Source: Polytrichum commune
Taxonomy: Eukaryota > Streptophyta > Polytrichopsida > Polytrichales > Polytrichaceae
Length of the DNA stretch: 64,000 nt
Reading direction: 5' to 3'
NCBI GenBank assembly: GCA_950295325.1
Contig: OX485807.1
Span: 23,345,666-23,409,665, forward strand
Shown: positions 1 to 64,000 of the stretch, piece after piece
Position numbering within the stretch: the stretch's first letter is position 1
How the letters are laid out: the number at the start of each line of letters is the position of its first letter
Position numbers and translations under genes: made by a program
Notes under the pieces: generated by a model
Told to the model about the DNA's origin: nothing
Seen by the model: the letters and a program-made list of their open reading frames with translations, nothing else
The model's database searches: none

Positions 1-142
1 TCCCATCCTCGCGAATTTTGCAGAAAAAATCTCGTTTCCGACATGAAGAACAACTCATCTTAGCCGTCTCGATTTGCCACAATTCATGTGTTCCCAAGGC
101 AGTCACTTGTAGCATTAGGTGGATTTAATGTATTGAAGGTTC

Positions 143-466
143 CTAAAGAATTAGAGATTCATCAGCAAGATCCTGGCGATTGGAATCACAGGCATTGATC
201 TGATCACGAACCTGCCTCTTCTGATCCTGTGATGTATTCTCTAGGTGTAAATGACATCCCCGATGAAACTTTGGTCAATACTCCACGGAGGCAACAATGT
301 GATAAGTTGCCCAATGTTCCTTGTGATGCGTGTAGCACCAAGTGGCGTAAATTTATATTGATAGTGCCAACAGGATGCAAATGCATATACAGGATCCTGG
401 AAATTGGAGTGAAATAGGCATAAATGTGATCCATCACGAACCTGTCTCTTCTGATCCTCTGAAAAG
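143..466 (-). repeat. Tandem duplication of the C-terminal exon of the G2-like gene
   Basis: The stretches 168-235 and 392-466 are recognisably the same sequence about 225 bp apart. On the coding strand both encode DQKRQVRD followed by a variable stretch ending N.QD: the upstream copy is the end of exon 4, the downstream copy is exon 5. The 164-nt intron between them (390-227) is therefore derived from the duplicated unit. Confidence 0.75.
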
Positions 467-2573
467 TAGTGCAACCCAGATTCAGCTTGATGTCGCCGGC
501 CTCCTCCAGGATCACCAGCCCCATCCAGCAGCTTCATGAGTTGTACAGGAGGACGGGTCTGATCCAGGGACGTCGGTGACGAAGCGGTTGCCGAATTGCC
601 ACGCCCCTCCATCAACATTACTAAAGCTATGCGCGCATCGAACTCTCTCCGGCACATCTCCCACTCAGTCTCCAGCTTTTGTTTTGCGGAGCTGAAGCTG
701 GTTTGGCTATCATGCTGCTCCCTCACTGTGTTCTTCAGCTCCACAGCGGAATGAAGCCATAAATTGTTACCATTTTGCAGTTGCCCTCCTCGCCAGAAGC
801 TCAGGTCTGCACATTCCTTGGTTTTTTTCAGAAATCGTCTAATAAATAAAGTCCCAGTCTTCAATGAGCACATGATTCACAATCTACCAGCCAGCTGTCG
901 CATCGACCACCAGAATTCCACTTAAAGCAATTATATTTAACGCACTAATTAGAACTAGCTAGCAGATATTATGCGTCATAATGAAATAGAGCAACTGAAT
1001 CTCAAATCTGTCCAAATCGTTTCAAAACATCACAGATTTCTTCTTGCCATGTTAGGACGAACAAACTAGTGTTTTGACTGCAACAACAGATGTGAAACTT
1101 TACAAGTGCCTGCCGTTGGTTACATACTTTTTGAACTGAAAGGGCTTGGTGGAAACCTACCCGTTTGAGCATTCTCGTCATTTTTCATGCTCCTGTACAT
1201 CTGTTACAACCATGTTTTCAGATTTCAATCTTAGTATTAAACTCATTGATGACATCCATGGATTCAACGCCTGGCATATCAACCCACACATGTTCTCAAG
1301 AATTGACTTTCGAGCAAGTCTGTCATCAATATACTTTAGAGTTCTGAATTCATGAGGGGGATCCAGCAGAGTCGGTGGCGATGAACAGATGAAGAGGCAT
1401 TAAAACGGAATGAACAACTTCAGAAGACTCCAAAAAGTTGGATTCGTCATTCAACGTTTGACATCTGTCTTTGAGGAGTGATGCATTCCTGAGGTAATTA
1501 TAAAGCTACTGTAATTGAAGAATGAGGCACTAGGTAATAGAGTTGAAGACCTGAAGATGGCTTTTCACATGGGCGATGGTAAGGCCCTTGACATCCATGA
1601 GTTGCAGGACCATCTTGGGTGTTGCTTCTGCACCACAAAATATAGTACAACCCATTATCAGCATAACCCTCTATTTCGGTCGTGCAATGTTTTGCTTAAT
1701 ACTAGTAGGTAGCAGTACTCTAGATATGGAAACTACTGCAATAAATGCATCATCAGTCTATGGCTACTTCTCGGAATTGTACGTGGATCACTTCGCCACC
1801 GTCCAGTTGACGTCCTGAACTAGTAACACGCACTAGTACTGTACCTAAGGCAGGACCCGGTAAAAACATCATATACTTCTTCCGATTTCCACGAAGAGGT
1901 TAATGTACCTATTCGTTTATCAGAGAGTCATGTAAATCAATAGAAGATTCAAAATCTCCTTTTTTCTTAACCCAATAAGAGTCCAGTGCATGTGCTTCTC
2001 CGAGAGTGGACCACGATAACACATGAATTGGCACTACTGGACAATGTGATTCAAAGGGAATCTGTCAGTCTGAGATATGCCGCCTGCAACTCTTTGTCAA
2101 TCTGCAGATCAAGCAGCAATACTGCAGATTCACCTTGGCAGGCCCTCTTCAACCTTTTCCCTCTCTACTTACATGATCAATTACTAGGTTGTCTTCGCTG
2201 AACCTTGCTTACACTGCAGATAGACCTCCCACTATATGGCTACTTAGACTAGCTAGATTTGAATACCAAAGGTTTTGGGCTGCTTACTCTCTTGACCACC
2301 GAGACGTTCCACGGCCAGCACAAAGCATTGGTGCAAGTCGGCTGTCCAGCGTAGCCTGGGCAATCTGGAACGCACATACTGCCGAACTTTCCCTCTTGTG
2401 CCGAGCCTCCTGATTCCATTCCCAGATGGATCCTGTGCGTTGGTTGTGGACGTGGTGTTACTCTCAGAGGAAAACTCCTCTGACGATCCTGGGGGACTCG
2501 CTCGATTGCTCACCCCTCTCTCGGCCCTCTCAATGTTGTTGCCATCTTGACCCTGTCTCCGGAGAAAAGCCAT
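143..2573 (-). CDS. GARP/G2-like Myb transcription factor, five exons
   Basis: Spliced by eye on the minus strand: exons 2573-2288, 1627-1551, 1200-1161, 806-391 and 226-143 (TAG at 145-143), 300 residues; every intron is GT-AG and all phases agree. Residues about 62-129 form a G2-like DNA-binding domain: VRQYVRSRLPRLRW, then LHQCFVLAVERLGGQE, then the 77-nt exon giving ATPKMVLQLMDVKGLTIA and HVKSHLQ, then MYRSMKND. This signature is that of plant nuclear GARP factors; the VRxYVRSxxPRLRW form fits the Arabidopsis At2g40260/At1g14600-like group better than KANADI. Residues 1-60 are Ser/Asn-rich and probably disordered; residues about 150-200 look helical or coiled-coil. The start is the first ATG of the open frame; an upstream TTG is not a plausible start. 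Retention of the last intron would give a different C-terminus ending at 241. Targets are unknown. Confidence 0.9.
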
Positions 2574-4800
2574 TTGCTTGTGAATCAAAACCCGGGGCTA
2601 AGGTTTGAGCAGCTAGTGCATGCAGAAGATTTTGAGCTACATGCCACCAACCTCACAAGTTGATGATGATCTCCGGCAGATTCAACTCAACTCAACCCAA
2701 ACCTCTCTTGCAGACAAGTTAATAATTTCCTCGCTCACTAAGTATACTAACAGTAGAAGTAAGTCTGGTGAAGGGATGGATTTTTGATCTGGATGTTTAC
2801 AGAAGCCTTAAGAACTAGTGGAGGGCTCTGCAAGGAAACCCGATTCGGTTTTATCTTGAATCAGAGTGCTGCAGACGGCCGGGGTGCAGACAGAAGAAAT
2901 AGAAGAAAAAGAAGAAAAAGCGGTGGGGGTGTGTGTGGTCTGGCTTGCAACGCACATAAGGTGGGTTGGGTTGGATGATGAGCTAATGCTTAGGTGAGTC
3001 GAGAGATCAAGAGTGGCTAGAGGTGTCGCTTCTAAATCTGTACCTATTTTTGGGGAATATGTCCGAACTGGGGAAAGTCGCCGACTAATCAGAGTGAAGA
3101 ACCTGCTATTATAAGAGTCAACCGATGCATGTTGATGATGTCGAGAACATGCATTCCGGCCAACACGAGTGGGACAGAATGAATTTGGCTGGAGAGCCAC
3201 ATACACACGCACCCTCACTGCTTTCTGGGAAGAATAGAATAGAATGGAATGTTGGGCATGAGACGACCAGGTCCAGATTAGTTGCTCAGTAGCCACCTTC
3301 CGTCGAACCACCCACGCGCTTGCAGGACAAGCAGCAGCTGATCACCATCCTGAGCTCACACGCCCAAGCCTGCGAGCAGCCTTGAAGCGTGAAGTGCAAG
3401 CAAACTGCCTACAGCTAGCGAAGCTTCTACTTCGTTGATGAACAACATCATCATCATCATATCTCCTCCACCCACGTCGATGTCATTGATGAATCATTCT
3501 TCCTCCACACACCAACTCCCACATTTTTCCAGCTACCCAAACGGGTGGGGACGTGGGGTGGCGTGGGGTGGGGTTGGGGTTGGGGTCGAGGTTGGGTTAA
3601 CTTCACTTCACTGAACCCTCTACCGCAGCTTACTGCAATACTAGTTAGTAGAAGGCAGGCTTGACTCTCCTAGCTCCCACTTTGCACGTGTGACCAGATT
3701 CTACTACGCCATCACCAACCTAAAGCTTTCTATAACTACAACAACATCGATCGACAGCACCTAATCCGGCAGGCTGCAAGATATAATTCTACTAATCACC
3801 ACCAGATAAGCTAGTGATCTTTCTGATCACATCACCTACAACATCGGTAGAACTAGCGGCAAAAGCCACACGAGATGATGGTCGATGGAAACCCCAGCCT
3901 AGCCTGCTGGTGGGACTAACTTAGTTACACATGAGCTTCAAACGGGCGATGATGCAAGAATGATTCATTCGGATAGCTAGCTGTGGGTGCACCAGTTTCT
4001 GCGCCAGACAAAAAAAGCCGACCAGGTGACCCCTAGCTAGCTCAACATGCTAGGAGTAACGACGACGACTACGACGACTACGACTCCCGGACCCGCCGTG
4101 GCGACAACCCTGTTGTGTCGTGACTCATAACTCCCTCCTCTAAGTTCTTGCAGGGCTCTTCTTCTTCTCCTTCTGCTTCGTCCACTCGGTAACTTGTCAC
4201 AGTACGACTGCTTCCACACTAGCTAGCTAGCTAGCTACCCAATTCTTTCTTGCTTTCTTTCTTGCTGTTCCTCCATCCGTGAACTTAGCCGAAGGTGTCC
4301 CGAAGCTGCTGCTGGCGCGAGGACTAGACGACGATCCGCAATTCCTCCCTCTGCTACCTGACCGACCGGCTATACGTTCCAGAGACTCTCAAACTCAGCT
4401 TTCTCTTTTCTCTTGCTCTTTCCTCTCAGCGTCTCGACTTCCTCTTTCCCGGCTTTCGCTACCCCCCTAACTTGGGCTTCCTTCGCTGGGCTTGCCTTGG
4501 AGAATTCCTTCCTTCCGAACTTAATTCCTGTATAAAGGGAGTAAGCTACCCATTCCTGGAATCCTCAGGCTTCCATCCAAGTTCCGGGGGGCGGGCGGGC
4601 GGGCAGGCAGGCAGGCAGGCTTTGGGATTGTTTTCTTCTTCTTCGTCTTCGTCTCCGTCTTCTTCTTCTCCTTCTCCTTCTCCTTCTCCTTCTCCTTCTC
4701 TTCCCTGTCCGTCGTCCTCTGTCCGTGGGGACCCACCAGCGCTGGACTTTCCGGGCGTCACTGCTTATAAATACACCAGTGGAGCTAGGTAGCCTGAAGG
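2574..4800. promoter_or_regulatory. Upstream region of the G2-like gene; microsatellite-rich, no coding exon recognised
   Basis: This is the 5' side of the minus-strand Myb gene and is richer in GC than the DNA at 5.4-12 kb. It holds a GA-rich stretch near 2890-2925, a run of GC(A/G)G units at 4586-4620 and a CTT/TCTCCT microsatellite at 4631-4703. A TATAAATA motif lies at 4764-4771 on the plus strand with a CT-rich stretch before it, so a plus-strand or divergent start is possible, but I see no exon following it. Long open frames over the microsatellites are low-complexity artefacts. Confidence 0.4.
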
Positions 4801-4875
4801 AAGGCTGGAAGCCTTTGTATGTACACGGCCTGCCTGCTCCCCAGCACCCCCTGCCACCGTTTTGACCCGGGGCCT

Positions 4876-5340
4876 ACCCTACCCTACCCTACCCTTCCCT
4901 TCCCTTCCCTAGCCTGCCCCGCCCTGCCTTAGGCCAAGAGTGTTAACAAGGGTGGCCAACGAGTTTACGTAAAGCCCCTCCCCTCAGCAGGTTGTCCAAC
5001 GGGGATTTGGGCGAACCAACCCAACCCATACCCTCGTTCCTTGTTGGATGCCTAAACCCTTGCCTTCAAGGAACTAGTGTACGGGTTGGTTCGTCCCAGC
5101 CCCCAACGGGTTAATGTTCGCTACCAACTTGTCGATGCTTTTCACCCGAGAATGCCTCCTCTCTAGGGCATTTTGCAAACAAGGATCATCCCATAGGTTT
5201 TGGTCTACTTAATCTGGAGGGCTAGGCTTACCTTATCTTACTTTACCCTAAATGCAAGCATGTCCCGGCCCGTCCTGTCCTGCCCTAGGCGTGTTAGCAA
5301 TGTTAGCAAGGGTGGGTTTACGTAAAGCCCCTCGGATCTC
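4876..5340. repeat. CCCTA/CCCTT microsatellite and a direct duplication
   Basis: CCCTA and CCCTT units run from 4876 to about 4915. The stretch after them, with the words GTGTTAACAAGGGTGG and TTTACGTAAAGCCCCTC at about 4940-4985, returns in slightly altered form at about 5289-5335. This indicates a local duplication of roughly 350 bp period. No coding content seen. Confidence 0.6.
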
Positions 5341-5399
5341 GACAATTTTCATTCATTATACATGGGCGCGTTATAACATGTAAATGACGACCTTTAGGT

Positions 5400-8300
5400 T
5401 TCTTGGTGTGTCATTTTCAATGTATAGCATTCAGTGTCAGTGCTTTGCAATGGATAAGGTATGTTCTCTCTAGGGCATTGAACGATCAAAGGTCATTCCT
5501 CTGGCTCTACCCTCATGAGGGCCTTATTCCCAAAACACCTTGGGGCTCAATTTTTACTCACTGAACGCAGATAGGTAGTGTGCACATTGAAGTCCAACAA
5601 AAAGAACAATGTACAACATAATATTCTAGGTAAAAAGTTCTAACAGTGGAAACTTCAAACAATTACACTCTATCAACTATTTACCATAATCATTAAATAC
5701 TTTGCTCTACACCGTTTATGGTAGTTAGTGTCACACCTAATAGTTTCACTTACCCTATTATGGGGACCTATGTGCAGGTTACTTCAATAATCAGCAACTT
5801 GACCATTAGTGTAACCTCAAATACTTGACATTACTATCCTTACAAATATCTTAATATTAGTATGCTCAATATGTTTAGGTTATAATGATGTTATTTATGT
5901 TGATAAAAAATACCATGTTGACAAGTAGTAAATGTGAATACAATTCTAGGCGTTTGCCAACCTAGTTTAGATTGTTTGCCAATAACGTACATCACACTAA
6001 ATACCATAAGCGATGTTGGGTGTAGTGCTAACAAGTTTGCTATAACTTTTCTTAGACTTGCCATTTCTTGTTGAGTGACTTGCTCGACCCCCTTAATCAA
6101 TGCCCGCCCTACCCACCTCTACCATCTCTAGATTCTGCAACACCAAATTCAGTGGCACACCTAGTAGCAAGCACCGAGAAATGCACACGCAACTTAATTA
6201 CAGCAACTCTAGGTTGGTGGGTTGCCTCTACCAAAGAGGAACCTTGCTTCATGGACAAAAGCAACCCTTAATTGCCTAAATGTCCCAAAGTGAGACTCCC
6301 AAGAAATAAAATGCTTGATCATAAAATTTCATTATTAGTTATCTTGTAATGTGGGTGAGGCTTGGGCTTTATGTGGTCCCTCTTCTCGATCAGACCTTCA
6401 AATTTGATTGGTACATGGCAAGGCTTGTAATTGAGAATAGACGTCAAAAGATATCTTACAACATGATATGAAATTGCACTATGTGCTCAGGGCTTAAACA
6501 TTTTATGGGTACACTTGTTAACTCAACTTGGAAGGTCTATGTGATCATTTAAGAAGAGAGGGGATTCTTTTTATTGACCTCATGTAAACTCTGCATCTCA
6601 AATCAAATTGTAAATCTTAAGAATATAGTCTTTGAGGTTTGAAGAAGTAAACTAATGAGAAAATTCCAGAGTCAATACAGTAGACATAAATTATTGTGGG
6701 CTTGGAAGTGCCAAGAATTGGGCACATTGGGGTCACGTATCCGGCACACACCTTGTGCTCTAGCATTGTCAACTATGTCCTCTCAAGAGATAGTTTGTCA
6801 ACTTGATCACTCCAACATTTTTCTTGCAACTTTTCACCAGTCTAGTAGGTTATGTAAGGTGGCCAATTTTATCAAGGTTTTCATCAAAACCTTAGAACTT
6901 GAAATTATGGAGACATTTAATAGTTTTTTCCTTTTCATGAATTCATCAAAGAAGACTATATATATATTCACACACTATGTTTTAAACCATATGATTGTGA
7001 TCCTTTGTATGAAACTGATGCCTATTGTATAATGACAACTTCTCTTTTGTGGTGATTCTTAAGAATCTCTCAATGTTATTCTAGAACATCTTAGAAATTG
7101 CTTTGCCCTTCGTGCCTTTAAAAACAATTCGAGAACTCCATAACAAGTTGACAACATGTTTCCTCCACTTTTGTAGAGGGAATAATAGGAGCAATGAAGA
7201 ATATACGTGATCCCAATGAACAATAGGTCGCTTACTAGTTTGATATTAGATAGCTCTAGGTCACCAAATTTGTTTACTCAAATAATTTCTTGCCAAATGG
7301 AGTTGCAGTGGACAAGTTGCAACAAATGGTAAGTTGTAATGAACACCCTTCCTTCTAGTGACATACTACGTGATTAAAGTACTTTGGACTTTTAGTGCTT
7401 GGAAATATATTTCTATACGGGAATTTGGAAAAGACCCACATAAGCATGTTGCACAAATTGATTAATATCTACATAAGATTCACTATGCGAGTATGTCCAT
7501 TCTCTATGTGCACGTTTATTGTTTGCAATCATATATAAACTAAACCCCAACTTGGGCGTTTGGGGGTTGTTTTCAACTAAATTGAATGTCAAGAAATTAA
7601 AGCATGAGTTCACGGTGATGTCATTAAAATCTTAAAACCTTTGTCTTCTGGACTTTGACAACAACCATGTTTTATGTTGTCATTAATGTGACCCACTCCA
7701 CATTTGACTTTAATTTTGAGTCTTCAAATAACCAGTAAACCTTTTTATAACACCAAATATGGCTGCCTATGTAGATTATGAATGCATCAAGAGTATTATG
7801 GTACATATGTGAATAATCACAATTACTTGAAGGTTAATAGTTTTAATGAATTCATAATTACACATTGTAAAAACAAAATGCGTTAAACTAAAATTTAATC
7901 AAAATTGTCAATAGATAGATTCATAAATAGATAAATATGAAGCATTAACTCCCAATGTATAAAGGAACAAACATGAATAAAGAGCCTCTTAAGTTTGCCC
8001 ACATGTCAATGTCCACTTTCAGGAGTAGGCTTATTTAAAAATGTTAGTAGAATAATGATAAATTATAATAATATGTCTTTAACTAAACTTTTAGTATTAA
8101 TTATCAACTCGGAGTTCATAATCAGCGTGGTCCATTCAACATGTAACGTACCTTTCTCTGCACCCAATCTTCTCCTTAAATTATACCATTGAGAGTCATA
8201 ACACATATCCCTAGCTCCATATATCAACAGCAAATTCACACTAATTAAACCACATCAGACTACATTGTTCAATTGATGCCTACTAAATATAGGGTTTGCA

Positions 8301-9500
8301 GATTTGATCATTTGCTTCTACTTTTGAACTCCAATATTTATGGTATTTAGTGTCCCATGGTTAATAGTGTTCCTAACCCTATTTTGAGGTGTATGCTAGG
8401 TTACACTAATTATCAACAATTTCTTTATTAGTATCACCTCATGACACTTGGCGTTTACGTAATCTTTCTAATATCTTGGCATGAGTATGTTCAATAATGT
8501 TATGAGGTGCATGCCTATGTTACGCAATGGTCTACAAGTTGACTAAAGTGTACGCAAACGGCACCTGGCATTAGTAACCTCAAGAATATATTCCTCTTGC
8601 ATACTAAAATGTAAACACATGACACTTGACATAAGTATGCTCAAGAATATCTTCCCCTTGGACGCAAGCACAGTCAAGTGGATAGCCCCAGTACCCTCCA
8701 TAAGTTTAAGTGAAGGTGATTCAAAACGATATACTAACTTTGAATTTTCTAAAGGAAAAAATCATAAACATTTCAAAAACACATTGATCTACAAAGCCAA
8801 GCAATCTATGTTGTCAAAAGAAATTCAAGAAAATTGTAAGTAGGTGATATTGAGCAAGTAATTGTTTTTAAATTCATTAAAATATGATAAAATAAAATAA
8901 AAGTTTTTGTAATGCTACCTTCAGTTTTACAATGAATTCAAGGAATATGGAAAAAATCTAACTTCAAAAATATTTACGGTCATGAAATCTACGTCCAAAA
9001 CCAGGTTTAGCCATTACCTTTTGAGCATCACTTTTAATGACATATTTTGAAGATCTCATCTTAATATTCTATGTTTGAGTATCTAACACAACAATAGAGG
9101 CCGCCATGCAAAAAAATCTAATTCGAACAACACTTTGCTACTTCTATAAGGTGCTTGACCAAACACTTTATGGTTTTAGTATACCCGAGCATTTTTTCCA
9201 AACACTTGACCGTGCTTGCTCCCCTTTGCATACTAAAACACAAGACTATCATCTCAAGTATCCCAATGTGCTATGCTAAATGTCATAAAGTTAAATTAAA
9301 TTTTTTTTAACTCAATATAAAAAGTAACTTGTGTTGACAAATAATATCATATTGACAATTAGTAGACATAACACTTTGAGACCTTTAGGCATCTAGTTTA
9401 GGCCACTCGCAAATATTGTATGTGACACTAAATGCCATCAATGGCGTTGTTGCAAGATCTAGAAAGATGAAATGTTCCGAGTTGAAACTATGAAGTATTA
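5400..9500. repeat. AT-rich region with diverged copies of one dispersed repeat
   Basis: No gene recognised. Two segments, about 5890-6030 and 9320-9450, share an ordered set of words (TGTTGACAA, CATxTTGACAA, TAGTTTAG, ACACTAAATxCCAT). A second set (TGACACTTGAC, AGTATGCTCAA, GTTACxxxAAT) recurs near 5840-5880, 8440-8490 and 8610-8650. These look like old copies of a transposable element; the many short reading frames have no recognisable domain. Confidence 0.5.
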
Positions 9501-9566
9501 GCTATATATTACACAATTAAGTAAAGATATCAAATCATGAAAGACATGTAAGGACATTGACTCATC

Positions 9567-10190
9567 CTCGGGGAGGTCACTAGCGAAATCGTAAAAACAA
9601 TGTGCGATAAAAAATAAGGTCTAATATATTCATTATGAATAAATTTTACATTAAAAATACATATAATATAGGGGGTTTTAAAATAATGAAACATGTTTAC
9701 ATGTAAAATACCATCACATATACTGGCCTCTTTTATCTAATCAATACATGTAAAATAGCGTGGAAACAAAAACTAGGGGTAGCGGGTCTAAGGTAGGGTT
9801 TGTGCTAGTGGATAAAAAGAGGTAATTTTCTGTTGAAAAAACTTGGATTGATGACGTCGCAGGCTGGTTGGCTTGAACGTTACTAAACCAACGTATCCAA
9901 TGTGGAGTTAATGTTCTCCACCTATGTGCCGGGAGGGAAAATTTCAATGCATTGTTTGAATTGCAATCTTCTTTGCACTTTTCTTTTGCAATATATGTAA
10001 AATAGGGTATTTTAAAATGATTCCCCCAAATTTTTATAAATATTTCTAGGGTGTATTAAAATACAAGCATTTACCTTTGATTTGAAAATATCATACTCTA
10101 TAATATTTTATGCAAGTTAAATAGCCCCCCAATAAATAGGTCTTGAGCGCACGTGTATGCATCAATATAAGAGGGAGTGACCTCCCCGAG
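9567..10190. mobile_element. Non-autonomous hAT-like element, 624 bp
   Basis: Terminal inverted repeats CTCGGGGAGGTCACT at the left and its complement at the right. The element is bounded by a perfect 8-bp target duplication GACTCATC at 9559-9566 and 10191-10198. No transposase frame lies inside. The 8-bp duplication and short inverted ends fit the hAT superfamily; the termini match three other elements in this window (26830, 54007, 62275). Confidence 0.85.
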
Positions 10191-10198
10191 GACTCATC

Positions 10199-13100
10199 AT
10201 TGTGTGACCCTGACCACTTGCAATGGCCACTTCCATCTTGATTAATGCAATTGTGCAAAGAGCATTGAGCCTCACATCCTAGTCCACATTAGTGATGTGG
10301 TGTGAATGAACCTTGTGTGGCTGCAGGCATGGTGCATCTGGACCATCGATTCACCAAGGCCTATCCAAGGGCCTCAATGATCCGCGTTGGCATTGGGGCT
10401 AGGGAAAGTGGATGCCACCTAGGCAGGTGGGCCAAAACTTGACAGGATCTAGGTAGTGCGTTGGAATGTAGAATAAGCTATTGGAATACGTTTTGCCTAG
10501 GTAAGGGTTGTAAGAAACTAGACATGGCCAGATATGTAGGTAAGCACACTAAATATAGTATTTAGTATCATATGGTATTCTATGTCACTTTGGTAACTTT
10601 TCATATGACACTTCTTATGAATAAGTAAACAAATATTGTCATGGATGATGGATGAGTTCATCCATTGGCCAAAACTTACCTTCTCTTGTCAGCAACTTCT
10701 GATAACATATTGTCATGGATGATTGAAAGTTGGATGGAAAATCACTTGGTAAATGACAGTAATTACAACACTCTAAATCTATAATCCCCCAAAAAATTAC
10801 AAGAAATGACAAATAATGATGGATTAACATTTAGTGTTGGTGACACTACACCGAGGTTTACAATTAGTATTGACTCAGCAAGACAATTAGAATTGGTGAC
10901 ACTGATATGATATTTAGTGTAGCTATGTCAGGCAAGCCGTTAAACCCCCCTCAACCCTAGTTATACAAAGCGTCCATCTTTTTTAGAAACCCTGAATCAG
11001 CTGGAAATTATAAAACCACAAAATGGATGAACCAGGAAAGACCCGTGTGGTAAGTCTTGGGTCGATGAGGTTACGAGCTTCCAAGGAACCAAATATTTGC
11101 CTTGCCTAGGTCAAGTCTTTTTGAAGCAGGGAGTTAGCACTGCATGCAATGAGGAATCTACAATAACTGTACAGTGCTTGATGCTTTGGCTTGCAAAAAC
11201 TGAAACAACCTCTTGAAAATCTGCCACATGGCAGTCTTGCATTGGTTGAAACCCACCCCAATCTTCAGGAAAAAAGATGAACCAATAAACAGCTCCATGG
11301 TAATCTTGAGGTGAGGGAGGGAATTATATCATATACGAACGTGCCTCTCATCCATCTAACATAAAAACTGGACCCCCCCCCCCTATGTAGGTTTGTTGTC
11401 AATTTAACTTAAATGATCTCGAGTACACTAGTTTGGGGTCCCTCCCTAATTTCGGTGTCAAATCAGCTTTAAAAAATAACCTCTGGATTGCATACTATTT
11501 AGAGTACCATGCCAATGCCTATCCCAATTCAAATCCAACATTCTAAGTTTCTAACCATCCCTAACCCCCCTCCTAGAATACCACCCACTACACCACCCAA
11601 AACTCTAATACACACTTCAATGAATTCACCCACGAGTCCCTATACTACCCACCTAAATGCAAGACCAAAAGCCAGAGATCCAATAATTAAAATCCTAAGG
11701 CTAAATCCTATAACAAGATGTCCAAATCACCCCTAGTCTAGTGCACAAATAGTGGTCATTCACTGTTTTCGGTTTTTCTACCTTATGGTCCTAGCATATT
11801 GAATTGGGACAAAGAATGAATATTTGTGTAGGAGCTCACTATCATCAAACTACCGGTAACTCCACAATGACATTAATATATCCACTTTCTCTAGCCTTCC
11901 TCCAACATAACAATACTCATGCTAGGGTGGTCTTAGCTCACTTTTCTTTTGGGGAGGCTAAGTCCAGGCCGAACAACATCTGCTTGAACAACGGATTTGA
12001 TTAAAGTTTTTTTTAAGTCTAATCCACCCTGATGTCGGCGTTTGACCTGGTAGGCAAGGTTGTGACCACATGGGCCTTGGGAAGACTGGCATGTTAGAAA
12101 ATATTACAAAATCAAATAATGCTAAATCAAAACATTCAACTGCCAATTCAACGTGTCCGGATGAACAACACCAAAATTGAATACTATTCATTTTATAAAG
12201 CATTCCCAAAATAAAAGGGGCATTATGCCCATGTTATTCCTGGCCCCACGGTGCACGAGCCTACTGTTGAATAGTGTTGTGAATTGAACAAACTACTACA
12301 GCCTAAAGTACAAAATTACAAATATATACAAAGCCAATCTTAAATATAAATTTAATGAATTTCTTGCCTAGCTCATGAGCTAAACATGCAGTCACGACTA
12401 AAAGAAGACAGCCATTGGAAGTTGGGAGGGGAGGTATATCATAAATGTTGAAGTGATCCACTCTTGAGCTTATATCAATGAATAAAATATGGGAAAGTTG
12501 TCAGAATGAAGCCCAAATCGAGAAAACCCAACCGAAACGCAAGTGTGAGATTCCTCAGACAATGTCCTGAAAATCCGAGGATTTCATACTCAGTATTGGG
12601 TGCGGGGCCGCAGGTGGGAGGGGAGGGAAGTAATAATTTACTACTGTCTGGACTCCGCTTGACTCCGATTGTATAACTATTTTTACAGAAAATCTCACAC
12701 TTCCCAAAAATAGATAATATTTTCTGTGAAATTAATAATCACGAGCAGAAAAATTGTCCACTTCCTTTCAATGCCTTGCAACTGCAAATTCACAGGCCCA
12801 GGGCCCATAGTAACTGAGACAATGTGGGACATGAATTCCTATTGTCAAGCCTCCCAAAACCCAAGAATTGGGAATTTAGGAGCTTCAAACAATAATCTGG
12901 AGTCTGCACTGCTTCCTTTTGCCAACACATGCCAGATCCAAAGATGAATTCAGCAGCACTTTTTATTTGTACCCCCCCTCCCTGATGAAGCCATCGGATT
13001 TATTCCAAATTACGGGATATTCATTCCAATTTCCCAATTGTCTTGTGGTGGTTGTGCTTTGTACCATGTTCATAACAGGTATCTGGAAGTACTTTGACTT

Positions 13101-15737
13101 TTTCTTCCAGACGTACAATCGTGCTTGCCCACTTAGTTGATTGGCTTTTGAACTAATATACCCCAAAAACTCGTAATATACCTGCAGGTACACAGGGTAA
13201 ACAGATCTCCGACCTGATGTGCAGGAAGAAGCTTATAATATATAACTTATGCAGGCAGTGCGGCCCCAGAACTCAACACTAGATCATTACAATTTGAAAG
13301 TCTCCAACTTGCCTTGACAGGACCAGATTAATCATTTAGACACCTTAAAGCTGAGCCCGACTTCCTTGTACGGCAGAAGAGTCATTGACGTTATTCTGGG
13401 GCTCATAAAGCATCATTTGTGGATGTCTTTTCTAACCTTGCTGCGCCTGGCCCACCAACATTATGTACTGTATTGCCCCTCACCTCACCTCCACCTCAGT
13501 CACTGCTTCTCGTTTGCGTCCGGAAAGCCGCGGGTCATAACACCATTCACTTTCTCCTTGTTTACTGCATGTTCTAAAATACTAGGAAATACTGTTTATA
13601 GGTCTGATAGGACACCAAAAGAATCATCTGCTCAACAAGACAGAATCCAAATCCACAGTAACATTCAATATGCCATGACATCAATTTGCAAGCACAACCT
13701 GCAAGCGCTCATTGGTTCCAGGGCACATGTTTGTGTAGTAGTAGGAGTTGTTGTTCATGTTGTGGCTTGAGCAAAAGGTACTGTCCAATATCTATTGAGC
13801 CATGTGTGCTGTTGGTGATGGGACAACAACATCCTCAACTAAAAGCCGAATTTCAAGCCACCCTGGCCCATGTGTGTGATGGTGTCAACTTACGATCAGA
13901 CGTGGAAAAGGGCCAGGGCAGGGCAGGGGGGGCTTTTGATCATGCTGGGTGGGAGCTCATGAGGAATATGTACTTATTATTTTTATTATTATTATTATTC
14001 TGGATAGAAATCGTGTTGATGGGGGCGAAAAGTCGTAGTAAAGAGGTGTAGCTGGTGGGCACTGGGGCACCAGAAAGACAGGGTCTGCCTAATTGAATTC
14101 CAACAATGTGACATTGGCTGACAGAATTTCATGGCACGTTGGGTCGTCCCCATATATTCCACGATATGGCCGGAGTGACACATAGAATAGCTTACCAAAG
14201 GGGGGAAGGAGGGGGAAAAAAAGGAAAAAAAAGGAAAAAAGGACGTTTGCTTCCTCCAGTGGCCCTCAAGAGAATTTGGGAGAAGATTTTGTCCTTTACC
14301 ATGACCCATAGGATTTGATCATCCAATTCAGGAGCATGTTACACATTCCAATCTCTCTATATATAATAGTTGAAGGGATCGGAAAATTTCAGTACAACCT
14401 GCCTCCCACCTCCCCCCTCCCCAAAGATCAAAAGTTGTTGTACTACATTCAGACCCAAAATATCATTTACTGAAAGGAAATGGGTTGCTTTCCAAGTAGG
14501 TAGGTTATTAAATAACGCCCTGTAATTTCCTCACCTAGCTACTCTGTAGTACATCTTTTATATATAAACGAATAAGCCCCGTCAGCTCCTCAGAGAGTTG
14601 AGTGCCCAATGTCAAAGCTGCTCATAGAACACTTGATGGCAGTATTTACTTTTCGGCAGTATTTGCTCAAGTACATATATTCTCCCACAGGACACGTATT
14701 AATAAGTAATAATGAGTAATTAGTCCTGCCTCACAATTCATGACCTCAAATTTCCTCCTAATTCGTGTGCCACTCCGCCAGCTCGCTTGTCCACTAAGTG
14801 AGTAACGCTAGACTATTGCTCCAAGAGTTATGTAAAACCTATCAAAGGCAGGACTCAGGCAGTTGATCTGCCACTGTAATTACCAGAAAAGTAGGACTTA
14901 AAAGGCATGAATAGGAAGTTGAAGATGTTCTGGTGGGAGGGGGAGTGAACCCCCAGAACATGACAGGATGAGCATCATAGGTATATATCTGGCACCCAGC
15001 TGCCAGGCAGGGTCAAAACTACTCATTGAATTGCCATATTGTCAACGTGCCTTCAACGTGCCATGTCCCTTTGGTGAGGAGGGATAAGCAGCTGGGAGCC
15101 TGGGAGTGGGAGTGGGAGGGAGGTTCTGCTTTGCCCAGGCCAGCAGCAAGAAGCTGGTAATGTAGAACTGCTGGAGCTGGTAAGGAATCAGGCAGGCTGT
15201 TGGACACACCGACTCCCCCTCATCACTCCTGGGGTAAATAGAAAGATAGGTCACATATGTGATGCCAATAAAACATGGCACACCATTCCAGTGTGCAGAA
15301 TGAGGTTGGAATGACAGTCACCTACACCATAAACAACACTGATCAACCACAGGAATGACAGGGCCGGTGAGGAGGGGAGCATTGCACCTCATCATGAATC
15401 TTGCTAAAGTATGTACCTAGCTCTCTCTCTCTCTCTCTACAGTAGTAGCCCAGGTGACATCACCTCCACAGTGATGCCTCCCCTCCCAATTTTTGGGGTG
15501 TGGTCCCACCAAGGTGAAGAACTTAGGAATTCTCCTGAGTCATGTTCTGCTTATTACACCCGGTTATAACTTAGGGTATGTGGTTGTTCGTAGGTTCGTT
15601 TTGCATATTCTCCAACTTCTACCGATCAGAATTACACAGCGAAATGTGTGTTGCATTAGCGAATCTACGATGAAACATCAGCAAAAGTCAGTTTGAGCAG
15701 TGGACCGCTCCTGATTTGATTGTGGTAATCACAAGTG
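10199..15737. other. Long stretch without recognised gene
   Basis: Intergenic DNA with homopolymer C runs near 11371-11382, a CT microsatellite at about 15420-15438 and short open frames of no recognisable family. Base composition from 12.5 kb onward is less AT-rich than at 5-10 kb, so unrecognised non-coding exons cannot be excluded, but I can support none. Confidence 0.4.
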
Positions 15738-15823
15738 CATGTTTGTCGACTACTTACTAAATACATATGTATACTATCGCATATGTTTGTCGATTACTTA
15801 CTAAATACATATGTATACTATCG
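15738..15823. repeat. Two-copy tandem repeat, about 42-44 bp unit
   Basis: The unit beginning CAxATGTTTGTCGA and continuing TACTTACTAAATACATAT is present twice head to tail (15738-15779 and 15780-15823) with very few differences, suggesting a recent duplication. Confidence 0.85.
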
Positions 15824-18800
15824 CATGTGGAGTAGTTGATAAATTTGAAGACGTAGTCCAATCTCTTTTAAACATGTAACATTTTGTGTTTTTTCTTTCA
15901 TCCTCACCTAACCACATACCAATCAAATATGGATGTCTGATTAAGAAAAAGTAACCGCATAACACCCCCATACCTTGTATGTCAAGTTACTAAGATCATA
16001 TATTCTAAGAACTCAGGAAGCATATGAGATCTCTTCATAACATCACAAATAGCGCAAGGAGCTGGATGTGGAGCCGTAGGGCTCACATTTCCTCCTCAAA
16101 ACAGCTAACAAACTTCATATTGCACATGCAAGAGGCATTCTCTGCCACAGACGAAGAGATTTTAAGTTTTTCTTTTATCCCCTCACAGGCAAACTTGTTG
16201 CAATCGCGTGATCGATTCGCTCCCATCATCTCAAATGTTAGGTATTTATCTGTACAGATGCTCCTCCTTGTGAAGCAAGTTATGGAGGTGGATTAATGTA
16301 TAACCTGCCCACATCAGATGCAATTAGCTGCTTATTTACCACCGATTGGCCGGTATCAAGATGGTGTAAATATTCGACCAGGAATGATTAGTGGATGAAG
16401 TGGAAGTAGTAGAAGTCGCACTAGTAGTGGTCACTTTGAAGACTTCAATGTCGTCTTTTGTGGACCTCTTTCGTTGGGGTTGAGTCACATTCCTCGCGAA
16501 TATGAGAGGAAGCTCGCCGAGATTGGAAAGCAAAGCTCAGCAGATCTGAGTGAAAAGTGAAACGCTTAGGGCAGTCTCGACTTGTTTGATGCATGGTTTG
16601 AAAGTGATGATGCATGCATGAATTAAGATAAGCTAGCATGTATCCAAAGTACATTATTCTTCCCCTGCTGCACTAGGCTGGAGATGAAGGCAATATTGGG
16701 CGGGCCTTATTCGGCTACTTACTTATTCAGACACCTATATTTTTTTAAATACTATCGTGATTAGATGTGGATCTAAGAATGGACACAAAATAGACACCTG
16801 TTTAAAAGAGGTTGAACTACATTCTCAAATTTTGTTAACTATTCTAGACTCAATAGTCAACATAATCGAGGGAATCTATATATGTGTGTGTATATATAGA
16901 TTCATTCAAAGAATCAACACACGTGCATTTATGATAATGTTAAAAAAATTAAAGAAGGTCCAATATTCAATCCGGTTTTTGCTGATGCTTCATCATAGTT
17001 TTACTAATGCAACACAAGTTACATTACGTAAATATGTTTTTCAGAAGATGGACCACATGTAAAACTAACCAAGTAACACCCATATTTACACCTTAGTGGT
17101 TGAGTGTCAACAAGCACCCACTAAGACTTTTTGCACAAATCTCGGCTGCCTACCCTTTTGTGCAAGTTTGACGTCTGGCTGCCCTTGGCTGCTGCAGAGT
17201 CTCGACCTGGTGGCCGCTAGTACTCATCTGAGCACATGGTACGTGATGGCCTTCTAGTTCTACTTCTTCTCACTATTGTACAGAAAGTTCTACCAGCCTC
17301 CCCCCCCCCCCCCCCCAGCAGTCATAAATATATTTATTGATTGATTGATTGTTAGTAATTTAGATGTGGCCCTATTGTGGACACTTTAATTTGAACTTTA
17401 CATACAATGTTGGCTCATGGATCAGATGGGGAATTCTCTCATCTACTAAGCAATTGCATAACACCAAGATTGTCATTTCAGACCCCAAAACCAGAGTTAC
17501 GGAGATGACAAAGTGAAGATTTTCTTACTTTTTGAACGATCATCACATAGACCCTCCCAATTGCGTTAACTCTTGAATCTAGAATGTTTTGATGTCCATT
17601 CTTTACAATAAGGCTTGTCATATACCACTCAACTATAGGTATCTGACTATAAAGAAGAGTGGCGACATAAGGCCCACATAGGTTAGCAACCCTGAAATAT
17701 GTGCCTGATGCAGGCAGCAAGTTTTGGAAGCAAGCAAGCACGAGTCTCAAGTCTCAACAGTAGAGCTACACAAGTTAGCAGTCTTCCAAAAATTGGGTTA
17801 ATCGACATGTATTTTAAGGCTCATTGACGAGCTGGGTGACGTAATAATCTTGTAAGAGTGAATATTAATTGTCAGACTTGCTGCAGCCGTTACTTTTGCA
17901 ACTGTATAACTTCGCAATATAAATTACTGGACTCTACAGGACCCTGCCGAAGCTATCTAAGTTACTTACAATATTTTGGTGAGCTATTCAGTCTGGATCC
18001 GGCCTCCCAACTCTCTCATCAAGAGGTGGAATAAAATTTATGCATGTGGCTCTCCCAAGTTTCCACAGTACTACATAGTAGCCGTTCCAAAGCAAGCCTG
18101 AGTTTGAATCCATCACCTCGCCTACTGCAAAGGGTTAAGGTAGCAGGTGTTCACAAGTACCTTTCGAGTTGAAATTTGCTTTAATTTGTTCGGAAGACAA
18201 ACTTTCTTGCTATCCACCTTCACGTGAGCCTCGTGTGCATGTGGCCAAAATTTTATAAACCAACCGCCCCTGCCAACCGTGATCCGTGAAAGAATTGGAA
18301 CTAGAGGACTCTGCCTGCCTGCCTGTGATCTTGAGATTATAATCATTATGTTCAGAGTTTGGTTTGCTCTTTGTTGTATAGCAGAAAAATGAGGAGGTTT
18401 AACGTAGTCATGAGCCTCTATCAGTTGAGTTGATTATATCAGCCAACCTCACGGGGTTCTACTGAGCTCCGAATTATTTTGATGTTCAAATGTAAATCTT
18501 TTCACCTAACCACTTTTCAATATTTCCAGATCTGTTTGTTAGGAGGCAGCTCATCCATTGAATGATCTTATCAGTGAATTAATGCAGCTTAGGATTAACC
18601 TCCTCCTCCCATGACCTTGCTTTGACGGATCATATTGTCTGCAATCCTAAGACAATTCCAAAAATGACGATCATTCTCAGGCTCCTGTCTGCAACCAGCT
18701 TATTCTTCTCGAGTTTTCCCACCACCCCACATCGACTTGATGCTTTTTAGTCACTTTTAACATAATGTCAAAGCGTAGTAGTCATGATCATATCATTAGA

Positions 18801-19004
18801 CTGCAAGTCTGCATCAGGCTGGCTCTCTTCAGGGTCAATACAAACCTGGCCTTGGCAGGAGATGAGTGGGATAGTGGAGACTCAAGCAGGTCATGTCGGT
18901 CAACCACAAAAAAAACTCTGCCATTCCGAGATTAAACCCATGCCAAGGTTATCTCTGGCATTTACTTGACATGCCTGTCATAAAGGCCGGCCCTCACAGA
19001 GCCT
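15824..19004. other. Stretch without recognised gene
   Basis: AT-rich intergenic sequence with a short TG/TA microsatellite near 16880-16900 and a homopolymer C run near 17302-17318. Open frames of up to 101 codons show no domain I recognise. Confidence 0.4.
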
Positions 19005-19502
19005 GAGCTCAAGCTCAAGCTTACAAGTTTGGTGGGCCAAGGTAAAAAGCATACAGACTCTTATATGTGCCTAAAGGTGGAGCTTTGGTTCCTCCTTATT
19101 TTGGATCGATTTTCAAGTTCAGGCCCAAACTTGAACTTGTACTTGACATGACTACAAGTTGAAGTTCGGGTTTAAGCTTGAGAATCAATCCAAAAAAAGC
19201 AGGGACACCCACCTGAGACAAAGCTCCACCATCTTCGACACATGTAAGAACTTATTTGTGCCTAATGATGGAGCTTTGGTTATTCCATATTTTGGATTGA
19301 TTTTCAAGTTCAAGCCCAAAGTTGAAGTTTTAGTCATTGGACTTGACATGACTACAAGTTGTAGTTCACGTTTACATTTGAAAATCAATCTAAAAAAGCG
19401 GGCACACTGACCTTGAGACAAACCTCTACCATCTTAGGCACATGTCAGAGCTCAAGTTCTTTTACCTTGGCCCACCAAACTTGCAAACATGAGCTAGAGC
19501 TC
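19005..19502. mobile_element. Foldback/MITE-like element with nested inverted repeats
   Basis: The left end, from GAGCTC at 19005 through AAGTTTGGTGGGCCAAGG, is the inverse of the right end, which finishes at GAGCTC at 19497-19502. Inside, the block GGTGGAGCTTTGGT to GATTTTCAAGTTC occurs at about 19075-19120 and 19267-19310 and in inverted form at about 19180-19230 and 19370-19430. The whole could fold into a large compound hairpin. No clear target duplication seen, so the exact ends are uncertain. Confidence 0.7.
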
Positions 19503-22500
19503 AAAATGTGTGTGGAAACCCTAATAGTAGCTGTTGCCAAGCGACCTAATCAGCTCCTTCCAGTGGGCCATGTGTTGTGTTCTGCTTTGACATTGCAGCT
19601 TCCAGAGTGCTCCTCAAGAAACTTGGCTATGAGGATGTTTCCAAGTGTGCGTAATGTCAAACCAAGGCAGAATAGAATTCATGCTTATGAGAAATATTTG
19701 AGAAGTAAACGATGAGCATCTAAGTGAAGTCATTACCCAGAGTCTAGCTTTGCTAGATATCATAGAAAAGCTATGTGTTGACATCAGATGCAAATCACGG
19801 GTTTTCCCACCCCCCATTCAATTTTTGTCTTTTTTTTAATTTGACTATTTCCATACCACAACCACCGTCACTCTTGATCATGAACGAAAACAGGTTCAAA
19901 GAAACCTAAGCTCCTGCTAAGTGTACTTAGCTAGCAGCCAGGGTAACTTTGGACTGTCATGGCAAAGCAATATGAAGAATTAGCAGGAGACTATGTACAG
20001 ACAGCACTACCGTATAACATTGGAGGATTCTCTGGCTACAGAGGCACCCTGGTTTTCGACCTATGATCTACATTCCAAAAAATTAACAAAATATCCTTCG
20101 TTTGTCCACATAAAATGAGTGATCATGCATGTCAGGTCACACTGGGACCTGCCAGGGTTTCATTATAATCACTGCATCCCCAAAATTCTTAACAAAGAAG
20201 AATGTGCAAACCAAAGAGACAATAATAATAACCTACGTGATAGCTGTTTGTGTGTCAAATTGCAGAGCTTCTGAAGAGCACTGTAAGCCAACATTCAGAT
20301 TCAAGACCTAATAATGTGGTGCTACTCTCCACTCCCCTCAGAAAATTGTTTCATTCAGGTGCAAGGCTCCATTGCAACTATCCCAGTGCAGAATAATTCA
20401 ATACCTATCTGTGGGAGATTAATTGTACATTACCAAGCATGTTTGGAGATCTATAAAGTGTGAGTGGTGGCTTTAAGTTACCAATGTTATTGAGAAAAGT
20501 GACACATTCGGGAAGGCATTATAGATGATCCCAATTACCCCATCTTACATACAAAATTTTAACCACTGACAAATGATGTTACCATCCCTTTCTACGGTTC
20601 CCACCGTGTACACGTTAGATATATGGTGTTGTGCAGAACATCCCCCAATATTTCAGCTATTCATTGACTAAAATCCTGACAAAGTCAGTTTTGTTGTTAT
20701 TCATCAGGCGTTTTAATGTAGACTGTAATATCTCAGAAACGAAGAATTCCTCTGCCCAACGTCAGTGCCGGTGGCAGACGTTACCAGAGATATTCCTGAC
20801 ATCGCCAGATGCTTAGTACACCTTATGTACAGGGCAGGGCAGGGCAGGCGGGAGGACAGGCAGAACCAAGCAAGCAAGCAAAACCCCAGCAGCTTTGAAA
20901 AGGTTTGCACGAATCACAGGAGAAAATTATTGTACTGCAAGCTCGTGTCGATCAGACATAACAAAGTGTTCCTCATACCTGGATTGAATGATAGCCCCTT
21001 GTTAGCTGACACCTCTGATCTTGGGTGATAGATTTTCTCATCGTTTGCAGATTCTGCAACTCGGATGAATGGGAGCTGTAATTTTCTTCACATGAATTAA
21101 CTAGGCACCAATGATCCATTGCGTTGATGTCAGAACCCTCCACTTCAACATCAAGGTTTCAATCACTAGCATACAAGATTGATTCAACTGAAGAGAATTT
21201 TACTTCGTCGCAAGGAGTTGTGCCAGATGAATGAACAAGGCTACTCAGTGCAATAAGATCTCACAATTTAGGATGTTCCTAAGGGTTTTAGGGTTTAGGG
21301 TTTAGAATCCAAGAGAATTTGTGTCTCCATCGACCACCTTCAGGAGTAGTTAGTAACGGTGCTAGATTGATAAGTGCTTCTGAGTTAGATATATACAATT
21401 ATTGTGTCTTCTTGAGAATCCCAAGGGCCTGTGAGGAATTGTTGGCAGTTCATAGCAAAAAAACAATTGCTAGAGTAACATCATCAGCCAGAACAATTCA
21501 TTTGCAGACCAAGTCTGTCATTTACCAGGCAGAATGTATCATTCAAATAATATGATGTTCTAAGACCAAATCCGACATGACAATAAAACCAACACTTCCG
21601 TCAAGTGTGCAGGAAATTGCAAAATGACGATGCAAACTCGGAGGTCTTAGAATCTCTTCGAATGCAGCTTCCATCAAGAGAAATAAAGCTGAGAAACCTG
21701 CCCTCGTTATAAACTAAAGCCTGCTCTAGTTAAATCACAATTGCAGAATTCTTCTCACAAGATGGAAAACACACCACATAACTCAGATCCAGAGATTGAT
21801 AGAGGAAAATGTGAGCTTGCCCTTTTGAAGTGGCTTTCAATAGTTTCTTGTACAAAAGGGTAGCAAGTGTGGGGAAGCCAAAATGTGGATTTTTTCCACA
21901 ATTCTGATGAACTGAAGTATTCTTCAGATCTAGCTGCCACACCACACATGTAACACTTTCAGCATAAGAAGGCAACATACATATATTTGTACTGATAATC
22001 TCTGTGTATAATATGCCTCGGATAAGCGTACTCAGAAGAGAGGATTTTTGAATTCTCAAACCCATGCCATTGAATTGAGCCCTTTCCCCTATGAATTGCT
22101 TTGAATGATTTCTAGCATTATCACCTTGCTTCCATTGCCAGCCTGCTGCTCCTCAAGGATTCCAATCTGGACATCCAACAAATGTGAGCAATCCTTGCAG
22201 ACTTTGTCTCTGCCTCTGAACGTTCAGAACATGGTCTGCAGTAAAATTGAACATGGTCTCAAATCCATAGGCTGAGTTCAAATCTTTCCTTGAAATTTGA
22301 CATCACAATCTTGAACGATACCAACTAGAAATCAACGCCAAAACTTCACCTTCGGAGACTCGACTTCACAGTAATTAAGATCTTCATTTGAATCCTGACA
22401 CACACAGCAACGAATAATTCAAAGATCTGATCAGCCATCTTGATGGTATAAGCTGCTTATTGAATGGAATTGACCAACGTTACTGGATTTTGTGCAGTGA

Positions 22501-22890
22501 TTATTAGCCTACTTGCTAACTTAACCCACACTCTAGATGCCCTAAGTTACCCTATTCATTGACATTCTCCTTAAGACTATTCCAGCCACATCTTTGTAAC
22601 AACTACTTACAATGAGATGAGATGACGCATTCATTCAAAGATTTATCTTTCTTCTTTCATCATGTATGTGGCCCTATTGCAGTGCGGGCACTGCCAATTC
22701 CACAGATAAGGAATTTGGCCGTGGGAATCCGGATTTCAAGTCTATTTATAATTTCTGAAAGCCTTAAAGATTGGACATCTTTAAGTTGAACAAAGGTAAC
22801 GTTGTTCTCATCAAAGCATGACCACCCATCATGTAGCAAACTCAATAGTTGAGGGGTGAATTAATATTAATTGTTTAGGTACCGTAGTCA
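19503..22890. other. Stretch without recognised gene
   Basis: Intergenic sequence. A short telomere-type run of GGGTTTA units lies at 21284-21304. No recognised protein family in any frame. Confidence 0.4.
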
Positions 22891-22899
22891 GCCCCAACT

Positions 22900-24740
22900 A
22901 AAACTTACAGTTGTTGACCATCAACAACACTGCCAACCTCAGGATTCATCCACCATAACAATTCAAGCTGCATGGTTGCCCGAAACAAAAATTACACATG
23001 TTGGCGTGCCTAAAATAAATAAAATGTGGCATACTTATCTATTTGGATGCCCAAGATATAAATTTTAGCATGCTCGCTCTACAAAAAGAGTTACGATTCT
23101 AGCAAGAAATTCAACCACTCAAACACCAAAGCATAAACCAACCTTCAATTCAGCCAATTATCCACCTATATTCGAGGGCACCAACCCAAAATTTAAAGGT
23201 ACCTTGGCTAATTTCCTCTTGGCATCTAAGAATCCCAATTTAGCGGCAGTATCTTCATGGATACTAAGGTCGTCCAATAAATATAAATTCAACATTGCAG
23301 CCACATGGTGGTGGTCCATAGTCATCATACGCCACCAACTATAGAAATTTTCTTCAACCAACGTGACAACGTTGTGGGTTAACTTGAAAACATGATTTCT
23401 AAGGCTACATATATGTTTTTCAAGATTCTTCATGGTTAACCAAACCTTACTCATTGTTGACTCTGAGACATCAAAATTACTCTCAATGCTTATAATACCA
23501 TTTCCGACATGTGGAGGTAATTATCGTAACTAGTCCAAAAGTTGTCGTCATTCACATTTGCCTTCATTTTTTGCACCTAAATGATACTTCTCCTTTGATT
23601 GTCATTTTCCCAACTCAGCTTGTTCACATAGGCAGTTCAATTAGGGTGTATAACCATTTGTTATAAAGCATGTCAAACCTTGATGAGTTGATCAATCATA
23701 AGGAAGTTGGTGGCAAATCTCATAGATTCATAAATCTTCAATTCCAAATTGAACAAGTAAATGAGGAAGACCATTGAAGGATATTAGTGGCCTAGATGTA
23801 TTTGACAACATCCTTCACCTTATTCACATCTTCCTTCACCCAATGTTGCTTCCCAATCCTTCAACAACAAGTTCAAGCAATGCACCGCATATACTTGTCA
23901 ATATATGTGTGGCCATTCCTGGCTAATATTGCTAGCCACATTCTTCATGGCCGACACATTGTCGAAGCACACTTGGATGACATTTTTTTAATCCACTCTG
24001 GAAATATTATTTGACCTTAGTGGAAATGTAGTTGGCATCCTTTATGCTACCGGTCATGTCCATGGAACCTAGGATCATGTCGCATGCCAAACAAATTTGC
24101 ATGACGTTCATCAAAGGCCGGTGGACAACATTCTTACCTCTGTCCAAACAAATGGTGCATCCACATTTGTGGATGTATAATTGTGTCTTCAACTCCTTTA
24201 ATTTTTGGCAATTCAATCATACATCATTAAGAAAACTTTTGTACAACCCATAACAAGCTAGTAGTTTGTATAGAATTTTTTTTCCTCATTGGTTGTCTTC
24301 ATCGCCTCAACGAAATATGTGAAATGACAAATAATATCAATGGGCATATTAGCCTCATAAAAGGCTTTTGACCATTTCATATCCAACTCATGTTCATTGA
24401 AATTGTGCATGCCTTCTTTTAGGCCTATTTGATGTTGGGAATGTATGTGCGGTTCGGGAGTCCCCTCAAACAACGCCTCATTTGCTACTGATGGTACAAG
24501 GAACAATGGAGCAATTTCACTTCCTTTTGCATTGGACTATGTATGAAGCTTGTTGTTGGAAGCCAACCACATCGTCTTCCCCGTCCTCAACGTAATCATC
24601 CAAATTTCATTTGGAATTGCCAACCATATAATGCCACATTTGGCAAATAAAGCTTTGACAACCGGCCCTTGATGTTGATACAATGCCACCCCATGCATGT
24701 TGCCCTCATTTTGTATCCCAAATGGATGATCATACATTTC
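22900..24740 (-). pseudogene. hAT-family transposase pseudogene (DUF659-type)
   Basis: On the minus strand successive broken frames read in the order of a plant hAT transposase. First comes a region around 24506-24258 with FYEANMPIDIICH. Then 24216-24007 has a stretch ending KDANYISTKVK, as in DUF659. Next, about 24000-23460, decayed and frameshifted, shows words of the DN.S.MKN and WPHIY.H.CA.H type. Last, 23454-23158 contains VVTLVEENFYSWW, MDHHHVAAMLNLYLLD and FLDAKRKLAKVPLNFG. Many stops and frameshifts interrupt it, so it cannot make a transposase. I could not locate convincing ends, so its relation to the non-autonomous elements in this window is undetermined. Confidence 0.8.
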
Positions 24741-25079
24741 TTCCTATATGGTTATTCCAACTTACAAATCTTTCACTCCATTTGTTTGGATGTTAAAAGT
24801 TTACTCCTTGGGCACGTACAAAGGCTTCCATTCATCTCATATAGCCCACTACCTCTCTCCACTTGCAACGAATACCTAAAGATAGTCAATGTCAAATAAA
24901 GTTAATGAAAATGTTGATTATCATTAAAATGGGGGTTTAGAATACCAGTGCATTCAACCTTTTAAATATTAAAAAAAACAGTTAAAAGACATGTCCAACC
25001 CCATACCAAGCTTATTATGGTGACACACCATTAGAATTGTTTCTAGAAGATGTGGATTGTCTATTGTTGTTGACATGGC

Positions 25080-25400
25080 AGTGGACTACAATATTGACTG
25101 CACCAAGCAATCAACATGCCACAAGCAATCAACTCGTCAATCAACTAACATATCGATTGTTTGATGAAATCAACATGACAATCAACCTAGACAAGTCGAG
25201 TACTCCTAGAAATTGACAAGGCAGTTCACCCAGACAAATCAACTACTCTTAGGAATTGACATGACAGTCAACTTTCATGACTACTCCTAAAAATTGACAT
25301 GCTACTCCACTTTCACATTGACTGCTCCTAGAAATTGACATGACAGTTGAATTTCATATTTGTTGATAGATTTAGACCGACTATCATGTCAACTACACTA
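25080..25400. repeat. Degenerate tandem array (unit with AAATTGACATGACAGTC)
   Basis: Four to five imperfect copies of a roughly 50-60 bp unit containing ACTACTCCTAGAAATTGACA and CAGTCAAC words. The same GTCAAC/ATCAAC vocabulary recurs in the array at 27770-28060. Confidence 0.65.
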
Positions 25401-25561
25401 GATCGACTATTGACTAGCAATCAACGACACTAAGTTTATTGCTAACCAGTAGTTGAGTGCACTAAGTAGCAATTGATTGCGGTGCGAATATCGTCAATTT
25501 TGTGAACATGTTCAAATTGTGTTTGTAACCACAAGTATATTGTGAAAGTTAACACTATTGG

Positions 25562-25897
25562 ATGATGAAAGATGACAAGCCAAAGGGTACCAATAAGGTA
25601 TTTAAGCGGCCTTGTAAAAGGCAAAGGCATTCAAATGTGGGATCAACCAATTCTATGGTACCACATCCCCCCGGTTCGGAAGGCAACATGACCATCCGTA
25701 AAATTGTCCATGCCCATTTGTGTGGGCAAGGAGGAACCTCCAAGGCCTTTGGATCATCCATTAATTATGGGAACCCAAAGGTGAAACTCTCGAAACCTAT
25801 AACAAAAAAGGTCCATAACACCTTCATAAATTGGTATGTACAAAACAATGAGGTTGGCATCAATTGGAAAATTATTTGGCATGTGCCAAAATATTAA
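25562..25897 (+). CDS. Unrecognised open frame, 111 codons, probably repeat-derived
   Basis: An open frame starting MMKDDKPKGTNK with a basic N-terminal part (KRPCKRQR) and no domain I recognise. It sits between two tandem arrays and close to a hAT pseudogene, and downstream sequence is immediately interrupted by stops. Most likely a fragment of a mobile element; no function is proposed. Confidence 0.2.
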   Translation: MMKDDKPKGTNKVFKRPCKRQRHSNVGSTNSMVPHPPGSEGNMTIRKIVHAHLCGQGGTSKAFGSSINYGNPKVKLSKPITKKVHNTFINWYVQNNEVGINWKIIWHVPKY

Positions 25898-26829
25898 GTC
25901 ACTGATGGATAAAGAATTCGATTGAGAAAGCCACTCTATATGCAATGGTTGGACTTAAATGTATTAAGGATAGAATTCTCACATATTTTGACTTTTGGAT
26001 AAAGATTAAGGCCCAAAATTGAGTTTCAACCTCAAGCAATTGATCAATAATATTTTCCGCCCCTAAAGCAGGTGAGGTGGTGACCCCTTGAGCGGCGAAA
26101 ATACAGGTGTAGCTTATATGATGGGAATTATAGGCCAAAGGGTTCTTCAAGTCGACCAACAAAACAATTCCTTGAAATGAACATAAGTTGGAGAAGTGAT
26201 TAAAGGTGTCCTCCTCATGCCAATTACTGTGGATTTCCAATACAAGTGGTCATCTTGTAGAGCAATAAAAATACGAGGGGGGGGGAGGGGTACGAGATGA
26301 TTGGCAAGGTAAAGATTGAGGATGACGAACATTTGTCTCTAGATATTACATAGGCCCAAAAAAATACAAATCACGGATTTGAAGAAAACTCATATACAAA
26401 CTAATGGTGAGGCATGCGTTTTAAAAAACCCTCATCCTGGTTTAATCAAATTTTGGTTGATCAACAGTTTGTCTTATGCGGGTTACATATTATAAGTGGA
26501 ATGGGGGAACTTTGTGATAAATGCATATCCTAGGTAGAGCGCATGAACCAAATGCCAACTTTATGTTAATGAGTGCAACCAAATGGCAACAATGGGAACA
26601 TGTTCAAAAGTTTAGGGCCAAGAAGGTAAATTGGTTTGGGCTTTGATATGAACCATGTCAAAATTGCACAACAAAAATGTGCAACACGATGATCTTTTCA
26701 TAGACAACATTATGCTCCACTGGTAGTTGAACTAAAGCCTACAAATTGGAGTGTGCAATTGAGGGTGTGTATTGCACATAAATAAGAGTGTTGAATTACC
26801 ACGGCATGCACAAATCAAAAATGCCAAGG

Positions 26830-27238
26830 CACGGGGGGGTCACTCCATTGTCAAGTTGAACACCACGTGCGACCAAAAAAAATCTTCTTTTGGTAAGTTG
26901 CACCACCAAAATGGGTCAAATTTTTATCAATTTTTTTCATGAGTAGATATACACAGTACCTATGACATAGTTAAAAGTGGTAACTAAATTTGATGATTTT
27001 TTTTTTCATAAAACATACCGTTTCTAACTAGAATGACACAGAATTGAACTAAAACAATTACTAAAAAAAATGAAGATGACTAAAAATTTCAAAAAATATA
27101 TACAAAAGATACTATCAATGTTTATGTATATGTAGAAAAAATATCATAAATTTTAAAATTATATATGGCATGTAATATAGGGGTAGCAAACTTTGTCCGC
27201 ACGTGGTGTCAACTTGACAATGAAGTGACCTCCCCGTG
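26830..27238. mobile_element. Non-autonomous hAT-like element, 409 bp
   Basis: Inverted ends CACGGGGGGGTCACTCC and, inverted, CACGGGGAGGTCACTTC extend some 40 bp into the element (ATTGTCAAGTTGA, CACGTGCG). A perfect 8-bp target duplication TGCCAAGG lies at 26822-26829 and 27239-27246. The internal sequence closely matches the 411-bp element at 62275-62685. AT-rich interior, no transposase. Confidence 0.92.
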
Positions 27239-27769
27239 TGCCAAGGAAAACTGGAAAAGAAATTTTTTTGGGTTACACCCACTTTGTCAAGGGTCCACAA
27301 TATGAGACAACAAAATATGGTCAAGCATTACACTAATGTAGTTGAATGTTTTACCGCCGATAAATTTGCACATCAACATTGTGACCATGGTCATGACCCA
27401 AAATCCTATGCCAAGGAGGGTTACAAATATTGGACCATGATTTCAGATCTTTTGTGCAAAGAATCTTTGTAGGGGCATATTAATTTATCGTCGATGATAC
27501 ATCGGATGTAGATGCACCATGTGAAATGATAAACCTGTAAATTACTTGAGGATTGTACTAAGAATGTTTAATCTTCATAGCTTCATAAGAGGGGTTTTCC
27601 TAGACTTAGCATGCACGTATCACTAATATTAACTAGTTTGTAAAATTTTGATAACTTTATGATATATTTGTTATAACACAACATTTTTTTAATATAAAAA
27701 ATTTGTTGAGTCTTCGCTCTCTTTTTATTTTATGTTCCTTAAATTCACATGTTCATTCACATATAGATT

Positions 27770-28060
27770 TCACTACTTAAATCATCAGTCAACTTCTTAA
27801 CCCACTTCTTGAATTATTAATCAACTCCTTAATCAACTACTCAAATCATTAGTCGACTCCTTAATCAACTACTCAAATCAATAGTCGATTCCTTAATCAA
27901 CTGCTCAAATCAATACTCAATTCATTGGTCAACTGCTAATATGGGCAATCAATTGATATTAAAAGCAATCAAGCATAGGCCGAATACTACTTTGGTAATC
28001 AACCATTTTTATTAACAATAAACCATAAGATCGATTAACGGGTGAATTGTTAGCATAGGT
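27770..28060. repeat. Degenerate tandem array, about 32-bp unit
   Basis: Repeated units of the type CTCAAATCAATAGTCGATTC followed by CTTAATCAACTA, four to six copies with drift toward the right end. Vocabulary is shared with the array at 25080-25400. Confidence 0.7.
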
Positions 28061-31000
28061 AGTCGATTGCTATCATAAATAATCATTTTTATGTTGAAGT
28101 TATTAAAAACATATTGTGTGGTAAATTTCTTTTTTGTCAAAGTAACGTATGCTAGGCGTCACATCTTGATGTGATGCAACGTAATATTGTCATGTCCCTT
28201 ACAACATAATGTGATGAATAACATGCGATTCACATTCATTTATACATTCATTGATGTAATAATCTTTACATTTTTCAACTACCAACCATAATTTTAAAAA
28301 AATTAACTTAATTTTTAGTTTTTATACTGTTTTATTATTATTCAGAATGTTATAACTTAGAAATGTTGAATTTTTTTACTTTTTTATTATTCTTTGATTT
28401 CCGTACAGCATAAATCAATAGAATCACATGTATCTACAACCTCCACCTCCATTGTTTTTGTTTTTCAGATTTTGAATTTTAACGATAAATGGGGATAAAA
28501 GACTTGCCTAAATTTAATGATTTTTTTACATTTTTTACATTTTACATTATTCCAAAAAAAAATTAATATGTATAAATCCTTTCGTATTGTCATCCGCAAG
28601 ATTTTAAACTTACCAACACTCAATCATTATATACAACAACAACAACTATATATAAATCATATAAAGTTGATTTTCTCATACCTTGATAATCACCATGAGA
28701 TCACAATTTATTAATCTAACGTATTTTGAATAAAATTCACGAGATGGTCAATGATATCCAATAGTTGTTTTAAAACTATTATGTTTGTCAAAACTATTAA
28801 GTAGAACCAAATGGTAAAGTGTTTTCAAAATTAATGTAACATAATATATTGACAAACTCAAATCAAATCCGTATTATGAACTAGACTATCAACGGCAATT
28901 TGACATACATTTGAGATACTTACATTATTTGTAGGCTCTACTTCATTAAAACAATTCTCAACCACTTATTTGTATTCAAAATTAATTGAAGTAAAATCAA
29001 TTAGCTAAGAAAGCTATACAAATGCTTCAAAATACAAAAATAAAATTAAAAATAGAAGGTTATTTACGAAAAAGAGAGTTCAGTAATGATAAGTAAATAT
29101 AGGCAAAGCCTAACAATATGCTATAATTTGAAGAAAGAAACATTATCTTTTATATTCAAGGTATTTTCTATTAAAATAATTATTCCAATTAGATTATTTC
29201 CTTTAAATAAAAAATAAATATATTATAATTGCACAAGGTCATATGCAAAAGATATCAACATGTAATTGGTTGGACTTAGAACATTTAGATCTAGACCGAT
29301 TTTGTCCATACTTTGTAATACATCACGGTGTAAGCAAACTACATTGTTTTTGTTTTTATGTCACACTGCAATTTTTACAATCTATTGATAAGGTATAATT
29401 AATTCTACATCGGTCTTTACATCATTTAAATTATTATTCATGTAAATGATATAATCTTAATAACAAGAGGTATAGAAGGGGAAAAAAATTATCTTACCAA
29501 ATGTTTGCATCGTATAGAAGAATTTTATGTCATTTACACATCCAAGGTTACAATCCTTATGAACATGTATATGGACTAATCATTTCAATTGGTACAGTGA
29601 AAATGTACAATAATATCTTCAAAATTAATGAACATAGCATGGATTAAATAATAGATGTTTGTAGACAATCATATGATATGTTAGAAGGCTTAAGACTTTT
29701 CAAACGCCCACTAAATAGAATACAACAATGAAGTCCGAAATACTTCATAAATATGTTTTTCCATATATTATTTTCATTAAAGTTATATTATGTGATGCAA
29801 AGCATGCTTAAAGATACTCATCTTTAAGAAGAAAAAAAAGAAAAACTATAATTTTATTTTATATCATGACAATGTCACCACTATGGCGTATGTGATGAAT
29901 AGGGCGTTCAATTTGGGCACATGCAAAATAAATAGAGTTTTGGTCTTGAATATGTGATGAATAGGATTATGGGCATGAATAGACTTCATCCACCTACAAC
30001 ATGCGTCAACCATGGAAGTATGTAAAGAAACTCTAAAATTCTCAAAAAAATGGACACTCTGGCTTGCTTTTATGTCATCACTATCATGGTTTAAAAAAAT
30101 GAAGTGGTTTTATGTTTTTCAAGTCCTCGCAAAGTTGCTTCACAAAGGCCTTCTATTCTCCACCATGATTGAGAAATGTTGTACGAAAGGGTCGGCTTCA
30201 CATAGTACATATAAAAAATACTACATGAATATCAAGAACAAAATTGTTAACCAATTTTTTAGGAATTATTGTAGGTACAATGTTTTTAAGGGTTTAACCT
30301 AGGGTTTAACCTAGTATTTTTTATTGCAAGAAGATTCATGCTTAGGATAAGATTTTTTTGAATAATAGGCCAAAAGTGAACTCTCTATAAGGTTTAACAG
30401 TGATGTGAATATTTATAGTCAAGAGTTTAGATCTAAAGCAATTTAAATATGCACTTTGGCTATAGTAGATGTCAGTTTCTAGACTCCTTGTATTGTGTAT
30501 TCATTGTACTCATATTGTCCTATTGTGGCAGAATTATACTCAAAAGAGGTTTTTTTTGTGGACTCAGAGTTGTGCATGTGTTTTAAGTGTAGGTATAAAT
30601 GTGTGTACTCACTTTTGATTCATGTATACAACTCATTAGTAGTATATATTGGACTCTTTAACATTTTGGTGATGTGAGGCCTAAACCCCCCCCCCTTTTG
30701 TGTGCGTCGTAGTCCAGGGGAAGGTTTATAACCTATACATGTGATTTACCTCAGTCAACTCTAATGAATCAAACTCTTGCTTCCCGTGTAGTCATAAGAA
30801 GAATGTGAATCAAAGCCAACACAACAAAAGAACCTAAGCATTGAAAAATGCTTAAATCCTTGAGATCATCATTAACACCACATGATAACACATGTCAAAT
30901 CCCCTCCCTAATCCTACTAATTACCGGCTACTTACTAATGCCGGAATGGCACTACTTACCTAGCCCTATGCCCATTACAGATCTCCACTAATCCCCTAAC

Positions 31001-31080
31001 CCAAGACTAATCTCAGAAAATGCTAATCCCCGCCACTAAACCCATTTCCACTTCCTAAGTACCCAGACCCCTTCCGGCAG
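28061..31080. other. Very AT-rich stretch without recognised gene
   Basis: Long A and T runs and short open frames only. A homopolymer C run lies at about 30687-30697. Nothing else supportable seen. Confidence 0.45.
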
Positions 31081-31081
31081 C

Positions 31082-31392
31082 CCTTCTTAGTTAGCCCACA
31101 ACTAGTGGGATCCTTATAGGATGTACTGAACCCCTTGAGCCATCTTCAGTCTTGGGCATCTCACTGAGAATCTTACGCTGTTCGGGAAGCCCAGCTGCCC
31201 ATCATCGCCCGTCAAACACTTCGGTGCCACGACCTTCCCTCCGGTCGCTGCGATTCCTCTTAATCTAACACCCTGCCAAGCCTCCTCAGTTAACCCTCCA
31301 CTGGTAGAATTCCTTTAGGATCTACTGAACCTTTTAGGCCGCCTTTAGTCTCGGGCATCTCACTGAGAATCTACGTTGTTCGGGAAATCAAA
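31082..31392. repeat. Tandem duplication, about 200-bp period
   Basis: Segment 31082-31203 and segment 31283-31392 share an ordered set of words: ACTGAACC, TTCAGTCTTGGGCATCTC or TTTAGTCTCGGGCATCTC, ACTGAGAATCT, GTTCGGGAA. The sequence between and after is GC-richer than its surroundings. Identity unknown; could be part of a decayed retroelement. Confidence 0.75.
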
Positions 31393-33263
31393 GCTTGGCC
31401 ACCTGCGGCAGTTCCACGGCCGACTTCGGCATTTCATTGCGGCTGCAGCCTGGACTGGTTTTCTGTAGTAGTCTGCCCTCAGCAGCTAAGAGAAATATGC
31501 ACCTGGGTTCAGCTTCAACCAGGACAAACCCGAATTTGAGTGTCTGTCCTGCTCACTACGAATTTTGCTGCACATTTTCAAGCGTTAGTTGAGAACACTC
31601 CCAGCAGTGCGGTATCGAGCTAGCGGAACTCCCTTGTTAGCCTCCTTGGTCCAACAACATTCCCCATTCGAAGACCTCCCTTTCAATTCACATTTCACTC
31701 ACCCCTGAGATTCCTTCCTCCCCCTTCTGTTCTATCACTGCCGTTCCACTGCTCTCCAAATTTCCAACCCAAAATGATGTTGTTCTTCTGGGGGGCCTGG
31801 CCATTGGCCTAAAGCACACACATTTCCATCCAACCTTCGTTCTCCTCCTCATTCCGGCACACCCTCTACCTTCCGATCCCAGCTGCCGCCATCCTTTGCC
31901 GCCTCAGTCATCTCTCTCCTTGAACTCCCCTGGATCCCCTTACCCAACTGCCAGCCGTTCCCCACGGCTGGATTTCTCTAGGTTACAGTATCTAACGCCT
32001 AAAACGAACAACAGCCATCACCCAAAACAAATGGTGGCCATGCCCTGAATGAAGAGTGGCCATGCCCTAACTTGTTGATTTAAAGCCCAACCACACCAAT
32101 CCCAGCTCAAGACTTACCCAATTTAATAAGTAGCCCTCACACTAATTCTTCATTTCTCATCAACTAAATGCAACATTCCGGCTAGCACCTAATTCCAATC
32201 AAAACCAACGACTAACTCTTTTTATGTTTTTGAATAACTAATATAATTTCAACATCAAATACTAACAATTTTTAAGGTTTAACACACATGTGGGCACCTT
32301 ATTTGGGCTCACAGGTGACTATGTTGGGGTTGAGCATGTAACACATCTCAGCAAGTTAAGCCAAATTGATTCGCGGAGAATTTAATAAAAGGCTCGAAAG
32401 ACATCAACCAAGATAACAAACAAATACCAACATATTTTCATCTAGATAATGTAGACGTGTCCACGGAAGACCTCTATGAGGCAATGGGAGACATCACCAA
32501 GCAATTTTTTAAGCTAAACAAGTTCAAAAAAATTGATATGAATGAAGGGGGGCCAAGTATAAACCACGGATGCTACACCATTCACCCTATACTGCCACCA
32601 CCTTTGGTACCAAGTTCAATACCATTACTACCAAATTCTACTATACTTGCTCCAATACCTCCACCAAGAGGATTTTGGCCTTCCATACAAACCACATACC
32701 TACTGTATTGGTAATAGCCCAGTACCAATACACCCTTTTCCATTTATTAAGAAGGTACCAATACCCATATCGGAAAAAAAAACACCCATATCCGATTTTT
32801 GATAACAACGTTATCCGGATGCTTACTTAAAAACTTTCAACAAAGTGGCCACATAAAATAGCATAAATAGCGTACTCAACCAAAAAGAAATTTAGCACCA
32901 ACTTGAGAGAATTGTTTGGAATGCCTAGCGGTTATACCCTGCAAAATACTTGGCAATTATCTTAGAATGCCTTTTTGAGTTTGAGAATGCACATACTAGA
33001 TATGGTTTGCAATATATTATACAAGGGAACAAGGTGTTGGACCTTAGCAGTTTGATACTCAAAGGTTCAATATTAGTTGATACTACCAAGATGAGAAGGA
33101 TCATAGTGAAAGAGGACAAATATGCAATAATATAGACATGAGGAAGGGTCCCACCCACCCTCCGGATTTTTACAAGGTACATGGATATGTGGAATAATGG
33201 TTTGGCCTCTAAACATGAGGATGTTTTAAGAAATAATATAACTATGCTTGAATGTAAGCATAG

Positions 33264-33313
<50 letters not shown>

Positions 33314-34056
33314 AGAGCCTCCCTTGGATTGATGAGGTGGTTTTTGATAGTAGAAGGAACTGGCCCTTTAAGGACATAATTTTGAAAAATTGATTTGATA
33401 TAAAGGTTTCCTTGTTCATGTGTGAATGTACATGTGTAGAATATTCAACATTAAGAGTATTAAGGCGAGTTTTTAAAACTAAAGCACGGGGCACCATGAG
33501 CAGAAAAATCCTACCTTTAAAGGGACAAATTAAAATCCAACAAGTAACCAATGCCTTTGGTCCTAAACCTTGAATCCTATGTCATTAGGTCAAGACCCTT
33601 ATTACCAAACTAGGAGGTCCCGGTTATTGTGTCTGAAGTATTGGTTGTAGGCCCTTGAGCATTGATTGCCTAATTTGGGCATTGGGTAGTACACAAACTG
33701 ATTGCTAGCCATGTTGTCGACTAATTTCAAATATGATATGATGTGGAAGGGCATGTTAGGGGACTAGAACTAGCCCCTAATCAGTAAGTGAGCCAAAACT
33801 CATGTTAAGAAGGTTAAAAAGAATGGGGTTTGGAACCCTTGGAAACCAAGGGCGAAAGGAGAGGCAAACAATTAAGATCTTTGATTTGGATTTCTTGCTT
33901 CATGCAAGTCAACCTCTATTCCCAAAGTTGGTGATGGAGTTGCTTAACAAAATAGATGACTTTGGTTCAGGTGTGTTTTGTGGTTGACCTAATGTTTGTG
34001 ACCTTCTAAGCCCTCCATCTAACACACCACCTCCATTCGAGTGTGTGATGAGCTTC
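31393..34056. other. Stretch without recognised gene; (CT)n microsatellite
   Basis: A perfect CT dinucleotide run lies at about 33265-33311. Open frames across it (Ser-Leu or Arg-Glu repeats) are translations of the microsatellite. A frame near 33802-33987 has a plausible-looking amino acid mix but no recognised family. Nothing else supported. Confidence 0.4.
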
Positions 34057-34400
34057 CCTCTCATAGGCTTTGGATGTGAGTACAATTCGATCCAACGGTG
34101 GGAGTTGTCACTGGTGCAGTAGTTGCTAGTGGAGAGTGAGGAATGGGTTGTACTAGACTATGTTCAAAATATCTGCAACCTTGTGGAATGTCAATACATA
34201 TTACACATCCTATTTTTGAAAATGATGGTATACAAAACCTAAGAGAGCTGTCAAAATTGTGAATGGTCTGCCTCACGTGTGCCCATGCCACCAACCAAAT
34301 CCAAGGAGAGGGTTAGTAATGCACACGAGGTGAATAACAACAAATTAAAACCCAATTGTTATCTATGTCACACAAACAAAAACAACATAATCATAAAACA
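34057..34400. repeat. Partial copy of dispersed repeat family (copies near 49.3, 57.3 and 58.4 kb)
   Basis: The stretch with GTCTGCCTCACGTGTGCCCA, CCACCAACCAAATCCAA, GAGGGTTAGTAA and CCCAATTGTTATCTATGTCA is closely matched at 57325-57440 and more loosely at 58405-58530. Confidence 0.75.
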
Positions 34401-34926
34401 CTATATTCGTTAAATTGAGACTTTCTCTAGTCTCAAATTAATATATGGATCAAAGAACTTGAAGAGGCCCGAAACTATATTGTCAACAATCTCAATTATA
34501 TTATATGTTCTAATATCCCAAATCTATGATGTGCGGACATAAGCACATATGGTAGAGCACTCGACACCAACTTCATCAACAAAAACACATTGGGTAGAGC
34601 ACTCCAAACAAGTTTCACCCAAAAAACATATAAACTGATTTCTATTATTAGCATGCACAATAGAATATAGACATTGCAACATACAAAGTGCATGTAATAA
34701 ATGCATATTTCTTCATTCGACAATATAGTCCCAAACATAATAATAAGATGAACTTCATTTTTTTTTGAAATATAGTAAATGGATATTCATCCAACTCCAA
34801 ACAATATAGTATTCGTAAGTTCTACCCAAACTCTGCCCCAATTTTGAAGAGCACACATATGTGTAATTTATATTGCTATAATTACATATTAAACTATAAT
34901 CATGCTAACACAATCCTACCAACTTC

Positions 34927-37900
34927 TCATTCAACGTGGGTTGCTTCTTGTGCAATCCGAGCAAGGTTGTCTTTTGCAAAAGTTATGTACTTTTGAGGGA
35001 TGGACACTGATCCACTATGGTTTTTCCGTGGTTTCCATGCTATGAATATGGAATCTGTATCTACCCAAGATGGACCGTGCTCAGAATCCACCTTCCACCG
35101 AAAGTTAGGGTTTGTATCCCAGCCTGTATAATGCCGAATCACATCTTCATTCCTTGCTGTCGGTCGATAGTACTCCACTTGTATCTGTCGAAAATGAGGG
35201 CTGGAAGTTACAAAATTGGGTTTGGACAAAGCTCTTGCCACCCACACTGGCTTTGCATATGTCTCGTCTCCAGGACGTAAAATGAGCATATAACCTTCAT
35301 GACAATCCACTGCAATGCGGAAAGATGGTGGTGGACGACTACTAGCCGGCCCCACGTAATGGTCGTCCACATCAAACTCCTCTCGAACCTCTCCATTTCC
35401 CAAAAGACTAGGCTCCGAAGCTTGTACATCGACTCGTGTTTGTGGCCAAAATCCATGCCTCAAAGTATGAGGGCTATCTTGGTGGAGGTCTGCCAAGGCG
35501 GCACGAACACGTGTCCAATAATGTATCCAACTCCCATAACGATGCCAACATGATCCGCCAACATCCGCTATTTTCAAACTCTCCCAATATTGTATGAAGC
35601 CTGATATACCTTTCAAAATATCCTCCAAATTCTTCATGGCTATTGGCTTGCAAGGCCTAGGCTCCCCATCCGGTAACATGGTCTTTCCATCCGCATCCAC
35701 GCGCCACACAAGAAGACCCTCCGGCGGGCTCCAGTCTTGTGTCGTGCACAACAACTTGTATTGCATGGCCGGGACACCATCGTCACGCATATAGAAGCGG
35801 AATTGTTGTGCCTTCGTATGCCCGATCAATCGGTGAGCTCCACTTCGAATATAAGGTTCTATAAATGCCTTGAAGTCTGGCACCTCCTCAATCATATGGG
35901 GGATGACCGGAACGTTATCCAAATCCATGTACGACTTCATCAATAACGGGATTGTAGGGAAATCCTCCTCCCGCAACTTCATGCTCCACCGCCCAAAAGA
36001 TGCATCAATATCATCGTGCGTGTGGCCTACCAATAGGAAGGACACAAAAACCTCCTTGAAAATGCCTTTCGCAACCAACAACGACCAATATGCAAAAACA
36101 TATCTACTTTTATTGTCCTTGGCACAATTGTCCAATTGGACACGCAAAGTGGGAGGCAACTTTTTGGCAATCACGGGATCACTGGGTGGCTCTGGCAACG
36201 AATGAAAGCATACATCTTTTCCATCCAACAACGCTTCATATAGAGGTGTTGAACCCGTGTTTTCAAATAACAATCCTGAAGAATAGGCTGGCGGTTTCTC
36301 TAAATCACGTAAAAGCCTTGCAAATGACCCTATTGTGTGGTTTGAATCCGCTGGATACAAATCAAGAGCATAATGAGCAAACTTGACATCACCGTGTCCA
36401 TGTGCAATCATTCCTGTAATGCCAACCCAACGTGATTAGATATAATTAAACCATTTTGAGTGAATCCATGTTCTCAAGTACATCACGGAATAAAAAACCA
36501 CAACATTTAGGATATGTCATGACATTGTTTCGAAGTTCACCTGTAACCGATACAGGCAACTTAAAAAACCCATCCGTGGCCTTGATTCGATTTGCAAAAC
36601 ATGGGGAGGCTGTTTTGGCATGGTCCATTTTATCATGGATGACCGTAAGAACCTCCAAGGGCCTGGAGATGGACAAAGCTCTATTTGTGTAATAATCATT
36701 ACGGTGTGCCTCTTGCATGTTTACGTGCTTGAAATAGTTCAATTGATGCGCTGCATATGACTCGGTACCCATCGTGTGTGCATCCCGGAGGCGCTTCAAC
36801 TTCTCGCAATTAGAGCACCTGGCAAATTTGTCCCCTTGTCTTTTTGTAATGTATTCGCTAAAGTTTTGTTTCTTAATTGCACTCAATTTTGACAATGAAA
36901 TTGGCTCCAACCCAATCTTCTCGCCAACTGCATTCACGTCCAACAATATGTCTTTCCATTTTGTGCCTGTGGGAAGAACTTTCTCCACAACCTTTTCACC
37001 GGTTGTGAGCGTGCGTGTTTTGTGCGGCATTGCATCGGCAAGGGGGACAATGATGGTTGCTAGAGTGGCCGTTGCTTGCCTTGTTGCTTCCCTAGGCTTC
37101 TTTAAACCCACATTACCATGGTGACGGGACCGGCGGCCTTCCTTGGCATAAGCAGCTTGTCGATAAAAGTCCGCTTTCGACACACCGTGAATGGTGTACC
37201 ATGCCTTACAACACACGTCCATGCTTTCAATGGTGATGACCTTGCGACCCATCCCATTCACATGTATCGCCCTATGGACATCAAGTTTTCTTGTGGATCT
37301 TAGACGGAAATCTCCAAGCCACATTTCTTCGCGGATGGCCTTCAATTTATCCCTTGGAAACAATTGGCAACAACGATGCACACAACAATCCTTTGTGGCA
37401 ACTTCTCTAATGGACTCCTCCCCGAGCAACCTTTGACGTTTACAATCAGTTGCAGACGGAGCAGGACGTGCCAATGTATCGTACTTTCTTTGACCCTTGC
37501 GCGGCCGCATGTTTGCTTGCACCTCCTTTTCGATTTGCATGTGTCGTTGCTCATGTTCACGCAAGCTAACTCCATCAATTGTGACATTCCTCAACGGCCA
37601 CCTGCGGAGGGAGAACCTATGAGTGGGATCCACCTCGGAATGAACGACCGACTCCAATATGACAACCCCAACGTCCTCGGTGCCAAGCGGGTTTTCATCA
37701 ATGCAATCTTGCGGATGGGTGTTACGGCAAATCCCCTCCGCCACAACAACTCCACTATCGTTAAGAAGTATCACCTCCAAATTCACCCACGAAGCCCTTG
37801 AAAGTCCCGTACATTCAACAATGGGACACTGCGGTACGGAAGACGAAGGTAAATCCAAATGATCTTCATCCGCACTGTCAGCCATAGTAGCCTCCCCGAC

Positions 37901-38005
37901 AATGTCTAAGTCATCATCAGATGCAGATGGCCAAGTGGCCATGTCATCAGATGACCAATCCCCAATTTCACTAAACCCATCCATTCTGCCTACACACATG
38001 AACAT
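34927..38005 (-). CDS. DUF7869-type protein, possibly transposase-derived, two exons, intact
   Basis: Exon 1 38005-36541 and exon 2 36413-34927 join across a 127-nt intron (36540-36414, GTGAAC...TTACAG) to one 983-residue frame, the junction reading SVTG|MIAHGHGDVK. Read separately, the frames would each end or begin artificially at this intron. The start could also be the ATG at 37984 (MDGFSEIGDW), since a possible acceptor lies just upstream. The N-terminal third is acidic, then basic. A cysteine pair (CSNCEKLKRLRD) precedes HDKMDHAKTASPCF (457-470), LDNCAKDNKSRYVF (about 582-595) and VGHTHDDIDASFGRW (about 617-631). I recognise this arrangement as the DUF7869 family of plants and algae. 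Spaced acidic motifs suggest an RNase-H-like, DDE-type core; that is inference. No inverted terminal repeats were found. Catalytic role unknown. Confidence 0.8.
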
Positions 38006-38470
38006 TGAACATTGTCAAAAAATCACAAAAATTGTAGGTTCAAATCGAAGACCACAAAAACCATCATATATAAACAAAATTGCAAATACTCAGTGCTCAT
38101 GCCTTTCCCACCTAGTCTCCTTTGGACGTTAATTCAAACCTTCTGACTCAATTTCCCGCTTCTTGTCAATAATAGACAATGTATATTTAGCTTGGCTCTT
38201 CGTTGCCCCAACCATCAAATGAATAATTCAACATATATTATTTAAAGTTGTTACCACCCTAACTTGGTCAACACTATTCTTCAACTCTTTCATAATTAGT
38301 TTTATACATGAATACACCACCACCTTCCCTATTGCCATCTCCTTTCTCCTTTTATCATTGTTGTATTTTTTTCTCACATCCTTACTAATACTAAATTCCT
38401 ATATGTAACTTCCATATATCACCACAGTGGATATTTAGTGTTTGAGTTTACATTTAATGTTACTTACTCT

Positions 38471-38604
38471 CATAGGGTTAGTAATAGGAAGTGTATGCGT
38501 TCGTTTTAAGTGTATCAAACACTAACTATCATATAACTAAAAAGGATATAAAGATTTTGATACACTACATATGAACGCATACACTGAATACCAATAACCC
38601 TGTG
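38471..38604. mobile_element. Small foldback element, 134 bp
   Basis: The arm CATAGGGTTAGTAAT...GTGTATGCGTTC...GTGTATCAAA is inverted as TTTGATACAC...GAACGCATACAC...ATAACCCTGTG. The arms of about 45-50 bp with a short AT-rich loop give a strong hairpin. No target duplication is evident. MITE-like. Confidence 0.75.
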
Positions 38605-40080
38605 ACAATATGTAAGATTATATCTATTAAGGGGTTTTACTCTACTTGTAGTCAAACATTATGGTATATTTCAAACAATATATTGACAAAAGATGTGCAT
38701 GTATTACAAAACTTCATATACTAAAAGTCACTAAAAGTCACTAAATATAATAGTTAATGCAATTACTTACACTCTCACATGAGGACTTATATTTTGAAAA
38801 CAAATAATTAATGCCATGACAAACTTGAATAATTTGGCCAACTTTCAATTTCCGCTAGTTAAAAGAACATCTGTTGTGTTGTAATGTGTGCACCCAATAT
38901 TGCTTCATCCTCAAGGCTCCAAGTGTGACAATAACCTAGTACCTATGTGGAAGTCATTAATGGAACCATAAACCACAAATGACATTTGGCACATTCAATG
39001 TTTCAATGATGTTTGAACCTATCGTGAAGTCCCTTGAACTCTAGCAATGTGTGTGAGCAAAACATGCAAAGTTCAAAAGGTATGTCCTCATATCATTCAC
39101 AACATGAAATCTACCTTAAATTAATATATAATATTTCACTATTCCAAATAACATGTTAACATGAACAACATCCTATCTATTATAATCTAGTTCTTATGCT
39201 CTTCTTACCAGGTGACAAGGTTATAGGTTAATATTGTATCACCTACTTGTGAGCACAATATCATTTATTTCCTTTAGTGCGTTCATTCGTGAAAAACCAC
39301 ACATCCATCTTTCACGTTCGTGAATTAGGATGTTGTGATGACATTATACATTTGTATTGGAAACTACAAGCACCAAGGCCCATGTCATTTGACCTATGTG
39401 CCATCCAGTTATGGTTTGTGTTGTTTAGGGTTTAGGGTTTAGGGTTTAGGGTTTAGGCATCATCAAACATCAAATTGAATGTTTAAATGACTTCATATGA
39501 TATGTGAACTCCATGGGGTTGCAGTAGATACATTTGTAATCATTTGTTTCTCCCATGTACTTCAAATGTGAACTTCTAAGTACATATATTAATGTTCACT
39601 CTAATGCTACTTGTTAGGGTATCCATTATAGACTAGAGCATTGTCCTCTACCAACAACCATCATATAAATTACAATACATAATCCTAAACTGTTAACCAT
39701 GTGAATGGTTACCATATTTATATTATTGCACCGTGTAATTGCCTTTGTGGATTGCAATATAATTATGACTTACTCCTCTTAGACTTTGTAACACTCTCAT
39801 ATGATTCCATAAATTACATTATTCATACACCAAAACGATAATGGCTACATTCTACGATGTTATCAATTCCAACGGGTGATCATTCAATTGAACACCATTA
39901 AAATATGAGTTGGCGATGGTGTTAATTTTGTGGAATACCTTAGTCCACGTAGGTTTTTGAGTGGTATTGAATTGCCGCTAATGAATAGCGGGTTAGAAGG
40001 CCGGGGCCGGGCGGCCAAGAGAGGCGCCGGCCCTCCTATGTCCCGCACCTAGGGGCAAGGACAACCAGGAAGGCAATCTG
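38605..40080. other. AT-rich intergenic stretch with interstitial telomere-type repeat
   Basis: At 39424-39457 there are four TTTAGGG units and a partial fifth, the plant telomere repeat. Otherwise no gene or repeat recognised. Confidence 0.6.
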
Positions 40081-40084
40081 CCTA

Positions 40085-40240
40085 GGGTGGCAGGTGTCAA
40101 CACCACAAGCCTCGCGGGCAACCACCTTAACCAAGGAGGTGTCGACACCTGGCAGGGTGTTGGCCCGCGAGGCTTCTGAGCCGTTGATGGGCCCGGCGCA
40201 ATCTAATGGCCCGGATTCGAGGGTTTAGGGTGACCCCTTC
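40085..40240 (+). promoter_or_regulatory. Promoter of the ParB-like gene: Site II and telo-box, no TATA
   Basis: TGGGCC at 40188-40193 and a telo-box GGGTTTAGGG at 40221-40230 stand just before a CT-rich stretch starting at about 40236. The Site II plus telo-box pair with a pyrimidine patch and no TATA is a common plant housekeeping promoter layout. A perfect 13-bp inverted repeat AAGCCTCGCGGGC/GCCCGCGAGGCTT (40107-40119 and 40163-40175) flanks a GGTGTCGACACC palindrome just upstream. Start site inferred, not observed. Confidence 0.5.
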
Positions 40241-40835
40241 CGCTCTCTCCTTCTCTCCCCTCCTCTTTTTTCTTTCTCTCTTTTTCTTCCTCTCTTCCTC
40301 CGCGCCAAGCGCCGCTCTTGGAAACGCCGCCGCCGCTTTCCATAGCGCCGCGCCAAGCGCTTCCTTTCGCACCTTTTGCTTTTGTCTTGGTCGCGCCGCT
40401 TCCTTTCATTCTTCTTTCTCCTTCATTCCTGTCCTCCTCTCTGATGCTTCTCCTCCTCTTCTCTCATTCTATTCCTCTTGTTATTGTCTTCCTCTTGTTA
40501 TTCTCTCTTCTTGGTCCAGAGTGTTAGCTTTGAGTGAGTTCGGAGCGGTTTATTGTGTTGAACTCCTTACTTGTTTTGTAAATTTCATGCATGGAGTGAT
40601 TTTAGGTTGAGTAGAAGTGAGCACGGTCGAGTGTGATAGAAAGGTAGAGGTCTTTCAAATTAGGCCTGAGTTTGCAAGAATCAGGGGGTTTGTGAGAAAG
40701 TTTTAGGGTGCTTGAGAGATTCATTGTGTTTCTGAGGTCTTTGTGAGAGTTGTTCTTTAGTGCCACAACAGAGTTTCTGAGTCTGGTTGTAAGAAGCAGA
40801 TTGTGAGAGCAGCTTTCAAGAGTTTGAAAGACAAG
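40240..40835 (+). other. 5' untranslated exon of the ParB-like gene
   Basis: CT-rich leader ending at a consensus donor ACAAG|GTAAGC (40835/40836). In the frame that would continue into the next exon there is a TAG at 40758-40760 and no ATG after it, so this exon is non-coding. The 134-codon open frame at 40206-40610 is probably a by-product of the pyrimidine-rich leader. Splicing to the acceptor at 41833 removes a 998-nt intron. Confidence 0.55.
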
Positions 40836-40957
40836 GTAAGCAATTTGCATCAGTGCACACAATTTGCATCATTCCCTTTAGGTTCCTGTTACATATACAA
40901 TGCATAAGCATTGTATATGTTGCCGAAGCATTAAACATGCATCTGGAAACACAGTAG

Positions 40958-41805
40958 TTTGGGGAGACGACCCAAACTCATATTAAAATATAATAAATAT
41001 TTGAATTGCAGCCTAAAATGAACTAAATGTTTGGGTCGATCGACCCAAACATTGCAGCGTCTTGTTTGGGTCGAGCGACCCAAACATTGCAGCGTCTTGT
41101 TTGGGTCGAGCGACCCAAACATTGCAACCTCTTGTTTGGGTCGAGCGACCCAAACATTGGAGCCTCATTATGTTTGGGTCGCTCGACCCAAACATTACAG
41201 GGAGAAGAAGTAAACCACATTGTAAAATATAAAAGAACTTTGAAAATGAAGTAAATGTTTGGGTCGTTCGACCCAAACATTGCAGTCTAAAATGAATGGG
41301 TTGAGCTTCCTAAACTTGCAGCCTCATCATGTTTGGGTTGCTCGACCCAAACATTACAGGGAGAAGAACAAACCACATTGTAAAATATAAAAGAACTTTG
41401 AAAATGAAGTAAATGTTTGGGTCGTTCGACCCAAACATTGCAGTCTGAAATGAATGGGTTGAGCTACCTAAATTTGCAGCCTCATCATGTTTGGGTCACT
41501 CGACCCAAACATTACACGGAGAAGAACTAAAACACATTGTAAAATATAAAAGAATTTTGAAAATTAAGTAAATGTTTGGGTCGTTCGACCCAAACATTGC
41601 AGTCTGAAATGAATGGGTTAAACTACATAAATTTGCAGCCTCATCATGTTTGGGTCGCTCGACTCAAACATTGCAGGGTGACCACCTAAACCATAATTTA
41701 AAATCTAAAAGATCTTTTAAAACGACTTTGAAAATTAAGTAATGTTTGGGTTAATCCTCCAAATGTTAAATGCACATTGCAATACTTTGGGTCGATCGAC
41801 CGAAA
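40958..41805. repeat. Array of 13 palindromes in the leader intron
   Basis: Consensus TTTGGGTCGNNCGACCCAAA. Copies start at 40958 (19-nt variant), 41030, 41065, 41100, 41135, 41173, 41258, 41332, 41416, 41490, 41575, 41649 and 41786. The first perfect ones are 35 bp apart. From 41173 to 41670 copies sit in a tandem repeat of about 158 bp, two palindromes per unit. Central dinucleotides vary (AT, AG, CT, TT) while most arms are intact. The array lies wholly inside the intron 40836-41833. Confidence 0.95.
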
Positions 41806-41833
41806 CTCACAGTTTCGATTTCTTGGGTTGCAG

Positions 41834-43159
41834 ATGGCCCCTAAAAAGAGACCAGGTGAAAGGTGGTTCATGCTCGCGCCAGACCACCTTTGGCAGGAGT
41901 ATGAAACTCCACAGGACGATTCTTACGTCCCAAAAGATGGCGTCGTTCTGGCATGGTCCGTTCAGGTGGTGAAGGCATCCATGTTCAAGCTGCTATTCGT
42001 GGTGAAGGTGGGGACCCACGAGCAGCACACCTGGGCAACGCTGACGGGATGGGAGGTTGCGTCTGTCCAGTCTCTCGGGGACTATGTAGACGTCATACTG
42101 GAGAACTCCGCCGTGCAGAACGTCCACATGTTCATGCACCAGTTCTCCGAGCCCTTCGACCCCCTGTACGCCAAGGAGACCTGCGTCGACCCTGAAACCA
42201 TACAACCGGAGGCCATATTCATAGATGGCAGTGTAACCAACACGAAGGTTGCGAGCAGGTTCACGAAGTTAAAACAGGCCATCACGGTTCTAAACAAGGC
42301 GCTGCAAAGCAAACCCAAGACACAACAGCCTGTGAGGTGGAAGGCACCGACGGAAGAAGGCGCAGGGTCCTCAAGACCACAAACTGTGAGGAAACCGCGG
42401 GCGGTCCCTGTGGAGTCGAGACGGACAAGTACTACAACAACGCCGGCTGATAGCGAGACGCCAACGCCATCAACAAGCCGTCAAACGACCCCTTCCAAAA
42501 GGGGAAGAGAGTCATCGGTGATGACTGACGAGCCTGTTTCCCCGGAGCTCCGGATGCCGAAGCCTGGCCAGGAGGTGGATGCAGGCGAAATACAAAAAAT
42601 AAACACCAACTTCGAAACAAAATGCCTGCACTGCTTCTTCATGGGCAGGGACTTCAAGTTCGAGGTCAACATTGCGCAGTGCCACCTTGCGCCACCCGAG
42701 AAATGTGTCCGAGCCAAGGAGGACGCCTACGTCGACTGGATGGTCGCTCAAATCTTGGGCGGGCAGTTCAAGGACGACAGGCAGACGATTGTTGTCATGC
42801 CACAAGGGTTGAAGAGAATGCCGACGCCTGATATGTGGCCGACAATCTCCAAAGGAGACTTCTAGTTGATTGACGGGCAGCACAGTGTGGAGGCATAAAA
42901 AAAAATCCAGCTGATGACCGAGTGGAACGACCCGAACAACCAGAAGGAGAAACTAAAAGTTTGGAAGGCTTTGGTGGTTTGGTCGGACAACGAGACGGTC
43001 CTCAGCGACATCTCCAGGTTCTTCAACATGGGGAACAAAAAGAGGGCCTATCAGGCATCGTGAATCAGAAACATCATGGCCTCGTGGGAGGTGTGGGAGT
43101 TTTATGGCAGGCCTCCCAGGGAAAGGGAGAATGCTAAAGATAAGAACCCCAAATGGGAG
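41834..43159 (+). pseudogene. ParB-like (DGQH-type) exon of a ParB/methyltransferase-like gene, three in-frame stops
   Basis: Begins at the ATG directly after an acceptor (GGGTTGCAG|ATGGCC, MAPKKRPGERW) and ends KWE|GTGAGT, phase 0. Residues 1-150 are an unrecognised globular part; about 155-260 are Thr/Pro/Ser/Arg-rich and probably disordered. From about residue 265 the pattern is that of a ParB N-terminal domain: a conserved start with HLAPPEKC, a central VAQILGGQF...IVVMP, then LIDGQHSVEA at 42866-42895 and a tail with LSDISRFFNMGNKK. The frame is interrupted by TAG 42863-42865, TAA 42896-42898 and TGA 43061-43063. Coding-like sequence continues in frame to the donor, so these look like recent damage, readthrough or assembly errors. 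ParB-like calling rests on motif pattern only. Confidence 0.6.
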
Positions 43160-43168
43160 GTGAGTATG

Positions 43169-43302
43169 TTTGGGTCGACCGACCCAAACTCTTTCATTGT
43201 TTTAGTGTCTTCAACAAATTCATAGTTTGGGTCGCTCGACCCAAACTCTTGCATGGCTTTGTTGTCTTTACCAGGTTTATAGTTTGGGTCGATCGACCCA
43301 AA
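43169..43302. repeat. Three palindromes in intron 2
   Basis: Perfect-arm copies at 43169-43188 (centre AC), 43226-43245 (CT) and 43283-43302 (AT), spaced 57 bp apart, within the 206-nt intron 43160-43365. Confidence 0.95.
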
Positions 43303-43365
43303 CTGCTGTTTCATTTGTTATTCCATGAGATGTTGTCTAACATGAATTGTTGGCTACGTGTGCAG

Positions 43366-46300
43366 GACTTCAAATATCAGATGATCAATAAATTCTCCTC
43401 GATAGATAATGCTAGCCACAAGCAAAAAAAATATAACGAGTTGCGAGGAGAAATATATTTGATCACCACGTCCGACTCCGTGTGGGGAAAATGGAGGAGT
43501 GTTTTTGAAAAACACGAGACGGGGGACCTTATGGACCCCGACACCGGCATGCTCTTCAACCAGACTACGCGCTTCAAGCAAATGAAGCCTCTGGTGAGGG
43601 AGTTCTTCAGAGCGCTTCAAGGTCTTTCCGAGACAGAGATGGGAAAAGCGGCGTCCCACATCCTACACGTGGAGACGACGGCGAAGAGATGCTGGGTCCA
43701 CCCCAAGATCGTCTTCACCAAACCCAAGATCTTCGTCCCTTCATGCTACACCATGAAGGAATGGACGGAGAACAGGAAGAAGAAGACGACCATCGTCCAA
43801 GAGCTGCACAAGCTGGTGCCCGAGAAGAAGCTCATCGTGGACGGAGAGGTCGACGAGGCGCACTGGAGGGCCTTCAAAGCCGAATATAAGTTCACCAGTG
43901 CGTCCATGGCGGCACTCATGAGGGAGGCGGGAGACGACTTCCTCAGATCCAAGCTCGTGAAGGGGGGGAGGAACCGGGTGCTTCCCGAACACTCAGCGCG
44001 GGCCTTCTCCAACTTCATAAAGGAGAAGAAGATCGTCAGTTTCGAAGGCGATGCGCAATTCAACATGGTCACCGTCGAGCCTCTCAGGATCCAAGGTTGG
44101 CCGGGCTCTGAGTCCAGGAAGGCGATCAGGACTAAAGCCGGGGACCGCTTCCCCTTCGGAATGATAGACTTCAGGAATATCCCTGGAGCCTCATTCGAGG
44201 GGACTATGAGCACCCCTTTTTACGATGCTTTCTTGTCGAAGTTCGTGGACTACGCCAGCCCCAAATTCAGGGAGGTCGACGTCTGGCTCTGGATTGTCGA
44301 GGACAGGAGGGCAGAGCAGGTTTACGAGATCGTGCGCAAATTGCAGCCGGAGTATGCCGTCTCGAAATCTCACTACGTTGCTGCACCGGCGGAGGGGGCG
44401 TACAACACGTTGAAAGACAAGAAGACGAAGATCGTCAACGTGTTGTGCTTGTACTTCGTGTACAAAGCTGATCTACTTAAGGTGCCCAACCATCCTATAG
44501 CCAGGATGGAAAAGCTCTTCCAAGTCCAAAAAGGGTTGGGTACCAGCAGGAGCTTGTATGACGAGGCGAAGTACGCCAACTACCCCGCGGATGAGCTGCG
44601 CATGGAGTTCTACCTGCGGATGATGAGGACCCTCACCAAGAGAGGGGACTGCATCTTCAACGTTTTCGGGGGATCCAAACCGATTTTTGCAGCAATGGTA
44701 AGCAAAGAACCCTGAAAGCCCTATACGGACGGTTTGGGTCGAGCGATCCAAATTGTGTTTGCCCCTAGTTTGGGTCGAGCGACCCAAACTGTGCACGCCC
44801 TAGTTTGGGTCGAGCGACCCAAACTGGGTATGCCCATAGTTTGGGTCGCTCGACCCAAACTGTGCATGCCCTAGTTTGGGTCGCTCGACCCAAACTAACT
44901 ATTCTTATTTTATTTTGGATGTCATTTTTCCTTACTCTTCATTAGTTTATACTAATACTATTGATTTGGATTGTGCAGATGTCTGGGTTGAACATCTACT
45001 CCTATGTGGAGGATGCCGATGTTCAATTTTACAGGACCCAGAAGGCACTGGCCAAGAAAATGGACATCCTTGACTGGATACCCGGATCCTACGTTGAAGA
45101 GATAGTCGAGGGGGGCGAGAATCCTTTGGATATGGCGAGGCGAATCAACCCGGGTGAATTCGCCATGCGTGCCCCCGTTCAATTGCCAAAGCCGCTCATC
45201 GGGTTGCATCCGGGCAATCCGTCGATGGGAGCAGGTGGCGAGGTTGGGGAGGAGGGGGGGGAGGAGGAGGAGGAGGAAGCAGAGAAAGTGGAGGGGGAGG
45301 TGGAGGAAGGGGCAACAGGATTCACTCAAGAATCCGAGGCCCCTCAGCGGAAGAAGGCCATGCGGGCTGCCACGCCGCAAAGCAGGCTGGTGCCCGCGTT
45401 GACGGTGGACGACGCGAAGGACATGTACTCGAGGGACGCGACGGCCACCTTCAGGGAGCGGAGAAGGATGAAGGGGAAGAAGCTGTACGGGGACTATGCG
45501 GTGGAGGAGACAATCGCAATAAGCTCAGAGGACGAGGACGACATGGAACTCGCCAAGAGGCTGAGGTCGGATCCTGCCTCCCCCAGAGCGTTCGCCGGGA
45601 ATGTGAGGGTGAAACCGGAGGTCCTCACCGTGGAGGAGGCGAACGCAAAAATGCTCCGAGACGAGGAGCAGCGTGTGCGACTGCAGAGGGCTGCTGCCGA
45701 GGAACCCTCGGTCCGCAACGAAGTGGCGGAGTTGAGGGCTCTCCTGTTGGAGCAGGAGCGGCAAAGGGCGATGGCCCAAACTCCGTCCCAAGCGGAGCTC
45801 ATCACGCAAGTGATCCAGGGCATGCTGGCGCAGGGATTGGTGATGGCTCCCCCGAGTTCATTCCCGCACTTGCCCGCAGGCTTCCCGCCACAGGATATCG
45901 CCCCGCGGCCCACGCTGCAGCATTCCTTCAGCTTCGCACAGTTGCTGCAGCCGCACGCCCGTCCTTACGCGCCCGTCCAGCATGTGGACGACCCCAACCT
46001 TTGGCGCATCCCCGGTGCGTCCAGCTCGTTGGCGCCCCCGCCGCTCCGGCCTCCCATCCTCTCGCCCCCACACCACCAGCGGGACGACCCCCACATGTTT
46101 GGGTCGTCCGACCCAAACAGTGCCGACGTTGCAGCGTCCCAGAGCGACGCTCGCCAAGCAGCAGGGTTTGGGTCGGCCGACCCAAACCCCGTCCCCGACC
46201 AGAGCCCGGTGGACGAGGGCATGTTAGACGTTGAAGGCCCGCAAGGGCCTGGTGATACCTCTACTCCTAACCCAGTCGATGAACCAATGCATGATGCGCA

Positions 46301-46448
46301 TGCGGAGGTTGGGTTGGGACAAAGGCCTGACAGTCAGCCTTTGCAGGAGCAGGTTGCGGCTGACGTCGTCGTCGGAGGCGGCGGTGACAGAGGTGGGGCA
46401 GCGCAGGCGATGCCGGCATCAACGTCGTCAAGGCACGACCAAGGCGAG
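43366..46448 (+). CDS. Methyltransferase-like segment and disordered tail of the same gene (exons 43366-44697, 44979-46448)
   Basis: Exon 43366-44697 starts after TGTGCAG and ends AAM|GTAAGC; exon 44979-46448 starts GTGCAG|ATGTCT and ends GAG|GTAATG; both are open and phase 0, 934 codons. The end of the first exon reads ELRMEFYLRMMRTLTK then CIFNVFGGSKPIFAA, and the next continues MSGLNIYSYVEDADVQF. This resembles the target-proximal helix, motif I and following acidic position of beta-class DNA N4/N6 methyltransferases, where motif IV precedes motif I. The position expected for DPPY reads DFRN (44167-44178) and FxGxG reads FGGSK, so activity is doubtful. The second exon then has a Glu-rich run, KPEV, a coiled-coil-like stretch near 45650-45780 and a Pro-rich tail with two FGSxDPN motifs. 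GC-rich relative to flanks. Fold assignment is inference. Confidence 0.5.
44733..44894. repeat. Five palindromes in intron 3
   Basis: Copies at 44733 (one mismatch), 44769, 44804, 44840 and 44875, each 20 bp, at a regular 35-36 bp spacing and separated by related linkers (TGTGCAxGCCCTAG type). They fill the intron 44698-44978 near its donor side. Confidence 0.95.
46098..46186 (+). repeat. Two palindromes inside coding sequence
   Basis: TTTGGGTCGTCCGACCCAAA at 46098-46117 and TTTGGGTCGGCCGACCCAAA at 46167-46186, both in the same reading frame, encoding FGSSDPN and FGSADPN 23 codons apart in the Pro-rich tail. Confidence 0.95.
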
Positions 46449-46470
46449 GTAATGCACTGACCCCACTCAG

Positions 46471-46490
46471 TTTGGGTCGGTCGACCCAAA
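46471..46490. repeat. Single palindrome in intron 4
   Basis: TTTGGGTCGGTCGACCCAAA about 22 nt downstream of the donor at 46449. It is the last copy with perfect arms that I find in the window. Confidence 0.95.
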
Positions 46491-46967
46491 CTCCATGGGT
46501 CTTTGTCTTCTTGCCTTGGTCGTGTCCCCTAGCTACCCTAAACTCACACACACGTCGCCCCCCCCCCCCCCGGCACTCGCGCCCTTCGCCACATCCCCCC
46601 GACCATTCGTTCGTCCACCTACCCCGGCTTGCGACGAAGTCTTCATCACGGCGGCCCGTCTCTTCAAATTTTCTTAGATTTAGAAGTAGGCTAGTTTGAA
46701 CGCATCGTTCAACGCGGCTCCCCCCAATCAAAATGTACATAGAGCATTGTATACAATACAATCACCATTTTTGACTCCTATATACTTGTATATTGTGTTT
46801 GAATGTATTTTGTATGCTCTTGTCTCTCTTGTATCCCTTGTTGCACCCCCCTCCAAAATGAATCAATTGGTTTTGTGTTTGCACCAAGAACACTCGTTTC
46901 CTTAATGCTTCGTTTGGACATAGCATGACATAAGTCGCCCACCGTTTTCTCTCGCTCGTATCCGCAG

Positions 46968-47785
46968 GGCTCGGAGCATAGCGTAGCGGCTCCCCGACGC
47001 TCTTCTCCAAGGAGCGCAGAGGGCAGCACGGCGGCCCCCCCGGTTTTACCCGCCCCGCCCCGCCCCCGCTGCCGAAGAAACGATTCCTGGTGTTAGACCT
47101 GAACGGTGTCCTCGTGCAGTGCGTTCATTGCCCTAGGGCCCCCACAGTGCCCTTTTGCAAGCCCGAGGATGCTAATTACGACGGGCCGCCCACGTTCATA
47201 AAGAGCAAGCTAGTTCACCTCCGCCCGTGGCTTCGGACCTTCCTCCAGATCGCCCAACAACGATGGTGGGTGGTCGTGTGGAGCTCCATGACGGCCGAGA
47301 ACACCAATGCGGTCGTGGAGTTCATCTTCAAGGGCATCGAGCCCCCCTGCATGGTCCTAGCACAGGAAGCCTGTAGAATATTGTACACACAGGACGGCAA
47401 AGTCGTCAAAAAACCAAACAACCCCGCTTCCCCCCAATACCTCAAGGTCTTGAAGCCCATTTTTTGGGACCAGCGACCGTCCTTGATAGGCGTCCCCTAC
47501 GACGTCCGCCCCACCCGCGAGAACACGCTCATAGTGGACGACAGCGCCGCAAAGAACATGTTGAACCCGACGGCCAACTTCATAGTGTGCCCTACCTGGA
47601 CGGTCGAGAAGGTCCGGGACCGATTTTTGTTAGACCTTAGTAAATACCTCCAGGCGCTCTGGGGAAGCGGACTTCCCGTAAACAATTTTGTTAGGAATAA
47701 TCCCATAGGCGAGAGATACTTGGATCCACGAGACCATTTGTACAGAGAGTTGTTATCTCACGCGAAATTTAACAAGCTCATTTGA
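46968..47785 (+). CDS. FCP1/NIF-like HAD phosphatase
   Basis: The frame reads KKRFLVLDLNGVLV with the HAD motif I Asp at 47096-47098 (second position Asn instead of Asp, as in several plant FCP1-like proteins), VWSS (motif II, 47276-47287), a Lys before PIFW, and DDSAAKN (motif IV, 47537-47557), ending HAKFNKLI and TGA at 47785. These motifs fit a Mg-dependent Ser/Thr phosphatase of the NLI-interacting/CTD-phosphatase type. The strongest acceptor is CCGCAG at 46967. The Ala/Pro-rich sequence after it is in the phase expected from exon 46448, but the phosphatase is one frame off, with the shift in the C-rich run near 47050-47068. Alternatively a weaker acceptor at 47026 keeps frame. Whether it is fused to the upstream protein or separate is open. 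Confidence 0.7.
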
Positions 47786-47928
47786 GACAGTACGTGTGTT
47801 TGTATGTGCGTGTGTGTATATGCGCCTGCCCATTTTGTGTAATTTACGCTTCATATGTATCTTGATTTTCACGCGCTCTATCTCCCCCCTTTTCCTTGGG
47901 TTTTGTTTTGTTCCAATTTTGGCTCCAG

Positions 47929-48738
47929 CGTTTGGAGCCCTCGATTGACGTCGTCAGCGAGTCAGACTTGGGGAGCTTCTTCTACGAGACCGTTTACGAC
48001 GCCGCGTCAACCATCGACTACTCCAAGGAGCCTCTTGACGCCGGCGTCGTCGATAGCCCCCCACCCAAGCAAATCTTCCGGCGATCTGCGTCCCCGTCAC
48101 CGTTCAAAGGCATAAATCGCAAATGCGTCCGGACATCCCCCTCTCGGCCCGGCGGCAGTAGTACACCTCAACGGCGGCTGCGGATGGACGCTCGGCCTAC
48201 GAAGAGTGGAACCCTTCCTATTCCTTTGCGGGATGCCTTGCCCCTCCTCGCCAACTCCGACGGGAACGCCCCCGGTGACAAGGTGAACCCCCCCCAACCC
48301 CCCCAAAAAACATGGTTATCCGCGCATTACAATCATTTTGCACTTAAAAAATGATCGTGTGACACGTTTGGGTCTTCCTCCCTAAACTAACACATGTGTT
48401 CTTGCGTTGACGCGTTGCAGGTTGCTCCCACCCGTAAACCTATGCGGTCTAGTGCGTCCATCGAGTTGGAGCGTTTCTACTCCATGACCAGAAATGCAAG
48501 ACAATCCACTTCATCGTATTCAAATTCTTCGTCGTATAATTCGGGCGGCCGACGGAATACAAAATGTGTTATTGATGGCGTTCACCCCAAGAATGGCTAT
48601 AGTCGCGGGGCGGAGATTTTCAGGAATGTTGAAGCAATGCGAGCAAAAGAAGCTGCAGCAAAAGAAAAAGAGGCAAAAGAAAAAGAGGCAAAAGAAAAAA
48701 AAGCAAAAGAAAAAGAGGTAGTATCCGAGGCTAGATAG
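47929..48738 (+). CDS. Two further phase-0 exons, Ser/Pro-rich then Lys/Glu-rich; unrecognised
   Basis: Exon 47929-48282 follows CTCCAG (RLEPSIDVVSESD) and ends GDK|GTGAAC. Exon 48421-48738 follows GTTGCAG (VAPTRKPMRS) and runs into a repeat of AKEKE units, then VVSEAR and a stop. Alternatively it is spliced at KEKE|GTAGTA (48717), again phase 0. No domain recognised; the first exon is probably disordered with phosphorylatable SP/TP motifs, the second ends as a charged helix. Junction style matches the upstream exons, so these may be the 3' part of the same gene, although no donor is seen after the phosphatase exon, whose frame ends at 47785. Confidence 0.5.
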
Positions 48739-49123
48739 GCCATAGTAGGCGTAGGGTTTTGGGCCATAGGCAAGAACATTTTGGGTCGCACTATCCAATG
48801 CATGTGTGGTGTTAGCATGATATGCATTTTACATGCCATACTTTGTATGTTTTTTTTTGCAATAATACAAGTTAGACATGATTTCCCCTTCCATATGGTC
48901 TAAGGTTTGGATTGCCCTACCTAAACCATCACAAATATGAGTTTGGAATATTTTGTATGCAATATTATATTGGTTAACATATTAACCCTTCAATAAGATC
49001 TATGGCTTGGATTGCCCTACCTAAACCATATTCATACAAGCTCTAATATTTTGTGTGCAATAATATGAATGTTTTAAGGTTTCCCCTTAAATGTGGTCTA
49101 AGATTTGGATTGCCCACCCTAAA
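48366..49123. repeat. Decayed palindrome-like units downstream
   Basis: Sequences of the type TTTGGATTGCCCTACCTAAA occur at 48906-48925, 49006-49025 and 49104-49123, about 100 bp apart, with half-like forms near 48366 (TTTGGGTCTTCCTCCCTAAA) and 48783. They keep TTTGG...CCxAAA of the palindrome but have lost its TCG/CGA core. Common origin is inference. Confidence 0.45.
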
Positions 49124-49259
49124 CCATCACAAATATGAGTTATTTATGGGGTTCTTGGTCTAAACACCTGCTTCAAAGTGTTCGCATCTTACAACTTTCT
49201 CCAATATGTGTTCCATTTATCCTTGTTCTTATTTATGTGAATGTCTCAAAATGCCCAAA

Positions 49260-49740
49260 AAGTCTCAATTTAACGAATATAGTGTTATAAGTTTTGTACC
49301 CATGCATATTCAAAATAATATTGAGTATTCTACCTCATCCTTAGTCATTGAGACTTGTGTGACTGAAAAATGAGGTTGTTAGTATACACCACCCACAAGT
49401 CCGCACATTATTCACTAAACCCCAACGTTAGGGTAAACTGCATATGCGGCTTAACCTTGGAAAGGAGGATCTTATGTCTCCTTCCTCTTAATATAGTATT
49501 AGGTAAACATTCTTGTCCATAGATGCATGTTGTTGGATCTATGGTGGATATTACCTAGATAACCCTTTTCAGATCCTAGAGTAATAACTCCTTTGGGGTT
49601 ATGTTGAGAGAGAGAGAGAGAGAGAGATTATTTTTTTCTCCTCCTTTAAATTTTCTTAAACCTTAGATTTGCATCTATTCCTTGTATGTGTGTCATTTCC
49701 TAAATTCCTAGATTATGTGGTGCAATCCCGAAGTGTATAC
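49260..49740. repeat. Dispersed repeat copy with internal (GA)n
   Basis: Shares with 57470-57830 the ordered words GAGTATTCTACCT, CTTAGxCATT, CATATGCGGxTTAACCT, GAAAGGAGG, CTTAATATA and TTAGGTAAA, then a GA run (49605-49628). The stretch after the run, ATGTGGTGCAATCCC, is shared with the copy ending near 59020. Confidence 0.75.
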
Positions 49741-50294
49741 ATGTTGAAGAAACCAATTTAACTCATCATTAACCTTATTGTCCAAAAAGAGATAAGGTTG
49801 AGAGTACTTGAAGCTAAACTTGTTTTTCTTGTAAGCTTCATATAAAAGAAGTATGCACTTGTTGCGAATCTCCTTGCTTGCCATCTCCATGTCCACTAAA
49901 TGTTCAACATTTAGCACGTGGCATACTTGTACAAAAGTATCACATACCACTTGTATAGCTTCATGTATTACCATTGGTCTTAGAGGTATTTGATTAAGGC
50001 CCATTTTAAGGGCATGCCTTAATCTTCTATGTTGAATGATGGACAAATCCATAGTTCTAACATGACCTCTATCTTCTCATTGATGTTGTTAGAAATATCT
50101 TCATCAAGGAACTTGCTAAACCTTTTTGAGGAATGACATATGCAATTATCCTCATTATCTTTAAGTGTGGAAACATCAAAGATTTTGAAAATCCGAATTG
50201 GTTTGTAACAATACATAGACATGTTTGGTTGATAACTCCAAGCAAACATTAGATTAAAAAGAGCTAGGACAAATTGAGGAATGGAGAGAAACAT
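49708..50294 (-). pseudogene. Degenerate unrecognised reading frame
   Basis: Two overlapping minus-strand frames (50294-50019 and 50052-49708) appear to be one coding sequence split by a frameshift. The first includes CICHSSKRFSKFLDEDISNN. The second includes DLSIIQHRRLRHALKMGLNQ and a hydrophilic helical stretch rich in Lys and Asn. Composition looks protein-like rather than random, but I do not recognise the family; a retroelement origin is possible. Confidence 0.35.
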
Positions 50295-51032
50295 GAAGAT
50301 TTCTTAAAAGATTTTTTTCATATTTATCCATTCAAAAGCCATGTTTCTGTAAAAAAAACACGGATAATACCGGTTATGTTTGATGATTTACATTTGGTGA
50401 TAATATTTCTACCTAGTGAATTACGACACGGTTGTCGTTGCTCCCCTAGTATCATATCAAACCTTGGGTAATGTTTGTCAAAATAAGCTTGCCATGCTGA
50501 GGACTTGACTTAATTGAACATCTAAAATTAAAAAGTATAGATTTACACTACAACTTAGACGTTTTCCTCCCACATAAGGACCCTACCCTTGAGTGGAGAT
50601 AACGTTGTGCTGACTAGAAGACTATTGGGATCTACCGTGTTGTTTACACCTAGACTTGTACCCTGGTGGGTACCCTTGGTCTGGGCCATGTTGGTGTCCC
50701 TGCTAGCGTCCCTGCTCCCATACCCTGCATGGTTGAAAAAACTAGGGTTAGGGTTACGAAAGTTAACTCGTCTGCTACCTCTTCCGCGGAAGCCATGGCT
50801 ACCACGAGTTGGGCTACCTCCTCGGCCACTAGGGCTGCTACGCCCTCGTCCGCTCAATAAAGCTCTATCAACTGGGGAGGAATTCAGGTTGATTCTCTGC
50901 TTTTTGAAAGGTGATGGTGTCTTATTGGGTGACGTGGATGTGTAAGGGAGAACTTTGGACCATTGAGCAATCTTTTAATTTTGTTGGCAATAGGTGTCTC
51001 CTTGATGTCAGTGAGTAACCTTTGGCTTGGAT
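50295..51032. other. Stretch without supported gene
   Basis: A minus-strand frame at 50857-50555 begins with an Arg/Gly/Ser-rich stretch (SGRGRSSPSGRGGS) but no domain follows, and the complementary strand is equally open. I do not call it a gene. Confidence 0.35.
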
Positions 51033-51998
51033 TGTTGCGCACCTCTTCATGAGGAGTGCCCGAAACACCATGGGCACAAGGGGGGCCCCAGAGTGACACG
51101 TGGGACTTGTGGCGCCCTTGGTGAGAGGGCCCAAGTGATCCTAATGTGGGGAGGGCCCCGGGCATTGGGAACACCTCCCACCCATGGAGACTAGGAGGCA
51201 CAAGGGTAAGGCTATCAGTTATGCGTATCTTATGGCGTGTAGGTTCTAGAATGCTCAAGAACACCTCAATCGGAGGTGTGAGCTAGGAGTTATGGGACAG
51301 CTAGGAGTCCTGCGACAGCGCCTTGGTACAGCAGTGGCCTAGGAGTGGCTCTCGCGATTGCCAAGGTTTGAACAGGCATAACTTCCTTAGTAATTGCCCA
51401 AATGAGGCAAGTGAGGAATCCAACGGCATCTACGTGAAGCGTACATGAAGATGGAGTGGTTGCTTGTTAGCATCAAAGATCACATAAGGAAGTTATGATG
51501 GTTTGAAGCTGCTAGGGGCTTCTAGGCCCAGCGGCTAAGAGAAAATGTCTACTTGGCCCCAATTCTTGGTAGAGAGACAAAAGGTTTCTTGACGATGGGG
51601 TAGGGGCCCCGCCTAGAGTTCTAGAGGCTTACACGAGTAAGGTGGTGTGGCCTCACCCACCCAAGGCCAAACGGCACGGCCTACATGGGTTTTTGCCCAA
51701 TGTGAGGGCATAGTTACCTAGTATGCTTTGGGTTGTTGTAGTGTTGTTCCGGCAATGCGATGATCAACATAAGATTGGACTTCCATGGATGGAAGTCCAC
51801 ATACAAGAACTAGATACCGATTAAGGGGTGGGTCCCTAAAACAAAGTAGGAGGGTTGGTTCCCTTCTTATGAACTATAAGGTCCAGGGTAGGAGGAGCTA
51901 ACCATCAGCATGGCGGAATGCGAAGGGTTAGCGCTTGTAACCTTTGCTAGACATAAAAATTGGCAAGATTGTTAAGGGGGCTAGCAAGGATTGCGACA
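51033..51998. mobile_element. LTR-like direct repeat, copy A
   Basis: Begins TGTTGCGCACCTC and ends CTAGCAAGGATTGCGACA, i.e. TG...CA. It is matched along its length by 61481-62805: ATGAGGAxTGCCC, AACACCATGG, GGGACTTGTGGCGCC or GGGGCTTGTGGCGCC, AACACCTCCCACCCA, GCTAGGGGCTTCTAG, GTTGTTGTAGTG. Length is about 0.97 kb. No primer-binding site or intact internal gag/pol was recognised, so a retrotransposon is only one reading; the copies may be independent relics. Confidence 0.6.
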
Positions 51999-52102
51999 TG
52001 GATTTTCAGAAAGTTGTATTGCGGCTTTTATCATGTGCTCCTTTTCTATATGGAACACTATAGCCACCTTTACATCTATTATTGCAGGTTCCTTCATCTA
52101 GA

Positions 52103-52432
52103 TTATGAAAGCTGCGAATCTTGCCATAGATTTAGGGCAATTTGGGAAAAAACTTCCAACCTGTTAATCATGGTCCACACCGCGTGATCAAACCATATGA
52201 TGGATCCTTTGCAGCCACTAGTAGCACGTGGGTTGCAAAGGCATCGCATATATGGCCATTGCACATTCCATAGTTCGGAGAGATGTGACTCTTTGCGGTT
52301 ATGACCAGTCGGCAAATTTTGCTTAGTGTGTAGTTTGATCTCCAATGTAGTGCACTTAGAATGATCAAACATTGTTAGCGGAAAAGCATGCATGAGATTC
52401 ATAGGTGCCCTTAACACCCCTATGTTATTCAA
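52103..52432 (-). pseudogene. Unrecognised frame, probably degenerate element fragment
   Basis: 109 codons on the minus strand with NNIGVLRAPMN, a His/Lys-rich middle and several Trp/Cys residues, giving a protein-like composition. No flanking exons or domain identified. It follows the LTR-like copy A, so it may be internal sequence of a decayed element. Confidence 0.25.
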
Positions 52433-52999
52433 AATTTGCTTCCTGCAACACTCAATGTCATTTTCTGAAAATCTTGTTCATGTCTTCCACATCGGGATAG
52501 AAACAGATGCCATCAAATTTGTATTTCCAATCGCCCACATATGATGTTGGAATTCCGCCACTAGTAGCTCAACTCTCCTAGATGGCTTGAGGGGTACAAC
52601 CGGGCCTTTACTAGCGACCATCGTGTCTTTCTGTTTCTCAACCTATGATGATTGTATTATGTCACTGAAATCTTCCAGAGCGCATAAATCGTTATTTGTA
52701 ATTTTCAGTTTGGCTAACAAAGGATGCGAATTGGTACCAGTGGTAGGTTATGGTCCAGCAACAATACGTGCAGACTCATAATTTAATTCATCATCATTCG
52801 CCAGCTTCAAGATGGTCTCCACTTTTTGGGGCAACAACTCGGCTCGGACTACATCCTGCTCATTGTGGTGACATTTGTTACTCCAATCGAAGTAACAACC
52901 CACAAGATTGGCCGGATGGGTGTACTACTCTAGTGCCTCCAAGCAATGACCTTCTAACTCCATAATATAGGAGACCAATGTAGGGCCTGATACAAAAGA

Positions 53000-53450
53000 T
53001 TAATGCCAAATACTATTGCATGACACACATGACACTATTGCATGACACGCAAGACATTATTGCATGATACACATGACACTATTGCATGACACGCAAGACA
53101 TTATTGCATGACACGCATGACATTACTGCATAACACGCAGTACGTTACTGCATAACCTGCATAACCTGCAGCACATGAATACAAAGTACGAATGCAAAAT
53201 ATTGATGTATAAGACTAATGCAAAACAATAGCGCAAGCCTAACACGAAACGTAATGCAAAGGAATAATACCGAACATAGTGCATGAGAGTAATGTAGAAG
53301 TTGATGCAAGAGACTAATGTAGGGTCTAATACAGAGGGTTAATGCAGCGGACTGATGTAGAACGTAATACAAAAGTTTAATATAGGAGATTGATGCTGAA
53401 AACTAATGCAGATTCCAATGCAAAACGTAATGCAGAAGCCCAATCATTCA
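53000..53450. repeat. Minisatellite, about 20-22 bp unit
   Basis: Units of the type ATTGCATGACACGCAAGACA alternate with ATTGCATGACACACATGACA at 53000-53180. They grade into looser units built on AATGCA and GACTAATG up to about 53450. Confidence 0.85.
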
Positions 53451-53759
53451 TATTCCTGTATTTCAACCACTAATTGCATCTGTCTACATGGAGAGAGGTC
53501 AAAGAGAAGAGTTGTGCTAACCACTATAATGTGCGAGTAAGTGAGAGAGAGGGAGAATTCTTGTCCTAACCACTAGAATGAGAGAGTGAGAATGAGCCCC
53601 CGCACTCCTTTCGGGGGACTACCCTTTCCAACCACCAAGTCTTCTTGGCCGTAGATCAAGTCATACCTACATCTAACGGTTGGCCTTACGGCCGCCATTA
53701 TCTAAACCCCTAGATCCAACGGTCTTGGTTTCCCAACCGTTGATCCAACGGCCTTCATC

Positions 53760-54006
53760 CACTCGCCATCTCATCTGTTGACGTCATACTCCGTTCGTTG
53801 CAGTCATCCTCCGTTCGTTGTTGTCATACATTTACACCTTCATCCGCTCTCTATCTCATCCATTTAATATCATCATTTGTTTGTTGTTGTCCTACGTCCA
53901 ACGTCGTTCTGCGCTATCATTCCCTCATTTGACGTCGTCTTACGCTGTCATTCCCTCATTCGACATCGTCTTACTTTGTCATTCATCCCTTCGGCGTTGT
54001 CCTCCG
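53760..54006. repeat. Minisatellite interrupted by the 54007 element
   Basis: Units with GTCATTCCCTCATT, GACGTCGTCTTACGCT and TCCGTTCGTTGTTGTC repeat with a period near 30 bp. The array resumes after the inserted element at 55912-55985 (GTCATTCATCCCTTCGATG). Confidence 0.7.
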
Positions 54007-55911
54007 CACGGGGGGATCACACCCCCTTACATTTTGCAACCACGTGCGATAATGGGGTATTTAATGGGGGGATATTTATGCACCTCTCAAAAAAAATTCC
54101 CTCCCTATATGTAGATATAAAGCTACTTTGACGTATTTTTTAAGACCCTATATTTATTTGTAATTGTTTAGAAAGGCTAATTTTTGGCATCATTTTTTTT
54201 ATAAATCGTACAAGTACCAAATAGTATACGGAATACTATAGCATTGCAAAGTTGACTATGTGAGCAACAAACATTCCATAGCATCCATCTTGTCATTTAA
54301 TCGGTTTCAATTAGTTTTACCAATGCTAAACCGTTCAAAATGCCGTTCAAAACACAATCAATAACACTTGGATATTATTTAAAAGATTACCAATAAACAT
54401 GGAGATAACAAAATGTACAAGCTAACATAGAGATGTTGTAAAAACGGATAGAACAAAACAAGAAACACAATCAATTATCATAAAACATGATTTTTTGCAC
54501 AACTATGTACTCCAAAAACAAAAGATTGCATTCAAATGAAAGAAAATTAAATACACAAATTGAAAACATTTACTTCAATTGTGTTCACAAACACATTCAA
54601 CCTTGTACCAAATATTTACAATGTGAAGGGTTAGGATATAACTATGCACCCTCCAATACATGTCAATATCCTCTACAATGTCATGATAAGACTAAAAAAT
54701 TTGCAGAGATTTGCTTAACACCAATGATGACGAATAACTAAAACTAATTGATGGCATGAGGCGGGTAACCTTTGAAGTCTCCAACCACTCCACCAAGTCT
54801 TCTTCCAAGGCAAAGCGCAATCCTCTACGTCTATCACGGTGACGTTGCCAAATGTTGTAGCGCATCATCGATCATCTACAAAAGATTGTTGTAGCAAAAA
54901 TATAATCAATTGAATATTGACATATTAGATACTACTAGCATTACTATGATTACATAATGAAGTTTGTAATTTTATGTTTGAAATCTTCGAAAGAAACCTA
55001 TAATTCTAGGGTTGAAAATGATCATATGAAAAAAGTTGGCTCACATTTCTGAGATGATCCCAGTATCAGCATTTATACAACTCAATTCCAACCTCATGAA
55101 CTTTTTTAAATATTTTTTTCATCTGAGTAATCTCCTAGTTTCCACGACATTAGTTCCAGTTCGATGACAAAATTGGCCTATCGTGGAATGACACTGCAAT
55201 CTCCAGTAGGACCTCGTCCTTTAACTACGAAACCACATGTTACACAAAATCCGAATGACACATCTCATCAAAACGTACACATTTTTACAACTATTGGTAG
55301 CGACATCAGAACATCCCACTCGAGGTAGATGTCTCAAAGAACAAGATACAAGTACAAAATAACTTGGAAAGCATCTCATCTTTCTACGCTCACATTCAGA
55401 TTCTGTAACTCTTCATCTTTCTACACCTCACATTTAGGAGGGCGTCGGAAATCAATAGCATGTCGTCAAAAAACAGACAGTGGAAGGGAAAAATCAAAGA
55501 GTTGGAGTTTGAAATCAATTCTTACCGCATGCAAGCAGAGTAGGCCATTGAAAAGTCACAACATTTCTTCCCCTAAAAAAATCCACAACATTTCCCTCCA
55601 TACTAACGCGTTTCATTCAAATTTGGACAAAATTTACACAATTCTTTATCCAAGTAGTCAAACCCATAATTATTCTATTGATCCTACTACACACATTTGG
55701 GGGGATCCAATATCTAATACCCTATTTTTTCTACTGATTACTAAAATGGAGGAATTATTCACCACCCTATTTTACAAATAATCATGTAGTAGACATATTT
55801 CCAATGCTATGGTAGATCTAACGAATTTGTAAAATTTACCCTCAATGAATTAAATTGACCCTATTTTTTATCCCACGTGGTTTCTAAAATTTCAATAGTC
55901 ACCTCCCCGTG
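54007..55911. mobile_element. Non-autonomous hAT-like element, 1905 bp
   Basis: Left end CACGGGGGGATCACAC, right end inverted CACGGGGAGGTGACTA, each followed inward by AACCACGTGxGATAA. A perfect 8-bp target duplication GTCCTCCG lies at 53999-54006 and 55912-55919. The largest internal frame (55329-55781, plus, 150 codons) has no transposase features, so the element probably depends on a transposase in trans. It is the longest member of the family in this window and splits a minisatellite. Confidence 0.88.
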
Positions 55912-55985
55912 GTCCTCCGTTGTCATTCATCCCTTCGATGTTGTCTTTCGCTGTCCTTCATCCATTGTCTACATTTCTTCATACT

Positions 55986-57299
55986 AACTAATTAACCTAA
56001 ATACAATTTCTATTCACTGACTTCCTTTATACTTAGGCCACAAATGTTAATCCAACCGCAAGCGATTTGATTACTTCACGTGGGTAAATAATAACATGTT
56101 TCTAAAAGATAAAAACTACTTGAGAAGGTTCTACGCACAACCGCGTAGTAACACCTTCTTTGTATCCGCCTATAGATTATTCTTGCTTTATCACTAGCTC
56201 AATTTGGGATAGCACCGGTCAATATAACCAACCGGATTCAAACCCGGGTTGATCTAAACCTAATACCAGTCTCTTATACAACTCGCATCCCCAGGCGGAT
56301 GTCTCAAAAACTAATAGTCACCTATATATTGACTAATTCTAACCACTAACTTCTTCTTCTTTTTTGTAGATTGTGGGTCTTAATTCAATCCGTGAGCGGT
56401 TTGAGTGGCTCACACTCATCCTCCAGCAGTAGCTCAGGTACCCTAGTTTGCGCGGTTTTTTGCCTTTCCAATGTCCATGGCTTATCAAATGTAGCCATCA
56501 CAAAAAAAATGACGTCCAAGACGCAAGATCTAGCAAATCCAACAGGAGAAGAGCATGCAAACCTTCTTCATCAGCATCATTGATCACAGTCAAGTCTGTC
56601 TCTTAAATGTAAGCATGTAGTTCTTGCATGTCGATGGTAGCAAGAGTTGTCTTCACCACTGGTATCAGTGCAGATAGAGGGTTATTGTAACCCATGGCAA
56701 TCAGATCCTCACTCCAAGCCTGGGTTTCCTGCATTGGTTGTTGCACATTGATGCATGTACATCATTAGCAGTAAAGGTTCCATAGATATATATGAGAATG
56801 GTTGGTAGTAGTTTCTACGCTGCTAATGGATGATCTAGAGAGAGTTAGGTTTTTCTTGAGTCGTTCTATGCTTATTGTCAAGCTTAATCCGTTTATATAA
56901 CATCCTCTTATTCAGAGGCCAAATCATTCTTGAACATATCAATGTACCTTTTTTGAAAACTCGGGAGGGTGGGTGGGAGCAAACACCATGACCCAATCAT
57001 TTGCAAAGCTATCCTCTTACCATAGTCATTGTCTCTACTGTGCTTGCATCTAGGAAGGTGTTACATTCTGAAATTAGTGTATACAACTCACAATATTACC
57101 TTTCATTTCACTTTTGTAGAAAAACTACATTATATATCCATGTTTTTTCATATCAAGTTCAGAACGGTAAATGATATAATCAACAAATACTTCAAAGTTC
57201 TACCATAAATCAAATTATGTTATGCGTTCCTCATATCACTCGAATACATTTGCATAAGTATAATCATAATGCACATACTATTCTTGATCAAAGATAATA
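55986..57299. other. Stretch without recognised gene
   Basis: AT-rich intergenic sequence; short frames without recognised domain. Confidence 0.4.
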
Positions 57300-57830
57300 T
57301 GCAAAACCTAAATATGCCGTCAAGTTTGTGAAGGGTCTGCCTCACCTGTGCCCATGCCACCAACCAAATCCAAATAGAGGGTTAATAACGTACACGAGGT
57401 GAATAGCAGTGGAAACCCAATTGTTATCTATGTCACCCAATTATGTACAACATAAAAATACATTTTGCATCATTGAATATACATATTGTCATAGAGTATT
57501 CTACCTATTCCTTAGCCATTTGAACCTTGTGCACTTGAAAAAAGAGGTAAGTTACACACCCTCTCCACAAGACTTAGTTTGCACAACTTGCACTAATTCT
57601 ATAAGTTACTAAGGGTAAATCGTCATATGCGGTTTAACCTGCGAAAGGAGGCTCTCTTGGCCTCATACTCTTAATATAAATTAGGTAAAGGTTTGTGTCC
57701 ATTGATGTGAAAACCACAATTTATGGTTGATATTTGTTAGGTAACACTAGCTTAGCCCTACAATATTCTTACCCTGGGGTTAGATAAAGTTACTAGAGAG
57801 AGAGAGAGAGTTGTTTTTTTTCAAAGTTTT
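57300..57830. repeat. Dispersed repeat copy with internal (GA)n
   Basis: Left half matches 34257-34385, right half matches 49320-49640. A GA run lies at 57795-57810 in the same relative place as in the 49.3-kb copy. This is the copy that links the two partial ones into a single family. Confidence 0.8.
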
Positions 57831-58379
57831 TTTCAAAACCTCTTTTCATAGGCCTTTTCCATTTTATTTTTCATCAAAATAAAGCAAGGGTGGGTGGGTG
57901 GGATTTTCTCTCATCACAAGTCTATTACTCACCAAAACATAGTATCTGTCATTATAGCCATGAATGTAGTGATATGTTCTACATCATATGAAGTAGTTTG
58001 AGCTTTCAACAAGGAGTATGTATTCTCATTAGAGTGGTTATATATGTTATCAAGTTTTCTTGCTTTCAAATCAAATTTTAATAGCATAAAGTACTAAAAT
58101 GTAATGATGTGTGTCATGTTCACAAAAACACATTACATATGGCAGCTAAGCTCAAAACATAGTCTAGTATGTCACTATATTGTGCATAACAACTATTGTT
58201 TCAACCAAGTAATAAGTTAAGGATGTAATGTGTAAACTTACATACCTCATTTGTATGTATTCTCAATATCTCAACTACTTTCCATAGTTTGTGTACATAC
58301 CAACATACTAGTTCAAAGTAAAATAATAACTTTCACAAATATAAGACATAAAGTGAAAGAATCTCCAAACATGAGTAAT

Positions 58380-58948
58380 GTACTATTGTTGGTGTTGAAA
58401 ATGTGAAGAGCTAGCCTCACCTGCACCCGTGCCAACCCAAACATACAATTGTGTGTTAGAAAGGCGTGTGTCAGGTGTCTTTATCTAAGCTCAGTTGCAA
58501 TCCATGTCACACATTTACCTCACCTGTAAAGTCCATTGAATGTTTGTAAATACCAATACTCACTACAAAACAATGAGTATACAAACCTGCTCTTTTGCCA
58601 TATTGTGTAGCTTCTTGGATAGTTTTAGTACACCAAACACCATGCACCTCCACGCTATTCTTGTATCCACATTATAAGCCAAGAGTTTGCTCCTTCAAGC
58701 ATGTAAAAGAGTTTTCACATGGAGGAGCTTAGGGTTTAAGTATTGGTTTAGTAAGGTATAGTGGCCACTTTAGGTCACTAAAAACCCTAAAACGAGGAGT
58801 GTGGTAACTTTTCTTTACCATGGTAAGTTAACTCATGGTTAGGTTTAGTTTATTGTTTTAACTGTGGTGTAGATTATACTAAGTGTCCTAGTCTTAGTAG
58901 AAGGATTTCATCAATTTTTCAAGAGTGTTACAATTAATTATATCTCAA

Positions 58949-58998
<50 letters not shown>

Positions 58999-59030
58999 AT
59001 GTGGTGCAATCCCCATGGATAGTTGTCCTT
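58380..59030. repeat. Third (GA)n-bearing copy of the dispersed repeat
   Basis: Begins with GTGAAGAGCTAGCCTCACC and CCCGTGCCAACCCAA, similar to 57330-57360. It contains a GA run at about 58950-58993 and ends with ATGTGGTGCAATCCCCATG as at 49713-49730. More diverged than the others. Confidence 0.65.
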
Positions 59031-59642
59031 ATCATATTCACCAATTGGTTGACATGCTCGGTTGTCTACTCATGGTCGATTAGGTGCTTTTAGATTTGTA
59101 TTTCAAAAACTTGACATAGGCCTAACATTAGTCAGTTCCATGCCATGGGAAGACTTAAGGTTAAGTTCATCTAGCAAAAAAAGCGCAAACTCAAATCAAA
59201 GGTTGCAACAACCTCACAAACCACGTGCAAACAACAAACGAATTGATTGAAATCCAATAATACAATGTAATGGGCTATGGCAAATTTCCAACAATCTTGA
59301 ATACAACACATGGAGAGAATCACTACTAAATTGAAACAACATCTAGACAAGGCTCTCATGGAAACAACCGCCTAAACGTCCAACTCAAACAAACAAAGGT
59401 TCGAGTTGATAGTGGTAGAAACGAAATCGATCGGCTATAGATGGCATGGGAGGAAATGGAGCAATTGAATCGCCAACCATGATAAAAAAAAATTAATTTA
59501 AAAAAAGATTGATTGCAAAGGTTATGGAGTAGTTGCAGTTGGCATCACCTCCTCAAAAAAATAGATATGGATGACTCACCAAACCCAGTTTTGAAAGCCA
59601 CATCTCATCCAAAATTGACACCCTCCAATCTCCATCTAATCG

Positions 59643-61390
59643 TTGTCTAGCGCCCCCCCCCCCCGGTCGGTCTGTACTCCCCACCCCAAGCATATTGTCG
59701 CCATTCTCGCTCCCATGTGCCGCGAGCAAGCTCCTCCGCAGCGGAGCACCTGTCGTGGGCGCTCTGGTGTTGGTTTAAGGTTTGGAGGAATGTATTCACC
59801 GATATCCTGGGAGCTCACTATGGAGGTCGATGTTGTGGACCTAGGAAATGAACATGTCCCCTTTGACAAAGATTTAGCTTTTGTCATAGAAGAAACGCTG
59901 AAGGATTTACGGAATGGAGAGGCACCGGTTTCCTATCTAGAGGTTTGTGCAAGTACAACCGCCCAAAAGGACAACAATACGAGATTGGATTTTGGAGGCA
60001 AGAAAGGTTTAGGGTGTGGGATGTCACTCTCGAAATTCTATGAAAAAAGTTGCAGACCCCCCCCCCCCCACCCCAGGCCCTTTGATAGGATTGACATTTC
60101 TTGGAAGGAGAAAACCAACTAGGGACGAGGCGGGAGCAAGGATACATGCAAGGCCATTATCCCCAGGACATGCTCCAGAATTTTATTGTTGGTGAGCAGA
60201 ATATGTGAGAATTTATGTGCGCATTCAATGAGGTTCCCAATTTAGGGCACAATGAAGGTACTGTGGATAATGCAAAAGAAAGTAGTTTTCTACCAAAAAA
60301 AAAATGTAAGTTGCACCATGTCATGTTCTCGCTACAACAAATTTGTAAGTTGAAGTTTGCATTTTTATGCATAGGGTTTAGGATTTAGGGTGTCTTAAAA
60401 TACTAGACACTTTTTGTAGACCGTTTTGATGTATTTACATGGCTCTCCAATAGATTCCAGTGCGAGTATGGACCAATAGATAGGACAAAGGAGACAAAGA
60501 ATAAGGTGGACAAGATATTTGCGAACTCTTTGAAGTCAAAGCTATCTATAAACCAAAAGAATGCCAAGAAATGGGATAAGAAGCAAACCAAAAAGGCCGA
60601 CAAGAAATGTGTGAAGCAAACTGCCCTAGAAGCCAAGAAGACGGTGATGTAAATCGCCGCTGGACAAGAAAACAACACCGTTATGCTTGGTTGTACAAAT
60701 ACTATGATAGCTAAATATGATATTGTAAAATGGACAGAAGACAAAAATCGCAATGGACACAACATTCGAAACAAATGAGAATGGTATCCCAATTGCATTT
60801 GTCATAGTATGGAAGTAGAAAGAGTAAAACATTTTACCATGGCTCGAGAAACTCAATGCTCAGTATTGTGTTCTTAAATAAGATTGGCAACCAAGATCGA
60901 TGATTTTTGACAATGTATAGGCTAAGTTGAATGTCATAACGTAAGTCTCCATTGTTGTCATGTCTCTTGTACAAAAATTTGTGTTGTCCTCCACGTTAAT
61001 TTACTTAGTTTTGTGATTTGATTCCACTATTCATGTTATGATTTACAAAAATATTTGGCATAGAGTTCTCATCATACTTTGTCATGAGCATGGTATGAAG
61101 GCTTAGAAAATGAATGCAATTCAAAAAATGAAGGATGAGACCTTACAAGTCCGGGTTTTGAAGATTTTGGAGGATGTGGAGACCATTAACACATTCTAGA
61201 GAGGTGGGATGGTGAACATTGGAGATGGCAAAAATGTGCACAATACTTGAGGTGCCGAATTGAACGGTCCAAAGAGCTAGTTCCATGTATTCTTATAGGG
61301 ACCACGCGAGATAGAATCTTTGGTCACATACGATAAAGCATTGACATCATTTGACCTTTTCTAGGTGAACAATATGAAAGGTAAAATATT
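59643..61390 (+). pseudogene. Decayed plus-strand reading frames, unrecognised family
   Basis: The frame 59643-60122 (159 codons) includes FDKDLAFVIEETLKDLRNGE and KFYEKSCRPPPP. Later, interrupted frames at about 60460-60650 are rich in Lys (KIFANSLKSKLSINQKNAKK). Near 61255-61320, RCRIERSKELVPCIL and GTTRDRIFGHIR are open before further stops. The succession suggests one old element-encoded protein, now broken by several stops and a C run at 60058-60070. No family recognised. Confidence 0.3.
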
Positions 61391-61480
61391 TGACATATAT
61401 GCTAAAGCTTAAACATGATTGTTACATCTACGCAATCACAGTTCGAGCCTAGTGAGTGTGACAATAACACAAGACTATCC

Positions 61481-62805
61481 CACACCTCTCCATGAGGAAT
61501 GCCCAAAACACCATGGACATAAGGGGGACTCTGGAGTGACGCCCGGGGCTTGTGGCGCCATTGGTGAGAGGGCCCAGGGCGTTGGGAACACCTCCCACCC
61601 ACGGAGACTAGGACTCATGAAGGTAATGCCATTAGCTATGCGTAGCTTATGGCGTGTGAATTTTAGAATGCTCAAGAACACCTCAATTGAAGGTGCGAGC
61701 TAGGAGATATGGCAATTTGAGTGGGGCGATGTCCTGGGGCAGTGCCCTTGGACAACAGTGACATGGGAGTGGCACCTGGGACTACCTAGGTTTGAGCAGC
61801 CATAACTTCCTTAATACTTGCCAGAATGGGGCAAGTGAGGGGTCCCTTAGAATTTACAAAAAGAGTATATGTTGATAAAGTGGTTGCTAAATAGCATCAG
61901 AGATCATGGGAAGAAGTTATGGTTGTATGTAGCTGCTAGGGGCTTCTAGTCCCAACGACTAAGGAAAAATGTTTACTTGGCCTCAATCCTTGTAGAGAGA
62001 TACAAGGTTACTTGATGGTGGGGTAGGGGCCTTGCCCAAATTCGTAGAGGCTTATATGGGTGAGGCGGCTTTGCCGATCGACCCCACCTAGAGCATACTT
62101 GGCAATTTGCTCTAGGTTGTTGTAGTGTTATTTTGGCAACACGATGATCAACTCAAAGGTGAACTTCCATGGATGGAAATCCACATTAACCATTGGCTAC
62201 TTACTAAGGGGAGAGTCCCGAATGGATGTGTAGGAGGGTTTGGTGACCAAGCCATAAGCTTGGAGGTCCACAGTCACGGGGAGGTCACTCCATTGTCAAG
62301 TTGAAAACCACGTGCAAACTTAAAAAATCTATTTTTTCTAAGTTGCATCAACAAAATGGGTCAAATTTTTATCAAAAAAAATTATGAGTACATATACATG
62401 GTATCTATTACATAGTAAAAATTGATAACCAAATTTGATAATTTGTTTTTTTCTAGAAAACATACCGTTTCTAACTAGAATGATGCAGAATTGAACTAAA
62501 ACAATTACTAGGAAAAATGGAGATGACTAAAAATTTCAAAAAATTATACAAAAGATATTATCAATGGATATGTATATATAGAAAAAATATCATAATTTTA
62601 AAAATTATCTATGGCATATAATATAGGGGTAGCAAACTTTGTTCGCACGTGGTTTTCAACTTGACAATGAAGTGACCTCCCCGTGTCCACAGTATTGGGA
62701 GCTAACCATGCATGTGCGTGGGATGTGCAAGTTAGTGCTCGTGGCACTTGCTACAGTTGGAAAGTAGTCAAGCTAAGTTAAGGAAAGCTAGCAAGGGTTG
62801 CGACA
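61481..62805. mobile_element. LTR-like direct repeat, copy B, with nested insertion
   Basis: Matches copy A at 51033-51998 in the same orientation and ends GCTAGCAAGGGTTGCGACA at 62805. Its start is eroded compared with copy A. It is lengthened by the 411-bp element at 62275-62685; without that and its 8-bp duplication it would be about 0.91 kb, close to copy A. Confidence 0.6.
62275..62685. mobile_element. Non-autonomous hAT-like element, 411 bp
   Basis: Ends CACGGGGAGGTCACTCC and inverted CACGGGGAGGTCACTTC, with ATTGTCAAGTTGAAAACCAC next. A perfect 8-bp target duplication TCCACAGT lies at 62267-62274 and 62686-62693. Near-identical in length and interior to the element at 26830-27238. Inserted inside LTR-like copy B. 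Confidence 0.93.
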
Positions 62806-63451
62806 AAAATGGCATCCCAATTTTGAAGCGCTCTAGACACAATGTGGGTAATGTTGGCAAAGAACAAAAGACCATTAAAAACGATTAAGAATTACAATTT
62901 TTTTTAACATTGTATGACAAGGCCAAGATATGTTAGGACAAGCTTGAAGTAACGGATGTTGTAAAATTGAGATATAACAGTTTTAAGAAATTACCGAATT
63001 TGGTGAAGAAGGCAAAGGATGTTGTCAGGATAGCAATGTTATGACTATCCGAATACATTATTCTACATTGCTTATTGTCCTTCAAAAACATCCATCGCCG
63101 TTGTTCTTTATGTGCAACCATTGTTATTATGGAATTTTGATTAGTTACTTGGTTTTTCTTCCTTTAGACAATTTTTTTTCCCTTTAAAGTTTTGAGGCAA
63201 AACTTCCATTTGGAGAAGTACAATTTACATACAAAATTCAACAAATAATATCATAACTTCAAAAAAAATGGCAAGGGCAATGTATCAATGCTCATGTCTA
63301 GTCCTTAGTAGGTTTTCCCTGGTTCAGCCTTATCATGGTTCTACCCTCTCCTAGTTCTATCATGTCCTACTAAAACATCCTAAACCATGTTTCTAAGAAA
63401 AAACACCCAACTCCACAACTGTGTCAACGTTTGCATCGCACTCAACTTTCA

Positions 63452-63910
63452 TCATCTTCTTATGTTTGCATTGTCTTCGTTGCGGTCCTCTCTCATTGCC
63501 TCTTCTCCCTTCATTTCTTCTTTGATCGTCTTTTCTCTCTTTGTTTTTTCTCCCTTTTCTTTTTTGGTGTCTTTTATAATAGAGTCCTCATTGTTGCTAG
63601 AAGACACACCATCTCCAACGTCTCTCACCTTGGACAGTGCATCCATGGTGCATAGTATCTGCAATGCACCAAAATCCAATGCTTCCAAGTTTGCCCCTCT
63701 CATGTCCTCCATGGTCTTAACCATGTCTGTTGGCACGGCCGTCCAATCACATGTCTAGTCCCACCATCCTAGCATGAATTAAGTACCAAAAGAATCTCTA
63801 AGTAGCATCACTCGCAAGAACGACTCTAGGGCCTTATTCCGCCTATCTTTAGAAGCCTCTAACCATAGGTTACAAAGATCATCCTCTTTGTCCAGAGCCA
63901 GCATGTCCAA
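63452..63910 (-). pseudogene. Degenerate minus-strand reading frame, unrecognised
   Basis: The minus strand reads DMLALDKEDDLCNLWLEASK and RRNKALESFLRVMLLRDS, then stops near 63780 and 63760. It resumes TDMVKTMEDMRGANLEALDF and ends in a Lys/Glu-rich tail (KKEKGEKTKREKTIKEEMKG). Amphipathic, protein-like sequence over more than 140 codons suggests a broken gene or gag-like element protein; no family recognised. The plus-strand 123-codon frame here is its shadow. Confidence 0.4.
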
Positions 63911-64000
63911 GGATGTGTTCTAGAAACAAATCCTCATATAAGAGGAGGCCAAGGCCTACATGGATGCAAACCCAATTCTCGTGCTCAAAACCTGCAAATA

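Follow-up and report, generated by a model that had tools for sequence, protein, structure and literature searches.

A high-copy DNA transposon of the moss Polytrichum commune carries a conserved spliced gene with an NIF domain and clusters of a family-specific 22-bp palindrome

What kind of gene joins ParB-like, methyltransferase-like and phosphatase-like parts in the nuclear DNA of a moss? In the window, that is, the whole 64,000-bp stretch of Polytrichum commune DNA analysed here, a first-pass annotation had described such a gene, spliced like a plant gene, and proposed it to be an acquired or element-borne module. The motifs that it named (LIDGQHSVEA, at 42866-42895, through to DLNGV, VWSS and DDSAAKN) were present in the stated order, in GC-rich exons that have GT-AG borders and that join, from A to D, in phase 0. 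The parts of this gene, termed gene 2, were located as follows.

40836..41833, + strand: putative 5'-UTR intron of gene 2, GT...AG, placed by its sequence borders
41834..43159, + strand: exon A, N-terminal part and ParB-like stretch (DGQHSVEA)
43366..44697, + strand: exon B, methyltransferase-like, 444 codons open, ending in KRGDCIFNVFGGSKPIFAAM
44979..46448, + strand: exon C, acidic, coiled and proline-rich
46968..47785, + strand: exon D, NIF/FCP1-like domain (LDLNGVLVQ, VVWSSM, VDDSAAKN)
47929..48282, + strand: downstream ORF E1, a possible further exon past the stop after exon D
48421..48738, + strand: downstream ORF E2, lysine/glutamate repeats, frame varying among copies

Exon A of the window copy contains three in-frame stops (42863, 42896 and 43061) but is stop-free in six of ten other copies read, and the frame of exon D, broken in the window, is open in nine of those ten. 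Intact element copies encode exons A-D, and because these exons were found again in all ten other copies, as well as in relatives at 25-86% amino-acid identity, chance is excluded as their source. ORF E1 was open in the same frame in all 11 copies, the window included, and an E1-like piece was also seen in a distant family (fam2); E1 is possibly a further exon of gene 2.

Gene 2 is one half of a large, many-copy DNA transposon, and does not have the status of a stand-alone plant gene. The element, its ends and its second gene are listed below.

34397..49286: the complete element, 14,890 bp long in the window copy; its ends coincide with terminal inverted repeats (TIRs) in nine two-ended copies
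34397..34424, + strand: left TIR, 28 bp, AACACTATATTCG...
49259..49286, - strand: right TIR, 28 bp
34393..34396: left target-site duplication ATAA, the same letters recurring at 49287-49290
49287..49290: right target-site duplication ATAA
38099..38100: deletion point of the window copy, where the eight other two-ended copies hold 1.2-1.7 kb
34927..38014, - strand: gene 1, DUF7869 protein, long ORFs 36446-38014 and 34927-36435 (PF25273, E 4.7e-43)

The left and right TIRs of the window copy match perfectly and occur at these two places only in the window (0 expected). In the nine two-ended copies of this family (fam1), the 28-bp TIRs lie at the exact copy ends, being perfect in eight and with one mismatch in C6_37.59, and a target duplication with a fixed length of 4 bp, its sequence varying by copy, was found in eight of the nine. 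The eight other two-ended copies are 16,030-17,417 bp each; about 1.5 kb is missing from the window copy at 38099/38100, and the corresponding stretch in those eight holds 11-18 exact copies of the palindrome described below, in units of ~78 bp. A genome search gave 465 candidates, among which 40 dispersed copies were scored, all at least 98% identical over the NIF piece. Exact-end TIRs, a short target duplication of fixed length and dispersed near-identical copies identify a TIR-type (cut-and-paste) DNA transposon. Further, a distant 17,327-bp element, fam2, has nearly the same TIR as fam1 and a 4-bp duplication, TTGT. The gene is thus element-borne, as had been proposed, while the description as a nuclear plant gene proved a misleading label for a high-copy transposon. 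A literature search of titles and abstract beginnings gave no description of an element like the transposon at 34397-49286.

Gene 1 is divergent from gene 2 in the fam1 element, and the pairing of a DUF7869 gene with gene 2 is present in both fam1 and fam2. Its product is probably a transposase, on account of its match to DUF7869, a family with no assigned function, together with conserved Asp residues; three Asp-bearing motifs were retained in two other families. By sequence, gene 1 gave one row against solved structures, at chance level (E 0.31 or more). The first-pass annotation had contained neither this gene nor the TIRs, the exon A stops, the exon D frame break or the 23 palindromes.

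The domain identities of gene 2 are of unequal strength. Exon D certainly belongs to the NIF family by its Pfam match (PF03031, E 2.1e-15, 57.2 bits, cut-off 21.8), so the phosphatase assignment stood at the family level; NIF-domain catalysis is doubtful, since in fam1, fam2 and fam3, the three families seen with gene 2, DxDx(T/V) reads DLNGV, with Asn in place of the second Asp. For exons A-C, no ParB or methyltransferase match and no family above cut-off was obtained in Pfam, PHROGs, NCBIfam or PADLOC, intact copies being included in the Pfam and PADLOC scans. The curated profiles returned for these exons sub-threshold rows to other families only, the best being YEATS on fam2 exon A (E 0.017, 15.5 bits vs. 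a cut-off of 22).

A ParB/methyltransferase signal for gene 2 came from a single method, profile-profile comparison, for which 78 phage ParB-methyltransferases served as reference. The two best local alignments were colinear, one pairing the DGQH stretch with ParB and the other pairing the NVFGG stretch with methylase motif I; among 150 column shuffles, four reached the top score, none the second and one the sum, and the top score was attained by none of the 17 controls, which were single sequences of real proteins. P was 0.083 with seven phage proteins, and later 0.015 and 0.02 with 78. In 100 shuffles the tops were 31.2 and 28.1, therefore a lone profile-profile match is not significant. In a plain hmmsearch with the phage profile, gene 2 scored no better than shuffles, and fam2 taken alone had no motif I alignment among its top three profile matches. 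Single-sequence folds of exon B and the ParB-like stretch had low pLDDT (34.8 and 31.9) and counted as failed. By sequence, exon B matched no solved structure and the NIF part gave four rows, all with chance-level E values of at least 0.31. A search of phage records with exon B returned 20 rows, again at chance level, and neither exon B nor the NIF part had a confirmed relative in viral contigs. What stood of the ParB/methyltransferase proposal was thus a modest, colinear profile-profile signal, and what did not was any family match or confident fold.

At the residue level, DGQHS was placed on the phage ParB motif by the profile comparison, with no family-profile match, and the residue after DGxH is Ser rather than the expected Arg in fam1, fam2 and L044, with DGQYN in L043 and DGQHV in L038. 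NVFGGxK of fam1 and fam3 (NVFGGSK in exon B of the window) aligns with motif I, the Gly after GGS being replaced by Lys. The catalytic (D/N)PP(Y/F/W) of beta-class DNA N4/N6 methyltransferases is absent, DFR standing in exon B where DPPY is expected; the same DFR in fam1, fam2 and fam3 makes the degenerate motif, already remarked in the first reading as DFRN, a conserved trait. The ParB-like and methyltransferase-like identities are plausible on these alignments.

The coding sequence of gene 2 is under strong purifying selection. Between fam1 and fam3, dN/dS was 0.04-0.06 for exon B and 0.18-0.19 for exons C and D; between subfamilies I and II, it was 0.06-0.07 for exon B, 0.09-0.10 for exon A and 0.22 for exon C (one pair), and 0.15-0.24 for gene 1. 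The order ParB-like, methyltransferase-like, acidic and NIF was retained in a relative at 25-41% identity, and exon B was 36% identical in a distant family. In fam4, the 17 kb read contained a lone DUF7869 gene and lacked gene 2. Since the element ends were not found and the fam1 TIR was absent in that stretch, fam4 may be a separate lineage.

Related elements carry family-specific 22-bp palindromes that form clusters within the introns and in the 5' regions of the elements' own genes. The fam1 palindrome is GTTTGGGTCG-NN-CGACCCAAAC, with 10-bp arms and a 2-bp centre, and its 23 copies in the window all lie within the element (0 expected), 21 of them in putative introns.

41029..41806: 12 palindromes GTTTGGGTCG-NN-CGACCCAAAC, up to 3 arm mismatches, in the putative 5'-UTR intron
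43168..43303: 3 palindromes, intron A/B
44732..44895: 5 palindromes, intron B/C
46097..46187: 2 palindromes, inside exon C
46470..46491: 1 palindrome, intron C/D

Exact matches to its inner 20-mer number 9,731 in the 407.8 Mb genome, and those to a reversed-pattern control 0. By a hand count, 19 of the first 100 of these sites listed lay in small arrays outside three full-size clusters, and one small array had no gene piece in 5 kb; viral contigs contained no copy. Among the sites with at most three mismatches in one intact copy, arm mismatches amounted to 6 of 640 positions, and nine different centres were used. The same palindrome, with a free centre, is shared by fam1 and fam3: their introns A/B and B/C look unalignable by eye beyond the splice borders, and the palindromes are kept, a few of them showing one mismatch. 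The exon C pair, read in frame as FGSSDPN and FGSADPN, is also present in fam3, 69 bp apart. Other families have other words, TTTACGGACG-NN-CGTCCGTAAA in fam2, at places like those of fam1, and CCCACGGGTG-NN-CACCCGTGGG in fam4, around the lone DUF7869 gene. At loci L038 and L039, where a DUF7869 gene lies, accompanied in L038 by a DGQH ORF, no recurrent palindrome was seen in 3.6 kb.

To us, the palindromes look like family-specific dimer-binding sites for self-recognition. With somewhat better than even confidence, we propose a TIR transposon in which the DUF7869 protein is the transposase, an element protein binds the palindromes for self-regulation or anti-silencing, and gene 2 is accessory. 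The DUF7869 protein would be an RNase-H-like transposase with catalytic Asp residues, acting at the TIRs, and the palindromes would be bound by an element-encoded protein in the form of a dimer with two-fold symmetry. Tandem duplication would have multiplied the sites, which would label promoters and introns of the element itself and let it regulate itself or resist silencing while leaving relatives with other palindromes untouched. Gene 2, a putative combination of a ParB-like part, a catalytically dead methyltransferase-like fold and an NIF pseudo-phosphatase, would probably serve as a chromatin or transcription effector of the element.

Either gene could supply the protein that reads the palindromes. 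Gene 2 itself might do so, as a eukaryotic ParB analogue on parS-like clusters, its ParB-like part holding the palindrome and its dead methyltransferase and pseudo-phosphatase parts acting on chromatin; gene 2 and palindromes occur together in fam1, fam2 and fam3, many of the sites lying inside gene 2 or directly ahead of it, the profile comparison gives a ParB-like signal, and exon B is more constrained than gene 1. However, fam4 has its own palindrome around a DUF7869 gene that stands alone, gene 2 being absent from the 17 kb read, full-length fam1 copies have 11-18 sites upstream of gene 1, and the Arg expected after DGxH is absent, as is any ParB family match. We regard this reading as unlikely, although it deserves consideration, and gene 2 as the sole reader was demoted on the fam4 evidence; because palindromes occur there without gene 2 in the 17 kb read, the gene 1 product is the more likely reader, although gene 2 could act from elsewhere. 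That the palindromes instead work as intronic RNA hairpins, in splicing or small-RNA control, is improbable: each copy can self-pair and most window copies are in putative introns, but the C-G pair next to the centre shows roughly the same conservation as the other pairs despite a 2-nt centre, which is too short for a hairpin loop, two copies are exonic, and the fam4 sites lie both upstream and downstream of its ORF.

The two readings that place the origin outside transposons fare worse. Acquisition by the plant of a ParB-methyltransferase module from bacteria or phages, which then became a spliced host gene with a phosphatase attached, would account for the colinear weak similarity to phage fusions; against it are the high copy number, TIRs and target duplications, the broken window copy, several families at 25-86% identity within the same genome, and the exon B search of phage records and viral contigs, which gave no close relative, so that we consider it very unlikely. 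A stand-alone host gene was refuted by the genome search, which revealed a high-copy element. An endogenous virus or virus-derived element is suggested by the large size and unusual enzyme-like cargo, yet we give it hardly any credence, given TIRs with 4-bp duplications, no more than two long genes seen, a Pfam scan of the proteins in which NIF and DUF7869 alone exceeded their cut-off, no viral-contig relative of exon B or the NIF part, and scanned ORFs that point to the absence of capsid, polymerase and packaging genes.

Beyond the transposon with an accessory gene 2, we tentatively entertain, with rather less than even confidence, a plant transposon lineage with private 10-2-10 palindromes, which tandem duplication would have distributed over introns and promoters of the elements' own genes, and a co-evolving element reader that would confer self-only protection, some families having added as effector a gene that descends from a bacterial-type ParB-methyltransferase fusion, lost its catalysis and was joined to a pseudo-phosphatase. 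If true, this would be a second design for transposon self-recognition, using large palindromes at thousands of sites and suggesting that such systems evolve repeatedly, and several family codes in one genome would offer a direct test of protein/site co-change. It also gives DUF7869, a family of unknown function, a plausible role. Even a plant reading frame that is conserved and has enzyme-like domains can turn out to be transposon cargo, which is a pitfall for gene annotation.

Compared with phage ParB-methyltransferase fusions, gene 2 likewise has a ParB-like motif followed by a region whose end is a motif-I-like FxGGxx, but it has DFR for DPPY in three families, lacks the ParB-motif Arg, is spliced, has exons A-D about four times longer, and is followed by an NIF domain. 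With NIF/FCP1 (SCP, dullard-like) phosphatases, PF03031, it shares a score well above cut-off and the DD motif, and differs by DLNGV in fam1, fam2 and fam3. In ParABS, ParB acts on clustered parS palindromes, and the moss element similarly has palindrome clusters close to a ParB-like gene; however, the moss system is nuclear and on a transposon, its palindromes are 22 bp with a free centre, and those of fam4 are without a ParB-like gene in the stretch read. The moss element has TIRs and a 4-bp target duplication in common with Sola and certain other DNA transposons; we know of no transposon of these kinds with cargo like gene 2. VANDALs are Mutator-like, with target duplications longer than 4 bp, in contrast to the 4 bp of the moss element. 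The palindrome arrangement may nevertheless be compared with Arabidopsis VANC anti-silencing, with no relatedness implied: the likeness is in motif arrangement, and no Pfam family exceeds its cut-off on exons A-C of gene 2. Two papers describe self-recognition via short private motifs for one Arabidopsis transposon group, the VANDAL/VANC elements, in which motifs differing by family are tandemly multiplied in introns and upstream regions, that of VANC21 being the 9-bp one-directional word YAGTATTAY (PMC5735166, PMC10398659). The moss element differs in using 22-bp palindromes, but its motif arrays are likewise family-specific and placed in its own introns and upstream regions.

The gene first reported (gene 2) belongs to a DNA transposon. 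When the stretch was read and translated, the motifs claimed by the first-pass annotation were present in the claimed order and exons A–D joined in phase 0. The observation was real but the interpretation only half right, a transposon gene having been mistaken for a plant gene. A DNA search of the 407.8-Mb genome for the part encoding the FCP1-like phosphatase domain (NIF) gave 40 scored copies among 465 candidates, the 40 all at least 98% identical. Ten further copies of this family (fam1) were taken with 20 kb each and compared against the window, which carries:

34397-49286: fam1 transposon
38014-34927, minus strand: gene 1, DUF7869 match (E 4.7e-43)
41834-43159: gene 2 exon A, divergent from gene 1
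43366-44697: gene 2 exon B
44979-46448: gene 2 exon C
46968-47785: gene 2 exon D
47929-48282: E1, an ORF downstream of exon D

Similarity between the copies extended, within a few bases, from 34397 to 49286, and at both limits the 28-bp terminal inverted repeat (TIR) AACACTATATTCG was found in inverted orientation. Both ends were present in nine copies, the window counted, and perfect 4-bp direct repeats (ATAA, TTAA, TTTA, CATG, AAAT, CCTA, TATA, ATTT) flanked eight of them; the sole exception, C6_9.70, adjoins another copy. The left end of two of the ten copies, C1_57.10 and C3_13.80, was not found within the sequence read. Outside the window, two-ended copies (eight) ranged over 16,030–17,417 bp, the longest containing an insertion of ~1 kb, while the window copy, at 14,890 bp, lacks 1.2–1.7 kb at 38099/38100 relative to them. 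A sister copy ~100 kb off on the same contig was 99.9% identical to the window copy, with a different target duplication (ATTT). The sister copy, at C5:23.29 Mb, is split (at window position 46500) by a ~970-bp insertion, to which a dispersed repeat at window 51031-51998 was ~86% identical, as it was to two places beside the copy C3_15.27. Five tandem GTTTAGG units, a plant telomere-type repeat, lie at 39423-39457 within the element, between its two divergent genes. At 2253-2597 on the minus strand, an ORF with a weak Myb-like match below the cut-off (E 0.0096) resembles a plant G2-like factor.

The window copy of gene 2 carries three in-frame stops in exon A and a frame break in exon D. Among the ten other copies, exons A and B were each stop-free in six, exon C in five and exon D in nine; beyond those six, exon B of C6_37.59 was open in a different frame, beside a 1-base gap. 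All four exons were stop-free in C3_15.27, C6_41.72 and C6_9.70, the exon B match of the last ending one base short of the exon end. The dN/dS values, from which stop codons and pieces around frame breaks were excluded, indicate that gene 2 is kept by selection. Between the two fam1 subfamilies they were 0.06–0.07 for exon B, 0.09–0.10 for exon A, 0.22 for exon C (one pair) and 0.15–0.24 for gene 1, the similarity of exon D being too high for the calculation. In the window, exons D plus E1 (46968-48282) differed by ~1% from subfamily II, vs. 4–5% for exons A to C, an unevenness that gene conversion or recombination among elements would explain.

Further, related families of the same genome were compared. 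Family fam3 (L043, L044) was 83–86% identical to fam1 in exons A and B and 71–76% in C and D, with dN/dS of 0.04–0.06 for exon B and 0.18–0.19 for C and D; synonymous sites were saturated in exon A and in the first 57 codons of exon B (L043). The distant fam2 (L042, L045, L127) retained 34.5, 36, 25, and 41% identity in exons A, B, C, and D, respectively; its element, 17,327 bp long, has a TTGT target duplication and a TIR nearly that of fam1 (first 16 bases identical). Gene 2 has the same domain order in fam1 and fam2, therefore this order is old within the element. The gene pair may predate the TIR family: at another locus, L038, the neighbor of a DUF7869 gene is a divergently oriented ORF that contains a DGQH motif and shares ~28% identity with exon A (E 6e-4).

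Across the genome, 1,491 places were candidates for DUF7869, and the 150 scored were spread over several families. Alignment of gene 1 with two other families revealed the conserved stretches IxDxMD, QxDNCxx(D/E)NK and VGHTHxDxD, which would suit an RNase-H-like transposase.

As for the product of gene 2, the phosphatase domain proposed at first pass is certain as NIF (PF03031, 57.2 bits vs. a cut-off of 21.8). The first motif of such domains is expected to be DxDx(T/V); fam1, fam2, and fam3 have DLNGV in its place, so that the domain is probably a pseudo-phosphatase. The ParB/methyltransferase part of the claim gained two colinear profile–profile alignments, but none of the curated profile libraries searched recognized either domain in gene 2. 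The comparison set was 78 phage ParB-methyltransferase proteins, drawn from phage records (7 of 9) and viral-contig loci (71 of 80). The two highest-scoring local alignments placed DGQHSVEASKK onto the phage ParB motif and, colinearly, LTKRGDCIFNVFGGSK onto methylase motif I, with scores of 28.1 and 27.5 for the prebuilt profile. In 150 column shuffles, the top score was reached by four, the second by none, the sum by one, and the sum with colinearity by none. In the single-sequence comparison, control peaks were 24.9 in 17 joined phage-protein controls, 14.7 for the reversed alignment, and 15.7 for gene 1. Taken alone, fam2 had the ParB motif as first match (27.7), motif I being absent among its three matches, and fam1 and fam3 had motif I first (30.0 and 27.8), their ParB motif staying at control level (18.6 in fam1; 20.4, in third place only, in fam3). 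In plain hmmsearch, gene 2 could not be told apart from shuffles, and single-sequence folding gave no fold of the ParB-like and methyltransferase-like parts. L043 has DGQYN where the DGQH motif stands, and the methylase catalytic motif position is DFR in all three families. Distant descent from a ParB-methyltransferase with catalysis lost, not family membership, is the probable reading. The N-terminal part of fam2 exon A (L042 3544-4830) had a YEATS match below the cut-off (E 0.017), and fam1 had none; such a chromatin-reader domain, sub-threshold as it is, would fit the idea of gene 2 as an effector. The composition of gene 2 is unusual.

Above all, and beyond that composition, the most unusual feature is a family-specific 22-bp palindrome. 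The window contains 23 sites of the fam1 form, GTTTGGGTCG-NN-CGACCCAAAC, all within the element, where 0 were expected. Twelve lie in the putative 5′-UTR intron of gene 2, 3, 5, and 1 in the following introns in order, and two in frame in exon C; none of the 23 falls in exons A, B, or D. The eight other two-ended copies have 29–36 exact sites each, including 11–18 upstream of gene 1, within the segment missing from the window copy, and no exact site was found outside the element in the eleven copies within the stretches read. At 48851-49135, 98-bp tandem repeats contain GGTTTGGATTGCCCTACCTAAACC, resembling a decayed palindrome. Genome-wide, exact inner 20-mers numbered 9,731, vs. 0 for the reversed pattern; by hand count, 81 of the first 100 listed lay in three full-size clusters arranged like the element, and the other 19 belonged to small arrays elsewhere. 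At one such place, L046 (C1:474500-479499), the palindromes form arrays in 32-bp units, with no element gene piece detectable in 5 kb, and these arrays would represent a non-autonomous derivative or an unrelated use of the site.

Synonymous divergence between fam1 and fam3 was 0.75 to over 1.5, and introns A/B and B/C did not appear alignable by eye, yet the palindromes persist, a few of them with a single mismatch. One intact copy had 32 sites (≤3 mismatches accepted), whose arms deviated at 6 of 640 positions and whose centers were of nine kinds. Since the arms are constant, the center is free and there is too little room for an RNA loop, we infer that the reader would be a protein with two-fold symmetry that binds double-stranded DNA.

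Other families carry palindromes of their own. The fam2 form, TTTACGGACG-NN-CGTCCGTAAA, is tandemly arrayed ahead of exon A and recurs in both introns A/B and B/C; toward the end of exon C it is present in decayed form. Among the sites listed, its center is CG or TG. Just outside the left end of this fam2 element, at L127 ~70-1020, a different palindrome, AGAGGCCTCGGATCCGAGGCCTCT, occurs seven times at alternating spacings of 128 and 179 bp, maybe another family's code. Family fam4 has a 692-aa DUF7869 ORF (42 and 34% identical to gene 1 in two pieces) and seven sites of CCCACGGGTG-NN-CACCCGTGGG with ≤1 arm mismatch, upstream of gene 1, directly before its ORF, within a putative intron, and downstream; L129, of a related family, has six sites before its gene. 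No gene 2 turned up in the 17 kb of fam4 read, and neither element ends nor the fam1 TIR were found in that stretch; thus, the palindrome goes with DUF7869 elements and not with gene 2 alone. In the more distant L038/L039, 3.6 kb showed no recurrent palindrome.

The nearest described behavior to these palindromes is that of VANC-VANDAL in Arabidopsis, a similarity on paper with no kinship claimed. There, a protein encoded by the element recognizes a short motif of its own that is tandem-repeated in introns and upstream regions, and these motifs differ from family to family (PMC5735166; PMC10398659).

What the first reader, a model, noticed from the sequence alone, without database searches (positions are those of the whole stretch)
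40958..46490. 24 copies of a 20-bp interrupted palindrome confined to one gene
TTTGGGTCGNNCGACCCAAA occurs 13 times in the leader intron, 3 in intron 2, 5 in intron 3, 2 in an exon and 1 in intron 4; 18 copies have perfect arms. The two central bases vary freely while the 9-bp arms are kept, as expected for a dimeric DNA-binding protein's site rather than for random tandem copying. I found no perfect copy elsewhere in the 64 kb. A palindrome cluster beside a ParB-like gene recalls bacterial parS sites, so autoregulation, local chromatin nucleation or targeting by the encoded protein is a specific hypothesis. Alternatives: a self-spreading micro-element, or RNA hairpins acting in splicing.
Basis: partly seen in the sequence, partly recalled or inferred. 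Interest (0 to 1): 0.9.

Follow-up and report, generated by a model that had tools for sequence, protein, structure and literature searches.

The report
Self-addressed palindrome arrays in plant transposons
The repeated 20-letter palindromes are not a quirk of one gene but the family signature of a large jumping element in a plant genome, and related elements carry differently spelled palindromes in the same places beside diverged copies of the same accessory gene, which looks like a way for each element to recognise and switch on its own copies.

Summary
The palindromes are real and far beyond chance. The gene is not a host gene: it is the accessory gene of a ~14.9-kb DNA transposon (window 34397-49286; perfect 28-bp inverted ends, 4-bp target duplication) whose transposase-like gene carries Pfam DUF7869. 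The genome (408 Mb, a plant) holds 9,731 exact copies of the palindrome, mostly in this element family where sampled.

Related DUF7869 elements (families B, B', C; D more weakly) carry arrays of different 22-bp palindromes (10-nt arms, 2-nt centre) at matching places: 5' of the transposase gene and in leader or internal introns of homologues of the accessory gene. That gene encodes a DGQH-motif region, long uncharacterised regions and an FCP1-like (NIF) phosphatase domain. Motif type follows element family nearly perfectly. Arms change on both sides together: B 1,147 sites, B' 2,909, asymmetric hybrid 43. Arms vary 2.7- to 16-fold less than flanks.

Best reading: the arrays bind the element's own DGQH/NIF protein, which activates or de-silences its family, as VANC proteins do for Arabidopsis VANDALs. 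Binding and effect are inferred. "ParB-like" rests on a short motif; Pfam, NCBIfam and PDB searches gave no ParB match. One complication: the same palindrome also occurs in an unrelated element type.

The parts
34397..49286 (.). Whole DNA transposon (family A)
   Evidence: Alignments to the other copies stop at these points, TIRs at both ends
34393..34396 (.). Target site duplication ATAA, left
   Evidence: the only other copy with both ends in hand (C3a) has AAAT
34397..34424 (+). Left terminal inverted repeat AACACTATATTCGTTAAATTGAGACTTT
34927..36435 (-). Transposase-like ORF, part 2 (DUF7869)
   Evidence: Pfam PF25273, E 4.7e-43; 85 scored copies of 1865 candidates in the genome
36446..38014 (-). 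Transposase-like ORF, part 1
   Evidence: Open frame; homologous in families B and C
38100..38101 (.). Junction of a ~1.5-kb deletion that removed the 78/79-bp palindrome array 5' of the transposase gene; 16 exact sites in the near-identical copy C5b
41030..41805 (+). Leader-intron palindrome array: 12 sites (8 perfect); a damaged site at 40957-40977
41834..43159 (+). Accessory gene exon 1 with the DGQH motif; three in-frame stops here
   Evidence: boundaries from the intact copy C3a
43169..43302 (+). Three palindromes in the intron between exons 1 and 2
43366..44697 (+). Accessory gene exon 2, no known domain
   Evidence: 95 scored copies of 1231 candidates, 89-100% identity
44733..44894 (+). 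Five palindromes in the intron between exons 2 and 3
44979..46448 (+). Accessory gene exon 3, acidic and low-complexity
46098..46186 (+). Two palindromes inside exon 3 (46098-46117, 46167-46186), read as FGSSDPN and FGSADPN
46471..46490 (+). One palindrome in the intron between exons 3 and 4
46982..47782 (+). NIF/FCP1-like phosphatase domain, in frame as exon 4 of the same gene in the intact copy C3a
   Evidence: PF03031, E 2.1e-15; frame
48905..49124 (+). Subterminal ~100-bp repeats with a fixed degenerate form of the motif (GTTTGGATTGCCCTACCTAAAC type) at 360, 260 and 162 bp from the right end
49259..49286 (-). Right terminal inverted repeat
49287..49290 (.). Target site duplication ATAA, right

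Best explanation
The 22-bp palindromes are an address label of a transposon family. The element's accessory protein (DGQH-motif region, long uncharacterised regions, acidic region, FCP1-like NIF phosphatase domain) binds them, probably as a dimer that reads one 10-bp arm per subunit. Arrays next to the transposase gene and in the introns of the accessory gene let this protein act in trans on all copies of its own family, and on no other, to activate transcription or remove silencing. SHOWN here: the element, the arrays and their positions, arm conservation, family-specific motifs, symmetric arm change, and co-occurrence with diverged homologues of one gene. INFERRED: that this protein is the binder, that it dimerises, and that the outcome is activation or de-silencing.
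For: (1) Element anatomy: perfect 28-bp TIRs, 4-bp TSD in 2 of 2 copies with both ends in hand, DUF7869 gene divergent from the accessory gene; of the first 50 accessory-gene copies 40 have a listed transposase upstream on the opposite strand, the transposase list being capped. (2) Other DUF7869 families have other palindromes of the same design: B TTTACGGACG, B' TTTACGAACG, C CCCACGGGTG, D GGTGRGGCAT-like; 11 of 12 transposase 5' flanks (L033-L044) and 6 of 6 accessory-gene 5' flanks (L027-L032) carry an array of one family type; 60 mononucleotide shuffles gave none. The motif-by-locus table is nearly diagonal for DUF7869 loci. (3) Accessory-gene homologues: B 35% (E 4e-61) and 36% (E 9e-91) identical to A in exons 1 and 2; B' 35-37% to A and 42-54% to B; C 22% in exon 2 (E 7e-18); NIF domain in A, B' and C. 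(4) B to B' changes both arms: 1,147 and 2,909 symmetric sites against 43 hybrids, 33 of these with the B-type CG centre, i.e. probably decayed B. (5) Half-sites GTTTGGGTCG: 11,852 forward against 1,656 for the reversed control, an excess of about 10,200, close to the 9,731 palindromes. (6) Mean pairwise diversity, arms 0.017, centre 0.287, flanks 0.284, 29 of 29 arrays; with flank-only extension 0.099, 0.402, 0.267, 34 of 38 arrays. (7) In the intact copy 30 of 32 sites are noncoding though about half the element is coding. (8) The accessory protein diverges faster than the transposase (about 35% against 66% identity, A to B), as reported for VANC against VANA (PMC5735166 section 9).
Against: No binding, methylation or expression data. 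No recognised DNA-binding domain in the accessory protein; single-sequence AlphaFold failed (pLDDT 31). Family-A palindromes also occur in 32-bp arrays in another element type (L015-L018) in which no DUF7869 gene or family-A accessory homologue was found; L017 and L018 encode a different DGNHR-motif protein. Of the first 100 listed family-A sites 19 lie in such places. Asymmetric arms are sometimes amplified: GTTTCGGTCG..CGACCCAAAC occurs 449 times and forms an array in copy C5c. Exceptions to arm conservation: 4 of 38 A arrays, 1 of 5 C, 1 of 10 A-in-E. Family C exon 1 was assigned by position: neither A nor B exon 1 hits it at E 0.01. 1 of 12 transposase flanks (L044) has no array. The window copy and its 99.95% sister share the same three stops, so transposition does not need the copy's own accessory gene.
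Confidence: 0.57

Rival explanations
1. The palindromes are binding sites for the transposase itself or for synapsis during transposition.
For: A fixed degenerate form of the motif lies 162-361 bp from the right end in 7 of 7 copies whose right end was in hand. The transposase is also family-specific.
Against: The perfect sites are 2.8-3.8 kb inside both ends, in introns and 5' flanks. The window copy, which lost 16 of the sites, and its sister have both moved, though the order of loss and move is unknown. The left 900 bp hold only 6-7-mismatch sites in 3 of 3 copies.
Confidence: 0.15
2. A host protein binds the palindromes, either as an activator that several element types exploit or as a silencer that targets them.
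For: The same family-A palindrome occurs in two different element types.
Against: At least four differently spelled palindromes each track a family of elements with its own diverged accessory gene. A silencing target would be expected to be lost, not conserved in arms and amplified.
Confidence: 0.13
3. Mutational origin: self-spreading micro-palindromes, or hairpin-templated correction that keeps arms identical without selection.
For: Arrays grow by tandem duplication. Templated correction would also give symmetric B/B' arms.
Against: It does not explain why unlinked sites in several introns, an exon and the transposase flank share one arm spelling within a family and differ between families, nor the absence of sites with up to 3 mismatches in the sequence outside the elements in the 8 loci.
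Confidence: 0.07
4. The palindromes act as RNA hairpins in splicing or transcript stability.
For: Many sites are intronic; the arms could pair in RNA; B to B' is compensatory.
Against: A hairpin needs pairing, not one fixed spelling at every site. No bias to G-U-preserving changes: left-arm G to A 14, right-arm C to T 17.
Confidence: 0.04

Closest known systems
VANDAL/VANC sequence-specific anti-silencing system of Arabidopsis (PMC5735166: abstract, section 5 part 1 and section 9 read; PMC10398659: abstract and passages seen)
   Same: A transposon-encoded, fast-evolving non-transposase protein; short motifs in tandem repeats in introns, intergenic and 5' regions of the element; related families with different targets; transposase more conserved than the accessory protein.
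   Different: The accessory protein has no match to DUF1985 or DUF287, the VANC domains named in PMC5735166 (Pfam at E up to 1), and instead has a DGQH motif and a NIF domain. The motif is a 22-bp palindrome rather than the 9-base YAGTATTAY. The transposase is DUF7869. Anti-silencing is not tested here.
Maize Spm TnpA (activates methylated Spm; seen only as a passage in PMC10398659; binding-site details recalled)
   Same: An element protein that, per that passage, activates its own element in association with demethylation. The TIR here contains CACTA.
   Different: 4-bp instead of 3-bp TSD (3 bp recalled), DUF7869 transposase, perfect sites internal rather than subterminal.
Bacterial ParB/parS (PMC12704722 passages seen)
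   Same: A clustered palindrome beside a gene with a DGxH-type motif; a proposed autoregulatory or nucleating role.
   Different: No ParB domain match, 22-bp palindrome with 2-nt centre, no ParA found, eukaryotic transposon. That survey's passages name sulfiredoxin as the commonest eukaryotic member of the fold and do not mention plants or transposons.

Membership tests
VANC/VANDAL | Element-encoded accessory protein beside a transposase | tested here: met
VANC/VANDAL | Short motif in tandem repeats in noncoding element DNA, different between related families | tested here: met
VANC/VANDAL | DUF1985/DUF287 domains in the accessory protein | tested here: not met
   No such hit at E up to 1
VANC/VANDAL | Protein binds the motif and causes loss of DNA methylation | not testable with these tools
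   Needs EMSA, ChIP-seq and bisulfite data
ParB/parS | ParB (ParBc) domain | tested here: not met
   No match in Pfam, NCBIfam or PDB sequences; only an F.(I/V).DGQH...A motif. Fold untested: model pLDDT 31
ParB/parS | NTP-dependent clamp and spreading from the site | not testable with these tools
   Needs biochemistry
CACTA/Spm | TIR with CACTA | tested here: met
   AACACTATATTCG...
CACTA/Spm | 3-bp target duplication (recalled) | tested here: not met
   4 bp in 2 of 2 copies
CACTA/Spm | CACTA transposase domain (recalled as PF02992) | tested here: not met
   Part 2 is DUF7869; part 1 has no hit at E up to 1

The most novel reading that the evidence does not exclude
An independent invention of self-addressed anti-silencing: a DGQH-motif protein with a CTD-phosphatase-like domain loads as a ParB-type clamp at parS-like palindromes in its own element, spreads over the ~15-kb copy and keeps it transcribed, and each element family has evolved a private palindrome to escape cross-control.
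Probability: 0.12. Interest if true: 0.92.

Novelty: new variant of a known kind. Interest (0 to 1): 0.77.

Why it matters
Sequence-specific control of a transposon by its own accessory protein is known in detail from few systems (VANC in Arabidopsis, TnpA in maize Spm). This would be a second many-family radiation of such control, with an unrelated protein and cleanly readable palindromic sites. Because several protein-site pairs lie in one genome, the code by which the protein reads its arm, and how protein and site change together, becomes directly testable. It could also yield new sequence-specific tools for switching on silenced loci in plants.

Tried and rejected
Host-gene autoregulation: rejected as the frame, because the gene is inside a multicopy element. 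ParB membership: sequence searches negative; viral-contig search gave 23 pattern matches and no confirmed relative. AlphaFold on the window DGQH region alone gave pLDDT 31, so no fold search was run. A weak YEATS hit in family B exon 1 (E 0.02, below its cut-off) was not used. Transposon superfamily: searches for Sola-type elements did not place DUF7869; no paper in the library names DUF7869 (0 papers). Searches for a ParB-like plant anti-silencing protein, moss palindrome elements (listing only) and transposon CTD-phosphatase/ParB/palindrome combinations (listing only) showed no description of this system; the library lacks most subscription papers, so this does not show it is unpublished. 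The arm-conservation test selects sites by motif and includes two near-identical copies; (A only, 26 of 30 arrays, then the script failed) and extend arrays by flank instead. In one search 22 of 87 added A units lost the motif in register; the six printed are register slips of 1-2 bp. Species not identified: it is a photosynthetic plant by 58 chlorophyll-binding domain matches.

Full report
WHAT WAS CLAIMED AND WHAT IS THERE. The window has 18 perfect and 5 one-mismatch copies of TTTGGGTCGNNCGACCCAAA at 41030-46490, plus one damaged copy at 40957-40977; 0.02 are expected by chance. The unit is really 22 bp, GTTTGGGTCG-NN-CGACCCAAAC. In the whole genome (407.8 Mb) the 20-mer occurs 9,731 times, reversed control 0. 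All 100 sites listed there, on the first 2.2 Mb of contig C1, lie within 5 kb of another one.

IT IS A TRANSPOSON. A 36-nt inverted repeat flanks the region. Comparison with seven other copies shows that the shared sequence in the window runs from 34397 to 49286, with perfect 28-bp TIRs and a 4-bp TSD: ATAA here, AAAT in copy C3a, the only two copies with both ends in hand. On the minus strand lies a transposase-like gene with DUF7869 (E 4.7e-43). In the intact copy C3a it has exons with canonical GT-AG joints: exon 1 with the DGQH motif, exon 2, acidic exon 3, and exon 4 with an NIF/FCP1-like phosphatase domain. The HAD motif reads DLNG where DLD is usual (recalled), so catalysis is uncertain. 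Genome searches scored 95 of 1,231 candidate copies of exon 2 (89-100% identity) and 85 of 1,865 candidates of the transposase.

RECENT MOVEMENT IN TRANS. A sister copy about 50 kb upstream of the window (C5b) differs at 6 of 12,106 compared bases. Its left flank differs and its similarity starts exactly at the TIR, so it is a separate insertion. Both copies share the same three stops in exon 1, so the source copy was already broken and other copies may have supplied the protein. The window copy also lost ~1.5 kb with the 16-site, 78/79-bp array that C5b keeps 5' of the transposase gene.

WHERE THE SITES ARE. In C3a, 32 sites (up to 3 mismatches): 12 in the array 5' of the transposase, 10 in the leader of the accessory gene, 4, 3 and 1 in its introns, 2 in exon 3. 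That is 30 of 32 noncoding while 51% of the element is coding (binomial 9e-8; sites in arrays are not independent).

DIFFERENT FAMILIES, DIFFERENT PALINDROMES. A search for DUF7869 gave 150 scored hits of 1,491 candidates in several subfamilies. Loci around some of them carry arrays with the same 10+2+10 design and other letters: B TTTACGGACG, B' TTTACGAACG, C CCCACGGGTG, D GGTGRGGCAT-like. Of 12 transposase 5' flanks (L033-L044), 11 have one family-type array and L044 has none; of 6 accessory-gene 5' flanks of family B (L027-L032, B-type exon 2 at 74-83% identity to the reference), 6 have B. Counted with up to 1 mismatch, the table of locus against motif is nearly diagonal for DUF7869 loci. 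The off-diagonal counts are single B' sites in F539 and L032, one C site in L044, and three B' sites next to C3c that lie beyond the element's end. Sixty mononucleotide shuffles gave no cluster.

THE PARTNER GENE. Family B's gene is 35% (exon 1) and 36% (exon 2) identical to A, while the transposases are 66% identical. B' is 35-37% to A and 42-54% to B, with NIF. C has exon 2 (22%, E 7e-18) and NIF; its exon 1 was assigned by position and shares NGQH but is not hit by A or B exon 1 at E 0.01. D has a weak exon-1 match (28.6%, E 8e-4) with DGQH. The family-B stretch fetched ends before its NIF exon. Alignment of the DGQH region of five families keeps G-Q-H and some S, N, R and W positions.

TESTS OF SITE FUNCTION. 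(a) Symmetry: B 1,147, B' 2,909, hybrid 43, of which 33 have the CG centre typical of B. (b) Half-sites: 11,852 forward against 1,656 for the reversed control, so the excess (~10,200) is close to the number of palindromes. (c) Arms against flanks inside arrays: 0.017 against 0.284 (29 of 29 arrays, motif-selected); 0.088 against 0.303 (26 of 30); 0.099 against 0.267 (34 of 38); B 3 of 3, B' 2 of 2, C 4 of 5, A-in-E 9 of 10. (d) Centre: A 0 of 192 pyrimidine-purine, B 41 of 41, B' 38 of 45, C 0 of 20, E 10 of 10; sites in arrays are related, so the effective numbers are smaller. (e) RNA pairing: no excess of G-U-preserving changes (14 against 17).

RESULTS AGAINST. Family-A palindromes also form 32-bp arrays in another element type (L015-L018), which has no DUF7869 or family-A accessory homologue in the stretches fetched; L016 and L018 also have arrays of a further palindrome, CCCTGTGCGT, and L017 and L018 encode a DGNHR-motif protein. 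Of the first 100 listed A sites 81 lie in three family-A copies and 19 elsewhere. One-sided variant GTTTCGGTCG occurs 449 times, partly as an array in C5c. A fixed degenerate motif near the right end (7 of 7 right ends) may belong to transposition. No ParB domain was found and the fold is unknown.

MECHANISM. The anatomy matches VANC: a trans-acting, element-encoded, fast-evolving protein with tandem targets in noncoding element DNA and private specificities (PMC5735166, abstract and sections read; PMC10398659 passages). I infer that the DGQH/NIF protein binds the palindromes as a dimer and activates or de-silences its own family, perhaps with the NIF domain acting on RNA polymerase II or on chromatin proteins. 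Confidence is about 0.57 for own-protein binding with an activating or de-silencing role. By membership it is not a VANC (no DUF1985/DUF287) and not shown to be a ParB. I rate it a new variant of a known kind.

Noticed in passing
window 48905-49124: About 100-bp subterminal repeats hold a fixed degenerate form of the motif, at about 355, 260 and 162 bp from the right TIR in most of 7 right ends (C1c lacks the middle one).
   Followed up: partly
L015-L018 (C1:436-480 kb, C1:2152-2162 kb): A different element type with 32-bp arrays of the family-A palindrome; L016 and L018 also have CCCTGTGCGTTAACGCACAGGG arrays, and L017 and L018 encode a WDGNHRF protein.
   Followed up: partly
window 41834-46448 against C5b (L001, L002): A copy whose accessory gene was already broken has transposed recently; both copies carry the same three stops.
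   Followed up: yes
C5b (L001), about position 15440-16414 of the oriented joint copy; also window 51031-52000: A ~974-bp insertion in C5b that matches sequence just right of the window element and near other copies, probably another repeat.
   Followed up: no
L026 and L025 (family D): Two slightly different palindromes in one element: GGTGGGGCATATGCCTCACC 5' of the transposase and GGTGAGGCATGTGCCTCACC 5' of the second gene.
   Followed up: no
G000 C5:1751760-1846160: Tandem cluster of 14 chlorophyll a/b-binding gene matches with the same score.
   Followed up: no
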